Of a DNA stretch of 42,671 bases, positions 1-42,671 are shown one piece after another. This DNA comes from Deltaproteobacteria bacterium. GTDB lineage: Bacteria > Desulfobacterota > Desulfuromonadia > Desulfuromonadales > Geopsychrobacteraceae. How positions within the stretch are numbered: position 1 is the first letter of the stretch; each line of letters starts with the position of its first letter. A program made the translations under genes and the position numbers. Below the pieces are notes generated by a model that did not search any database, was not told where the DNA came from, and worked only from the letters and a program-made list of their open reading frames with translations. The stretch is taken from contig JAJRQB010000034.1 in NCBI GenBank assembly GCA_024280485.1, forward strand, positions 1-42,671. Reading direction: 5' to 3'.

Positions 1-36
1 AATCGGCTGATCGGTGCCGGCCTTTTTTGTGGTCAT
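1..36 (-). CDS. Partial phage late gene (first 12 residues only)
   Basis: An ATG at 36 on the minus strand opens a frame reading MTTKKAGTDQPI that runs off the window edge. A GGAG ribosome binding site lies about nine bases upstream, in the gap after the 57-530 gene. In Mu-like phages the tail sheath or tube gene would be expected soon after the head-tail completion genes, but twelve residues cannot show which protein this is. Confidence 0.55.
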   Translation of the reverse strand, partial: MTTKKAGTDQPI

Positions 37-56
37 AGCAGTACTCCTCTATTTAT

Positions 57-530
57 TTAAGGAACGATCCGTTCGGTAACACTGATATGGATTTCGGCGT
101 GGTGGCAGAGCACGCTGCCGAATATCCGAATGTCATTAATCGGAACTTGCGGCGGGGCTTCGCTCGGCTGATCGCCGTTGCCGTACCACCAGGTGGCAGT
201 ACCGGGTGCTTGCACATTGCGAAAGGCCGCACAAATTTCATCGAGCAGCGGTTGCCATTCCTCATCGCTGGCCCCTTCGTCGTTGAAACTCAAGTGACCG
301 CGTAACACAAATGAGTGATGGCGAAAGAAGGCCCCGCGCAGATGCTCACGCACCGACCCACGAGTAATCTCCCAGCCGCGAATCTGGCTCTTGGCCGCAA
401 AGCGGAACAGTAAAATATATTTGGCCCAGTCGATCGCCAGGCGTGCCCGACCGTGGGTTACGCCGATACCTTCAACAGCATCGAGGATGGTTTTGATATG
501 GTTGCGAATTTCCAGATATTTACTTGTCAC
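57..530 (-). CDS. Phage head-tail/tail-terminator region protein (Mu gp37-like position)
   Basis: A 157-residue protein starting with GTG at 530, inside the end of the preceding gene, with an AAGGTGGG-like ribosome binding site. It begins with a helical segment (YLEIRNHIKTILDAVEGIGV), followed by a mixed alpha/beta body, as in proteins that adapt the tail tube to the head. I recognise no catalytic motif. Its place after the gp10-like protein and before the start of a tail gene matches Mu gp37 or a tail terminator. That role is inferred from position, not from sequence identity. Confidence 0.75.
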   Translation of the reverse strand: MTSKYLEIRNHIKTILDAVEGIGVTHGRARLAIDWAKYILLFRFAAKSQIRGWEITRGSVREHLRGAFFRHHSFVLRGHLSFNDEGASDEEWQPLLDEICAAFRNVQAPGTATWWYGNGDQPSEAPPQVPINDIRIFGSVLCHHAEIHISVTERIVP

Positions 531-1020
531 CTAAACCCACCTTTAGCTCTATGCCGTGCCGGTTGCCCATCGCCTCTAACTGCGTGAGGTTTTCCATCAT
601 CCCCCGGTAGAACATCGCCGCACCCTTGGTCCCTTTTTTGGCGATCTTGCGCCGGATCAAAAATTCGAGCCGGGTCGCCTCACGGGGATCAATCCCGAAC
701 TTGATCTCGATCCAGCGCAGCAGCGATCCCTTCGGCGGGTATTTTCCTGGTCGCCGCCCACGTTCGATCACTTCTCCGTAAGCCTGCGCCGTACCGACCA
801 CGCCACGCACCATGTTGGTGCCCTGGCCGGTCACTTCATGCAGGATGCTGCCGAGTAATCCCCCTTGGGCACCGTAGACCCCTTGAGGGACCCGCTCCTT
901 GATCTCGCGTTGCAGAAAGACCACCGCTTCGGTGACCAAGGCGTCCATCTGCTGCTGAACCGCTTCTTGTCCGCGTGAGAAGAGCGGGCCGGAAGCTTTG
1001 AGGGTCGTGGTGAAGTTCAT
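520..1020 (-). CDS. HK97 gp10-like / phage virion morphogenesis protein
   Basis: A 166-residue protein with an amphipathic N-terminal helix and the typical middle of gp10-like tail-completion proteins: a segment rich in V, Q and G around residues 45-60 (RVPQGVYGAQGGLLGSI), then GVVGTAQAYGEVIERGRRPG and a basic RRKIAKKGTKGAAMFYRG stretch near the C-terminus. Proteins of this family (Mu G, HK97 gp10) help join head and tail. It sits between a connector-like gene and a tail-terminator-like gene, with which it overlaps by 11 bases. The family call rests on these motifs and on order. Confidence 0.8.
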   Translation of the reverse strand: MNFTTTLKASGPLFSRGQEAVQQQMDALVTEAVVFLQREIKERVPQGVYGAQGGLLGSILHEVTGQGTNMVRGVVGTAQAYGEVIERGRRPGKYPPKGSLLRWIEIKFGIDPREATRLEFLIRRKIAKKGTKGAAMFYRGMMENLTQLEAMGNRHGIELKVGLGDK

Positions 1021-1028
1021 TTATTCCT

Positions 1029-1670
1029 TTAGTGTGTCAAGCGGGTGCGACCGCTTTTCGGTTTGGCGGCCACGGTCGACATGGCCGGTTGGGTGCTGTT
1101 TTCATCGATACCGACATGATCCATATAACGTTGGCGAAACGCCTTGGCACGACGGCCATAATCACCGCCCTTGCTGCCGCGATTGACAACATCGGCTCCG
1201 ATGGTCGAATCGGTACTCTGGGCGTAGTAGGTGGCTAACACTTCACAGCAGGTCGCAGCCGCCAGGCAGGCCAGCGCGTCCAGATCCCCGGCCGGGACAT
1301 CGGCCTCTTCGCGCATGATGGTGAAGCTGATCCGCACCGACTCGCCGACATCGATATCGGTTTCGAGCATGCGCAATAGCAGCCCGGCCGGTGAGCGGTA
1401 GAGGGACCAGGCATCGCTCGACAACTGACTGGATGGGATATTGTCGAGGGGATACTCGACCTCGCGGATCGTTGAGAAATCGGCGACCCATTCCGCGGGC
1501 AGCGCCAGATCATGGCTGGCAGTGCCCGGCAAATCGACGACCTTTATTTTTGGTCGGTGTTTGCTGTAGCTGGCCAGAGCCGCCGCAACCGCCGGATCAA
1601 AATCATCGACCAGGTCGAGCTTGCCGCTATCGTCTTTGACTTTGCCTTCTACCAGATCAATCAGTGGCAT
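1029..1670 (-). CDS. Phage head-tail connector adaptor (Mu gp36-like position)
   Basis: A 213-residue acidic protein. The first 60 residues are charged and variable; residues 80-150 contain the helical core (SSDAWSLYRSPAGLLLRMLE, then DALACLAAATCCEVLATYYA) expected of a small helical adaptor below the portal. The C-terminal 40 residues are basic and low in complexity (RRAKAFRQRYMDH and a K/S/R tail). It is transcribed after the capsid gene with a gap of about 110 bases, in the slot taken by gp36 in Mu. Function is inferred from place and helical content. Confidence 0.7.
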   Translation of the reverse strand: MPLIDLVEGKVKDDSGKLDLVDDFDPAVAAALASYSKHRPKIKVVDLPGTASHDLALPAEWVADFSTIREVEYPLDNIPSSQLSSDAWSLYRSPAGLLLRMLETDIDVGESVRISFTIMREEADVPAGDLDALACLAAATCCEVLATYYAQSTDSTIGADVVNRGSKGGDYGRRAKAFRQRYMDHVGIDENSTQPAMSTVAAKPKSGRTRLTH

Positions 1671-1779
1671 TTTTCAAACCTTTCTTGATAGCTGTTCGCC
1701 AAACCATCCACCTATCCGGTCGAGGGCTTGGCGAACAGTCGCCGCCGGGGCGGCGACTGTCTCCTGGTTAGGGGTTAAG

Positions 1780-4113
1780 TCAAGCCACCACGGCCTTGTA
1801 GGCACCACGGAAATCGACCGGCGCACATTCATACTCGTGACGGATCTTGTATTGCACCTTGTCGGCAACGAACATCTGACCGACAGAGGCCTGATCGGCG
1901 ATGAACATTTCCGGTTCCTGCTGACCATTTAAATAAGCCAGTTCGAGGATTTCGCACTCGTTGGGATCGGCGAACATCATCCAGTCGTTGGCATCGGTCA
2001 TAAACGGACACTCGATCAGCGCTTCGGGTTTGAAGAAGCCATACATGGTGTTACCGGCCGAGATGCCGACCGCTTGCGGATTGAAGTCGTTGACGTTCTT
2101 GACAATGCCGAACAGCTCCGAGGGATAGGCAACGGTGACCGGTCTCATCATCAGGCGCTCGCCGCTCTCCGGTTCGGTCTGCAGAGCCATGGCGGTTTTG
2201 GCTGCCAACGCCGTAGAGATGTCGTACGCGGCCGTGCCGAGGTTGCCGTGGTCGACGTGGAAGATCGCCTTGGCATCGCCGCCATAGACAGAGTTATTGA
2301 TAAAGGGTGCCCAGCAGCGTTTGGCCAGGGTACGGCGCGCAGCACGCGGCAGACGGCTGAGGATCTTCTGCACCACACGCATATCGTCGTTGATGATCAT
2401 CTTGCGGGTGATGGTGATCATTCCGCCCTTCTGGTTCAGGGCGTAGCTGATCTCTTCGTCACCCAACTCGCCGAGATCGGCATAATCGGCGGCTTCCGGA
2501 TTAACGTCTGGCAGATCGCCGTAGTAACCGATGCGCACACTCTCCATGGCGCGGAAATCGCGGGCATTGCGGATATTGTTTCCGACCAGGCGCGAGACGC
2601 CGAAATCGGTCTGTTCGCGATAGTCCTGGGTCAGGCGACGATAGAGAGTGTTGCCGAGCACATGGGCAAAGGTGCTGCTGCCGTAAGCGGCTTGCAACCG
2701 AGACGCCGTGGCCGGGTCGACATAGCCGCGCACCTCGGTATCGCCTGTCATCTCAACATAGGCGGCACGCAAGGAACCGAGCGGGACGATATCGGCGAAC
2801 TGATCTTCAACCGTAACGCCGAGCATCTTGTCCATAGCGGCCTGCAGCTTCTCCGGAGCTCCGCGCAGAATAGAGATTCGACCGCCACCGGCATGATCGA
2901 CATTGCCGCTACCGGTCAGCGAATCGACCAGCTTCTTTTCGTCGGTGATCGCAGCTTGCAGAACATCGGTTTCGAACTGTTGACCGCCGAAACGTTTGCG
3001 CAGATTGTCCTGGGAGATCTGCGGCAGGTTACTGACTCCCAGTTCACGGTCGAGGGTCATCCCGGCGGCGAGCAGTTTCATCTCCTGCAATCCACCATCG
3101 CCTGTGCCGCCAGCGGCAGCAGCCTCCTCGATCAGACCCTTGAGCTCGGCAACAACACCGGCAACCAGTTTTTCATTGTTGCCATCACCACCGGAATCCT
3201 CAACGGTGGCCGCTGCGACCATACTGAGCGCCTGCTCTTCGGTGATACTGCCATCGGCCATACCTGCTGTGATCTTCGTGTGAAGATCGGCTCGCTTTGT
3301 CTTCAGCGCAGCCAAGAGTTGTTGGAACATCTCTGTGTCTCCTTCCTGGCCGACTGCTGCGGCCATGCGAATGAATTTTCCGTTATTGGTCGGGTCGTAG
3401 ACCACGTCCACCTGAACGGCGGTGATCTCGACCGGTTCCTTGTAGCGTTTACCGCCTGCGGCCATTTTGGTCACGGCGCGGGCACTGACATCGTGCGACA
3501 GGCCGAGCAAACCAGGGTTGCCGCGTTCGTGTGAATCGACCAGGGCATCGCGTAGCCACTTGGCACTTTTAAGGATGTAGAGCTGGGCGTTAATACCGGT
3601 GCCGGTGTCGACCGGATCGCCTAACCAGCCAACCAGCTCACGCGCCGACTTGCCGAACGGCTTGCTGGATGCCTGATGCTGTGATTCTTCCAGGCAAAAG
3701 ACGTTGGCCTTGTCATATAGAGCAAGGGCAGCGACCAGTGGTTCTTTTGGCCAGTTGATGCGGCCATCCTTACCCATGCCGTACTCGACGACCTGGACTT
3801 CCCACTTGTATCCGTAGTCGTCATCGGCTGGATCTCCGGCAGCGGCCAACAACTTTGAGGCTGCCGTCAGGGGGATATACTCGATCTTCTTCTGGACCGG
3901 GTTTGGGGTGCCGAGCTGCACCTTGCCCTCTTCAATGCTGTATCCGCGTTGCTGGTAGAGCGGCCCCTTGTCGCCGTCCGGACCTTCAATTTCGTAGACC
4001 ACTGAATCCTCGAACAGGTCGACAATGTAGAGCCAGCTGTCGGCATTAAGGGCCAGCGCGGTTTGAAGTGCCTGGCGAATCAGTTCGCGGATCTGTTCAA
4101 ATGTCAGAGTCAT
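1780..4113 (-). CDS. Fused prohead protease, scaffold and major capsid protein
   Basis: A 777-residue protein starting at the ATG at 4113, preceded by GGAGG at seven bases; a longer in-frame reading to 4215 lacks such a site. Residues 75-255 resemble a Mu I-type prohead protease, with His146 (EESQHQ) and Ser206-His207 (LGLSHD) as candidate catalytic residues. Residues 260-400 are Ala/Glu/Gly rich and scaffold-like, with a glycine-rich break (TGDGG, GNVDHAGGG). Residues 400-777 form a capsid protein: a Gln/Thr segment (LTQDYREQTDFGVSR), an axial part (MITITRKMIINDDMR) and an SELFGIVKNVNDFNP region. In Mu these functions are split over genes I, Z and T. Processing between domains is expected but unproven. 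Confidence 0.9.
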   Translation of the reverse strand: MTLTFEQIRELIRQALQTALALNADSWLYIVDLFEDSVVYEIEGPDGDKGPLYQQRGYSIEEGKVQLGTPNPVQKKIEYIPLTAASKLLAAAGDPADDDYGYKWEVQVVEYGMGKDGRINWPKEPLVAALALYDKANVFCLEESQHQASSKPFGKSARELVGWLGDPVDTGTGINAQLYILKSAKWLRDALVDSHERGNPGLLGLSHDVSARAVTKMAAGGKRYKEPVEITAVQVDVVYDPTNNGKFIRMAAAVGQEGDTEMFQQLLAALKTKRADLHTKITAGMADGSITEEQALSMVAAATVEDSGGDGNNEKLVAGVVAELKGLIEEAAAAGGTGDGGLQEMKLLAAGMTLDRELGVSNLPQISQDNLRKRFGGQQFETDVLQAAITDEKKLVDSLTGSGNVDHAGGGRISILRGAPEKLQAAMDKMLGVTVEDQFADIVPLGSLRAAYVEMTGDTEVRGYVDPATASRLQAAYGSSTFAHVLGNTLYRRLTQDYREQTDFGVSRLVGNNIRNARDFRAMESVRIGYYGDLPDVNPEAADYADLGELGDEEISYALNQKGGMITITRKMIINDDMRVVQKILSRLPRAARRTLAKRCWAPFINNSVYGGDAKAIFHVDHGNLGTAAYDISTALAAKTAMALQTEPESGERLMMRPVTVAYPSELFGIVKNVNDFNPQAVGISAGNTMYGFFKPEALIECPFMTDANDWMMFADPNECEILELAYLNGQQEPEMFIADQASVGQMFVADKVQYKIRHEYECAPVDFRGAYKAVVA

Positions 4114-4132
4114 GGTTTTACCTCCGGTGAAG

Positions 4133-4354
4133 TTACTTGGCGACCCGGTGCTTCTTGCCGTCGGCGGCGACGATGACAATCTCGTTGCCCCGTTCGGCGA
4201 AGGATAGGACGTCATCTTCCTTCAAGGCACGCTCAAACGATTTCCACGACAAAACCTTGCCGGTCTCCTTGCCATCAATCTTTTCCTTGACCGGTCGCGA
4301 GCCGTTGAACTTGAGATCCTTCAGGTATTTTTTGTCTAACTTTTCTTCTGGCAT
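4133..4354 (-). CDS. Small basic phage head-region protein, unknown function
   Basis: A 73-residue protein. I place the start at the ATG at 4354, which has GGAGG seven bases upstream; an upstream in-frame start at 4405 has none. The sequence begins MPEEKLDKKYLKDLKFNG, is rich in Lys and Glu, and ends with a short beta-rich SH3-like run (EIVIVAADGKKHRVAK). It lies 19 bases before the capsid gene and after the F-like gene. A role as assembly or decoration factor is possible, but nothing in the sequence proves one. Confidence 0.7.
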   Translation of the reverse strand: MPEEKLDKKYLKDLKFNGSRPVKEKIDGKETGKVLSWKSFERALKEDDVLSFAERGNEIVIVAADGKKHRVAK

Positions 4355-4481
4355 AACTTCCTCCGTTGGTTGAGTGTTTGTTTTTGCGGTTCGAACCCAC
4401 CCCACAAATCGCGGTGAGGGCGTTTATAAACGTTTACAAGGCCCCTAAAACCTTACGAGGCGGCTATCGGACGCCTTCGGG

Positions 4482-5342
4482 CTATCTGGAGAGCAACGAG
4501 CGCTGATCTATCAGACCCGGTTTCGGCAGACTCTGTTTGTTCCAGTCGGGGTGCCAGGGGACCAGATCACAACCACAGCCGATCACTTCGCTCAGGGGCG
4601 CTTTCGGGTCACGTGGGTAGTTGATAATCACGCTGCCGACCACAAAGGGCTGGTCGACCGGTTTGCGCTGGCCGTGCAGCCGCACATGATTGTGGCGCGG
4701 AATTTTTGGGTTCCCGGCATGCCACCATTCCTTCCGCAGCCCTGGCACGCTGGCTGCGGCCTGTTCAATGCTCAGGTGGGTGGCGGTCGAATAGGCGCGA
4801 CCCATCTCCAACTTGGTGATGGTTTCAGCGCGAGCGGCGAGGCTCTTGAAAACACCGGGGCTGTCAAGGCTGCCAGCGATGGCCTGGGTCACCTGCTGTG
4901 GGGTCTTCTGGCCGAGCATGCCCATGACCAGCTCGCCGTTGATCTTGTCCCAGGCGGCATTGCTCAGACTCTTGATCCGGTAGAAACTGGCCTCTTTGAG
5001 AACTTGCAACTGAGCTTGCGGCAGGTAGGTCTGGCCAATCTGCAGCGGTCCGGCTGCGACGGCTGCGCTCAATAGATCGCCACCGGCGTTCCAGGCCAAT
5101 TCCAGTTGACTGCCGATTTCACGAGTGGCGGCCGCTTCGAATTCGTGCAGTGCTCGTTCAAGCATGGTGCGGTTCTGCTGCAGCTGATAAGCGGCGTAGC
5201 TGCCGCCAGTAACCATGCCCATCTCGGCTAGTACCTGTTTGCGCAGGTTCGCCAAAATCAGACCGATGGCGCTTTGGCCATCAAGAATCTTTTGATCCTT
5301 GCTACGCAACAGGCGCTTGATTTCGGCATTGACGCTTGGCAT
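4482..5342 (-). CDS. F-like minor head protein (Mu gpF / SPP1 gp7 family)
   Basis: A 286-residue protein with a long helical N-terminal part and the family hallmark near the C-terminus, PRHNHVRLHGQ followed by a Cys pair (VIGCGCDLVPW). In SPP1 and Mu, these proteins bind the portal and enter the head with the DNA. The ATG at 5342 overlaps the portal stop codon (ATGA), so the two are translationally coupled, as expected for partners. Residues EMGRAYSTATH precede the hallmark, as in other family members. Confidence 0.88.
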   Translation of the reverse strand: MPSVNAEIKRLLRSKDQKILDGQSAIGLILANLRKQVLAEMGMVTGGSYAAYQLQQNRTMLERALHEFEAAATREIGSQLELAWNAGGDLLSAAVAAGPLQIGQTYLPQAQLQVLKEASFYRIKSLSNAAWDKINGELVMGMLGQKTPQQVTQAIAGSLDSPGVFKSLAARAETITKLEMGRAYSTATHLSIEQAAASVPGLRKEWWHAGNPKIPRHNHVRLHGQRKPVDQPFVVGSVIINYPRDPKAPLSEVIGCGCDLVPWHPDWNKQSLPKPGLIDQRSLLSR

Positions 5343-6769
5343 CAGGCTGGCGGCTCCTCGTCGATTTCAGTCTTTGCGGTTGTGGGGTTCTTCTTTTTGT
5401 AATCCTCATAGCCCGACGTTTCACGATCATCATCTTCATCGGGGTTGTACTCGTAGCCGATAAAGTCGAGAAAATAGGCGAAGGCCTTGGCGGCCTCTTC
5501 GTTGCTCATCCATCCCTGGGTTTCGGCAGCGGTCAGCGAACTTGAGACCTGCTGCAGCATGGTGCTGAGCTTGGCGACATCCTTGTCGCTGATCTCCGGA
5601 GTCTGGATCTCGTAGCTGTAGAGTTCGTCCTCCGGCACGTCTCTCAAGCCACCGGCAGCGACTGCAGAGGAGATGACGAAATCGAATACCGTTTTGAGCA
5701 TGTTTTTGACGGTCTCTTGCCGTGATTCAATGATCTTGCGCGAAGGGGCGTCCATCTCTGCAGCGGTGGCCCGGTTGACATCGCCGCCGCCACCGAACCA
5801 GTGCTCGGGAAGACCGCAGCTACCGAGGATATGATTACGATGCAGCCGCGCCTGAACCTGGGCATCGGCAGATTTCAGGTCGGGTGCCATCGGCTCTGAT
5901 TTGACCTTTTCGTTATGGATGAAAGCCTCGCCGGTTTTAGGCGGCTGATAGCGCTCGCGATGTTCTTCGAGCTGTTTCTCATCGGCACCTTCAACGGTGA
6001 TATCCCAGTAGAAGGAGTTGAACTGGGCGTATTTTTCTGAAGTGTCATAGAGGAACTGCTCATAGCCGTCGAGGTGATCGGCCACCGTGAACAGGTCGGA
6101 GCTTCCGCGCATTTCGTTGGTCAGGGCGTTGACGGTAAAGAAGAAGCACTGGCCATCGGTGAAGGTATCGCGCAGCAGCTGGCCATCTTCAGAGAGGAAG
6201 TTCTCGTCATCACCGTTCAGGACAACCTTGTACCGGCGAGGTTCAGATGCACTGTCGTGACTGCTGACGGTGATGCCGACCTTGATCTTGACGTTTTGTG
6301 GATCGGCATGCACTTCACTGATGTAGGCCGGGTCGACATATCCAAGGCGGACCCGCCCCATCTGCTCGCTGACAAAGGCTGGCCAGATCTGCTCACCATA
6401 GATCCCCAGTTCGCGGACAAAGTTTTCCCAGTGGATATCCATGCGGTTGACCGGATCGCTCCAAAACGATTCCAGCAATTTCTTGATCTCAGGGTTTTTG
6501 GAGGAAAAAGGCGATCCTTTAGCGACAACAAAAGCGGTCACCACTTCGATGATCCATTTGCCCAGGGGATTGGTCTTCCAGAGCCAGTAACTGACCTCCA
6601 GCGCTCTGGCCTGATCCATCATCGGCAATTCGCGGGTCGGTGCGCCGGTCAGCTTGCGCCAGCCGATCATGCTGATCCCCTCGCTGACGGCGGCGGTCAG
6701 TTGGCTCTCAACCTGGCGGCTGACTTCACCCTTCAGCAGTTTGTCGGCCAGAAAACGTTTGATACCCAT
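5342..6769 (-). CDS. Phage portal protein (Mu gp29-like)
   Basis: A 475-residue portal protein that forms the dodecameric DNA gate of the head. Its parts are an N-terminal helical region with an RALEVSYWLWKTNPLGKWII stretch, a wing domain rich in beta strands (residues 140-230, RYKVVLNGDDENFL), a long helical stem region (RATAAEMDAPSRKIIESRQE) and an acidic C-terminus (DEDDDRETSG). It follows the large terminase directly, with no intergenic base, and overlaps the F-like gene by ATGA. The length suits Mu-type portals (about 500). Confidence 0.9.
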   Translation of the reverse strand: MGIKRFLADKLLKGEVSRQVESQLTAAVSEGISMIGWRKLTGAPTRELPMMDQARALEVSYWLWKTNPLGKWIIEVVTAFVVAKGSPFSSKNPEIKKLLESFWSDPVNRMDIHWENFVRELGIYGEQIWPAFVSEQMGRVRLGYVDPAYISEVHADPQNVKIKVGITVSSHDSASEPRRYKVVLNGDDENFLSEDGQLLRDTFTDGQCFFFTVNALTNEMRGSSDLFTVADHLDGYEQFLYDTSEKYAQFNSFYWDITVEGADEKQLEEHRERYQPPKTGEAFIHNEKVKSEPMAPDLKSADAQVQARLHRNHILGSCGLPEHWFGGGGDVNRATAAEMDAPSRKIIESRQETVKNMLKTVFDFVISSAVAAGGLRDVPEDELYSYEIQTPEISDKDVAKLSTMLQQVSSSLTAAETQGWMSNEEAAKAFAYFLDFIGYEYNPDEDDDRETSGYEDYKKKNPTTAKTEIDEEPPA

Positions 6770-8338
6770 CTATCTTCCCCTTCGGCCGAGTATGCGGTTC
6801 AGCAGCCCCTGAGGGCGTTCGGCGTGATAGCGATTTTTATCCGGTTCCTGTGGTGGGGCTACGGCGGCTCCAACCAGCCCGCCCTGTACCAGGCTGACCG
6901 CCCCTTCCAGGGCATCGGCTCCATCGTCGTTGACATTCTTATTGAGCAGGTAGACCAGCTGTTCAACCAGCAGGTTCTGGTCGCTGTGGTTCTTCAAAAA
7001 ACGCAGCTTGCCGAACTCGACCAGGTACGAAAGGGTGCCGACGATTCGGCCTTCCTTGTTGGTGCTGTGGAGCACCGGCTTCCAGGGCAGGTAACGCTTC
7101 ACCTTTTTGGCGAAGGCCTGAATCGCTTCATGCAGAAAATCGTGCAGCATGTTCTCTTCAATGCCGACCGGCCCGCCGTATTCGTCATGCTGAGCGTAGG
7201 CCGCTTCGAACATGCCGCCGGGGCTGGCGTGGCGTACCCAGGCGTGCAATGCGTAGAAGATCATCTCTTCGGGATCGAGACCGACGGTGATAATCGCCTT
7301 GAAATCGTTGTTCTCGCCGTTCTTGGCGCTGGGATCGCAGAAGCTGGCAACCAGCAACTGCTTGCCGTGGATCTCTTCCGGCTCGTAGTAGCGGAACCAT
7401 TCTTCGGGGAAAGGTGACCCCTCCGCCCCGGTCAGGTTCATCATCTCGGCGTTGAAGTCGACGCTGCCCATCTGGCGCTTTTTCTTCAGCAGGCGTTCCA
7501 TCGGCCAACTGGCAGGCCACAGCGGTCTAGCGTTCGGTTTGCCGAAATCAAGAATGGCTTGATAGATCTTCGACAGATAGAGCGGCTTGCCCTCTTCATC
7601 CTTTTCAGCGATGAACTGCGACAGAACCGACTTGGGGTGAAACAGATTGCCGACCATTAAAAAGGTGAAGCCAAGCCCCATGGAGCCGATCACCGCACGT
7701 CTGAGCCAGCGCAACCCCTTTTTGACCTGAACCGGATTCTCGACGTTGGTATCGTTTTCAAAGTCATCGACCACGGCGAAGTCGGGCCGGTGCTGGCGGT
7801 TCTTCAGGCCCCGGACCTTTTCACCCCGGCCCCGGGCGAGAGTCTTGATGCCGTTGCTGGTGGTAAAGTCGTTACCCTTCCAGGTAGGGCCGCGCAGATC
7901 GCCGAAGTCGTTACGGATGCGCTGGTTCTCTTCCAGCTCCAGGCGGATCGGCAGAGTGAAGCCGGTCGCCTGATCGTTGGTATCAGAAATGATCAGTTGA
8001 AACTTTTTGAGCTCATAGACGATGTTGCGCACCGGCACGGCAAAGGTGAAGAAGGTCGATTTTGCGTGCTCACGCGGTGCGGCGATAAAACCGCATTCGT
8101 CCTCAATCAGGGTCAGCTCTTCCCACTCGTGATGAAACGCGCCGAACTCACTGGTGAAGTAGTGCGGCAAATAGGTCTCACAGAAATAGAGCAGGTCGTA
8201 CTGAGCGCGTTCTTTGCGCTCTTCCTGCTTTTCCGGCGTATCGTCCGGGAATGGCGAGACCGACTCGGAGATCCAGGACTTGATATCCTCGGCCCACTTG
8301 TCGAACTTGCCTTCTGTGATTTTTGGACGATTACGCAT
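6770..8338 (-). CDS. Terminase large subunit (ATPase and nuclease)
   Basis: A 522-residue motor protein that packages DNA into the prohead. The N-terminal ATPase has a terminase-type deviant Walker A (APREHAKS, residues 87-94) and a Walker B with catalytic acid (FAVVDDFE, about 187-194). The C-terminal RNase H-like nuclease has an Asp at 335 (ASFCDPSAK) and acidic residues in the DDGADALEGA run near 480. It overlaps the small subunit gene by eight bases and precedes the portal. Mu-type headful packaging with host flanks would be expected. Confidence 0.93.
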   Translation of the reverse strand: MRNRPKITEGKFDKWAEDIKSWISESVSPFPDDTPEKQEERKERAQYDLLYFCETYLPHYFTSEFGAFHHEWEELTLIEDECGFIAAPREHAKSTFFTFAVPVRNIVYELKKFQLIISDTNDQATGFTLPIRLELEENQRIRNDFGDLRGPTWKGNDFTTSNGIKTLARGRGEKVRGLKNRQHRPDFAVVDDFENDTNVENPVQVKKGLRWLRRAVIGSMGLGFTFLMVGNLFHPKSVLSQFIAEKDEEGKPLYLSKIYQAILDFGKPNARPLWPASWPMERLLKKKRQMGSVDFNAEMMNLTGAEGSPFPEEWFRYYEPEEIHGKQLLVASFCDPSAKNGENNDFKAIITVGLDPEEMIFYALHAWVRHASPGGMFEAAYAQHDEYGGPVGIEENMLHDFLHEAIQAFAKKVKRYLPWKPVLHSTNKEGRIVGTLSYLVEFGKLRFLKNHSDQNLLVEQLVYLLNKNVNDDGADALEGAVSLVQGGLVGAAVAPPQEPDKNRYHAERPQGLLNRILGRRGR

Positions 8339-8834
8339 GCTCTGCCTTAAAGCGAATGGTCAACTGATCAAAGTTGCGGGCCAATACCTTCAGCCCTTCG
8401 GGATCAAGCTCTTTTAAATTCTTTGCCAGCCATTCGATGTTCTCCAGGAACACCGCCGGGCGGTCGAACTCGGCACCGGCTGTTTCACGTTGCCGAGCCT
8501 CTTCTTCCATCTTTTCCCAGCGCTGCACCAGGGTGCCGAGCTTGGTCAGTCCATCCATTGATGCTGGATTGAGGGTTCCGGCTTTACTCTCTTCGAGGTG
8601 GATCAACTCGCGGTCAAACAGTGATCGCAGTCGTTCGACGTTGCTGCGCTTCTGTTCTCTGGCCTTGTCCCACTCGTCAAACTCTTCACCTGGCTTGAGG
8701 GTGTTGCTCTTCCAGGTGGTCAAGGTCACGCGGGAAACATCCAACTCTTCTGCGACCTGAGTCAGGTTGCCGGTTTCGATGTAGCGCAACCGGGCCAGCG
8801 GTTCGAGTTTGGCGCGATCTCCCTTGCTTGCCAT
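8331..8834 (-). CDS. Terminase small subunit (DUF1804 / Mu gp27 family)
   Basis: A 167-residue DNA-recognition subunit of the packaging motor. Residues 15-50 form a helix-turn-helix (LRYIETGNLTQVAEELDVSR, then VTLTTWKSN), followed by coiled-coil helices (residues 60-130) for oligomerisation. The pattern matches the DUF1804 family of Mu gp27. The start overlaps the stop of the 81-residue upstream gene, and its end overlaps the large subunit gene, so the packaging genes form one coupled unit. Confidence 0.88.
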   Translation of the reverse strand: MASKGDRAKLEPLARLRYIETGNLTQVAEELDVSRVTLTTWKSNTLKPGEEFDEWDKAREQKRSNVERLRSLFDRELIHLEESKAGTLNPASMDGLTKLGTLVQRWEKMEEEARQRETAGAEFDRPAVFLENIEWLAKNLKELDPEGLKVLARNFDQLTIRFKAEHA

Positions 8835-9079
8835 CAGCCCAGTTCCTGCTCGATGCGAGCGATCTTGCTATTGACTACGGTCAGGTCTCCCCAGGCGGTG
8901 ACCAGTTCGTCCATCTGCTCGGCGATGACCGGCACATTCAGGTCATCCACTTCGGTCAAGGCGGTGTTCAGTCCACTACGCACTGCGGTGCAGTTACCTT
9001 CGATACGCAGGCGCAGCTTTGCGCGTTGTTCTCTCAGTTCGGCCAGCTGGCCTTTCATAGCGACACGTTCTTGGTTCAT
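8834..9079 (-). CDS. Small coiled-coil phage protein
   Basis: An 81-residue protein, nearly all alpha helix, with heptad-like runs (QLAELREQRAKLRLRIEGN and VNSKIARIEQELG). It occupies the slot of the small genes before terminase in Mu (gp25/gp26 region). Four-base overlaps with both neighbours show it is part of the late operon. I recognise no enzymatic motif; a scaffold or lysis-accessory role is conceivable. Confidence 0.75.
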   Translation of the reverse strand: MNQERVAMKGQLAELREQRAKLRLRIEGNCTAVRSGLNTALTEVDDLNVPVIAEQMDELVTAWGDLTVVNSKIARIEQELG

Positions 9080-9387
9080 TGTTTCCCTCCGCCTGCCCGC
9101 ACCGTCGGACAGAACTGGTTGTTTTTGATCACCTCAACCAAGTGGGTTTGTGCCTGTGTATTGAGGTGGATAATTGAAGACAGATCAGAGGCCAGATTCT
9201 GATAACCCTGAACCAACGTAATATTGTCCTCATACATGCGGACCACTCGTGCCATGTCCTTGTCATACCTGCGCAACACCTTATCGAGGCGCCGTTGGTC
9301 CACATACCAGACAACGAAGATCAAGCCCGGCAATCCCAGGATGTTGATGGCGAATGAGATTGTCGAAAGTGGCAGTCCTTCGATCAC
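9076..9387 (-). CDS. Membrane-anchored coiled-coil phage protein
   Basis: A 103-residue protein with one N-terminal transmembrane segment (residues 8-27, STISFAINILGLPGLIFVVW), followed by a charged helical region (YVDQRRLDKVLRRYDKDMAR) and a soluble tail. The layout, one membrane helix plus a long helix, and the place next to lysis genes are like DUF2730-type Mu proteins or an inner-membrane spanin subunit. Neither can be confirmed from motifs. Confidence 0.72.
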   Translation of the reverse strand: MIEGLPLSTISFAINILGLPGLIFVVWYVDQRRLDKVLRRYDKDMARVVRMYEDNITLVQGYQNLASDLSSIIHLNTQAQTHLVEVIKNNQFCPTVRAGGGKQ

Positions 9388-9599
9388 TAGATTCCTCCAT
9401 GTTTTTCAAACTCGGTTTGACATTCCAAACAGCGATTACAGGGTTTTGCGGCGATGCGGCGTGCTTCGGGGATCGGCTCTTCACAATCGAGGCAGTCGGT
9501 GCGACTTTCTCGTTGTGGTGTGCTTTGGCGAGCGGCAGCCAAGGATCTGGCCAGTGACTGCTCGCTCACCTCTTGCGCCAGGTCTCCCTGGTCAGGCAC
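9387..9599 (-). CDS. TraR/DksA-type zinc finger protein
   Basis: A 70-residue protein with the TraR/DksA C4 zinc finger: DCLDCEEPIPEARRIA, then CNRCLECQTEFE. Phage and plasmid TraR proteins bind the RNA polymerase secondary channel and mimic DksA with ppGpp, shifting host transcription. It overlaps both neighbours within the late operon, a common location in Mu-like phages. The family is clear from the IPEARR signature and Cys spacing; the effect on this host's polymerase is inferred. Confidence 0.88.
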   Translation of the reverse strand: MPDQGDLAQEVSEQSLARSLAAARQSTPQRESRTDCLDCEEPIPEARRIAAKPCNRCLECQTEFEKHGGI

Positions 9600-10113
9600 C
9601 GCAGCCCCCGGCCCAAGGCATGACCCGAGTTCCCCTAGCGTAGGTTTGCAGCGATGACCAATTGATCCCGCTGCTGCTCATCCGCAGAGTGGCGCTTTGA
9701 TTGATCCAGTTGAGTATCTGGGCGGCTCGAACGGCAGCACCCGAGGGGTCGCTGATGCCTTTTTGTCGAAAATGTTCTTCCAGATCTTGTCGAACTCCGC
9801 TGATAAGAACTCTGAGCAGAGCTTGTTCTTCTGGTGTCAACTTGTTCCAGTTGATTCGGGCAACGACGGTCTGTTCAAGTTCGGCCAAAGAGACCAGCGG
9901 ATCATCATCGATCAGGGCCAGGGCTTCGGCGGTGATCAGCTGAGCCGGAGCCACCCACGCCGGGTTTTCGGTCAAGATGCGTCCTGCGGTGGCACGCACC
10001 ACCAGTTCGAGCGCGACATCATGTTTTTCAAAGATCTTGGTGATACCGCTGCAACCGACAGCAAAGGTCACAGCAACTGACAAAACGATCATTAACAAGG
10101 CAAATCGGGTCAT
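9592..10113 (-). CDS. Predicted phage lipoprotein of the lysis module
   Basis: A 173-residue protein with a signal peptide and lipobox (VTFAVGC, Cys21), so it should be lipidated and membrane-anchored. The body is helical (TPEEQALLRVLISGVRQDLEEH). The ATG overlaps the stop of the upstream gene and follows GGAGG. In this position an outer-membrane spanin is expected, but classical o-spanins are shorter and proline-rich, so the spanin role is only a guess. The C-terminus ends with MPWAGGCGA. Confidence 0.7.
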   Translation of the reverse strand: MTRFALLMIVLSVAVTFAVGCSGITKIFEKHDVALELVVRATAGRILTENPAWVAPAQLITAEALALIDDDPLVSLAELEQTVVARINWNKLTPEEQALLRVLISGVRQDLEEHFRQKGISDPSGAAVRAAQILNWINQSATLRMSSSGINWSSLQTYARGTRVMPWAGGCGA

Positions 10114-10547
10114 CGTTTATCCTCCTCTTTGACCTCGGCCAGGTCGGCTGAGATCTGGGTGTCGGGATTGTTTTTGCCATCCCAGAAAGCCGGACCACCG
10201 GCGAGACGAACAGCGTGGTAATACTTCAGCGCACGGCGGCGGCGCAGGGCTTTTAGCCAGCCCCAGCTGCTACCGAAATTGATCAAGCGCAGCAGGTTGT
10301 TCAAGAAAACGCGATCGGCTTCTTCTTTGTCGGCCATGGTTTGACCGCGCAGATACATCCAGTCGTGGATGTTACAGGCGGCGGTGATTTTGAGGCCGTA
10401 CATGGTTTCGGGGACCAGTGCGCCTTTCCAGCCGCCGGTACCGCAGCCGTTGACGACGCGGGCACGGACCTGCTTACTTGACTTGATGTAGTCATTTGGG
10501 GCGAATAGTTTGACCGGCAATGTCGGGCTGAATTCACGGGTGGTCAT
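10110..10547 (-). CDS. Phospholipase A2-like protein in the lysis module
   Basis: A 145-residue protein with the phospholipase A2 signature. There is a calcium-loop-like GCGTGG (residues 34-39), then ACNIHDWMY with His61-Asp62 and Tyr65 spaced as His48-Asp49-Tyr52 of secreted PLA2, then ADR with Asp78, where PLA2 has the CDR Asp99. These enzymes cut the sn-2 ester of phospholipids. No signal peptide is seen, so export would need the lysis machinery, or the protein may act in the cytoplasm or virion. It overlaps the amidase before it and the lipoprotein after it. Activity is inferred from the motif set; several classical disulphide Cys are missing. Confidence 0.72.
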   Translation of the reverse strand: MTTREFSPTLPVKLFAPNDYIKSSKQVRARVVNGCGTGGWKGALVPETMYGLKITAACNIHDWMYLRGQTMADKEEADRVFLNNLLRLINFGSSWGWLKALRRRRALKYYHAVRLAGGPAFWDGKNNPDTQISADLAEVKEEDKR

Positions 10548-11116
10548 GCGTTATTCCTCCAATCAATCAGGCCGCTACACATGGCCTCGGCTATCGCGTC
10601 CTGGGCGGCTGGATCGGTTAACCAGGTGCGTTCTTCTTCATTGCTGAGATAACCCATCTCAACCAGTATTGCGGCGCAGCGGGTTTTGGTGAGAACGTAG
10701 AAATCGTCTTCTTTATCCTGATCACCGTCTGATAGATCGGGGCGGAAGCGACTTTGAGGGAAAGCAAGCTGCAGCGAGGTACAAACGTATTCAGCGGCAG
10801 CGTCGGCATCGGTCGTACCGATACTGGTGAAGACCTCAATACCGTGAACACCGGGCGAGCTGAAGCTGTTGCAGTGCAGGCTGATGAACAAATCGGGTTC
10901 GGTGAGATGTTCGATATGAACCCGGTCGTAAAGCTCAACCGGATGTGACGTTTTGCGGGTATAGCCAACGGCGAACCCGGCGGCGGTCAGCTTGTCGCCG
11001 AGACGGATGGCGGCCTGCAGGTTGATGTCGGCTTCATGTACTCCGGCGTGAATAGCGCCGGGGTTGTCTTTGGCCGGGTGGCCTGCATCGATCAGGATGC
11101 GAATTTTTCTGTCCAT
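10544..11116 (-). CDS. N-acetylmuramoyl-L-alanine amidase (endolysin)
   Basis: A 190-residue amidase_3 family enzyme that cuts the bond between MurNAc and the peptide stem of peptidoglycan. Zinc ligands and the catalytic acid are visible: His13 (DAGHPAKD), Glu28 (GVHEADINL), His81 (ISLHCNS) and Glu153 (LVEMGYLSN). There is no signal peptide or cell-wall-binding domain, so it should need a holin or similar for release. It is the first gene after the strong terminator at 11,253-11,291 and starts the lysis and late block. Confidence 0.92.
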   Translation of the reverse strand: MDRKIRILIDAGHPAKDNPGAIHAGVHEADINLQAAIRLGDKLTAAGFAVGYTRKTSHPVELYDRVHIEHLTEPDLFISLHCNSFSSPGVHGIEVFTSIGTTDADAAAEYVCTSLQLAFPQSRFRPDLSDGDQDKEDDFYVLTKTRCAAILVEMGYLSNEEERTWLTDPAAQDAIAEAMCSGLIDWRNNA

Positions 11117-11252
11117 TGGATTCCCCGTATGCGTTTAGCCGACCAGGTGGTCGGCTGTGGAAAGCCGGGACGGTGCCCGGCAGCGCAATGTTCGTTACGG
11201 GGGTCAGAATATTAGATAGGGGTGGGGATGTTCAGTTGACGGGTGTCAGGAA

Positions 11253-11291
11253 AAACAAAGACCCCGTCCGGGGTGGACGGGGTCTTTGTTT
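11253..11291 (-). terminator. Strong intrinsic terminator with 17-bp stem
   Basis: A perfect 17-bp inverted repeat (11,253-11,269 and 11,275-11,291) with a five-base loop; core arm AAAGACCCCGTCC. On the minus strand it is followed by a T-rich run; on the plus strand the right arm also ends in T residues, so it may work both ways. It ends transcription of the helicase cassette and separates it from the lysis genes. Confidence 0.92.
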
Positions 11292-11337
11292 AAGATCGGC
11301 GGTTCGAAATCGACAAACTTTTTTGTTGGATTATGCG

Positions 11338-11772
11338 TTAACCCGCTAGCTTCAACCGTTCCATGATACTGCTTTTAAATTCCTGAGGAACCGTGGCAAT
11401 GACACGCTTAGCATCTTCCACGTTGTTTAATGCCGATAAATGCAATTCGAGTTCATCAATGAGATTGGCTACGGAGTGTTCCCTATCCCATTGGACTTTA
11501 AACTGTTGATTCCCTACTTTTTGCTCGATGCGCATGAGTTGTTTGTTCAGATTATAGATGTAGCGCATTTTTACAATTACAGATTCGCCGTCATCATCCG
11601 TATCGTTAAAAGATACAACCATTTGAACTGTTCCATTTTTGTTAACCACTTCAAGGTCTCGATAGTTGGGTTCAAAAATGGCCTCTGCCAGCTCTGATGG
11701 TTGTACCCCGATGGTCAAGTGTGTTGCTAACAGTTTGTCAATTAATGTTTTTATCTTGTTGTTGATTTTCAT
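11338..11772 (-). CDS. Unknown protein, partner of the helicase
   Basis: A 144-residue protein that I do not recognise. It has a helical N-terminus (KIKTLIDKLLATHL), a central beta-rich part (TVQMVVSFNDTDDDGESVIV, then KMRYIYNLN) and a helical C-terminus (AKRVIATVPQEFKSSIMERL). No catalytic motif, signal peptide or membrane segment is seen. The start overlaps the helicase stop by four bases, so the two are translated together and probably act together. Base composition is AT-rich compared with the phage genes on both sides, which suggests separate acquisition. Confidence 0.8.
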   Translation of the reverse strand: MKINNKIKTLIDKLLATHLTIGVQPSELAEAIFEPNYRDLEVVNKNGTVQMVVSFNDTDDDGESVIVKMRYIYNLNKQLMRIEQKVGNQQFKVQWDREHSVANLIDELELHLSALNNVEDAKRVIATVPQEFKSSIMERLKLAG

Positions 11773-13622
11773 TCGAGCATCCTCCTCAATTCAGTGATAA
11801 TGCCTGGGATGAAATCAATTGACTGTAGTAACATTTTGTTGTCTCTGTCCTTAACTTGGCCAAACTTCTTGACAAGTTTCCCATAGATATACCTTACGAG
11901 TGTACCATCATTTGCTGAGTCGTCAGGTAGGTAGGGTATCCATTTTTTAAAAATTGGTGCCAGATTCGTTTCTTTCTCATCTATACCCAAGTCACTTAAC
12001 AGGTTGGCAACTTCATCTTGTGATCTTTTGGTGAGAAGTTTCCTCATCTGTTTTCTGGCTAAATCTGGTCGTTTTTCTATCAGGTTAGGATCAATGTCTT
12101 GAGAATGTTTTTTTGTTTCATTCTTGGTAAACGCATTTTTAAGCGCTTCTAAATCTTCATCGCTAAGATCTGTCTCTTGTTTTATTTTTTCAAGTTTTGC
12201 TGCAACGTTCTGTTCGATTTCGGTTCGTTTTTTTGAGAAAAGTTCGTTGAAGTCAATGTCAGGCAAGTAAGAATCTTTTTCCTGGATGACAGTTTCCCCC
12301 GTCTCGACGCCCGCAAGTACCGTGTCACGCTGTTCATATTCAATATCTAGCTGTGTGTATTCCCTAACACGTTGGTGCTTAGCCCGGTCTACTTCTTTCT
12401 GGAAAATACTCCACATGCTATCCAATCCAGTTTCCTGGTGGTAAATAACAAGTGCGTTATTATCGATAGCAAAGTCTTTTATTTCGTCGTCTGGAATTGC
12501 TCTGAGAACGCGACCAACAACCTGAGCGAATGCATTAAGGCTTCGATATGGCCTGAAGAGAGCCAGAATTGTTAAATATTTATGGTCATAGCCTTCCATA
12601 AGCATGTTGACAGAAATGACGGCTTGGCATCGATGATTGTCCACATCCTTGAATGCTGAATCTAAATCTTTCGGATCCATTTCACTATGGATTATGACGG
12701 CATTGACCCCACGCTCGTTATACCAACGGTGAAGATCTACAGCATGGCTTATTGAACACCCAACCGCCAAAATTTTATGTGGAACTGCAGGTGACAGTGA
12801 CTTAAGTTCTTCCAGTTTGCCTATACTGTGCTCAATGACATCTTTGGAGCATTCTTCAGATAGCGCCACACTTTTTTCTAGCCATTCTTGGTCTTTATAT
12901 TTAAGAATTTCTTCTTTGGTGAGTACCCCTGGGTGACCAGGCATGATAAATCGTAATTCATGGGCATTGACAGTTTCTTTTCTAAGCCACGATACATATC
13001 TGTCGCGCATTACCTCAGACAGTTGAGTCTCGTGAATTGTTTCACCCGGAAGCTTTTGACCATCTCCCCGGTAGGGAGTTCCTGTCACATGCAACTTTTT
13101 TGCGGATTCAAAATAATCAAAGATTTCTTGCCAGCTTTGAGCTGGCGCATGGTGGGCTTCATCTACAATAATCAGATCAAAAAAATCTGACGGAACATTT
13201 TTGATAAGCCCGCTATCTCTTGCGCTTCCGAGTTTGTGTATATTGGAATAAACAATGTGGCTTTGCTCTAGGTGCTCATAAGAAATATCAGAATGATATT
13301 CGGAAAGATTGGGTATGTCCGATGGGTCGAAGATGACATCTCGATCAACCCAGAAATTATCGTAAAGAGCCTCTTGAGTCTTCTGGATGCTTTTCTTTGT
13401 CACGAGACCAGGTGTGATTATCAGTACACGTTTGTTTGCAACACCAAAAGGTGCGATCGAGATCAGGCCACTTTTACCTGTTCCCGTTGGTAGAACCACC
13501 AATGCTTCGCCTGATGGATTGTCCGAAAAATATTCCTTTATCTTTAAGTATGCTTCTATTTGTGGCGACCTAAGTTTACTATTCCCTACGATGTTTACAG
13601 CTGTGTCCATAAAATATGACAT
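11769..13622 (-). CDS. SF2 DEAD/DEAH-box helicase (phage-borne cargo)
   Basis: A 617-residue superfamily 2 helicase. Visible motifs are Walker A PTGTGKS (residues 45-51), DEAH at 154-157 (IIVDEAHHAP), motif III TGTPYR (180-185), motif V SVNMLMEGYD (337-346) and motif VI QVVGRVLR (367-374). Residues 400-617 are a charged helical C-terminal extension of unknown role. The N-terminal layout is like the helicase of type I/III restriction and defence systems, but no nuclease or methylase domain is present. The start at 13,622 has an AAGGGGG site. The gene is clearly AT-rich, unlike the phage core, and is bounded by terminators on both sides. Confidence 0.9.
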   Translation of the reverse strand: MSYFMDTAVNIVGNSKLRSPQIEAYLKIKEYFSDNPSGEALVVLPTGTGKSGLISIAPFGVANKRVLIITPGLVTKKSIQKTQEALYDNFWVDRDVIFDPSDIPNLSEYHSDISYEHLEQSHIVYSNIHKLGSARDSGLIKNVPSDFFDLIIVDEAHHAPAQSWQEIFDYFESAKKLHVTGTPYRGDGQKLPGETIHETQLSEVMRDRYVSWLRKETVNAHELRFIMPGHPGVLTKEEILKYKDQEWLEKSVALSEECSKDVIEHSIGKLEELKSLSPAVPHKILAVGCSISHAVDLHRWYNERGVNAVIIHSEMDPKDLDSAFKDVDNHRCQAVISVNMLMEGYDHKYLTILALFRPYRSLNAFAQVVGRVLRAIPDDEIKDFAIDNNALVIYHQETGLDSMWSIFQKEVDRAKHQRVREYTQLDIEYEQRDTVLAGVETGETVIQEKDSYLPDIDFNELFSKKRTEIEQNVAAKLEKIKQETDLSDEDLEALKNAFTKNETKKHSQDIDPNLIEKRPDLARKQMRKLLTKRSQDEVANLLSDLGIDEKETNLAPIFKKWIPYLPDDSANDGTLVRYIYGKLVKKFGQVKDRDNKMLLQSIDFIPGIITELRRMLE

Positions 13623-13664
13623 TTGAATACCCCCTTGTAATTATTGTTTCGGAATCTTGCAATG

Positions 13665-13701
13665 AAAAAACCGCATCATTCACTAACCATGAATAATGCG
13701 G
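13665..13701 (-). terminator. Intrinsic terminator upstream of the helicase cassette
   Basis: Stem-loop at 13,671-13,701 (outer arms CCGCAT and ATGCGG, inner arms ATTCA and TGAAT), followed on the minus strand by six T at 13,665-13,670. It ends the middle operon after the Mor-like gene and insulates the helicase cassette, which must then use its own promoter in the short 13,623-13,664 gap. Confidence 0.85.
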
Positions 13702-13785
13702 CGATTTGGTAGGTTGTCATCGTTCCCCCACTGAGACGTCAAAAGATGGTGATTTATATCACCATTGAGCTACTTAGATCAACCC

Positions 13786-14145
13786 TCACTCAAATAAGAC
13801 TCCCTGTCGGCTGAGAAAATCCTCTTCTCGGCAGCGCTCGATGATTCGACGTATATGTCGAGGTGTGATGTCATACTGCTTGGCTAGGGCGTCATAGTTG
13901 CTGTTTCTGAACTCGCGCCAGATCTGCCAGTCGCGTTCGCTGAGAACCAAGGCGAGGCCCTTGGGAATATACACTTCTGTGCCACCGTAATTCTGGCGCA
14001 CTTGGTCGGCGGCCGCCAGGGCAACCTTGCGCGCCTGATCGGCGGGGATGCCATCGGTCTGCAGCTGCTCCTGAACGACGCGGGCGATCTCCAGTAGGGC
14101 TTCAATGCCCTGGCGGCCGGTTTGTTTTACGACAAGATTATCCAT
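13786..14145 (-). CDS. Mor/C-family late transcription activator
   Basis: A 119-residue activator of the Mu Mor/C family. Residues 10-60 form the dimerisation part. The strand GTEVYIPKGLALVLSERD matches the Mor beta strand, followed by the helix-turn-helix (YDALAKQYDITPRHIRRIIE). Mor and C bind between -10 and -35 of phage middle or late promoters and recruit RNA polymerase. The gene is last in the middle operon, just before a terminator, as in Mu. It should switch on the late genes further left. The start follows the 51-residue zinc-ribbon gene by two bases. Confidence 0.9.
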   Translation of the reverse strand: MDNLVVKQTGRQGIEALLEIARVVQEQLQTDGIPADQARKVALAAADQVRQNYGGTEVYIPKGLALVLSERDWQIWREFRNSNYDALAKQYDITPRHIRRIIERCREEDFLSRQGVLFE

Positions 14146-14147
14146 CG

Positions 14148-14303
14148 TTACGCCACCAATTCAAATCGCTCACAACCGCACTCCGGACAAACCAGCTCAA
14201 AATAGGGAATCTGAAACTGTTCTTGACGTACCTTGCTCATTTGTTGAGCGGTGCCGATCCAGTTGCAGTTGGCACACTGCTGTGGTTGCTCATTCAGTTT
14301 CAT
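14148..14303 (-). CDS. Small zinc-ribbon phage protein (51 aa)
   Basis: A 51-residue protein starting at the ATG at 14,303, with GGAGG seven bases upstream. Two CxxC knuckles (QCANCNW near residue 10 and CPECGC near 40) predict a zinc ribbon like those in Com-type translation regulators of Mu. Its start overlaps the stop region of the GemA-like gene, and its end abuts the Mor-like start. Com-like function is a possibility only; Mu com precedes mom rather than mor. Confidence 0.82.
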   Translation of the reverse strand: MKLNEQPQQCANCNWIGTAQQMSKVRQEQFQIPYFELVCPECGCERFELVA

Positions 14304-14866
14304 TGATATTCCTCCGGCTTGTGGATTTCGATATATCCCATCACCCGCTCATCTTCGAACCGCATCAACCACCATTCAGGACCGTGCTGCTTTTTCATGC
14401 CGTTCTCGAACATCTTCTTCAGCGCCTCGATAGCCAAGTAGGCTTCGGCTGCAGTGCGGACCTTGCCGTTTTTGATCTTGACCCGCTTGGCCAAGAACAG
14501 CTCCAGCCCATTCTCAACGCGCCACTCGATCAATGCGGCCACGGCGGCGATCTTGGAGCGTTCGGCCGGGCTGGCCAGGGAAGTGATCTTCTTGCCGGTG
14601 CTGGTTTTGCGCTTTTGTCCTGGGGCGGGGGCAGTAGATCTCCAGCCTTTCTTCTTCGGCTTCAGCACAAAGCCTTTTTCAATCATGATATCGATCATCT
14701 TGTTCGCCTGGTCGAAGCTTAAATCTGTGCTGCTTTTCACCCCGAATTCATCGACAAGAATGCCGTAGTAGATATCGTCATCCATCCCCAGCTGATGGCG
14801 AGCCATGCCGATGATGGCACGTTGTTTCGGTATGCTTGGTCCGTTGAATTTCGTTTTATGGCTCAT
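14300..14866 (-). CDS. GemA/gp16-like protein (DUF1018)
   Basis: A 188-residue protein of the Mu gp16/GemA family. It starts KQRAIIGMARHQLGMDDDIY and continues YGILVDEFGVKSSTDLSFDQ, the conserved DUF1018 pattern; a basic linker (residues 75-105) leads to a second helical domain ending WWLMRFEDERVMGYIE. Mu GemA has been linked to changes in host gene expression and DNA relaxation. I choose the ATG at 14,866, seven bases after AAGGGG, rather than the TTG one codon earlier. It belongs to the middle operon leading to mor. Confidence 0.85.
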   Translation of the reverse strand: MSHKTKFNGPSIPKQRAIIGMARHQLGMDDDIYYGILVDEFGVKSSTDLSFDQANKMIDIMIEKGFVLKPKKKGWRSTAPAPGQKRKTSTGKKITSLASPAERSKIAAVAALIEWRVENGLELFLAKRVKIKNGKVRTAAEAYLAIEALKKMFENGMKKQHGPEWWLMRFEDERVMGYIEIHKPEEYQ

Positions 14867-14937
14867 CAATTTTCCCCTTGACTGATATGGTCCGCTTTTA
14901 TACTGTCTCTGACACGGGGGGCTTCACAGCTCACCTT

Positions 14938-14984
14938 AGAGACCCGGCGCTAAACCCCCTCCTGCGTCGGGTCTCTTTTTATTT
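14938..14984 (+). terminator. Stem-loop with T-run, plus-strand direction
   Basis: Arms AGAGACCCG (14,938-14,946) and CGGGTCTCT (14,968-14,976) form a nine-bp stem followed by TTTTTATTTT on the plus strand. It overlaps the 3' end of the HD-domain gene, which is on the minus strand. It would stop transcripts coming from the left against phage transcription, or act as a 3' stem for the minus-strand message. Confidence 0.6.
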
Positions 14985-15549
14985 TGGGCCGTGCTGGATT
15001 CATGTACGGCACGGCGTCACCACTCTGCTCTTCTCCCAACGTTTTAAAACGATCCTGGACCCACATGTACCAACGCCTATGAGTTGCTGTCAGTGGCACA
15101 TAACAGGTGTCTGTTGCCATCTTTCCGCCAGCCGCCAGCTGGCGATACTCTGCCAGTTCGCCGCTGGCCCAGGCGCGGGGCAAGTAGAGCCACCACGGCT
15201 CGTATCTAATGCTTAGCTTGTCGGCCCAGCAGAGTTTTGAAGGTGTAGCCCCAAACTTTCTGGCGTAATGGCGTGAGTGGAAGAGGCAGAGCTTGTAGCA
15301 ATAAAGCTCACTCCAAGTTGGGCCATCGAGCAGCCTGGCGGCAATGTAAGCTCCAAACTCCGGGTGATTTTCGCCTTCTTCGCCGTCCATGTTCGGCTTA
15401 CCCCAATAGCCCCAGTCATGGATGACAATACAAGCGAGTTCACGCCATGTGGGTCTGCCGTATAGATGAAACCAGGCAATGGAAACAACAACCGGGTGGA
15501 TCAGAAACTGATGCACACCGAAGAGCAGACTTTTTGTTCCAACTTTCAT
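14950..15549 (-). CDS. HD-domain protein, predicted metal phosphohydrolase
   Basis: A 199-residue protein with an HD-type metal site: IVIHDWGYWG (His44-Asp45), a His in ENHPEFGAYIAARLL (His62) and LFHSRHYA (His91 and His94). The order His, His-Asp, His, His resembles HD-family phosphohydrolases, which remove phosphates from nucleotides or signalling molecules. Start at 15,549 with GGAGG upstream. It lies in the middle operon upstream of gemA. The substrate cannot be told; nucleotide metabolism or defence against host signalling are options. Confidence 0.72.
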   Translation of the reverse strand: MKVGTKSLLFGVHQFLIHPVVVSIAWFHLYGRPTWRELACIVIHDWGYWGKPNMDGEEGENHPEFGAYIAARLLDGPTWSELYCYKLCLFHSRHYARKFGATPSKLCWADKLSIRYEPWWLYLPRAWASGELAEYRQLAAGGKMATDTCYVPLTATHRRWYMWVQDRFKTLGEEQSGDAVPYMNPARPKIKRDPTQEGV

Positions 15550-15755
15550 TTTTCCTCCATGATTACTTCGCTGATCCCGGCGATATCGACCATTACAGAC
15601 GCCTGGCCCCGGTACCTGTGAAAGGTACTCATCGGCACTACGATCTTGACGCCCAGGCGGATGATGGCTTGACCGTTGGCGATGTCGGTGCGCTCTAAGA
15701 TCTGGATCGCTTCGACTTGCTGGGGGAAGCGGTCACTTGGTCTCGTTTTAGACAT
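15546..15755 (-). CDS. Small phage protein, unknown function
   Basis: A 69-residue protein whose stop overlaps the start of the HD-domain gene. It begins MSKTRPSDRFPQQVEAIQIL and contains a beta-rich middle (GQAIIRLGVKIVVPMSTF). There is no motif I recognise. The ribosome binding site is weak (AGGGC), but coupling to the next gene and codon pattern support it. It lies just downstream of a minus-strand terminator, so it may begin a new transcript. Confidence 0.6.
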   Translation of the reverse strand: MSKTRPSDRFPQQVEAIQILERTDIANGQAIIRLGVKIVVPMSTFHRYRGQASVMVDIAGISEVIMEEK

Positions 15756-15771
15756 GGTTTAAAGCCCTGTT

Positions 15772-15808
15772 AAAAAGTCCCGGCGGACCAGGAGGGTGAC
15801 CCGCCGGG
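15772..15808 (-). terminator. Intrinsic terminator in the middle region
   Basis: Arms CCCGGCGG (15,779-15,786) and CCGCCGGG (15,801-15,808) form an eight-bp GC stem, with five T at 15,772-15,776 on the minus strand. It would stop or attenuate the early transcript before the 69-residue gene. Confidence 0.78.
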
Positions 15809-15864
15809 CAATAGGTATGCCTCGTTGGCTAGCATCATCAGGCCCAGGGCACCACCCCTGGACG

Positions 15865-15890
15865 ACCGCCACCTTGCTGATGGTGGCGGT
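15865..15890. other. GC-rich stem-loop without T-run
   Basis: Arms ACCGCCACC and GGTGGCGGT (nine bp, eight-base loop) lie six bases after the stop of the 15,896 gene. No T-run follows on the minus strand, so it is more likely a message-stabilising hairpin or a weak terminator helper to the stem at 15,779-15,808. Confidence 0.5.
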
Positions 15891-15895
15891 TTCGC

Positions 15896-16093
15896 TTATC
15901 CGGCTCTTGCGATCAGTTCGCACTGTGCCGGGTCAACCCATTCTTTGAATGACTTGATGTTGGGGTTGAGCCATTCGATTTGGATCTTCTTTTTACCGAT
16001 CTTGATGACCTTGCCGCGCTCTGGTTCGAAGTCTTCTTCGTTGACTTCGATTTCATCTTCGATCTCAACGACGGTGCCGTCTCCGTAGTTCAC
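15896..16093 (-). CDS. Small acidic phage protein, SH3-like
   Basis: A 65-residue protein that I start at the GTG at 16,093, because GGAGG lies seven bases before it, inside the end of the upstream gene; a longer frame to 16,138 has no such site. The first 25 residues are acidic (VVEIEDEIEVNEEDFEPE). The rest is a beta barrel-like KVIKIGKKKIQIEWLNPN followed by EWVDPAQCELIARA. The beta part resembles KOW/SH3 folds. Function unknown. Confidence 0.7.
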   Translation of the reverse strand: MNYGDGTVVEIEDEIEVNEEDFEPERGKVIKIGKKKIQIEWLNPNIKSFKEWVDPAQCELIARAG

Positions 16094-16266
16094 TTGGCTA
16101 CCTCCTCGATCTTGCTGACCTTGCCCCAGCTGCCACACATACAGACGACATTCTGGGTGGTGTATTGCTGGCCAGAGGTTGAGGTTTTCTTGACCTGCTT
16201 GCGCTGCACGGTGAATTCACCGTGTAGCGAGCAGATAGCGGTAACGTTGAAATATGGCGGCCGCAT
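16090..16266 (-). CDS. Small phage protein with Cys residues (58 aa)
   Basis: A 58-residue protein beginning MRPPYFNVTAICSLHGEFTV, with a later CMCGSWGKV. The C..H and C.C pairs suggest a single zinc site. The ATG at 16,266 overlaps the preceding stop (TGATG) and follows AAGGAGG. The stop overlaps the GTG start of the next gene. Tight coupling on both sides argues that this short gene is real. Function unknown. Confidence 0.8.
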   Translation of the reverse strand: MRPPYFNVTAICSLHGEFTVQRKQVKKTSTSGQQYTTQNVVCMCGSWGKVSKIEEVAK

Positions 16267-16646
16267 CAGTTGACCTCCTTAACTTCAAAGTCAGTCTCCA
16301 AGAATTCAAAATTCCCGATCGCAATGATCTTGATTCCCATGGAGCCATCCATTTTTGGCCAGCCTTCAATGCCACACTTTCCATACGAGGCTTTCGGATC
16401 AAAATCGTTGATGACCCCCTCAACGGTTTGGCTGCAATCCATCTGGAATATCAAAACCATTTCGCAAAGCAGTTTCAAAACTGCGTGCAGGACGTTGTCG
16501 TCGGAGCATGCAAGGCGATACTCGGCATCCATCCAGAAATCGTTAATTGAAATCAGCGTTTCATCGGTCAACTTTTCGGGGTTAATATCTACGACGATAG
16601 AGCCTTCGCCGTTGTTGTAATCGACCCTGTATCGTTTCGTTGCCAT
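16266..16646 (-). CDS. DUF2528 family protein
   Basis: A 126-residue protein beginning MATKRYRVDYNNGEGSIVVD, then INPEKLTDETLISINDFWMD, which matches the DUF2528 pattern known from Mu-like phages and mobile elements. It has an N-terminal beta hairpin, central helices and a C-terminal strand pair (KIIAIGNFEFLETDFEV). Start at 16,646 after GGGGAGGG. Role unknown. It lies in the early-middle operon between DUF3164 and zinc-ribbon genes. Confidence 0.82.
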   Translation of the reverse strand: MATKRYRVDYNNGEGSIVVDINPEKLTDETLISINDFWMDAEYRLACSDDNVLHAVLKLLCEMVLIFQMDCSQTVEGVINDFDPKASYGKCGIEGWPKMDGSMGIKIIAIGNFEFLETDFEVKEVN

Positions 16647-16663
16647 ACTGGTTTACCCTCCCC

Positions 16664-17134
16664 TTAAACCGCTGCCAGATCGAGCGGGATCGCTTGCCAT
16701 TTCGCTTTGGCATTTTCGCGCTGATAAAAGCGGATATAGGCGGTGCTCCCTTGAATGTGCATGCTGTCGTAGATGGCCTTGACACCTTGCTGCCAACGGG
16801 GGTCATCAATCTTGTAGCTGCACAAATTCAGAACCTTCGCGGTACTGATATGGCCCTCTTTGTTGACCTCGAAGGCATCCAGCAGCATGACTTTTATTTC
16901 GTCACGCCCCTCTTCAGCCCATTCTGCTGACAGCTGCACAAAAGCGACAACATCGGCCATGCTTTTGGCTTTAAAATCGACCAACGCTGCTCTTTGTTTT
17001 TGAGCTCTGTCGACCAATTCTGCGACCAGATCAGTACGAGCCTTGTCGATTTCTTCGACCATTCCGATTGGCACAAAGTGCCCGCGGCTGTTCTCCATCA
17101 TTGCTGGCTGTTGCTCTGCAGTGTTTGTACTCAT
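16664..17134 (-). CDS. DUF3164 family protein
   Basis: A 156-residue protein with the DUF3164 pattern of transposable phages: an N-terminal GHFVPIGMVEEIDKARTDLV, a long central helix (VDRAQKQRAALVDFKAKSMA) and a C-terminal RWQQGVKAIYDSMHIQGSTA stretch followed by YIRFYQRE. The family is a steady member of early Mu-like operons near the transposition genes, but its molecular role is not established. The start overlaps the small membrane protein gene, with GAGGAG upstream. Confidence 0.87.
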   Translation of the reverse strand: MSTNTAEQQPAMMENSRGHFVPIGMVEEIDKARTDLVAELVDRAQKQRAALVDFKAKSMADVVAFVQLSAEWAEEGRDEIKVMLLDAFEVNKEGHISTAKVLNLCSYKIDDPRWQQGVKAIYDSMHIQGSTAYIRFYQRENAKAKWQAIPLDLAAV

Positions 17135-17361
17135 GCTCTTCTCCTCTGCGGGATATCGATTGATCCACCTGCGACCAGCAATCTGGCGTTGAAGGTGGCG
17201 CGTTTCAGTGATTCACGGCGCTGCTTGCACGGCTTGTAGAGCCGGATCGCGTTGTCGCTTGGTGTTGATCTTGGTTTAGAGCGGGCCAGCAGCAGACAGG
17301 TGAGGGAGGCAACGGCAAGCAGACCGAAGATGAGGGCAGCCAAAACTAAAATGATATCCAT
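17131..17361 (-). CDS. Small membrane protein
   Basis: A 76-residue protein with one N-terminal membrane helix (LVLAALIFGLLAVASLTCLL) and a basic cytoplasmic tail (PCKQRRESLKRATFNARLL). A ribosome binding site AAAGGAG precedes the ATG at 17,361, and the stop overlaps the DUF3164 start. Its location between the transposition ATPase and DUF3164 places it in the early operon. Function unknown; superinfection exclusion is one possibility for such early membrane proteins. Confidence 0.72.
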   Translation of the reverse strand: MDIILVLAALIFGLLAVASLTCLLLARSKPRSTPSDNAIRLYKPCKQRRESLKRATFNARLLVAGGSIDIPQRRRA

Positions 17362-17392
17362 GATGTGACTCCTTTCGTCCGGGTTCGTCGGT

Positions 17393-18613
17393 TTAAAGCG
17401 CTGCGATCACGTCGGCACTGACTCGATCCTCGCCCAGCTCAAAGGCCAGGTTCATGCCGCGCACCACGTAGTCATTAACCCTCAGCGGGTGGGCTAGGGA
17501 GATATTAAGTTCACTGGTCAGGCGACGGCTCAGCATGGCGTAGGCGTCTTCCGTAAAGATGTCTTCAATCTTGCGATTCAGTCGCTTGAACTTAACTTCC
17601 AGATAGCCTTTCAACGTTCCGTTGAGCCCTTTGATTTCAGCGATTTGTACCCGCTGGATTACTTCGCGCATGTCGACGTTTTGCGACTCTTCGAAGCGGC
17701 TTTTCAGTTCGGTCTGGGCGATCATGATGATCCCGAGCATTTTCTTATATCCATCTTCCATTTCGTGAAAGCGCTTGAGATATTTGAGCACCGGTACACT
17801 GAGATCGTGAGCCTCTTCAATGATCAACACATGGCGATAGCCGTTCTGGGTGCGGTCGAGCAGCAGGCGCTGTACTTGGCGGCTTTTTGATTCAAGGCTT
17901 CTTTTAGGGTTTTCTTGGCTGATATCCAAAATAATAGCGTCGCAGATAGCACCAGATGTCAGGCGTTGTTTGTCGATGGTCTGCGGGTAGATGACTAATA
18001 CATCTTCGGCTTCTTTAAGCTGCGCGATCACCTTGCGGCGCATGACGCTTTTACCGCTGCCCACTTGGCCGACCACCGCAAGAAAACCACCGTGACGTGC
18101 GGCGTCTAGCATGGCGGCTTCAATGTAGCGGTGTTCATCACTCATAAAGATGTCGGATGCTTTCAAGACATCATTGATAAAGGGGTGACTAAATAGTTTG
18201 AAATGTTTCATAGCTCCTTGACTGAGCATTGCAACCTCCCTTGGTGCGTCAATGTGGTTCGGATCTCCGGGAATCATCGCGGCCACTTTATCGTGGCCTC
18301 TTCGTTGACGATCGCCCTGTCCTGCGGGTTTGGCCTTGCGCAGACCTTGCTCGGCAGGTTTCCATAGATCAAGCAGTGTTAGTCCGCGCTTTTCCATCCA
18401 TTCAATGGCTGCCGCGTTATTCTGACAATAGGTTTCTAAGTCTTTTCTGAAGTTTTTTATTGTATGTGGCACGTACCCCTTATTAAGGCATTGATTGATT
18501 GTCGCTTTCGATACATCCAGAGCAGTGGCTATCTCGCCCTGGCTGATATCGCATGCGACTGCCAATTCCTTAAACCGTAACGGGGCAAATGGTAGTTGTG
18601 CTTCCAGGCCCAT
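17393..18613 (-). CDS. MuB-like AAA ATPase, transposition target selector
   Basis: A 406-residue AAA protein. Residues 15-50 form a Cro-like helix-turn-helix (ACDISQGEIATALDVSKATI), as in MuB, followed by a linker. The ATPase has Walker A GQVGSGKS (182-189) and Walker B HVLIIEEAHD (261-270). MuB binds DNA in filaments, delivers target DNA and gives target immunity to the transposase. The gene lies 20 bases after the transposase, matching the A-B order of Mu. It is longer than MuB (312 residues), mainly through the linker and C-terminal domain. Confidence 0.92.
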   Translation of the reverse strand: MGLEAQLPFAPLRFKELAVACDISQGEIATALDVSKATINQCLNKGYVPHTIKNFRKDLETYCQNNAAAIEWMEKRGLTLLDLWKPAEQGLRKAKPAGQGDRQRRGHDKVAAMIPGDPNHIDAPREVAMLSQGAMKHFKLFSHPFINDVLKASDIFMSDEHRYIEAAMLDAARHGGFLAVVGQVGSGKSVMRRKVIAQLKEAEDVLVIYPQTIDKQRLTSGAICDAIILDISQENPKRSLESKSRQVQRLLLDRTQNGYRHVLIIEEAHDLSVPVLKYLKRFHEMEDGYKKMLGIIMIAQTELKSRFEESQNVDMREVIQRVQIAEIKGLNGTLKGYLEVKFKRLNRKIEDIFTEDAYAMLSRRLTSELNISLAHPLRVNDYVVRGMNLAFELGEDRVSADVIAAL

Positions 18614-18633
18614 GTACGCTCCTTTCCTGTTGA

Positions 18634-20325
18634 TTACAATGCATGCAATTGTTCGGTTTCATTGATCCGCCAGTCGTCACCGGCGGAAATGGCTGCTATG
18701 ACCTGATCGGCCCGTTTCACATCGATGCTGGTACCGAATTCGGCTTTGAGTGCTTTGTTGGTGGCCGGTTCAATACGACCGGTGCTGTTACGCAATTTCT
18801 TCAAAAAATCGCCAATCGGGATCTCTTTTGCGACCAGATCGCGGCCGACTTCCATCGGGGTGCCGCGCTTGGGGATGGTCGCCATGTTGCCGAGTTTGTC
18901 GGCTTGATGACCAAACACCTTCACACTGCCGCCGAAGGGAAGATCACTCTTCTTGCGCTCTTCGCCGTAGACCAGATTTTCGGCCTGCTTGATCGCTTTT
19001 TGAGTGGCCGTTTCTGGCTGGGCTTTGAACTCTTGACCGATACGGGCGCTGTCGGCTGAAAAGCCACCGGCTAGCTTGCCGATCGGTTTCGCCAGGTAGG
19101 CAACCTCGTCAAACACGATCGCAACCTCTGGCCAGTGGTAGGGCCGCAGCACGACCTGGACTTTCATGCCGGGGCGCAGCCGTTCTATGTGCTTGGTGCG
19201 ATAATCTTCACTGCGGAAACTGATGGTGTTGTCCGGCCGCACGGTGCGGGTGACTTCTGGCTCGGCAAATAGATCTTGCAGCAGCTCATCATTGGGCAGA
19301 ATTCGCAGTTCATCCTGCTTGATCGTCAACCAACTGGCTGCGCGGCTGGTGCCGCTACGACGTAGGCGGCGGTTGTTATTGAAATGCACAAGCCAGTCGA
19401 TACACCAGACGTTAAGCTCTTCAACCGTATCTGCCGGGCAAAACCTCAGCCGTGATTCAAACTGGCGCTCGACAATATTCTGTACCACTTCGGCTGATCC
19501 CTGGCGGCGTGGGTTGTGCGGCAGCGCTTTCGGCGTTTCGATATCGAGATTCTTCAGAAACGCCTGCATCCCCTTAGCGGTGTGCGCGGCTCCGGCATCC
19601 ATCAACACGAAAAACGGCACACCGTGAAAGGGTAGCTTTTCATGGTGCGCACCCCGCCAGGCGCTGGTCAGAAAATCCATGACCGTCAGCTGGTTCTCGC
19701 CGCTGATGTTGTAATATTTGACGAATAGAAAATGACTGAAATGATCGACCAGGACATAGCGGATCAGCCGGGTTTTGATCTTTGCGAAGTTGTCAGGCTT
19801 GTTCTTGTAGAAGTCGCGCTCATCCATGATCTGCATCCCTTTTTTACCCTTGAGGTAATACTGAATACAGACCGAGGCATCGAAGACATGTACATGGTTG
19901 GGGTGATCGCTGGCCATGCTGATGCTAGGCGTTGGAGCATCAAGGGCAGCAGCGTTCATACCCCTTTCACGCAGGATGGTTTGCAGCCGTGATGCCGAGA
20001 TTTGGCCCGCCTCAATCACCTCGTTGTCGATGGCGATCTCCAGCGCGGTTTCAACCGACATAATCACGCCCTTGACCTCACGCGAGCTGACCTTCATCAG
20101 CGACATGACGTAAAGGATCTGCTCTTCGGTCAGGCCGCTTTTCAGTGCGCCCTTGTCGGTACGTCGTTTGCGGCCGCTGGCGAAACCGTGGTCTTTGGCG
20201 ATTCGATACAGGGTCGACACGCTCTTGCCGGTCAACGTGGAGTATTCGGCCATGATCACGTCCTTTTCTCCGTTGACCGCTTTTTTCAAGCGCTCGACCA
20301 TTTCGCTCTGCCAGCTGCCGGACAT
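18634..20325 (-). CDS. MuA-like DDE transposase
   Basis: A 563-residue transposase that cuts and joins the phage ends. The N-terminal region has helix-turn-helix DNA-binding parts (TGKSVSTLYRIAKDHGF). The RNase H-fold core shows Asp149 (HVFDASV), Asp243 (FVLMDAGAAH) and Glu279 (QGSAEVVQ), with 35 residues between the last two. A Mu-type C-terminal beta barrel follows (residues 350-440, LRPGMKVQVVLRPYHWP). The protein is shorter than MuA (663) and lacks some N-terminal DNA-binding material. It has the ATPase gene downstream and a ParB-like accessory gene four bases upstream. Confidence 0.94.
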   Translation of the reverse strand: MSGSWQSEMVERLKKAVNGEKDVIMAEYSTLTGKSVSTLYRIAKDHGFASGRKRRTDKGALKSGLTEEQILYVMSLMKVSSREVKGVIMSVETALEIAIDNEVIEAGQISASRLQTILRERGMNAAALDAPTPSISMASDHPNHVHVFDASVCIQYYLKGKKGMQIMDERDFYKNKPDNFAKIKTRLIRYVLVDHFSHFLFVKYYNISGENQLTVMDFLTSAWRGAHHEKLPFHGVPFFVLMDAGAAHTAKGMQAFLKNLDIETPKALPHNPRRQGSAEVVQNIVERQFESRLRFCPADTVEELNVWCIDWLVHFNNNRRLRRSGTSRAASWLTIKQDELRILPNDELLQDLFAEPEVTRTVRPDNTISFRSEDYRTKHIERLRPGMKVQVVLRPYHWPEVAIVFDEVAYLAKPIGKLAGGFSADSARIGQEFKAQPETATQKAIKQAENLVYGEERKKSDLPFGGSVKVFGHQADKLGNMATIPKRGTPMEVGRDLVAKEIPIGDFLKKLRNSTGRIEPATNKALKAEFGTSIDVKRADQVIAAISAGDDWRINETEQLHAL

Positions 20326-20328
20326 GGG

Positions 20329-21249
20329 CTATTCCTCCCCTTCGTTCACGACCTTCAGGTTGGGAGGAACCCATCCACCGTCCATCTCACCGTGGCCGTA
20401 GTGATCGGCGGCGGTATCGTAGGCGGCATCGATAACCCGCTTGAAATAACCGAGACTCTCCATGTAGGCCGCTTCCATGCGCGGGGTGGCCTCTTCAGGA
20501 AGGGGGGTTGAGGCAGGGTCAAAACGGATCAGATAACCGTCAAAGGTGACTCTGGAATTATCCATCTCTTGCAGAAAGGCTTCTTCGCCTGGCGCAAAGC
20601 CTTTTTTCTCAGCGCGGGCCTCATGTCTGGAGATCTCTTTTTCCTGCTTATTGATCACCTGTTCTTTCGACTGCAGGATGCGGCCTTTTGCTTTATTGAT
20701 GGAGGCCAGGTCTTCGATCTGCTCGTTTTTGTCATCAAGCATCTGCTCAATAGCAGCTTGTATATCCTCGTGGTGGTCACTATCGAGTGGGATCGATTCT
20801 TCACCGATGGTGATCTGCTGGTTTTCGATGGAGACTGAGCCGTCATTTGAGAGTTGACGGAGTTTGCGAAGCTCACGGTAGCCAAGGGAGAAACTGCCGA
20901 CGTCGGCAAGAAATTTCTCGCCGAATGCGGCAAGGTTCGCGAGGTCCTCATCGACCTTAGAGCGAGATAAACCTATGTAGATACAGAACTTATCCCATGA
21001 CCCGAGATTGGGAAGGTCACGATAAATTTTTGATTCTTTGACTTGCTTCAACCAGACCAAATTGCCGACGTCGGCAAATTCTGTAATTAATTTAAATCCT
21101 TGAATCCGCCCTATCATTTCGTGACACTGAGCTATCATCTGCTCGCGAGTCGCCTGCTGCTGTTCAGCAGACTGTTCTTGCATCTGCTCCATATTGACCA
21201 CCTCAAGGGCAGCGGCGCTATCGGAGTCCAGTGGCTTTTTCTTTGTCAT
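20329..21249 (-). CDS. Phage early protein with HTH-like and coiled-coil regions
   Basis: A 306-residue protein upstream of the transposase, with GGAGG before the ATG at 21,249. Residues 20-110 contain a helical region with LGSWDKFCIYIGLSRSKVDE, like the DUF3102/ParB-type helix-turn-helix of phage replication-related proteins. Residues 165-225 are coiled coil (KGRILQSKEQVINKQEKEIS), and the C-terminus is acidic. In Mu-like phages related proteins sit next to the transposase, but no activity is established. DNA binding is inferred. Confidence 0.75.
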   Translation of the reverse strand: MTKKKPLDSDSAAALEVVNMEQMQEQSAEQQQATREQMIAQCHEMIGRIQGFKLITEFADVGNLVWLKQVKESKIYRDLPNLGSWDKFCIYIGLSRSKVDEDLANLAAFGEKFLADVGSFSLGYRELRKLRQLSNDGSVSIENQQITIGEESIPLDSDHHEDIQAAIEQMLDDKNEQIEDLASINKAKGRILQSKEQVINKQEKEISRHEARAEKKGFAPGEEAFLQEMDNSRVTFDGYLIRFDPASTPLPEEATPRMEAAYMESLGYFKRVIDAAYDTAADHYGHGEMDGGWVPPNLKVVNEGEE

Positions 21250-21250
21250 G

Positions 21251-21541
21251 TCAATCCTCCAGTTGCTTCAACTCATCAGTCATGCTGGCAATAGTGCTGC
21301 CTATCTGGCTTTTCTTGCGCGCCCAGAACAGCGCGAGTTCCATGCCCAGCTCGTAATGCTCACCGACCTTGCGGACAAAACCGGCATCCTCAAGCGTGGC
21401 CAGATGACACATGATGGTGCCGTGGCTTTCATCCAAAGAGCGGGACACTTCTTTGCCACTGACCGGCGTCTTCTGCTCGGCCAGCATCTTCAAAATACGG
21501 ACTGTCAGTTCGACTGCGCCGATCCGCCGATATGTGCTCAT
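21251..21541 (-). CDS. Winged helix-turn-helix regulator (IclR/MarR-type HTH)
   Basis: A 96-residue DNA-binding protein. The segment VRILKMLAEQKTPVSGKEVS, continued by HGTIMCHLATLEDAGFVRK, is an IclR-type winged helix. The rest is a short helical tail (TIASMTDELKQLED), so it is only the DNA-binding half of such regulators. The start overlaps the upstream stop (ATGA), and the gene ends one base before the next start region. It probably tunes early phage transcription. Confidence 0.82.
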   Translation of the reverse strand: MSTYRRIGAVELTVRILKMLAEQKTPVSGKEVSRSLDESHGTIMCHLATLEDAGFVRKVGEHYELGMELALFWARKKSQIGSTIASMTDELKQLED

Positions 21542-22062
21542 GGGTACTCCTTGAGTTGTTTTTTAAGGGTCTGCATCTCGGCCATGGTCTGATCCAGCTT
21601 GCCCAATGCGATCAGCTTGATCTCTTCGCGGCTGGCAACCTGCGCACCTTCGGCCGCAACCAGAACCCTGGCAGGGGCCAGTGATCGGCAAACATGGTGG
21701 ATAGCAAACAGCAGGTAAGCATCCAGCGGATATTCAGCCGGTTTGCTCAGATGGTTATTGAGCATGTCCAGACTCAATGGTTTACGGCACAGCTTCTGCT
21801 CAACCCGCTCTGTGGTGCGGCCGAAGAACTCGTTGATGCCGTCGCACATCTGATCGCGACTCAAACCGGCTTCGCGCTGCGCCTCTTTAACCGACGCTGC
21901 GAGCAGTACACAAGCCTCGTATTCGCACTCAAAACCGCTAAGCGGCGCGGGTTCGGCGACCGAATCAAAGATGGTGTTTTTAGCGGCAATATATTCATCA
22001 ACTTTCACAGTAAAATCGAAGCTCCCTTGATTTGGGTCTATTCTCTTTTTCTTTTTAGACAT
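21538..22062 (-). CDS. Phage early protein, unknown
   Basis: A 174-residue protein with a lysine-rich start (MSKKKKRIDP) and a helical body that includes LSRDQMCDGINEFFGRTTER, which looks like a helix-turn-helix, and a C-terminal coiled coil (LDQTMAEMQTLKKQLKEYP). Similar regulatory proteins occur near the transposase in transposable phages. The stop overlaps the winged-helix gene, so the two are coupled. Function not recognised. Confidence 0.75.
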   Translation of the reverse strand: MSKKKKRIDPNQGSFDFTVKVDEYIAAKNTIFDSVAEPAPLSGFECEYEACVLLAASVKEAQREAGLSRDQMCDGINEFFGRTTERVEQKLCRKPLSLDMLNNHLSKPAEYPLDAYLLFAIHHVCRSLAPARVLVAAEGAQVASREEIKLIALGKLDQTMAEMQTLKKQLKEYP

Positions 22063-22166
22063 CGTTGCCCCTCACTTTTTGTCTAATCAAAATCAGTGTT
22101 TAGAGATTGTCCGCTCTCATCTGCCCTGTTACGCTTTGACCTCACATCACATCCAAGGAGGGCAAC

Positions 22167-22439
22167 ATGAGTATCAATATCTTTCCAACCAGAGTTGGCG
22201 ACACCCTGAACAAAATGACGATTTACGAGCTGTGTAGAGACTATCGGTCGATCAAGATTGAAATCCGCTTCGGGCTGGTTGGCCCTGAAGCCGGGAAGTA
22301 CAGTGCCACCCCTATCGTCAAGGATGACTACGCCTCCGACCAGCTTTGGGGTTACGGCGATACCGAGCAAGCTGCGCTGCGCGATTGCCTGACTAAGATT
22401 CAGCATCTATCTGCTCCTGAGATGGAATCTCACCCATAG
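22167..22439 (+). CDS. Plus-strand gene opposed to the early operon
   Basis: A 90-residue protein with an excellent ribosome binding site (AAGGAGGG, four to five bases before the ATG). It has a normal globular look: TIYELCRDYRSIKIEIRFGL, then WGYGDTEQAALRDCLTKIQ. The minus strand of the same stretch holds a 107-codon frame without a good start site, so I prefer the plus-strand reading. It runs against the phage early operon and overlaps the 3' end of the Cys-rich minus-strand gene by 47 bases. Function unknown. Confidence 0.6.
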   Translation: MSINIFPTRVGDTLNKMTIYELCRDYRSIKIEIRFGLVGPEAGKYSATPIVKDDYASDQLWGYGDTEQAALRDCLTKIQHLSAPEMESHP

Positions 22440-22533
22440 ACAGCTTGATCCTTCTTTCTTCGCTAGCGGCCTTCTTTCTCTGATGGCAGCAGTGGCAGCA
22501 ATCACAATGTTCAGTGGGGGCAGATTCAGACAT
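22393..22533 (-). CDS. Cys-rich micro-protein (46 aa)
   Basis: A 46-residue frame from the ATG at 22,533, with GAGG six bases upstream. Residues 9-17 read HCDCCHCCH, five Cys and three His in nine residues, suggesting metal binding. It follows the Ner-like gene on the same strand, at the place of early phage regulators. It overlaps the plus-strand 22,167 gene. Because it is short and overlaps another candidate, it may be spurious. Confidence 0.5.
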   Translation of the reverse strand: MSESAPTEHCDCCHCCHQRKKAASEERRIKLSMGEIPSQEQIDAES

Positions 22534-22606
22534 GGCAACCTCATTTCAAATCAGTTTTGATGTCACAATATTTGTGGTATCGTGCTCGACATACCAAACG
22601 CTGGTA

Positions 22607-22873
22607 CTAGCTCGCCGCCTGCTCAGTATGTTGATCCAGGCGGCTATGTTGCTTTCCCGGCAAGGAGTAGCGTGCAGGAAATACCTGTTCAACCGGCTTT
22701 TTGATCGAATCCGCAATTACCCGTTGCACCCGGTCGGAGATCGACTGACCAGAGATGACACGATGAACATGCCCCTGGGTCACTTCGCATATACGGGCGA
22801 TGTTGGCTTGTGTCGCCTGCTTGCGCATCATCTCAATTTTGATTTCGACCGGTGTCATATCTTTTCTGGCCAC
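22607..22873 (-). CDS. Ner-like early regulator
   Basis: An 88-residue DNA-binding protein beginning MTPVEIKIEMMRKQATQANI, then ARICEVTQGHVHRVISGQSI, a helix-turn-helix of the lambda-repressor fold as in Mu Ner and Nlp. A GTG at 22,873 follows AAAGGAATTC. Ner proteins turn down early and repressor transcription after infection. It is the first gene after the early promoter and faces the repressor across the operator region, as in Mu. The C-terminal 25 residues are polar and probably unstructured. Confidence 0.82.
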   Translation of the reverse strand: MARKDMTPVEIKIEMMRKQATQANIARICEVTQGHVHRVISGQSISDRVQRVIADSIKKPVEQVFPARYSLPGKQHSRLDQHTEQAAS

Positions 22874-22955
22874 AATGAATTCCTTTCTCGAAAGGTTTTT
22901 TTAAGGGTCAAGGGTTTGCGCTGGTTAGATACGCTGTGTTCTTTGCTTAAGAGGA

Positions 22956-22984
22956 ATAATAGTGCCCCTTAAGGAATGTGTCAA
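22956..22984 (-). promoter_or_regulatory. Early phage promoter (sigma-70 type)
   Basis: On the minus strand TTGACA (22,979-22,984), 17 bases and TATTAT (22,956-22,961) form a near-consensus sigma-70 promoter directed at ner and the transposition genes. The spacer contains CCTTAAGG, a half of the operator-like palindromes, so repressor binding there would block RNA polymerase. It corresponds to the Mu early promoter Pe. Confidence 0.85.
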
Positions 22985-23006
22985 GCGGAATGTTCCCTTT
23001 AGGGAA
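22965..23006. promoter_or_regulatory. Operator-like palindromes between repressor and ner
   Basis: Two related inverted repeats: TTCCCTTTAGGGAA at 22,993-23,006 and CCCCTTAAGGAA at 22,965-22,976. A looser TTAAGGG copy lies near 22,891 and a further palindrome, CCTTTCTCGAAAGG, near 22,881-22,894. They flank or overlap the early promoter -35 and -10. This is the expected arrangement for repressor and Ner binding. Sites are inferred from symmetry only. Confidence 0.65.
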
Positions 23007-23029
23007 TTGAGTGAGGAGGGTTCGGTAAT

Positions 23030-23482
23030 ATGTTGTTTTCTAAGGATTTTTCTAGGCGTCTCAAAGAGGTAATAGAAGAATCTGGTCTAAAAAGAGATGA
23101 ATTTGCTGATAAAACTGGCAAAAGCCGGAATCAACTTTTTAAATATTTAGGTGGGAAACAAGAACCAAGCATGTCTTTCTTCCTGAATATCAAAGATGAG
23201 TTCCCCTGGGTAGATCTGAACTGGCTGATAGCCGACAGCTCACAGCCAGTGAGGCGAGGTGATCAGACTGTAAATGGTGATGGGTCGGTAGCAGTGGGGG
23301 GGCGTATATCTATTACTGGCAGCGACTCTCGTATCGGCGGTATTCATGGCGTTGAATCAAGTGGGGCCGAAGACCCGGAAGTTACAGAGGTCTGTAACCT
23401 GATTAGGCAATATGCGAGCAAATCGTTCCTGACCAAAATCAAAGAGAAGCTTCTTTTGATCAAAGGCATGACTGATATCTGA
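23030..23482 (+). CDS. XRE-family phage repressor
   Basis: A 150-residue repressor. Residues 5-55 form a lambda-fold helix-turn-helix (LKRDEFADKTGKSRNQLFKY); the middle is a Gly-rich linker (VNGDGSVAVGGRISI), followed by a C-terminal helix pair (LTKIKEKLLLIKGM). It is transcribed away from the ner/transposase operon across the operator region. GGAGGG lies upstream. It lacks the S24 protease domain of LexA-like repressors, so SOS cleavage is unlikely, and induction would have to work in another way. It is shorter than CI and similar in size to Mu c (196). Confidence 0.87.
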   Translation: MLFSKDFSRRLKEVIEESGLKRDEFADKTGKSRNQLFKYLGGKQEPSMSFFLNIKDEFPWVDLNWLIADSSQPVRRGDQTVNGDGSVAVGGRISITGSDSRIGGIHGVESSGAEDPEVTEVCNLIRQYASKSFLTKIKEKLLLIKGMTDI

Positions 23483-23512
23483 TTTATATTTTCGTGCGAA
23501 GTGGGGAAAGTA

Positions 23513-24085
23513 ATGGAAACAATGTCCGACCAAAAGATCAACGGCAACGGGAGTATTCTGGTAGGGGGTGATATCATTGTCAAAGTCGAAAGGGGCGAGG
23601 GGGCTCCCACCGAAAACACACCGCCGACCGTAGACCAATATCTGCGACCAGCCTACATCCTCCTTATCATCAGCCTGATCGGCACCATGATCCCGCATCC
23701 CACTATCAACACCATCACCTCGATCGGCGTTATAGCCAACTTCTTGATTGTTTGTTTCCTTACCTGGGAACGCCGCAAAACAGCCCAGACAGAACCATGG
23801 ATAAAAAGGTTCAGAACCTTCGCAATCTGTCTGACCGCTTTCTCGATATTTACCGGCTGCTCCGGGCCCATGCTGGCCAACGTCCCAGACCCTTCCATTT
23901 CAAATTTAGTTAAAGACTACAAGGCAGGTGTCGCCGAGGGAGTCGGTTTCTTCGGTTTCGGCCTGGATGACATAAACGTCACAACCGCCGCCCAAAATGG
24001 TGGGATTGAGAAAGTCTACGTTGCAGATCGGATCAGAGGCTATGGTCTGATCAGCATTGCTAAAATCAGTGTTTTTGGCGAGTAA
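23513..24085 (+). CDS. Membrane protein with C-terminal TRL-like domain
   Basis: A 190-residue protein. I choose the ATG at 23,513, after GGGGAAAG; an in-frame GTG lies at 23,501. The N-terminus has a Gly-rich motif (INGNGSILVGGDI), followed by two membrane helices (YILLIISLIGTMIPHP and ITSIGVIANFLIVCF) and a third hydrophobic segment with a Cys (FSIFTGCSGPML). The C-terminal 55 residues (AGVAEGVGFFGFGLDD, AAQNGGIEKVYVADR) look like the TRL-like family. It follows the repressor and is likely expressed in the lysogen. Confidence 0.75.
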   Translation: METMSDQKINGNGSILVGGDIIVKVERGEGAPTENTPPTVDQYLRPAYILLIISLIGTMIPHPTINTITSIGVIANFLIVCFLTWERRKTAQTEPWIKRFRTFAICLTAFSIFTGCSGPMLANVPDPSISNLVKDYKAGVAEGVGFFGFGLDDINVTTAAQNGGIEKVYVADRIRGYGLISIAKISVFGE

Positions 24086-24110
24086 TAATCAGGCGATAGG
24101 AGGGTGGGAG

Positions 24111-24575
24111 ATGAAAAAAATCATTTTTATAGGAGTGGTTGTTCTATGCCTTGGCTTTATTCAATCTGAGAGATCAAACGCCGTAGAAATTCCCGATGGG
24201 GCAATCGATGGGATAAAATTGCATGCGCAGATTTTGATCAAATATCACGACCTGGACAGATACTACAATCGGCCTGTTCTTTTCGGCGCAGGAACAAAGT
24301 CGCCGGAGGTTCAGATCTACTTACCAATAAATGATTGGAATAAACTTTCAGCAGATCAAAAAAAGGATCTCAAAGCGTATGCGGAACTAGCTACAACATA
24401 CGCCAAACAGAGACCATTATTCTACTCGGGGATATCTTCATCAGCACCGATTGCCGGAACAATAAAATATAATGCTCGCTATATCGGTGGAGACAGTTGG
24501 GCTATTTACGCTGGAGAATTAACTGAGAATGAGAAAGATATTGTCCAAGGGAAAGTGGTTGCTCGCGGAAAATAG
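24111..24575 (+). CDS. Secreted protein encoded at the phage end (moron)
   Basis: A 154-residue protein starting at the ATG at 24,111, with AGGAGGG upstream. It has a clear signal peptide (KKIIFIGVVVLCLGF, with cleavage near SNA-VEI), then a soluble domain with several Tyr-rich strands (YHDLDRYYNRPVLFGAG, KYNARYIGGDSWAIYAG). I recognise no family. It is downstream of the repressor on the same strand and is the last gene before the phage end, so it is probably a lysogenic conversion gene. AT-rich composition fits separate acquisition. Confidence 0.78.
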   Translation: MKKIIFIGVVVLCLGFIQSERSNAVEIPDGAIDGIKLHAQILIKYHDLDRYYNRPVLFGAGTKSPEVQIYLPINDWNKLSADQKKDLKAYAELATTYAKQRPLFYSGISSSAPIAGTIKYNARYIGGDSWAIYAGELTENEKDIVQGKVVARGK

Positions 24576-24589
24576 ACATTCCTGATATG

Positions 24590-24760
24590 CGGATAGTTTA
24601 TCTTTCAGTACCGTTATCAAAACAAATTTGAAAAAGCGCCAGTTTAAATTCCCGTAAAGCATCCGACAAGCAACGTAAATCAGAGTTATCGCAATTATGG
24701 GGTGTTAGTTATCGTGCCCCCCCTCATAGCCATAGCTATGGGGCAAAAAGGAACTGAAAT
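24590..24760. repeat. Probable phage left end with transposase-site repeats
   Basis: Read on the minus strand, the motif GATAAC recurs at 24,713-24,708, 24,690-24,685 and 24,618-24,613, with a near copy (GATAAAC) at 24,602-24,596. The first two are 23 bases apart, the spacing of adjacent MuA sites. A CA dinucleotide at 24,725-24,726 is a candidate terminal base pair (TG...CA ends). A 12-bp palindrome, CCATAGCTATGG, lies just outside at 24,730-24,741. The gap 24,576-24,929 holds no gene, and the right part should be host DNA. Confidence 0.6.
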
Positions 24761-24929
24761 TTGGGCCAAACAGTCGGATTTGCAGCCAGCGCATGGATAG
24801 TCCGACAGTCTCCTCGTTTGTCACCTAGTTTTTTTGAAGGTTAACCATCAACTTCCGGCCCGAATTTCTCGGGATTCTCCGATTCGATTTCAGCAGGATT
24901 TATACGACATTTTCAGGGATGGGTAGCGT

Positions 24930-25859
24930 GTGGTGCAGCCTAAAGGCCCTAGTCCAAATAAGTTAATGAGTGGCCCCTGGTTTATTTTGCTTGCTGCAAT
25001 GCTATGGGGAACAGCCGGAACAGCTCAGACCTTGGCACCCGCAGCGGCCCAACCCGCTGTCATAGGAGCCCTGCGATTAGCTGTGAGCGGTGTGGCCCTT
25101 CTCTTATTATCTGGCGTTCAGGGCAGCATAAGTATGCCAAAGCAGTGGCCGCTGGCAGCCACTGCCTGTGCCGCAATCTGCATGGCAACCGTACAGGTCT
25201 GCTTCTTCGGCGCCCTGAGCAGAACAGGCGTCGCAATGGGGACCACTATTTTCATTGGAAGTTCCCCTGTCTTTGCAGGACTCATTGCGTTCCTGCTCCG
25301 AAAAGAGCAGCCCAATCGAAAATGGGGTGGCGCAACGTTGTTGGCGATTATCGGTTGCAGCTTACTGGTAGTCAGTGGTAGCCCGATCGGCGTTGATCCT
25401 TTAGGGGTCCTTCTGGCTCTGGGTGCGGGCTGCGCATATGCAACATATGCAGTGGCTATCAAGGTTCTTCTCGAAGGGCGGTCGACCCTGGCTGTCCTGG
25501 CTGTCACCTCTATTCTTGGTGCAGCACTACTTTCCCCATTCCTATTTTCCGCAGACCTGTACTGGTTGGCTGAGCCGAGCGGAATCGCTATTGCGCTCTA
25601 CCTGGGGTTGGCAACCTCGGCGGCACCGTACTGGCTATTTGCCAAAGGCTTGAGACTGACCCCTGTTTCGACAGCCGTTACTTTGAATCTGGCAGAGCCA
25701 CTCACTGCGGCACTTCTGGGAGTGCTCATACTGGGCGAGCAACTTACCGCTTCTGCCTACCTGGGCATGAGCATGTTGGTGGGCGGCTTGTTGTTGGTTT
25801 CATTCAGTCCCAGAGTCCTCCGGGCAAGAGTTAGGACTCAAGAGCAGGACGGCCGATGA
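24930..25859 (+). CDS. EamA-family (DMT) membrane transporter
   Basis: A 309-residue transporter with ten predicted membrane helices in two EamA repeats (first about residues 15-145, second about 160-295). Typical signs are AMLWGTAGTAQTLAP in helix 1 and NLAEPLTAALLGVLILGEQL near the end. Such proteins usually export amino acids or related metabolites. GTG at 24,930 is used; an ATG at 24,966 is an alternative start. The stop overlaps the next gene (ATGA), so transporter and BKACE are made together, which suggests a transported compound linked to the beta-keto or beta-amino acid pathway. Confidence 0.88.
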   Translation: MVQPKGPSPNKLMSGPWFILLAAMLWGTAGTAQTLAPAAAQPAVIGALRLAVSGVALLLLSGVQGSISMPKQWPLAATACAAICMATVQVCFFGALSRTGVAMGTTIFIGSSPVFAGLIAFLLRKEQPNRKWGGATLLAIIGCSLLVVSGSPIGVDPLGVLLALGAGCAYATYAVAIKVLLEGRSTLAVLAVTSILGAALLSPFLFSADLYWLAEPSGIAIALYLGLATSAAPYWLFAKGLRLTPVSTAVTLNLAEPLTAALLGVLILGEQLTASAYLGMSMLVGGLLLVSFSPRVLRARVRTQEQDGR

Positions 25860-26683
25860 CCAGTTGTGCCCAGCCTCTCATTGTTAGTGTGGCGCCCAAC
25901 GGAGCCCGAAAGTCCAAGGCAGATCACCCCTGCCTGCCGATATCCGATAAGGAGCTGGCGACGACTGCTGCAGACTGTCAGGCCGCCGGTGCGACCATGA
26001 TCCATCTGCACGTGCGTGATTCGGTTGGTCGCCACACCCTGTCCCCGGAGGCCTACCGTAGCGCTACGACAGCCATACGCCAGGTCGTTGGCAAGGATCT
26101 GATCATCCAGGTGACGAGTGAAGCCGTGGGAATCTACCAGCGCGAAGAGCAGATGGCCATGATCCGGGCATTGCGCCCCGAAGCGGTATCCCTGGCTCTG
26201 CACGAGTTCATCCCCAATCCGACCGATGAATCCTCTGCCGCGGTCTTCTTTGCCTGGCTTAACAGGGAACGCATCAGCCCTCAGTATATTCTGTATACCA
26301 GCGAAGAAGTCCGCTACTTCCATGATTTAAGACGGCGCGGCCTTATCCCTGAAGGGCGCCCTTTCGTGCTCTTCGTCCTCGGAGGCTACAACCCTGGCCA
26401 ACAGGGCACTCCCGAAGACCTGTTAGCTTTTCTGGTCGCCCATGAATTCGAATGCCCCTGGGCCGTCTGCGCCTTTGGCCCGCAGGAGGCAGCCTGCACA
26501 GCCAGTGCGATCGCCCGCCAAGGACATGCCCGGATCGGATTTGAAAACAACCTGCTCCTCAGTGATAACAGCCTCGCCCCGGATAATGCCGCGCTGGTCG
26601 CTCAAAGTGTTGCTGCGGCCCAGTTGTTAGGACGCGAGTTGGCAGACGTCGACAAAGCCCGAGAGCTGTTGGGCTGCGTATAA
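25856..26683 (+). CDS. Beta-keto acid cleavage enzyme (BKACE / Kce family, DUF849)
   Basis: A 275-residue TIM-barrel enzyme of the family of 3-keto-5-aminohexanoate cleavage enzyme. Zinc ligands are visible: His50 and His52 in TMIHLHVRD, and Glu230 in IGFENNL, the same spacing as Kce. The family condenses a beta-keto acid with acetyl-CoA and splits it into acetoacetate and a shortened acyl-CoA; substrates vary between subgroups. Start overlaps the EamA stop. The substrate is not readable from sequence; 3-oxoadipate or 6-amino-3-oxohexanoate would fit the neighbours. Confidence 0.9.
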   Translation: MTSCAQPLIVSVAPNGARKSKADHPCLPISDKELATTAADCQAAGATMIHLHVRDSVGRHTLSPEAYRSATTAIRQVVGKDLIIQVTSEAVGIYQREEQMAMIRALRPEAVSLALHEFIPNPTDESSAAVFFAWLNRERISPQYILYTSEEVRYFHDLRRRGLIPEGRPFVLFVLGGYNPGQQGTPEDLLAFLVAHEFECPWAVCAFGPQEAACTASAIARQGHARIGFENNLLLSDNSLAPDNAALVAQSVAAAQLLGRELADVDKARELLGCV

Positions 26684-27004
26684 ACAGAGAAGAAAAAGCA
26701 GCCCCCCCCATGATAATTATCTCAGCCGCTTATTGCCCAATCCTTAAGAACAGATTATTGCCGGTTCCCCTGTATTTCTGCTCCGCCCCCGCTATAGATT
26801 ATTTACCATAGACAGCTTCTGTGGACCGCATAGCGGAATGCATGATCCGAATATCGTCGCATATCTTAACGTGGTGCTGCATTGCGGAAATAAAGTATAG
26901 AAAAGAGTTGACAGGGGTTTTGTTTTTGGTTATCTATGACCATACATGAACCGCTAAGCAATGCAGTTGTTTCGCTGTGCGGTACCATCCTGTGAGGTGT
27001 GGCA
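26684..27004 (+). other. Intergenic region with promoter for the aminomutase operon
   Basis: A gap of about 320 bases without a convincing gene. It contains the sigma-70 promoter at 26,908-26,936 near its right end. A run of C at 26,702-26,710 follows the BKACE stop without a clear terminator hairpin, so some read-through into the aminomutase operon is possible. Confidence 0.6.
26908..26936 (+). promoter_or_regulatory. Sigma-70 promoter upstream of the aminomutase operon
   Basis: TTGACA (26,908-26,913), a 17-base spacer and TATCTA (26,931-26,936) form a good sigma-70 promoter about 70 bases before the thioesterase start. It would drive the operon of thioesterase, aminomutase, CoA-transferase, aminotransferase and thiolase. 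Confidence 0.75.
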
Positions 27005-27382
27005 ATGTCAAACAATAATTTCAATGAGGAAACTGCTCTGAATTTTCGAGGATTCGTCGACACCTACTACGTCATAGATCTTGATTTAGAGCCTCGTCAT
27101 CACAATGTAATGGGGTCTGTACATGGGGGCGTCCTCTGCACTCTGCTGGACACCGCGATGGCACGTTCATTCTTCCACTCCCGCCCGCCGGAGAAGAGAG
27201 CTGGCGCAACCCTGGAAATGAAAATCAATTTTCTGAAATCAGCTACAACCGGAAAGATAACCGCCTTCGGTAAACTGGTTAATACCACCAGGCAGACCGC
27301 CTATGTCGAGGGGCATATACTGAATGAAGAGGGCCAGTTGGTGGCCAAGGCCTCGGCGACTATGATGCGCTTCGAGAACTAA
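27005..27382 (+). CDS. PaaI/YbgC-type hotdog thioesterase
   Basis: A 125-residue hotdog-fold protein beginning at the ATG at 27,005. The PaaI-type motif is HHNVMGSVHGGVLCTLLDTA, with the catalytic-region Asp in LLDTAMA; TLEMKINFLKSA is the central strand. It should hydrolyse an acyl-CoA thioester in the cytoplasm. In clostridial lysine fermentation the ammonia lyase Kal is also a hotdog protein, but this one has the thioesterase motif rather than a clear Kal pattern. It is first in the aminomutase operon, so it may release CoA from the cleavage product. Substrate unknown. Confidence 0.85.
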   Translation: MSNNNFNEETALNFRGFVDTYYVIDLDLEPRHHNVMGSVHGGVLCTLLDTAMARSFFHSRPPEKRAGATLEMKINFLKSATTGKITAFGKLVNTTRQTAYVEGHILNEEGQLVAKASATMMRFEN

Positions 27383-27431
27383 TTTTTTAATAATAAACCG
27401 AACTAATCAGGCAACCGACAGGAGCAGAAAA

Positions 27432-29042
27432 ATGACCAGTCAGAACACCTCAGCGTTAAATCTATCCGATCAATCCCAAGTTGAGAACAAGTCTCACCTC
27501 ATTGTGCAGCCCTCAGATGTTCAGGCGATGATGGCCAGATATCAGTTTTCTGATGATACCCGGCGTATCGTCGAAGATGAGAAGCTGCTGCCGGTTGGAC
27601 TCTTGAGTCGCCTGCAGGCCTCCTACCCTCAACATTCAGGGCTGATGGAGACCAAACCCTTCCTCTTTAAGGTCGGATCAAACTATACCGGTCTCGAAGG
27701 TTTCCGCCGGGTTTGCGAGATTCTCAAGGAGAACGGGATTGAGCTCAGCCAGATCAAGGAGCGCGAATTCTATATCGAGGTTTACCGCTTTTTGGCCACC
27801 AGTCACTCGCTGAATAGCATCAACTGGGACAACTACGAAAACAACTCCCTCTATCAACTGGTAATGCCTCAACCCGGCATGATCGATCCGGAGCCGACCA
27901 AGACCTATGTTGATGCCGAGAGCGAAGAGGAGCGCGCGCGGATCGTCGCCGAGTATACCGAGAAGACCAACCCCCACGACGGCAATCAGCAGCTCAACAA
28001 GCCCTGGTTTAACAATGGCGAGGGCCAAGTCGAATTTCTCGAGGGCAGCCAGCACAAGTACCCGCAGTGTCAGCTGGTCTTCGATACCAGCACCCAGAAC
28101 TGCTTCTCCTTCTGCACCTACTGTTTCCGCCATGCCCAGGTGCGTGGCGACGAAGATATGTTCCTGCAGAAAGATATTACCCAGCTGCACAACTACCTCA
28201 AGCAGCACAAAGAGGTTTCCGACCTGCTGATTACTGGCGGTGACGGTGGCTTTATGCCCGCCAATCGCTTTGAGCAGTACATCAGGCCGATCATCGAGGA
28301 TCCTGAGCTGGGCCATATCCGCAATATCCGTCTCGGCTCGCGTGCCCTGACCTTCCACCCGGAGATGATCCTTAGCAGCAAATTCGACAAGATGCTCGAA
28401 CTGTACGACCTGCTCTACGAAAATGGCATTCAGATGGCCTGGATGGCTCACTTCTCGACCCCGCGCGAGCTGCTGAATCCACGCACCCTCGCCGCGATCC
28501 GCCGCTTGAAGGCCCACGGCGTGTTCGTCCGCAGCCAGAGTCCGATCATGAACCACATCAGCCTCTTTACTGACGAAAACGGCAAGGTCGATGTCGATAA
28601 GTCGGCGCAGAGCTGGATCGACCTGGCTAACATTCTGGCGATGATGGGGATGGGCTTCCACTCCATGTATGCCGCGCGCCCGACCGGCGAGCATCATTAT
28701 TTCACCGCGCCGTTGGCCGACATTGAGCGGATTTTCAGCAAGATCTATAACTCGCTCTCCTCGATCAACCGTCCCTCACGTCACATTTCGATGACGATTT
28801 CGGCCGGCAAGCTGGCTATCATGGGAACCTCGGTCATTGGTGGTGAGAAGTGCTTCGCACTGCAGTTTACCGAAGGGCGTAACATGGAATGGATGAACCG
28901 GGTTTTCCATGCCAAGTACGATGAGCAGAAGAACAAGATCGACCTGTTGCTCCCCTTCGATACCGAGAAGTTCTTCTTCGCAGATGAACTCAAGCAGATT
29001 GAAGAGGATCTGGCCGAAACCCTGCGCAAGCGCCTGGCATAA
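27432..29042 (+). CDS. KamA-family radical SAM 2,3-aminomutase
   Basis: A 536-residue radical SAM/PLP enzyme that should move an amino group from C2 to C3. The iron-sulfur motif is Cys224-x3-Cys228-x2-Cys231 (CFSFCTYCFRH); Arg233 takes the place of the carboxylate-binding Arg of lysine 2,3-aminomutase. GGDGG at 269-273 binds SAM. Lys460 (TISAGKLAIMG) is the likely PLP lysine. By eye, Asp293 of the clostridial enzyme aligns with Arg416 (MYAARPTGE) and Asp330 with Ser453, so the lysine-holding acids are absent and an acidic substrate is likely. An N-terminal extension of about 100 residues and a longer C-terminus exceed the usual 416-residue length. Confidence 0.85.
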   Translation: MTSQNTSALNLSDQSQVENKSHLIVQPSDVQAMMARYQFSDDTRRIVEDEKLLPVGLLSRLQASYPQHSGLMETKPFLFKVGSNYTGLEGFRRVCEILKENGIELSQIKEREFYIEVYRFLATSHSLNSINWDNYENNSLYQLVMPQPGMIDPEPTKTYVDAESEEERARIVAEYTEKTNPHDGNQQLNKPWFNNGEGQVEFLEGSQHKYPQCQLVFDTSTQNCFSFCTYCFRHAQVRGDEDMFLQKDITQLHNYLKQHKEVSDLLITGGDGGFMPANRFEQYIRPIIEDPELGHIRNIRLGSRALTFHPEMILSSKFDKMLELYDLLYENGIQMAWMAHFSTPRELLNPRTLAAIRRLKAHGVFVRSQSPIMNHISLFTDENGKVDVDKSAQSWIDLANILAMMGMGFHSMYAARPTGEHHYFTAPLADIERIFSKIYNSLSSINRPSRHISMTISAGKLAIMGTSVIGGEKCFALQFTEGRNMEWMNRVFHAKYDEQKNKIDLLLPFDTEKFFFADELKQIEEDLAETLRKRLA

Positions 29043-29076
29043 GTAGCGATCTCCTCAACGATAGAGGTTACGGACG

Positions 29077-29787
29077 ATGATTGATAAGCATATTGATTCA
29101 CTGAGCGATGCGGTAGCGGACATCTTCGATGGTGCGACGGTTATGATCGGCGGCTTCGGCGAAGCTGGCAGCCCCATCGAGCTGATTCACGCATTGATCG
29201 ACCAGGGGGCCAAAAATCTGACCGTGGTCAATAACAACACCGGCAGTGGTCATGTCGGCCTCGCGGCGCTGATCGAAAACGGTCGGGTCGGCAAGATGAT
29301 CTGTTCCTACCCGCGCACTGTCGGCTCCAAGGTCTTTCCGGAACTCTACCGCAGCGGCAAGATCGAGCTCGAACTGGTTCCTCAGGGGACCTTGGCTGAG
29401 CGGATTCGCGCTGGCGGCGCAGGGATACCGGCATTCTATACTGCGACTTCGGTCAACACACCTCTCGCCGAAGGCAAGGAACTGCGTAACTTTGATGGGC
29501 GGGATTATGTCATGGAGTACGGCCTGAGAGCTGACTTCGCACTGATCAAATCTGAATGTGCGGATAACCACGGCAACCTGACCTACAACAAGACGGCGCG
29601 CAACTTCGCTCCGATCATGGCGATGGCGGCCAAAACAACCATAGTCCAAACCGGCTCCCTGTGTGAGGTCGGTTCCATCGATCCGGAAGTCATTGTCACC
29701 CCCGGGATCTTCGTAAATCGAGTTGTTGAGATTCCACATCCCGCGCAAGAATCAAAACTGATTGCCGAAGGGAGAAGCTACCCGTGA
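29077..29787 (+). CDS. pcaI: 3-oxoacid CoA-transferase subunit A (PcaI-like)
   Basis: A 236-residue alpha subunit of a family I CoA-transferase. It has the glycine-rich VMIGGFGEAGSPIELIHALI of the CoA site and closely follows 3-oxoadipate CoA-transferase PcaI (LELVPQGTLAERIRAGGAGI, then FALIKSECADNHGNLTYNKT). It forms a complex with the next gene product and moves CoA from succinyl-CoA or acetyl-CoA to a 3-oxo acid such as 3-oxoadipate or acetoacetate. The B subunit start overlaps its stop. Symbol by resemblance; acetoacetate activity (AtoD type) is an alternative. Confidence 0.87.
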   Translation: MIDKHIDSLSDAVADIFDGATVMIGGFGEAGSPIELIHALIDQGAKNLTVVNNNTGSGHVGLAALIENGRVGKMICSYPRTVGSKVFPELYRSGKIELELVPQGTLAERIRAGGAGIPAFYTATSVNTPLAEGKELRNFDGRDYVMEYGLRADFALIKSECADNHGNLTYNKTARNFAPIMAMAAKTTIVQTGSLCEVGSIDPEVIVTPGIFVNRVVEIPHPAQESKLIAEGRSYP

Positions 29788-30470
29788 GCGTTGCAAAACA
29801 GCAAAACATCGGCTGGGGCCGAGAAGAGATGGCAAAGCGGACCGCCCTGGACATTCCCGACGGCTCCTACGTAAATCTGGGTATCGGTATTCCCGAGATG
29901 GTTGCCCAGTATGTTCCCGAAGGGCGGGAAGTGATCTACCACACTGAAAACGGTCTACTCGGCATGGGTCCGGCACCAGCTGAGGACGAAGTTGACCCCG
30001 AACTTATCAATGCGGGGAAGAAGGCGGTTACGGTAAACCCTGGCGCCTCCTTCTTTCACCATGCTGACAGCTTCGCCATGATTCGTGGCCAGCATATCGA
30101 TGTCTGCGTACTGGGGGCGATGCAGGTCTCCGAGCAGGGCGACCTGGCCAACTGGTCGACCGGCGAAGCCGATGCCATCCCGGCAGTCGGCGGGGCGATG
30201 GATCTGGTGGCAGGGGTCAAGACGATCTATGTCATCACCCAGCATTGCACCAAGAGCGGCGAACCCAAGCTGGTCGAATCCTGTAGTTATCCGTTGACCG
30301 GTAAAGCGGTTGTGGATCGGATCTATACCGATCTGGCGGTTATCGATGTTACAGCGGACGGCTTCATGGTTGCCGAACTGGCTCCGGGCATCAGCTTCGA
30401 TTATGTCCAGCAAAGAACCGGCTGCAAGCTACTGCCCGGTCCACAACTGGCCGAAGCTGCAAATCATTAA
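29784..30470 (+). CDS. pcaJ: 3-oxoacid CoA-transferase subunit B (PcaJ-like)
   Basis: A 228-residue beta subunit carrying the catalytic glutamate, Glu56 in HTENGLLGMGPAP, which forms the enzyme-CoA thioester. The sequence pattern (NAGKKAVTVNPGASFFHHAD, then ICVLG-type HIDVCVLGAMQVS) matches PcaJ. The GTG at 29,784 lies in the A subunit stop (GTGA), giving equal translation of both parts. Product with 3-oxoadipate would be 3-oxoadipyl-CoA, the substrate of the thiolase encoded two genes later. Confidence 0.88.
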   Translation: MSVAKQQNIGWGREEMAKRTALDIPDGSYVNLGIGIPEMVAQYVPEGREVIYHTENGLLGMGPAPAEDEVDPELINAGKKAVTVNPGASFFHHADSFAMIRGQHIDVCVLGAMQVSEQGDLANWSTGEADAIPAVGGAMDLVAGVKTIYVITQHCTKSGEPKLVESCSYPLTGKAVVDRIYTDLAVIDVTADGFMVAELAPGISFDYVQQRTGCKLLPGPQLAEAANH

Positions 30471-30511
30471 TCACGCATTTCATACATATCTTCAGAGCAA
30501 AGGATAAGACC

Positions 30512-31882
30512 ATGGCACAGGGAAACTTGGCGGTACCGGCAGATCAATCTCGGAGTGCGGAAATCTACCAACGGGCTTGCGAAGTCATGCCCGGAGGCAT
30601 CAGCCGCAACACGGTATTACGCACCCCTCATCCTGCTTATGCTGAGCGGGGCGAAGGCTGCTACGTGACCGATATCGAAGGGGTGAAGAGGATCGACTTT
30701 GCCAACAACATGGCGGCACTGGCTCATGGCCATGCTCACCCGACCATGGTCGCGGCTCTCACTGAACAACTTCAGAAGGGCACCGCTTTTACCATGGCGA
30801 CCGAGGCGGAGTTCTACTATGCAGAATACCTGTGTAGTCGTAATCCAAGCTTCGACAAGATCCGTTTTTGCAACTCCGGTACCGAAGCGGTGATGAATTG
30901 CATCAAGGCCTCCCGCGCCTTCACTGGCCGCTCCAAGATCGCCAAGATGGAAGGTTCCTATCACGGCCTCTACGACTATGCTGAAGTCAGCCAGACCGCC
31001 AGCCCGGCAAACTGGGGTGATGCGGACCGGCCCAACAGCGTCCCGGTTGCCTACGGCACTCCCGAGTCAGCCCTCAACGAGGTGGTGGTCCTGCCCTTTA
31101 ATGATGTCGAGCGCGCGATTGCTCTACTCGACCAGCACGCCGACGAACTGGCCTGCGTGCTTGTCGACCTGATGCCGCATCGCATCGGCCTGACCCCTGC
31201 GGCTCCTGAGTTTGTTACTGCGTTGCGTAAGTGGACCCAGGAGAACGGCGCCCTGCTGGTCTTTGACGAGGTGGTCACCTTCCGCTCCAACTACAGCGGC
31301 GCGCAGGAATGGTATGCCGAGAGTCCGGATTTGACCGCCATGGGCAAGATCATCGGCGGCGGATTCCCGGTCGGAGCCTTAGCTGGCCGCAAAGAGGTGA
31401 TGGAGGTCATGAATCCGCTGTCGAGCAAGGTGCTCTTCCCGCAGGGCGGAACTTTCTCGGCCAACCCGATGACGATGGTTGCCGGCCATACGGCGATGAA
31501 AATGTTCGATAGAGCTGCAATTAAACGAGTAAATCAACTGGCCGAACGGGGACGAGCGCAGATCACTGAAGCGATTCGGATTGCAGATATCCCAGCTTGC
31601 GTCACTGGTGGCGGATCGATGTTCCGGGTTCATATGAAGCCCGAGGTCAAGGGCGGCTACCGCTCGGCCTATGTCAGCCCAGAGGAAGCCAAACTGATCA
31701 AGTCATTGCTCGACTACCTGTTCGATAACGGTATCATGATGATCAACACCTGCTCGTTCACCACTTCGACCGTAATGAGCGAGAAGGAGGTTGACCATCT
31801 TTCCGAGACGATGCTGTCCGGCTTCCGCAAACTGAAGGAAGAGCAGAACCTGCTGCTGAACAGCCTCCACGGAGACGACTGA
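30512..31882 (+). CDS. Class III aminotransferase (GSA/beta-transaminase type)
   Basis: A 456-residue fold-type I PLP enzyme of the glutamate-1-semialdehyde aminomutase/beta-transaminase branch: MPGGISRNTVLRTPHPAYAE at the start, CNSGTEAVMNCIKASRAFTG for phosphate and cofactor binding, VFDEVVTFR for the PLP-pyridine Asp, and Lys in TAMGKIIGGGFPVGALAG. Members of this branch (for example beta-phenylalanine aminotransferase) act on beta-amino acids. In this operon it would transaminate the beta-amino acid made by the aminomutase to a beta-keto acid. A housekeeping HemL role is unlikely from context. Confidence 0.85.
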   Translation: MAQGNLAVPADQSRSAEIYQRACEVMPGGISRNTVLRTPHPAYAERGEGCYVTDIEGVKRIDFANNMAALAHGHAHPTMVAALTEQLQKGTAFTMATEAEFYYAEYLCSRNPSFDKIRFCNSGTEAVMNCIKASRAFTGRSKIAKMEGSYHGLYDYAEVSQTASPANWGDADRPNSVPVAYGTPESALNEVVVLPFNDVERAIALLDQHADELACVLVDLMPHRIGLTPAAPEFVTALRKWTQENGALLVFDEVVTFRSNYSGAQEWYAESPDLTAMGKIIGGGFPVGALAGRKEVMEVMNPLSSKVLFPQGGTFSANPMTMVAGHTAMKMFDRAAIKRVNQLAERGRAQITEAIRIADIPACVTGGGSMFRVHMKPEVKGGYRSAYVSPEEAKLIKSLLDYLFDNGIMMINTCSFTTSTVMSEKEVDHLSETMLSGFRKLKEEQNLLLNSLHGDD

Positions 31883-31985
31883 TCAGAGTGCGCCCTGTCT
31901 GGTGATATTTCGCTGGTCAGGGTGCATTGGTGTACAATTTCATTTCGCTGTAAATCGCTATCAACTCCGATGGAAGGTATAGGCC

Positions 31986-33185
31986 ATGAGTGAAGTATTT
32001 ATTTGTGATTCAATCCGCACGCCGGTCGGGCGCTACGCTGGTTCTCTCTCTTCAGTGCGTGCCGACGATCTGGCCGCCATTCCGCTCAAGGCCCTGATGG
32101 AGCGTAACCCGGGAGTCGACTGGGCTGCGCTGGATGATGTGATCCTCGGCTGCGCTAATCAGGCCGGTGAAGATAACCGCAACGTGGCGCGTATGTCGAC
32201 GCTGCTGGCGGGACTCCCCGAGGCTGTATCGGGCAGTACGATTAACCGGCTCTGCGGCTCCGGTTTGAATGCCGTCGGTAGCGCCGCTCAGGCGATCAAA
32301 GCCGGGGACGCTGAACTTATGATCGCCGGCGGGGTGGAGAGCATGTCCCGCGCGCCCTTCGTGATGGGCAAGGCGACTTCTGCCTTTTCGCGTGCCGCCG
32401 AGATCTTCGATACCACCATTGGTTGGCGTTTCGTCAACCCGCATCTGAATGCTGTTTACGGCACCGACTCGATGCCAGAAACCGCCGAAAACCTGGCGCG
32501 TGAATTCAATATCAGCCGTGAGGATCAGGACCGTTTCGCACTCTGGAGTCAAGAAAAAGCCGCAGCAGCGCAGCAAGATGGACGACTGGCGCAAGAGATC
32601 GTAGCGGTCAAGGTGCCCCAGCGCAAAGGGGACCCGCTGATTATTGAAAAAGATGAGCACCCGCGTTTGAGTTCACTGGCAACGCTGGGCAAACTGAAGG
32701 CGATGTTCCCTGAAGGGACCATTACCGCCGGGAATGCCTCGGGGGTCAATGACGGCGCGGCAGCGCTTTTGCTGGCAACCGAACAGGCAGCATCTCGCAA
32801 TGGACTTGCGCCTAAGGCACGGATCCTGGGCATGGCCGCCGCCGGGGTTCCGCCGCGCATTATGGGGATAGGTCCGGTGCCGGCAACCCAGAAACTGCTT
32901 AAGCGTTTGGGACTGACCTTGAATGATTTCGACATCCTCGAGCTGAACGAAGCCTTTGCTGCACAATCCTTGGCTTGTACAAGGCAACTTGGCTTGGCCG
33001 ATGATGATCCGCGCATCAACCCACTGGGTGGCGCCATCGCCCTCGGCCATCCATTGGGGATGAGTGGTGCCCGTCTGGTGACCAGCGCTGTTCATCAGCT
33101 ACAGGACACCGGCGGCAAACTGGCGCTCTGTACCATGTGTATCGGAGTCGGCCAGGGGATTGCTCTGGTGGTTGAGCGGGTCTGA
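31986..33185 (+). CDS. pcaF: Thiolase, PcaF-like (3-oxoadipyl-CoA thiolase)
   Basis: A 399-residue degradative thiolase with active-site Cys90 (STINRLCGSGLNAVG), the His of GGAIALGHPLGMSGA and the second Cys of CTMCIGVGQG. The long match to the PcaF/PaaJ pattern (SSVRADDLAAIPLKALMERN, FDTTIGWRFVNP) favours 3-oxoadipyl-CoA, cut to succinyl-CoA and acetyl-CoA, over acetoacetyl-CoA. It follows the aminotransferase by about 100 bases, with GGAAGG before the ATG. No aromatic-ring catabolism genes are nearby, so the 3-oxoadipate would have another source. Confidence 0.9.
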   Translation: MSEVFICDSIRTPVGRYAGSLSSVRADDLAAIPLKALMERNPGVDWAALDDVILGCANQAGEDNRNVARMSTLLAGLPEAVSGSTINRLCGSGLNAVGSAAQAIKAGDAELMIAGGVESMSRAPFVMGKATSAFSRAAEIFDTTIGWRFVNPHLNAVYGTDSMPETAENLAREFNISREDQDRFALWSQEKAAAAQQDGRLAQEIVAVKVPQRKGDPLIIEKDEHPRLSSLATLGKLKAMFPEGTITAGNASGVNDGAAALLLATEQAASRNGLAPKARILGMAAAGVPPRIMGIGPVPATQKLLKRLGLTLNDFDILELNEAFAAQSLACTRQLGLADDDPRINPLGGAIALGHPLGMSGARLVTSAVHQLQDTGGKLALCTMCIGVGQGIALVVERV

Positions 33186-33215
33186 GATTTCAAGCGTCGA
33201 GAGGACTCAGCAGCT

Positions 33216-33692
33216 ATGAGGCAAGAAAAGACGTTAGACCCCACAGAGAAGGTCATCGATTGCGATGAAGAGGCAAAGTATCTGCTCGGCTTGTACGATG
33301 GGAAACTTTCGTCATGCCTCGAATTTCTGAAGCAACACTTCAACGTCATTCAGGCCAGGTCGCAACTGCTCCTGACTATTTGTACACTGGCGCTGACCAT
33401 CACTGGATTTTCCGGGCCGCAAATCGTCCAGACCAACATGTTCGCCCGCTACAGTATGGTCCTGGGGATTGTTTTTGTCCTGACGGCGATGGTGATCCTG
33501 CTGATCGGGGGGCTGCGCATCCGCTGGGTCACCCAGATGGTCGCCGAGACTCCTCAGGCAACCCTGTCCTTAATCATCCGTTATCGGAACCGCAAGACGC
33601 GGCTCTATTTCGCTGAGCTGTCTCTGCTGGTCATCGGATTGACAAGCTACGTTGCCAGTGTCGTGACCTTTTTGCTCTACGGCTCGGCATAA
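33216..33692 (+). CDS. Small membrane protein, unknown
   Basis: A 158-residue protein with a charged cytoplasmic N-terminus (about 45 residues, CDEEAKYLLGLYDGKLSSCL) and three or four membrane helices (LLLTICTLALTITGF, YSMVLGIVFVLTAMVILLIG, LSLLVIGLTSYVASVVTFLL). I do not recognise the family. It ends just before a strong terminator and is the last gene of the aminomutase operon. A sensor or accessory role for transport is possible. Confidence 0.75.
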   Translation: MRQEKTLDPTEKVIDCDEEAKYLLGLYDGKLSSCLEFLKQHFNVIQARSQLLLTICTLALTITGFSGPQIVQTNMFARYSMVLGIVFVLTAMVILLIGGLRIRWVTQMVAETPQATLSLIIRYRNRKTRLYFAELSLLVIGLTSYVASVVTFLLYGSA

Positions 33693-33747
33693 CATATTGA
33701 TCATGAATCGATTAGCGACGGATTTATCTGTCCCATCTCTTTTTATT

Positions 33748-33786
33748 ACGCTCCAGGCTCCCTCTCTCGCCTGGAGCGTCTTTTTT
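33748..33786 (+). terminator. Terminator of the aminomutase operon
   Basis: Ten-bp arms ACGCTCCAGG (33,748-33,757) and CCTGGAGCGT (33,770-33,779), followed by six T (33,781-33,786). It lies 55 bases after the membrane protein stop and ends the operon that starts at 27,005. Confidence 0.92.
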
Positions 33787-33803
33787 GACTCAGGAGTTAC
33801 GCC

Positions 33804-33926
33804 ATGTCCAAACGTCATGTAGCCCTTGCCTGTCATAGCACGGAGCGTAAAGGTAAAATCAAAGTTGTCACCACCATACCCTGTGCCAACAGCCAACTCG
33901 ACACCCTGACTACTCTTAACTGCTGA
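33804..33926 (+). CDS. Possible 40-residue protein
   Basis: A short frame from the ATG at 33,804 with CAGGAG seven bases upstream, right after the terminator. The sequence is basic (MSKRHVALACHSTERKGKIK) with three Cys. There is no family I recognise. It could be real, because the site is good and two more tiny genes follow on the same strand, but length alone does not support it. Confidence 0.42.
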   Translation: MSKRHVALACHSTERKGKIKVVTTIPCANSQLDTLTTLNC

Positions 33927-33946
33927 ATCGAAACTCGGAGGAAAAC

Positions 33947-34099
33947 GTGAAATCTGCTGAATGTACGATTGAAGTTCCGATGACAAATAAAGAAAAACGT
34001 CTTATCGAAATCTTATCAAAACGAAGCAAAATAAAGAGCAGTGAACTGGTACACATGCTTCTGTTCGAAACTGGAATATTGTGTGTGAAACGTCCCTAG
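33947..34099 (+). CDS. Small ribbon-helix-helix-like protein (50 aa)
   Basis: A 50-residue protein from the GTG at 33,947, with a strong CGGAGG site six bases upstream. The pattern CTIEVPMTNKEKRLIEILSK, followed by SSELVHMLLFETG, has the strand, helix, helix order of Arc/MetJ-type repressors. It probably binds DNA as a dimer. A similar small gene lies at 34,492, and both are outside the catabolic operons. Confidence 0.65.
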   Translation: MKSAECTIEVPMTNKEKRLIEILSKRSKIKSSELVHMLLFETGILCVKRP

Positions 34100-34491
34100 T
34101 GTTCCAGGGGAAGACCTTTCAGTTGGTCGTGGGTTTGATCCCCTTGGGGACGCCATTAACGAACGAAAGCCTCTCTGCTCACGCAGGGGGGCTTTTTTCG
34201 TTGTTTTTTAGATTTAGGTTGGCTCCAGGTTGGGCGCAGGTTTTTAAGATTGATTCTAGATTGAAGGAATCAGGGCCAACTCCATGGCATTCTGTGGTGA
34301 TATGCGTAAGTTGAATCCGTCTATTAAAACAAAGAATTTTCTAAAATTCAGCGTGGAGTTTATTCTTAACAAAATGTCAGAGATTCAGGGCAATGTTTCA
34401 AGCCTAGTTAGTCGGTGGCAAGAGGCGATAAGGAATTGGGCTGAGATTCTCTACCGATCACTAATTTTCAGAAAGAGCAAAGAAGGAGATC
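34100..34491 (+). other. Gap with terminator between small genes
   Basis: About 390 bases. It has a terminator at 34,168-34,198. A stretch near 34,124-34,152 (GGTCGTGGGTTTGATCCCC) looks like the T-arm of a tRNA, but no complete tRNA folds around it. A frame of 85 codons from 34,284 lacks a start site and overlaps the next gene; I do not accept it. Confidence 0.5.
34168..34198 (+). terminator. Intrinsic terminator after the small RHH-like gene
   Basis: Arms AGCCTCTCTGC and GCAGGGGGGCT pair with some G-T pairs around a four-base loop, followed by six T at 34,193-34,198. It ends transcription of the 33,947 gene. Confidence 0.78.
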
Positions 34492-34650
34492 ATGATGGAA
34501 AAAATGCGCAACAAATTTGTCATTTCCTTTCGGGTGAATGACGAAGAAAAGAATGTACTCCTTGATCTGGCGAAAAAATCTGGGGTGAGTATCTCACGCC
34601 TGATGCGGATGAAACTCGATTTGCTGAATAGTCGCGTGCCGGGTAATTAA
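34492..34650 (+). CDS. Ribbon-helix-helix protein (52 aa)
   Basis: A 52-residue protein with AAGGAG before ATG-ATG at 34,492/34,495. The sequence NKFVISFRVNDEEKNVLLDL, then AKKSGVSISRLMRMKLDLLN, is a typical ribbon-helix-helix (Arc/MobC-like) fold: one strand for base contacts, two helices for dimerisation. It should be a small transcription factor or antitoxin-type DNA binder. No toxin gene is adjacent. A terminator follows at 34,716. Confidence 0.75.
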   Translation: MMEKMRNKFVISFRVNDEEKNVLLDLAKKSGVSISRLMRMKLDLLNSRVPGN

Positions 34651-35011
34651 CGATCAAGTCAGAATTACAGGAGAATGGAAGTATCAATTTTATCATTGGA
34701 TAATTCTCCCTTCTCATCCAGGTTCCAGTTTTAGCGGTTCCTGGATTTTTCTTTTTTGGATCTCCGGCTTTCGAAGGGATGGATCAAGTTTGGCTGAGAA
34801 TTTAGGGGTATTCGCAGCATTGATTTGTACATGAAAACAACGAATTTCACCTTATTTAAAACAGGGTCTATGCTCACCTCAGGTTGAGGACTGAATATTT
34901 TGGCATGACTTCGGGGATTGAAATGAAGTTGTGCTGGCACAGGTCTTACTCCCTAAGTACTCAGATTACCCTCTTAAACATTCCAACCGGATTTAGACCT
35001 GGAGGAAAGCT
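34651..35011 (+). other. Non-coding gap before the GabT-like gene
   Basis: About 360 bases without a gene on either strand that has a supporting start site. It contains the terminator at 34,716-34,757. The remainder is AT-rich and may hold the promoter of the GabT-like gene; I see no convincing -35/-10 pair. Confidence 0.5.
34716..34757 (+). terminator. Intrinsic terminator after the RHH gene
   Basis: Arms ATCCAGG (34,716-34,722) and CCTGGAT (34,740-34,746), with extra pairing inside, and a T-rich run to 34,757. Confidence 0.75.
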
Positions 35012-36358
35012 ATGTTGAACGGAAATGAAATACCGCAGGTCGGAGCCGGTCAGGGGCATAAAACCAAAACCCTGCTCGAGAAGAAGCAGCAGTTCGTGGC
35101 CCAGGGAATTTCGAACCTGGCGCCGATCTTTGTCGAGTCCGCCAAGGGGGCTGTGGTCAAGGATATCGACGGCAACGACTACCTTGATTTCTACGGTGGG
35201 ATTGGCGTGATCAATGCCGGGCACTGTCCTGAAACAGTGGTCGCCGCCATCAAGGAACAGGCAGAGAAGCTGCTGCACACCTGCTTCATGGTCGGGATGT
35301 ACGAGCCCTATGTCGAGTTGGCAGAGAAGCTGTGCCGGATCACTCCCGGAGATCATGCCAAGAAAGCGATGTTCGTCAACAGTGGTGCCGAGGCGGTGGA
35401 GAACGCGATCAAGATCGCCAAGGCCCATACCAAGCGTCCAAGCGTGATTGCTTTCGAGGGTGGTTTCCACGGTCGCACCCTGCTGACCATGACCCTCACC
35501 AGCAAGGTCAAGCCGTACAAACATGAATTCGGGCCTTTTGCGCCCGAGGTCTACAAGGCCCCTGCGGCATACTGCTATCGTTGCGCATATAAGTCGAGCT
35601 ACCCAAGCTGCGGCATGGCCTGCCTGGAGCATTTCGAGCGCTTCTTTATCTCCGAGGTCGACCCCGAGAGCGTTGCGGCGATGATCATCGAGCCGGTCCA
35701 GGGCGAAGGTGGTTTCATCGTGCCGCCCAATGAGTTCCTGCCGGGTCTGAAGAGCATCTGTGAAAAGCACGGCATCGTCTTTATCGCCGATGAGGTTCAA
35801 TCCGGCTTCGCACGGACCGGTAAGATGTTTGCCAGTGAGCAGCTCGGCGTGATCCCCGATTTGATGACCCTGGCTAAGGGGATCGCCTCCGGCATGCCGC
35901 TTTCAGCCGTGGTCGGTCGGGCCGAGATCATGGACGCCCCGACTCCGGGTCGCATCGGCGGCACCTACGGCGGCAACCCCGTCTCTTGTGCCGCTGCGCT
36001 GGCGACCATCGATCTGATGGAGAAAGAGGATCTGAGCGACAGGGCTGCACAGGTCGGTGCAAAGATTGTTAGCCGCCTGCAGGAACTGCAACAGAAGTAT
36101 CCGCAGATCGGTGATATCCGCGGGCTGGGCGCAATGGTGGCACTGGAACTGGTCAAGGATCCAGTGACCAAGGAGCCTCACAAGGAGGCGGTTCCGGCCA
36201 TCGTGCAGGAATGTTTCAAGAGCGGGCTGTTGACCATGGGTGCCGGAATTTTCAGCAACGTGATCCGATTTCTCCCGCCGCTTGTGATAAGTGATGAGCA
36301 GCTTGAGACCGGGTTGAAGATCTTCGAAGAGTCATTGGGGCAGGTGTTGGGTAAATAA
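35012..36358 (+). CDS. Class III omega-aminotransferase (GabT-like)
   Basis: A 448-residue fold-type I aminotransferase of the 4-aminobutyrate aminotransferase family. It has NSGAEAVENAIKIAKAHT for cofactor phosphate, the FIADEVQSGFARTGK segment with the PLP Asp, and the catalytic Lys in MTLAKGIASGMPLSAVVG. A Cys-rich insert (YCYRCAYKSSYPSCGMAC) is typical of one GabT branch. Likely substrates carry a terminal amino group: 4-aminobutyrate, 5-aminovalerate or lysine (6-position). GGAGG precedes the ATG. With the aldehyde oxidoreductase downstream it could make and oxidise a semialdehyde such as 2-aminoadipate 6-semialdehyde. Confidence 0.88.
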   Translation: MLNGNEIPQVGAGQGHKTKTLLEKKQQFVAQGISNLAPIFVESAKGAVVKDIDGNDYLDFYGGIGVINAGHCPETVVAAIKEQAEKLLHTCFMVGMYEPYVELAEKLCRITPGDHAKKAMFVNSGAEAVENAIKIAKAHTKRPSVIAFEGGFHGRTLLTMTLTSKVKPYKHEFGPFAPEVYKAPAAYCYRCAYKSSYPSCGMACLEHFERFFISEVDPESVAAMIIEPVQGEGGFIVPPNEFLPGLKSICEKHGIVFIADEVQSGFARTGKMFASEQLGVIPDLMTLAKGIASGMPLSAVVGRAEIMDAPTPGRIGGTYGGNPVSCAAALATIDLMEKEDLSDRAAQVGAKIVSRLQELQQKYPQIGDIRGLGAMVALELVKDPVTKEPHKEAVPAIVQECFKSGLLTMGAGIFSNVIRFLPPLVISDEQLETGLKIFEESLGQVLGK

Positions 36359-36630
36359 CGAAATTCGTGGTTTTTCGGTGCAAGGCTGGCCGTACCAGAA
36401 ATCGAAAGGCGCTGGGTGATGCAGATAACCATAAGTGAAAAGAATCTTTCTTCACGTCCCGAGGGCACGCAGGATTGTTTGTACCTGCGCTGCAAACAGG
36501 TTATCAGGGAGGCCGCAGAAATATCTGAGGCACGTCGTAATGCGAAGAACAAAGGTCGTTTTTTGATTTGGTTACAGATTATTTCGATCAGGTTCTGGCA
36601 AGGCTCAGCGTTTCTGAGGGGATGGAATAG

Positions 36631-38274
36631 ATGAAAACGAATATGCATGACAAGGGGAATGGAAGCCTGGTCCTGACGGGTGGCAGCATCTTGACGATGG
36701 CCGGAAATCAGCAGGCTGAAGCGGTCGCCGTGTCCAATGGTCGAATCCGTTGGGTTGGACTGCTGGAGGATTGTCAACAGGCCGCCGGTGCTGATTTTAA
36801 GCAGATCGATCTCGGCGGTCAATGCTTGCTTCCAGGATTCATCGATACCCACTATCACATGATGATGCTAGGGATGTGCAATATCTGGTGCGATGTAAGT
36901 TACCAGAAAGTAAAAAGTATCGACGAACTGGTCGAGACCCTGCGTAAGCATGCCGAAGGCCTTCCACCGGAGGCCTCGATTCGCGGCTTCGGTTTCGATC
37001 AGCGGGCGCTGAAGGAAGAGCGTCACCCCACCGCCTTGGACCTTGACCGGGTTTCGACCGAGCGACCAGTGCAGATCATGCACAAGAGCGGGCATTGCAA
37101 CATCGTCAACAGCTACCTGCTCGAGCAGATAGGGATTGGACCTGAGACCGTCGACCCTCCCGGCGGCGCCTTTGGGCGTGACGCCGAGGGACGACCTGAT
37201 GGAGCGATGTTCGATAGTGCCGCCGATTACCTGGCTGGTGAGTTCGGCGTGCGTCCCGGTGAGCATGGGCCGAACATTCATATGCCCGATTCCCCGGAGA
37301 ACCTGCAGAACATCATCAGCGTCGGTCAGCAGCTGACTCTGGCAGCCGGTATCACGACCATCAACGATGTTCAGGTCACCAAACAGGAGATGGAGTCGTA
37401 CCTGGAGGCGCGCAACAGCGGTCTGCTCAAGACGCGTATTGTGCTCTCATATCTCTCCAACTATCTGGATGAGATCAAGGCGATGGGCTTCAGCTCCGCC
37501 TTCGGTGATGAACAGCTCTCCCTGGGGCCGCTTAAAATCTATGCAGACGGCACCCTGCTGGGGGGAACGGCCCTGTTAAGCAGCGGCTATCTCGACAGCG
37601 AACGCAACAAAGGCTACCTGTTTCATAAGCCGGAAGTTCTCAAGGCTCTGATCGTTTCTGCACACAAGTACGGCATGCAGACCATCACTCACGCCCAGGG
37701 GGATGCTGCTATCGAACTGGTTCTGGAGGCGGTCGAGCAGGCGCAGCAAGAATGCCCCCGCGAAGACATGCGTCACCGCATCGATCACTGCGGTCTGCCG
37801 ACCGAGGAACAGGTCAAGCGGATTGCCAAGTTGGGGATCTGGCCGGTCCCGCAGTCGCAGCATTTTTATGCCAGTGGCGAGGGGGTGGTCAAAGCCGTTG
37901 GTGAAATTGGTGAGAACTATTCCCCTTACGGCTGGTTCGCCAAGTACGGGGTGCCGATTGTTCTCTCCTCCGATGCGCCCGTTGCCTATCCGCAGCCGAT
38001 GGAAGCGGTCTATGCCTGTGTTACGCGTAAAACCATCCATGGCAACCTGGTTGGAGCAAAACAGCGGATTTCCCTGGATGAGTCTTTGAAGGGGTACACC
38101 ATTAATGCCGCCAAGGCGGTGCACAGAGAGCATGATATCGGCTCGATAGAGATTGGTAAACTGGCCGATTTTACCGTTTTGGAGTCCAACCCTTTTGAGG
38201 TCGCTGACGAGGTGTTGAAGGATATCCGGGTGACTCAGACCTGGGTCGGTGGTGAGCAGGTTTTTTTCAGCTAG
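36631..38274 (+). CDS. YtcJ-type metal-dependent amidohydrolase
   Basis: A 547-residue amidohydrolase with metal ligands His74 and His76 (DTHYHMMML), later His in ITHAQGDAAIEL and HRIDHCGL, and the Asp of SSDAPVAYP. The C-terminus (AKAVHREHDIGSIEIGKLAD) returns to the beta-sandwich typical of the family. YtcJ-like enzymes hydrolyse varied amides and ring compounds. In this cluster it might release an amino acid from an amide or lactam, but the substrate cannot be told. The start at 36,631 has a weak purine-rich site; 36,643 is an alternative. The 272-base gap before it holds no convincing gene. Confidence 0.82.
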   Translation: MKTNMHDKGNGSLVLTGGSILTMAGNQQAEAVAVSNGRIRWVGLLEDCQQAAGADFKQIDLGGQCLLPGFIDTHYHMMMLGMCNIWCDVSYQKVKSIDELVETLRKHAEGLPPEASIRGFGFDQRALKEERHPTALDLDRVSTERPVQIMHKSGHCNIVNSYLLEQIGIGPETVDPPGGAFGRDAEGRPDGAMFDSAADYLAGEFGVRPGEHGPNIHMPDSPENLQNIISVGQQLTLAAGITTINDVQVTKQEMESYLEARNSGLLKTRIVLSYLSNYLDEIKAMGFSSAFGDEQLSLGPLKIYADGTLLGGTALLSSGYLDSERNKGYLFHKPEVLKALIVSAHKYGMQTITHAQGDAAIELVLEAVEQAQQECPREDMRHRIDHCGLPTEEQVKRIAKLGIWPVPQSQHFYASGEGVVKAVGEIGENYSPYGWFAKYGVPIVLSSDAPVAYPQPMEAVYACVTRKTIHGNLVGAKQRISLDESLKGYTINAAKAVHREHDIGSIEIGKLADFTVLESNPFEVADEVLKDIRVTQTWVGGEQVFFS

Positions 38275-38374
38275 AAGATGGTCCGGTAAGGAACATAACA
38301 GGTCAAGACTTACGACAGGGTTTTGCCATTTTTCCGGTCGTCCGCTGTCAGGGGCGTTCCATTGGGATAGTAGC

Positions 38375-41300
38375 ATGAGTGAAATTACTGAAAACGGTTT
38401 GCATCAACAAATTCGTGAAAGCATCAGTCTCAGCAATGCCAGGTCGGACGCCAATCTATCCTGGTTGAAGAAGCAGATGCATCACTACTTCTTTCTCTCC
38501 AATAAGGATGTGGTCGAAGCGATTGCGGCATTGGCTACCGGTCTGCACAGTTTGGAGCAGAATCGCAAGATTACGCTGGTCGATCGTGACAGACTACTGA
38601 TGCAGGCACAGTTGGGCGTGCCGGGTTCGCTCTATGAGACGCTGCGGACTCTCCCGGAAAGGGATATCTCCTACGCTCAAATTACCACATCCTATGCGTC
38701 AATCCCCGGGACTTCCCATCCTTTGGAGGTGTTGCGTTTTGATTTTGCCCGTAAGGAAGATCAGGAAATTGCACAGGCTGAGACACCGAGTATCCCGCAA
38801 CAGATCACCAAAGATGTGCGTGAGGCGCTTCAGGTTGAGTATCCAGATTTTGATCTCGAGCAGATCGCTAAGTTGCTTGGTTTGCTCTGGCTCAATAATG
38901 AAAACTACGTGCAGATCTCCCCCGCAGAACGGGTAGCCCGCATCCTCTGGCTCTATCAGCAGACCAAGGCCCACGGAGGGATTTATGTCGATGTCCAGGA
39001 GGCGGATGGACCTGATGGCTCGAAGGAGTCGCGGATTCTGTTCGGTGTCGGCAACCCGCCGCAAAAGGGCTTTCTGCAGCAGACCATTGAGGTGTTCAAG
39101 CGCTTGGGGATTGTGGTCAAACGGGCCTATTGTTTGACGCTCAGCAACGGCACCCATCCTTATTTCTTGGCGACCTTTTATGTGAAAACCGCCAACAAAG
39201 GTCGGGTTGAACGGGATAGTAGTCTGTTTCGGCAACTGCGAGAGGAACTCTACAACACCCAGATTCTGCCGGCGTCTTCTCCGACCTACATGAATCTGGT
39301 TACCAGCGGGATCTTCTCCGGGGTTGAGGCCTCTCTGGTTCGCGCCTTCATCGGTTTTTGCCATACCAACCTGGCCCATAACCATCCCGACCGCTTCGAT
39401 CTGGAAGGAGTCATGCGGGCCTTTCACAATCACCCCGATCTGGTCCAGAGACTGGTCTTGTTGTTTAAAATCCGTTTCGATCCCGAGCTCAGGAAAAGTG
39501 AAGACGGCTACCTTAAGGCCCTGCAAGAGACGACGCAGGTGATTGAAAACTACAATACCGGCCGCCGCTTTCTGGATGAGTATCGTCGGGCTATTTTTCG
39601 TTGTTGTCTCTCCTTCGTGCGGCATACCCTGAAGACCAACTTCTTCGTAACGGATAAACTTGCTCTGGCGTTTCGTATTGATCCCGTCTATATCGACGAA
39701 TTAGGTGAAGAGTTTACCTCAGACCTGCCGCAAGAACGGCCTTTCAGGGTGACCTATTTCTCTGGACATTACGGTTCGGGTTATCATATCGGCTTCTCCG
39801 ACATCGCCCGTGGCGGATGGCGGACCCTGATCACCCAGGGGCGTGACGATTACGTGATGGCTGCTAACAGCATCTTTAAGGAAAACTATATCCTGGCCCA
39901 CACTCAGCATCTTAAGAACAAGGATATCTATGAGGGCGGTTCCAAGATGGTGACGGTACTTGATGCTGGTGGCGAGAAAAATTCGGAGAGCATCAAACAG
40001 CGTCTGTATAACCTCCAGTACGGCTTTATCAACGCATTTCTTGACATCTATGTCACTGAGAACGGCAAGGCGAAAGACCCTCGGGTCGTCGACTACCATG
40101 GTGAGGATGAGCCGATTGAACTCGGCCCTGATGAGAACATGCACGATAGCATGGTTGAACTGGTGGCTAGGCAAGCGGTGAAGCGCGGTTATCTGCTCGG
40201 CGCTGGAATCATGTCGAGTAAGAGAGTCGGGATCAACCACAAGGAATATGGTGTGACCTCGGTCGGCGTCATCCGTTTTGCCGAGGTGGCCATGCAGGAA
40301 CTCGGCATCGATATGCACAAGGATGAATTTTCAGTCAAGTTTACCGGTGGTCCTAACGGTGATGTCGCCGGTAACGGCATGCGGCTCTTGCTGGAGCGTT
40401 CTCCCAAGGTCAAAATCAACCTGCTGATCGACGGCACCGGCGCACTCTATGATCCCTTAGGGGCAGATCTCAAAGCTCTTGAGGCTATTGTGCTTAAGAA
40501 AGATCTTGACGCTTTCGATCCTGAGGCGCTGCACGAGGGCGGATTTATCCTCTATCGGCAACATACCCGCAAAGAGGGGATGCGCGAACTCTACAAAAAG
40601 GTTGTCCGTACCGAACTTGGCCTTGAAGAATTCTGGATTTCCAACGATGAATTCTATCGGGATTACAATAATCTTATTTTTACGGTACAAACCGATCTGT
40701 TTATTCCGGCAGGCGGCCGTCCTGAAACGATCGACATCAACAATTGTCACAAGTTCGCCGATGAGTCGGGCCAGTTGTCGGCTAAAGTGATCATCGAAGG
40801 TGCTAACTCGTTTATTACTCCAGAAGCACGTATTGAATTGCAGAAAATGGGTGTTGTCGTTATCCGCGATGCATCGGCCAATAAGTGTGGTGTTATCTCA
40901 TCGTCGTACGAAATTATTGCCAATCTGCTGTTTTCGGATGAGGAGTTTCTGGCCAATAAAGAGCAGTACGTCGTAGACGTTATCGAAATCCTGAATCATG
41001 TAGCAGAGGCTGAAGCGCGACTGATCTTCAAGCGATACCACGAGCATAATGGCAACATCCCCTATACTGAGATCTCAAATATGATCAGTCAGGAGATCAA
41101 CGCGCATTACGCACGTTTGTTTACCTTTTTCCAAAACCGGCCTCAGCTTTGTCAGCAACCGGTCTACCGCAATGCGATCATTTATCACATGCCGTCAATC
41201 ATTGGGCAAACAGTGAAATTTCGCGAGCGTATCAAGGATCTTCCGCCGAAAATCATGTATGCCATCCTCGCAAGTGAAATCGCATCGTCTCTCGTATATA

Positions 41301-41386
41301 TCGGTGATGCCGATTCCGCCTATGAAGAGATGATCGGTACACATCTGAAGAAGATCCCGGATGTTTCTTCTCAATTGGCTGGTTAA
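38375..41386 (+). CDS. Large NAD-dependent glutamate dehydrogenase (about 115 kDa class)
   Basis: A 1003-residue enzyme. I start at the ATG at 38,375 (MSEITENGLHQ); a longer frame to 38,249 overlaps the amidohydrolase gene. The catalytic region has SGYHIGFSDIARGGWRTLIT and GGSKMVTVLDAGG, and the NAD site is VKFTGGPNGDVAGNGMRLL. It is the 115-kDa type, bigger than the common 450-residue enzyme and smaller than the 180-kDa type. The first 480 residues are a regulatory region. It turns glutamate into 2-oxoglutarate and ammonia, which would recycle the acceptor for both aminotransferases in the window. Confidence 0.87.
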   Translation: MSEITENGLHQQIRESISLSNARSDANLSWLKKQMHHYFFLSNKDVVEAIAALATGLHSLEQNRKITLVDRDRLLMQAQLGVPGSLYETLRTLPERDISYAQITTSYASIPGTSHPLEVLRFDFARKEDQEIAQAETPSIPQQITKDVREALQVEYPDFDLEQIAKLLGLLWLNNENYVQISPAERVARILWLYQQTKAHGGIYVDVQEADGPDGSKESRILFGVGNPPQKGFLQQTIEVFKRLGIVVKRAYCLTLSNGTHPYFLATFYVKTANKGRVERDSSLFRQLREELYNTQILPASSPTYMNLVTSGIFSGVEASLVRAFIGFCHTNLAHNHPDRFDLEGVMRAFHNHPDLVQRLVLLFKIRFDPELRKSEDGYLKALQETTQVIENYNTGRRFLDEYRRAIFRCCLSFVRHTLKTNFFVTDKLALAFRIDPVYIDELGEEFTSDLPQERPFRVTYFSGHYGSGYHIGFSDIARGGWRTLITQGRDDYVMAANSIFKENYILAHTQHLKNKDIYEGGSKMVTVLDAGGEKNSESIKQRLYNLQYGFINAFLDIYVTENGKAKDPRVVDYHGEDEPIELGPDENMHDSMVELVARQAVKRGYLLGAGIMSSKRVGINHKEYGVTSVGVIRFAEVAMQELGIDMHKDEFSVKFTGGPNGDVAGNGMRLLLERSPKVKINLLIDGTGALYDPLGADLKALEAIVLKKDLDAFDPEALHEGGFILYRQHTRKEGMRELYKKVVRTELGLEEFWISNDEFYRDYNNLIFTVQTDLFIPAGGRPETIDINNCHKFADESGQLSAKVIIEGANSFITPEARIELQKMGVVVIRDASANKCGVISSSYEIIANLLFSDEEFLANKEQYVVDVIEILNHVAEAEARLIFKRYHEHNGNIPYTEISNMISQEINAHYARLFTFFQNRPQLCQQPVYRNAIIYHMPSIIGQTVKFRERIKDLPPKIMYAILASEIASSLVYIGDADSAYEEMIGTHLKKIPDVSSQLAG

Positions 41387-41413
41387 CTTTTATCGGAATT
41401 GGGAGGAAGAGCT

Positions 41414-41638
41414 ATGAAAATCTCGGTGAAATTATTTGGACCATTACGGACAAACCGCTTTAAAGAGCAAGGCTGCGAATATCCTGATGGGGCGTCACTT
41501 CAGTCGATTCTCGACAGATTTGAATTTGCGGATCATTCGTTGGGAATTATCCTGATAAATGGTGTGCATGCCAGCGTTAACGATCAGGTGAAAGATGGAG
41601 ATGCCCTGTCGCTGTTGCCGATCCTCGGTGGCGGCTAA
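41414..41638 (+). CDS. MoaD/ThiS-like sulfur carrier for the aldehyde oxidoreductase
   Basis: A 74-residue ubiquitin-fold protein ending in the diglycine LPILGGG, which is adenylated and thiocarboxylated to deliver sulfur to the metallopterin. Start at the ATG at 41,414 after GGGAGGAAG. It sits 61 bases before the aldehyde:ferredoxin oxidoreductase, the usual pairing for tungsten enzymes, so it probably serves tungstopterin assembly rather than thiamine synthesis. Confidence 0.87.
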   Translation: MKISVKLFGPLRTNRFKEQGCEYPDGASLQSILDRFEFADHSLGIILINGVHASVNDQVKDGDALSLLPILGGG

Positions 41639-41699
41639 GGGTGGATTGAGTTGCTGTCTTTCCACATGAAATATTTGTTGTGAAGAGGAGATGTTCTGC

Positions 41700-42671
41700 A
41701 TGAAATTCCTGACAAACGATCCCGTCTCAGCCGCGGCGAAAGTGTTTTACACACGTTGTACGATCGATTTAACCACGGGTGAACAGGTTCTGGAAGATGT
41801 GCCCTGTCGCAATCTGGAGGATGTTCTGGGCGGTTTCGGTCGTTCCTTTCAGGATCTGGCGTCGCGGAAGATCGAGACCGCCTACTGTGACGAGAACCCC
41901 CTGATCGTCAACACTGGACTGCTGACCGGCAGCAGCGCCATGACTGGAATGCGTACCTACTTCTCCGGCTACAGCCCGATCAAGGGCTCGAAAAAAGGGT
42001 TTCCTGCGGCCATGTGGTCGACCGGCAGTGGCAAGTTTGGCGCCAAATTCAAGTGGACCGGGCTGGATGAACTGATCTTTGAAGGTCGTTCCGAGAGACC
42101 GGTTTATGTCCTGATCAAGGAGACGCCGGACGGCCCAGTGCTTGAGATCAAGCCGGCCGAGCATCTGCTTGGACTCTCCACCCATGGCAAAATCATGACT
42201 CTTCAAAAAGAGTACGCAGACGCGCACTTCGCCGCCATTGGTCAGGCCGGTGAGAACTGGCAACAGAACTACATGGGTGCGGTGGCGCTCTCGACCGAGA
42301 ATCAGCTCAAGTCCGGAGAAGATAAGTGCCGCTTCGCCGGACGCGGCGGCATGGGCAGTTTGATGGGTTATAAAAACATCCTCGCACTGGTCGCTCAGAG
42401 TAACGATAAACTCAAGCCCCTCACGCCCGAAGTCAAGCAGGTCAATCTCAATGTTATCAAGGGGGGTGGCTCGGCGCGTATCCAGCCGATCAGTCGCGGC
42501 GGAGGTGGCGGGACCTGGGCAGCTTACGATGTGCTGCAGGCTTTTCACGCCGTGCCGCTCAACAACTTCCGCCCGCAGGGCGACGATATTCCGGAAAAGC
42601 TGTTCCGCGAGAATGTGGAGCCCCAGTACGACATTAAGTCGGAGGCCTGCTTCCGCTGCGGGATCACCTGT
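41700..42671 (+). CDS. Aldehyde:ferredoxin oxidoreductase, N-terminal part (partial)
   Basis: The first 324 residues of a tungsten aldehyde:ferredoxin oxidoreductase; the frame continues past the window. The N-terminal domain binds the pterin (GLLTGSSAMTGMRTYFSGYS, and GRGGMGSLMGYKN, a family signature). The last visible residues, CFRCGITC, give the CxxCxxxC ligands of the iron-sulfur cluster. The enzyme oxidises an aldehyde to an acid with ferredoxin as acceptor. With GabT upstream its substrate may be an amino acid semialdehyde. GAGGAG precedes the ATG. Confidence 0.92.
   Translation, partial: MKFLTNDPVSAAAKVFYTRCTIDLTTGEQVLEDVPCRNLEDVLGGFGRSFQDLASRKIETAYCDENPLIVNTGLLTGSSAMTGMRTYFSGYSPIKGSKKGFPAAMWSTGSGKFGAKFKWTGLDELIFEGRSERPVYVLIKETPDGPVLEIKPAEHLLGLSTHGKIMTLQKEYADAHFAAIGQAGENWQQNYMGAVALSTENQLKSGEDKCRFAGRGGMGSLMGYKNILALVAQSNDKLKPLTPEVKQVNLNVIKGGGSARIQPISRGGGGGTWAAYDVLQAFHAVPLNNFRPQGDDIPEKLFRENVEPQYDIKSEACFRCGITC

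Follow-up and report, generated by a model that had tools for sequence, protein, structure and literature searches.

In clostridia, lysine is fermented with KamA, KamDE, Kdd, Kce and Kal, a route that combines a KamA-fold mutase with acyl-CoA chemistry. The known 2-aminoadipate branch of lysine catabolism employs LysDH or the saccharopine enzymes together with AASADH for the formation of 2-aminoadipate, which is then converted to 2-oxoadipate and subsequently either to 2-hydroxyglutarate via HglS or to glutaryl-CoA. In the β-ketoadipate pathway, the final two steps are catalyzed by PcaIJ and PcaF. The locus described here shares features with each of these systems. It was found in a contig from a member of the Desulfuromonadales, for which the entire stretch analyzed, 42,671 nucleotides in length, is referred to as the window.

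The proposed reaction sequence is lysine to 2-aminoadipate, 3-aminoadipate, 3-oxoadipate, 3-oxoadipyl-CoA and finally succinyl-CoA plus acetyl-CoA. With a probability of roughly three in four, the gene block of the window provides the lower half of this route and perhaps also functions in pipecolate catabolism. In the first step a LysDH-like enzyme would oxidize L-lysine to 2-aminoadipate 6-semialdehyde/piperideine-6-carboxylate; in other lineages the saccharopine enzymes or a pipecolate oxidase would act instead. The 2-aminoadipate 6-semialdehyde would be oxidized to L-2-aminoadipate by AASADH in the second step, and the genes for both dehydrogenases are present on contig C139 of the same genome. 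A [4Fe-4S]/SAM/PLP-dependent 2,3-aminomutase, denoted KamA', would then shift the amino group of 2-aminoadipate to make 3-aminoadipate. A class-III aminotransferase would convert this compound to 3-oxoadipate, a PcaIJ-type CoA-transferase would form 3-oxoadipyl-CoA, and thiolysis by PcaF would provide succinyl-CoA and acetyl-CoA. None of the six steps would need O2.

The proposed route differs from clostridial fermentation in the mutase step and in its end products. The original prediction held that the KamDE step is missing at this locus and named KamDE genes elsewhere in the genome as evidence against its reading. A genome-wide search for KamD (PF09043) returned no match. That this search can detect KamD is shown by its matches in 4 of the 198 phylum genomes examined; 1 of 20 distant genomes with KamA' also matched. 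On the KamD search, classical lysine fermentation was rejected for this genome. Unlike the known 2-aminoadipate branch, the amino group would be shifted to C3 ahead of transamination, and HglS (PF07063) was matched in 0 of 44 genomes of the family, this one included. Relative to the β-ketoadipate pathway, 3-oxoadipate would originate from an amino acid and not from aromatics.

If correct, this assignment would provide an amino acid substrate for a radical SAM clade that is only loosely placed by the family libraries, and would account for the occurrence of pcaIJF-type genes in a genome where pcaD, the marker of the aromatic branch, has no match over the cut-off. The Desulfuromonadales are anaerobes, and the route would give anaerobes a complete conversion of lysine to succinyl-CoA and acetyl-CoA that needs neither oxygen nor a glutaryl-CoA step. 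The naming of the block genes as lysine 2,3-aminomutase and aromatic-degradation enzymes would be corrected. In the open-licence literature, which covers the field weakly since most subscription papers lie outside it, no description of a 2- or 3-aminoadipate mutase or of such a pathway was found; the 2-aminoadipate mutase route for lysine thus seems undescribed. It is likely that an O2-independent lysine catabolism, built on an L-2-aminoadipate 2,3-aminomutase and the last β-ketoadipate steps, operates across several phyla.

Gene content and order of the locus

The seven genes of the original prediction are confirmed as open frames on the plus strand at the positions given in Table 1. The intergenic gaps from the thioesterase through kamA', coatA, coatB, the aminotransferase and pcaF are 49, 34, -4, 41 and 103 nt, respectively. 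This spacing on a single strand resembles that of an operon. The core block kamA'–coatA–coatB–aminotransferase–pcaF occupies positions 27432-33185. The search for conserved neighborhoods suggested in the original prediction provided 32 related loci, and the five-gene order is kept in 21 of the 25 that are uncut by contig ends. These carriers belong to the Desulfuromonadales, Bacteroidota, Gammaproteobacteria and Krumholzibacteriia. The conservation of order indicates that the block is more than a chance arrangement. The thioesterase gene adjoins the block in 4 of the 32 loci (upstream in L014, L022 and L043, downstream in L025), and its product is possibly accessory.

Table 1. Genes of the aminomutase locus and the matches that identify them
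Gene or product	Position	Strand	Evidence
BKACE	25856-26683	+	PF05853, 232.2 bits
Hotdog-fold thioesterase (4HBT)	26999..27382	+	TIGR00369, 78.6 bits (cut-off 36.6)
kamA', proposed L-2-aminoadipate 2,3-aminomutase (separate clade of radical SAM/PLP aminomutases)	27432..29042	+	residues, fold
coatA, 3-oxoacid CoA-transferase subunit A, PcaI/ScoA type	29077..29787	+	TIGR02429, 348.6 bits (cut-off 128.5)
coatB, 3-oxoacid CoA-transferase subunit B, PcaJ/ScoB type	29784..30470	+	TIGR02428, 307.5 bits (cut-off 243.55); ENGLLG motif
Class-III aminotransferase, proposed 3-aminoadipate aminotransferase	30512..31882	+	PF00202 (Aminotran_3), 195.1 bits
pcaF, 3-oxoadipyl-CoA thiolase	31986..33185	+	TIGR02430, 695.6 bits (cut-off 597); NF006551, 720.6 bits (cut-off 605)

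The two CoA-transferase subunits pass the cut-offs of their respective subfamilies. Because TIGR02429 and TIGR02428 also take in ScoAB, the substrate is not fixed by family membership. For the aminotransferase, the nearest solved structures are 6k8h and 6ssd, followed by HemL, and the β-transaminase 6iz9 is matched with 198 bits. Its score falls under the cut-off of each family among the 25 NCBIfam families listed. The thiolase contains the motifs NRLCGSG, GHPLGMSG and CTMCIGVG. The PcaF equivalog cut-off (TIGR02430) is passed by the thiolase of the window and by all 10 of the distant thiolases tested, which were taken from 22 loci with a thiolase gene.

The BKACE gene shares 4 nt with the end of an EamA transporter gene and is located 315 nt upstream of the thioesterase gene. 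No BKACE gene was detected in the 32 related loci by tblastn at E<=1e-8, where several loci cover less than 1 kb upstream of kamA'. The protein scores 119 bits with the 3-oxoadipate:acetyl-CoA acetyltransferase equivalog NF053568 (cut-off 350) and 140.2 bits with Kce NF052387 (cut-off 382), and PF05853 is the only family reached. BKACE was therefore rejected as a member of the pathway and appears to be a neighbor; the direct BKACE cleavage that had been offered as a second branch is unsupported.

The KamA' aminomutase

No Pfam family was matched by KamA' at E<=1e-3, and a score of 62.9 bits was obtained with TIGR00238, below the cut-off of 199.2. KamA' is thus a distant relative of KamA and not an ordinary KamA. 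The scores for the lysine (TIGR03820), glutamate (TIGR04368) and arginine (TIGR04468) 2,3-aminomutase equivalogs are 55.4, 53.4 and 61 bits, against cut-offs of 525.4, 650 and 600, respectively. The identity of KamA' to 22 of the 23 aligned KamA paralogues is 17-20%, and to the remaining one (L010) it is 25%.

The structural model of KamA' superimposes on lysine 2,3-aminomutase (LAM; AblA/KamA, structure 2a5h) with a Z of 26.4 and an rmsd of 3.1 over 320 residues, and the next best match has a Z of 11.3. The match spans chiefly model residues 187-511, and the N-terminal part is barely covered. The [4Fe-4S] motif CxxxCxxC, as C224-x3-C228-x2-C231, is invariant in 31 of 31 KamA' sequences. The same is true for R233 and K460, which correspond to the carboxylate-binding R134 and the PLP lysine K337 of LAM in the numbering checked against 2a5h. 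From the model and the alignment, KamA' belongs to the radical SAM 2,3-aminomutase superfamily with the KamA fold.

The LAM D293 position is occupied by Arg (R416) in the alignment of all 31 KamA' sequences. Asp293 of LAM binds the side-chain amine of lysine. The counterpart of LAM D330 in KamA' is placed only with uncertainty by the alignment. At this position, R is found in 8 of 8 sequences of a sister clade, and D10/E6/M5/S1/R1 are found in the 23 paralogues. KamA' also differs from LAM in the loss of the DAPGGGGK motif, in a length greater by ~100 residues and in its pcaIJF-type neighbors. A basic residue at this position is a likeness to glutamate 2,3-aminomutase, which has Lys here, and an acidic substrate is predicted for KamA'; KamA' differs from this enzyme in the profile score given above. 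KamA' is proposed to be an L-2-aminoadipate 2,3-aminomutase, which would be a new enzyme activity.

Linkage to the formation of 2-aminoadipate

A gene for AASADH (2-aminoadipate-semialdehyde dehydrogenase) is found in the same locus as the block in 9 of 32 cases, and a LysDH-like (lysine-6-dehydrogenase-like) gene in 4 of 32. The AASADH of L017 scores 803.9 bits with NF050084, for which the cut-off is 730. In the single-contig genome G017 (L088), the order AASADH-LysDH-kamA'-A-B-AT3-pcaF is found on one strand, and likewise in L013. In the genome of the window, the AASADH gene (C139:16976-18403, 805.0 bits) is paired with a LysDH-like gene (C139:15863-16927), away from the contig of the block. 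The LysDH-like call rests on structure 3abi, deposited as uncharacterized PH1688, which we take to have lysine dehydrogenase activity. A gene resembling that for L-pipecolate oxidase (458.6 bits, below the cut-off of 600) adjoins the AASADH gene in L016. In L020, an apparent amino acid ABC transporter, judged by eye, lies between the AASADH gene and the block.

Among the 44 genomes of the family, AASADH is present in 9 of 9 with KamA' (as an edge fragment in G020) and in 8 of 35 without it (as fragments in G013). The Fisher p for this co-occurrence, uncorrected for kinship, is 3.4e-5, or 2.7e-4 when the fragments are omitted. AASADH does not require the KamA' route, since 7-8 of the family genomes have AASADH without detected KamA'. 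The AASADH and LysDH-like genes adjoin in G021 and G023, in which no KamA' was found, and these enzymes therefore probably keep their usual substrates.

It is improbable that the mutase acts first, with lysine converted to β-lysine and the dehydrogenases then oxidizing carbon 6, the rest of the route being unchanged. The fold of the mutase is that of lysine 2,3-aminomutase and lysine-oxidizing genes are linked to the block, but the residue that contacts the lysine side-chain amine in LAM is replaced by Arg in 31 of 31 KamA' sequences. The dehydrogenase pair in G021 and G023 and the AASADH/pipecolate-oxidase-like pair of L016, which would also lead to 2-aminoadipate, argue against this order as well. 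It is more doubtful still that the substrate is a different 2-amino dicarboxylic acid or a long-chain amino acid, or that the block makes a β-amino acid biosynthetically. The aminotransferase family is broad, and CoA-transferases and thiolases are reversible; the linkage of two lysine-catabolism dehydrogenases in several genomes and the apparent transporter of L020 point instead to the degradation of lysine.

AASADH was not detected at E<=1e-100 in 10 of the 20 distant genomes with KamA', and no match to PF16653 was found in 3 of the 20. Neither was found in L028 or in Shewanella corallii (L023), so that the latter lacks detected saccharopine dehydrogenase as well as AASADH. The carriers without detected AASADH, together with an Arg that would suit any acidic side chain, are consistent with glutamate as the substrate. 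Glutamate would be converted to 3-aminoglutarate and 3-oxoglutarate, and the latter would be either cleaved to malonyl-CoA and acetyl-CoA or decarboxylated to acetoacetate. This scheme is unlikely in view of the TIGR04368 score, the PcaF cut-off passed by all 11 thiolases tested and the observed linkage to genes that form 2-aminoadipate. The 2-aminoadipate/3-oxoadipate route, already put forward in the original prediction, is supported by the linked AASADH and LysDH-like genes, by the PcaF cut-off and by the Arg at the D293 position. The gene families, the linkage and the conserved catalytic residues can be read directly from the sequences; from these we infer the substrates of the mutase and aminotransferase steps and the direction of the pathway.

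KamA' and its sister clade in the phylum

In a sample of 395 genomes of the phylum, true KamA' was found in the genome of the window only, and AASADH exceeds the cut-off in 23 of 395. With KamA' in 1 of 395 genomes, phylum-wide co-occurrence is uninformative. The sister clade shares 34-38% identity with KamA' and is present in 8 of the 395 genomes at E<=1e-60. No pca block was found around the sister-clade mutase in these eight neighborhoods by tblastn at E<=1e-10, so this clade is uninformative on the substrate. In one genome of the sister clade (G203), an AASADH gene lies ~10 kb from the mutase gene, possibly by accident.

Conservation of the gene block around the KamA-like protein

The window corresponds to contig C41 in a genome of 4.14 Mb (178 contigs, 96.11% complete). 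The nearest named relatives by the KamA-like protein (KamA') are Geopsychrobacter and other Desulfuromonadales or Deltaproteobacteria MAGs. From the EamA transporter to the thiolase, every listed gene except the one for KamA', a distant relative only, has its family backed by profile matches. Judged by the gene gaps, the thioesterase through the thiolase form a compact unit, and the BKACE gene is joined to the EamA transporter gene (4-nt overlap) and not to the block.

Features of contig C41
Feature	Position	Strand	Remark
Phage capsid protein	1780-4215	-	PF25209
Mu F-like match	4482-5342	-	below family cut-off
AAA protein	17393-18613	-	
EamA transporter	24930-25859	+	
BKACE	25856-26683	+	PF05853 only; no NCBIfam equivalog passed
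Hotdog thioesterase	26999-27382	+	profile match
KamA-like protein, 536 aa	27432-29042	+	distant KamA relative
CoA-transferase A and B	29077-30470	+	profile matches
Class-III aminotransferase	30512-31882	+	profile match
Thiolase	31986-33185	+	profile match

The left half of the window (1780-22062, minus strand) is prophage-like. A 4-aminobutyrate transaminase (over the TIGR00700 cut-off), an amidohydrolase and a 1045-aa frame resembling, by eye only, a large NAD-glutamate dehydrogenase lie downstream within 35012-41386.

The genome_contigs set was scanned with the KamA' protein, and 32 loci were obtained from Desulfuromonadales, Shewanella, Motiliproteus, Bacteroidales, Balneolales, Ignavibacteriae, Krumholzibacteriia, Eisenbacteria and one Ramlibacter MAG. 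Seven loci (L014, L018, L019, L028, L031, L032, L040) are truncated by a contig end too early to show a complete block. The order kamA'-A-B-aminotransferase-thiolase is kept on one strand in 21 of the 25 others, including L041 (kamA' in two pieces, 5039-6768) and L044 (kamA' start cut). In three exceptions (L021, L027, L036) the aminotransferase has no adjoining thiolase, and in L027 it is followed by a 2-aminoadipate-semialdehyde dehydrogenase (AASADH) gene and the contig end. In the fourth, L038, the thiolase precedes an aminotransferase that is only 32% identical. BKACE, previously proposed as a possible alternative step, was found in 0/32 loci, several of which extend less than 1 kb upstream of kamA', and was dropped; the thioesterase adjoins the block in four of the 32. 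The Geopsychrobacter MAG G019 carries the whole block twice (L015 and L043, with mutases 84% and 94% identical to that of the window). The split gene of L041 and two in-frame stops in the KamA' match of G006 (L007) may reflect decay or assembly error.

The mutase and its predicted substrate

No Pfam match was obtained for KamA' at E<=1e-3, and its score against TIGR00238 is 62.9 bits (cut-off 199.2). The one solved relative is lysine 2,3-aminomutase (LAM, 2a5h). An AlphaFold2 model from a 31-sequence alignment (pLDDT 80.9, pTM 0.85) matches 2a5h with a Z of 26.4 and an rmsd of 3.1 over 320 residues; the next entry has a Z of 11.3.

The 31 KamA' sequences were aligned with 23 KamA paralogues using 2a5h numbering; eight paralogues were scanned against TIGR03820, and L069, L072 and L084 scored above the cut-off. 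The cluster cysteines, LAM R134 and the PLP lysine K337 are kept in 31/31 KamA' proteins, and the position of LAM D293 is occupied by R416 in all 31. We take R134 to touch the carboxylate and D293 the side-chain amine of lysine, and glutamate 2,3-aminomutase presumably has Lys at the latter position. Having Arg invariably at the position that faces the side chain fits an acidic amino acid as substrate.

A sister clade of eight proteins (G086, G096, G187, G203, G237, G324, G394, G431; L142-L149), 30-38% identical to KamA', has Arg at this position in 8/8, with the pca block absent from the DNA fetched around the genes; the clade may represent a further 2,3-aminomutase for an acidic amino acid. 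A shorter paralogue (L010:1363-2463, 367 aa, 25% identical) also has this Arg (FQCRPTKG) and falls below the cut-offs of the four NCBIfam families among the matches listed.

A candidate route from lysine

The gene families and their linkage, which are seen directly in the sequence, suggest a route from lysine to succinyl-CoA and acetyl-CoA. Lysine would be converted via 2-aminoadipate semialdehyde to 2-aminoadipate, which the mutase would convert to 3-aminoadipate and the aminotransferase to 3-oxoadipate; 3-oxoadipyl-CoA would follow and yield succinyl-CoA and acetyl-CoA. We infer the 2-aminoadipate and 3-aminoadipate substrates of the mutase and aminotransferase. Known 2-aminoadipate catabolism runs via 2-oxoadipate, whereas the proposed route runs via 3-aminoadipate. 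Searches of an open-licence library, which leaves out most subscription journals, found no account of it.

The thiolase passes TIGR02430 (pcaF), as do 10/10 distant thiolases tested, of 22 loci with a thiolase. The CoA-transferase passes both subfamily cut-offs, and these subfamilies span PcaIJ and ScoAB. For the aminotransferase the closest matches are 6k8h and ForI, followed by HemL and beta-transaminases; it passes 0/25 NCBIfam cut-offs among the matches listed. Motifs that we take to be catalytic were found in CoA-transferase B, the thiolase and the aminotransferase.

The product of AASADH is 2-aminoadipate. Its gene shares a locus with the block in 9/32 loci; that of L017 scores 803.9 bits against NF050084 (piperideine-6-carboxylate dehydrogenase, cut-off 730). 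A saccharopine-dehydrogenase-like gene (LysDH-like) is found in 4/32; its best solved match is 3abi, PH1688, annotated as uncharacterised and in our reading presumably a lysine 6-dehydrogenase. The row AASADH-LysDH-kamA'-A-B-aminotransferase-pcaF is consecutive on one strand in the one-contig genome G017 (L088) and recurs in L013. In L016 a gene resembling L-pipecolate oxidase, whose score of 458.6 bits falls short of the 600-bit cut-off, lies beside AASADH, divergent from the block. On contig C139 of the window's own genome, AASADH (805.0 bits) adjoins a LysDH-like gene that shares 64% identity with its L017 counterpart. The genes flanking the block in the related loci give the best answer to which substrate it serves.

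The lysine 5,6-aminomutase marker KamD gave no match in this genome; the same model was positive in 4/198 phylum genomes and control genome G094. HglS was without a match in 44 family genomes (positive in 2/14 control genomes), and pcaD gave five weak matches in the own genome, none over the cut-off. The genome is 96% complete, so these absences are not absolute.

Occurrence across genomes

True KamA' occurs in 9/44 family genomes (G000, G004, G006, G017, G019, G020, G030, G031, G033), counting G030, where it is cut by a contig end (175 bits). AASADH is present in all nine (an edge fragment in G020) and, over the cut-off, in 7/35 others, plus G013 in fragments (Fisher p = 3.4e-5, or 2.7e-4 without fragments, kinship not corrected for). 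The LysDH-like gene (>160 bits) is present in 7/9 versus 4/35 (p = 2.5e-4, likewise uncorrected for kinship).

Among 20 distant KamA' genomes, AASADH passes the cut-off in 10 and a PF16653 protein is found in 17. Because a number of the shorter PF16653 proteins may serve a different role, only long forms (open frames of about 440 aa or more) were counted; these occur in 10/20, and either AASADH or a long form in 15/20. The other five (the genomes of L022, Motiliproteus; L023, Shewanella corallii; L028; L033; L036) have neither and thus count against the lysine/2-aminoadipate reading; those of S. corallii and L028 have no PF16653 match whatsoever. The S. corallii strain, DSM 21332, is an isolate in which the block is complete and neither AASADH nor a PF16653 protein was detected. 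Six neighbouring genes were scanned for a lysine-ketoglutarate reductase fold; an alanine dehydrogenase/PNT domain match, partly weak, was obtained for L103, L114, L116, L117 and L118, and none for L112. AASADH adjoins a saccharopine-dehydrogenase family gene in G241, G242 and G254.
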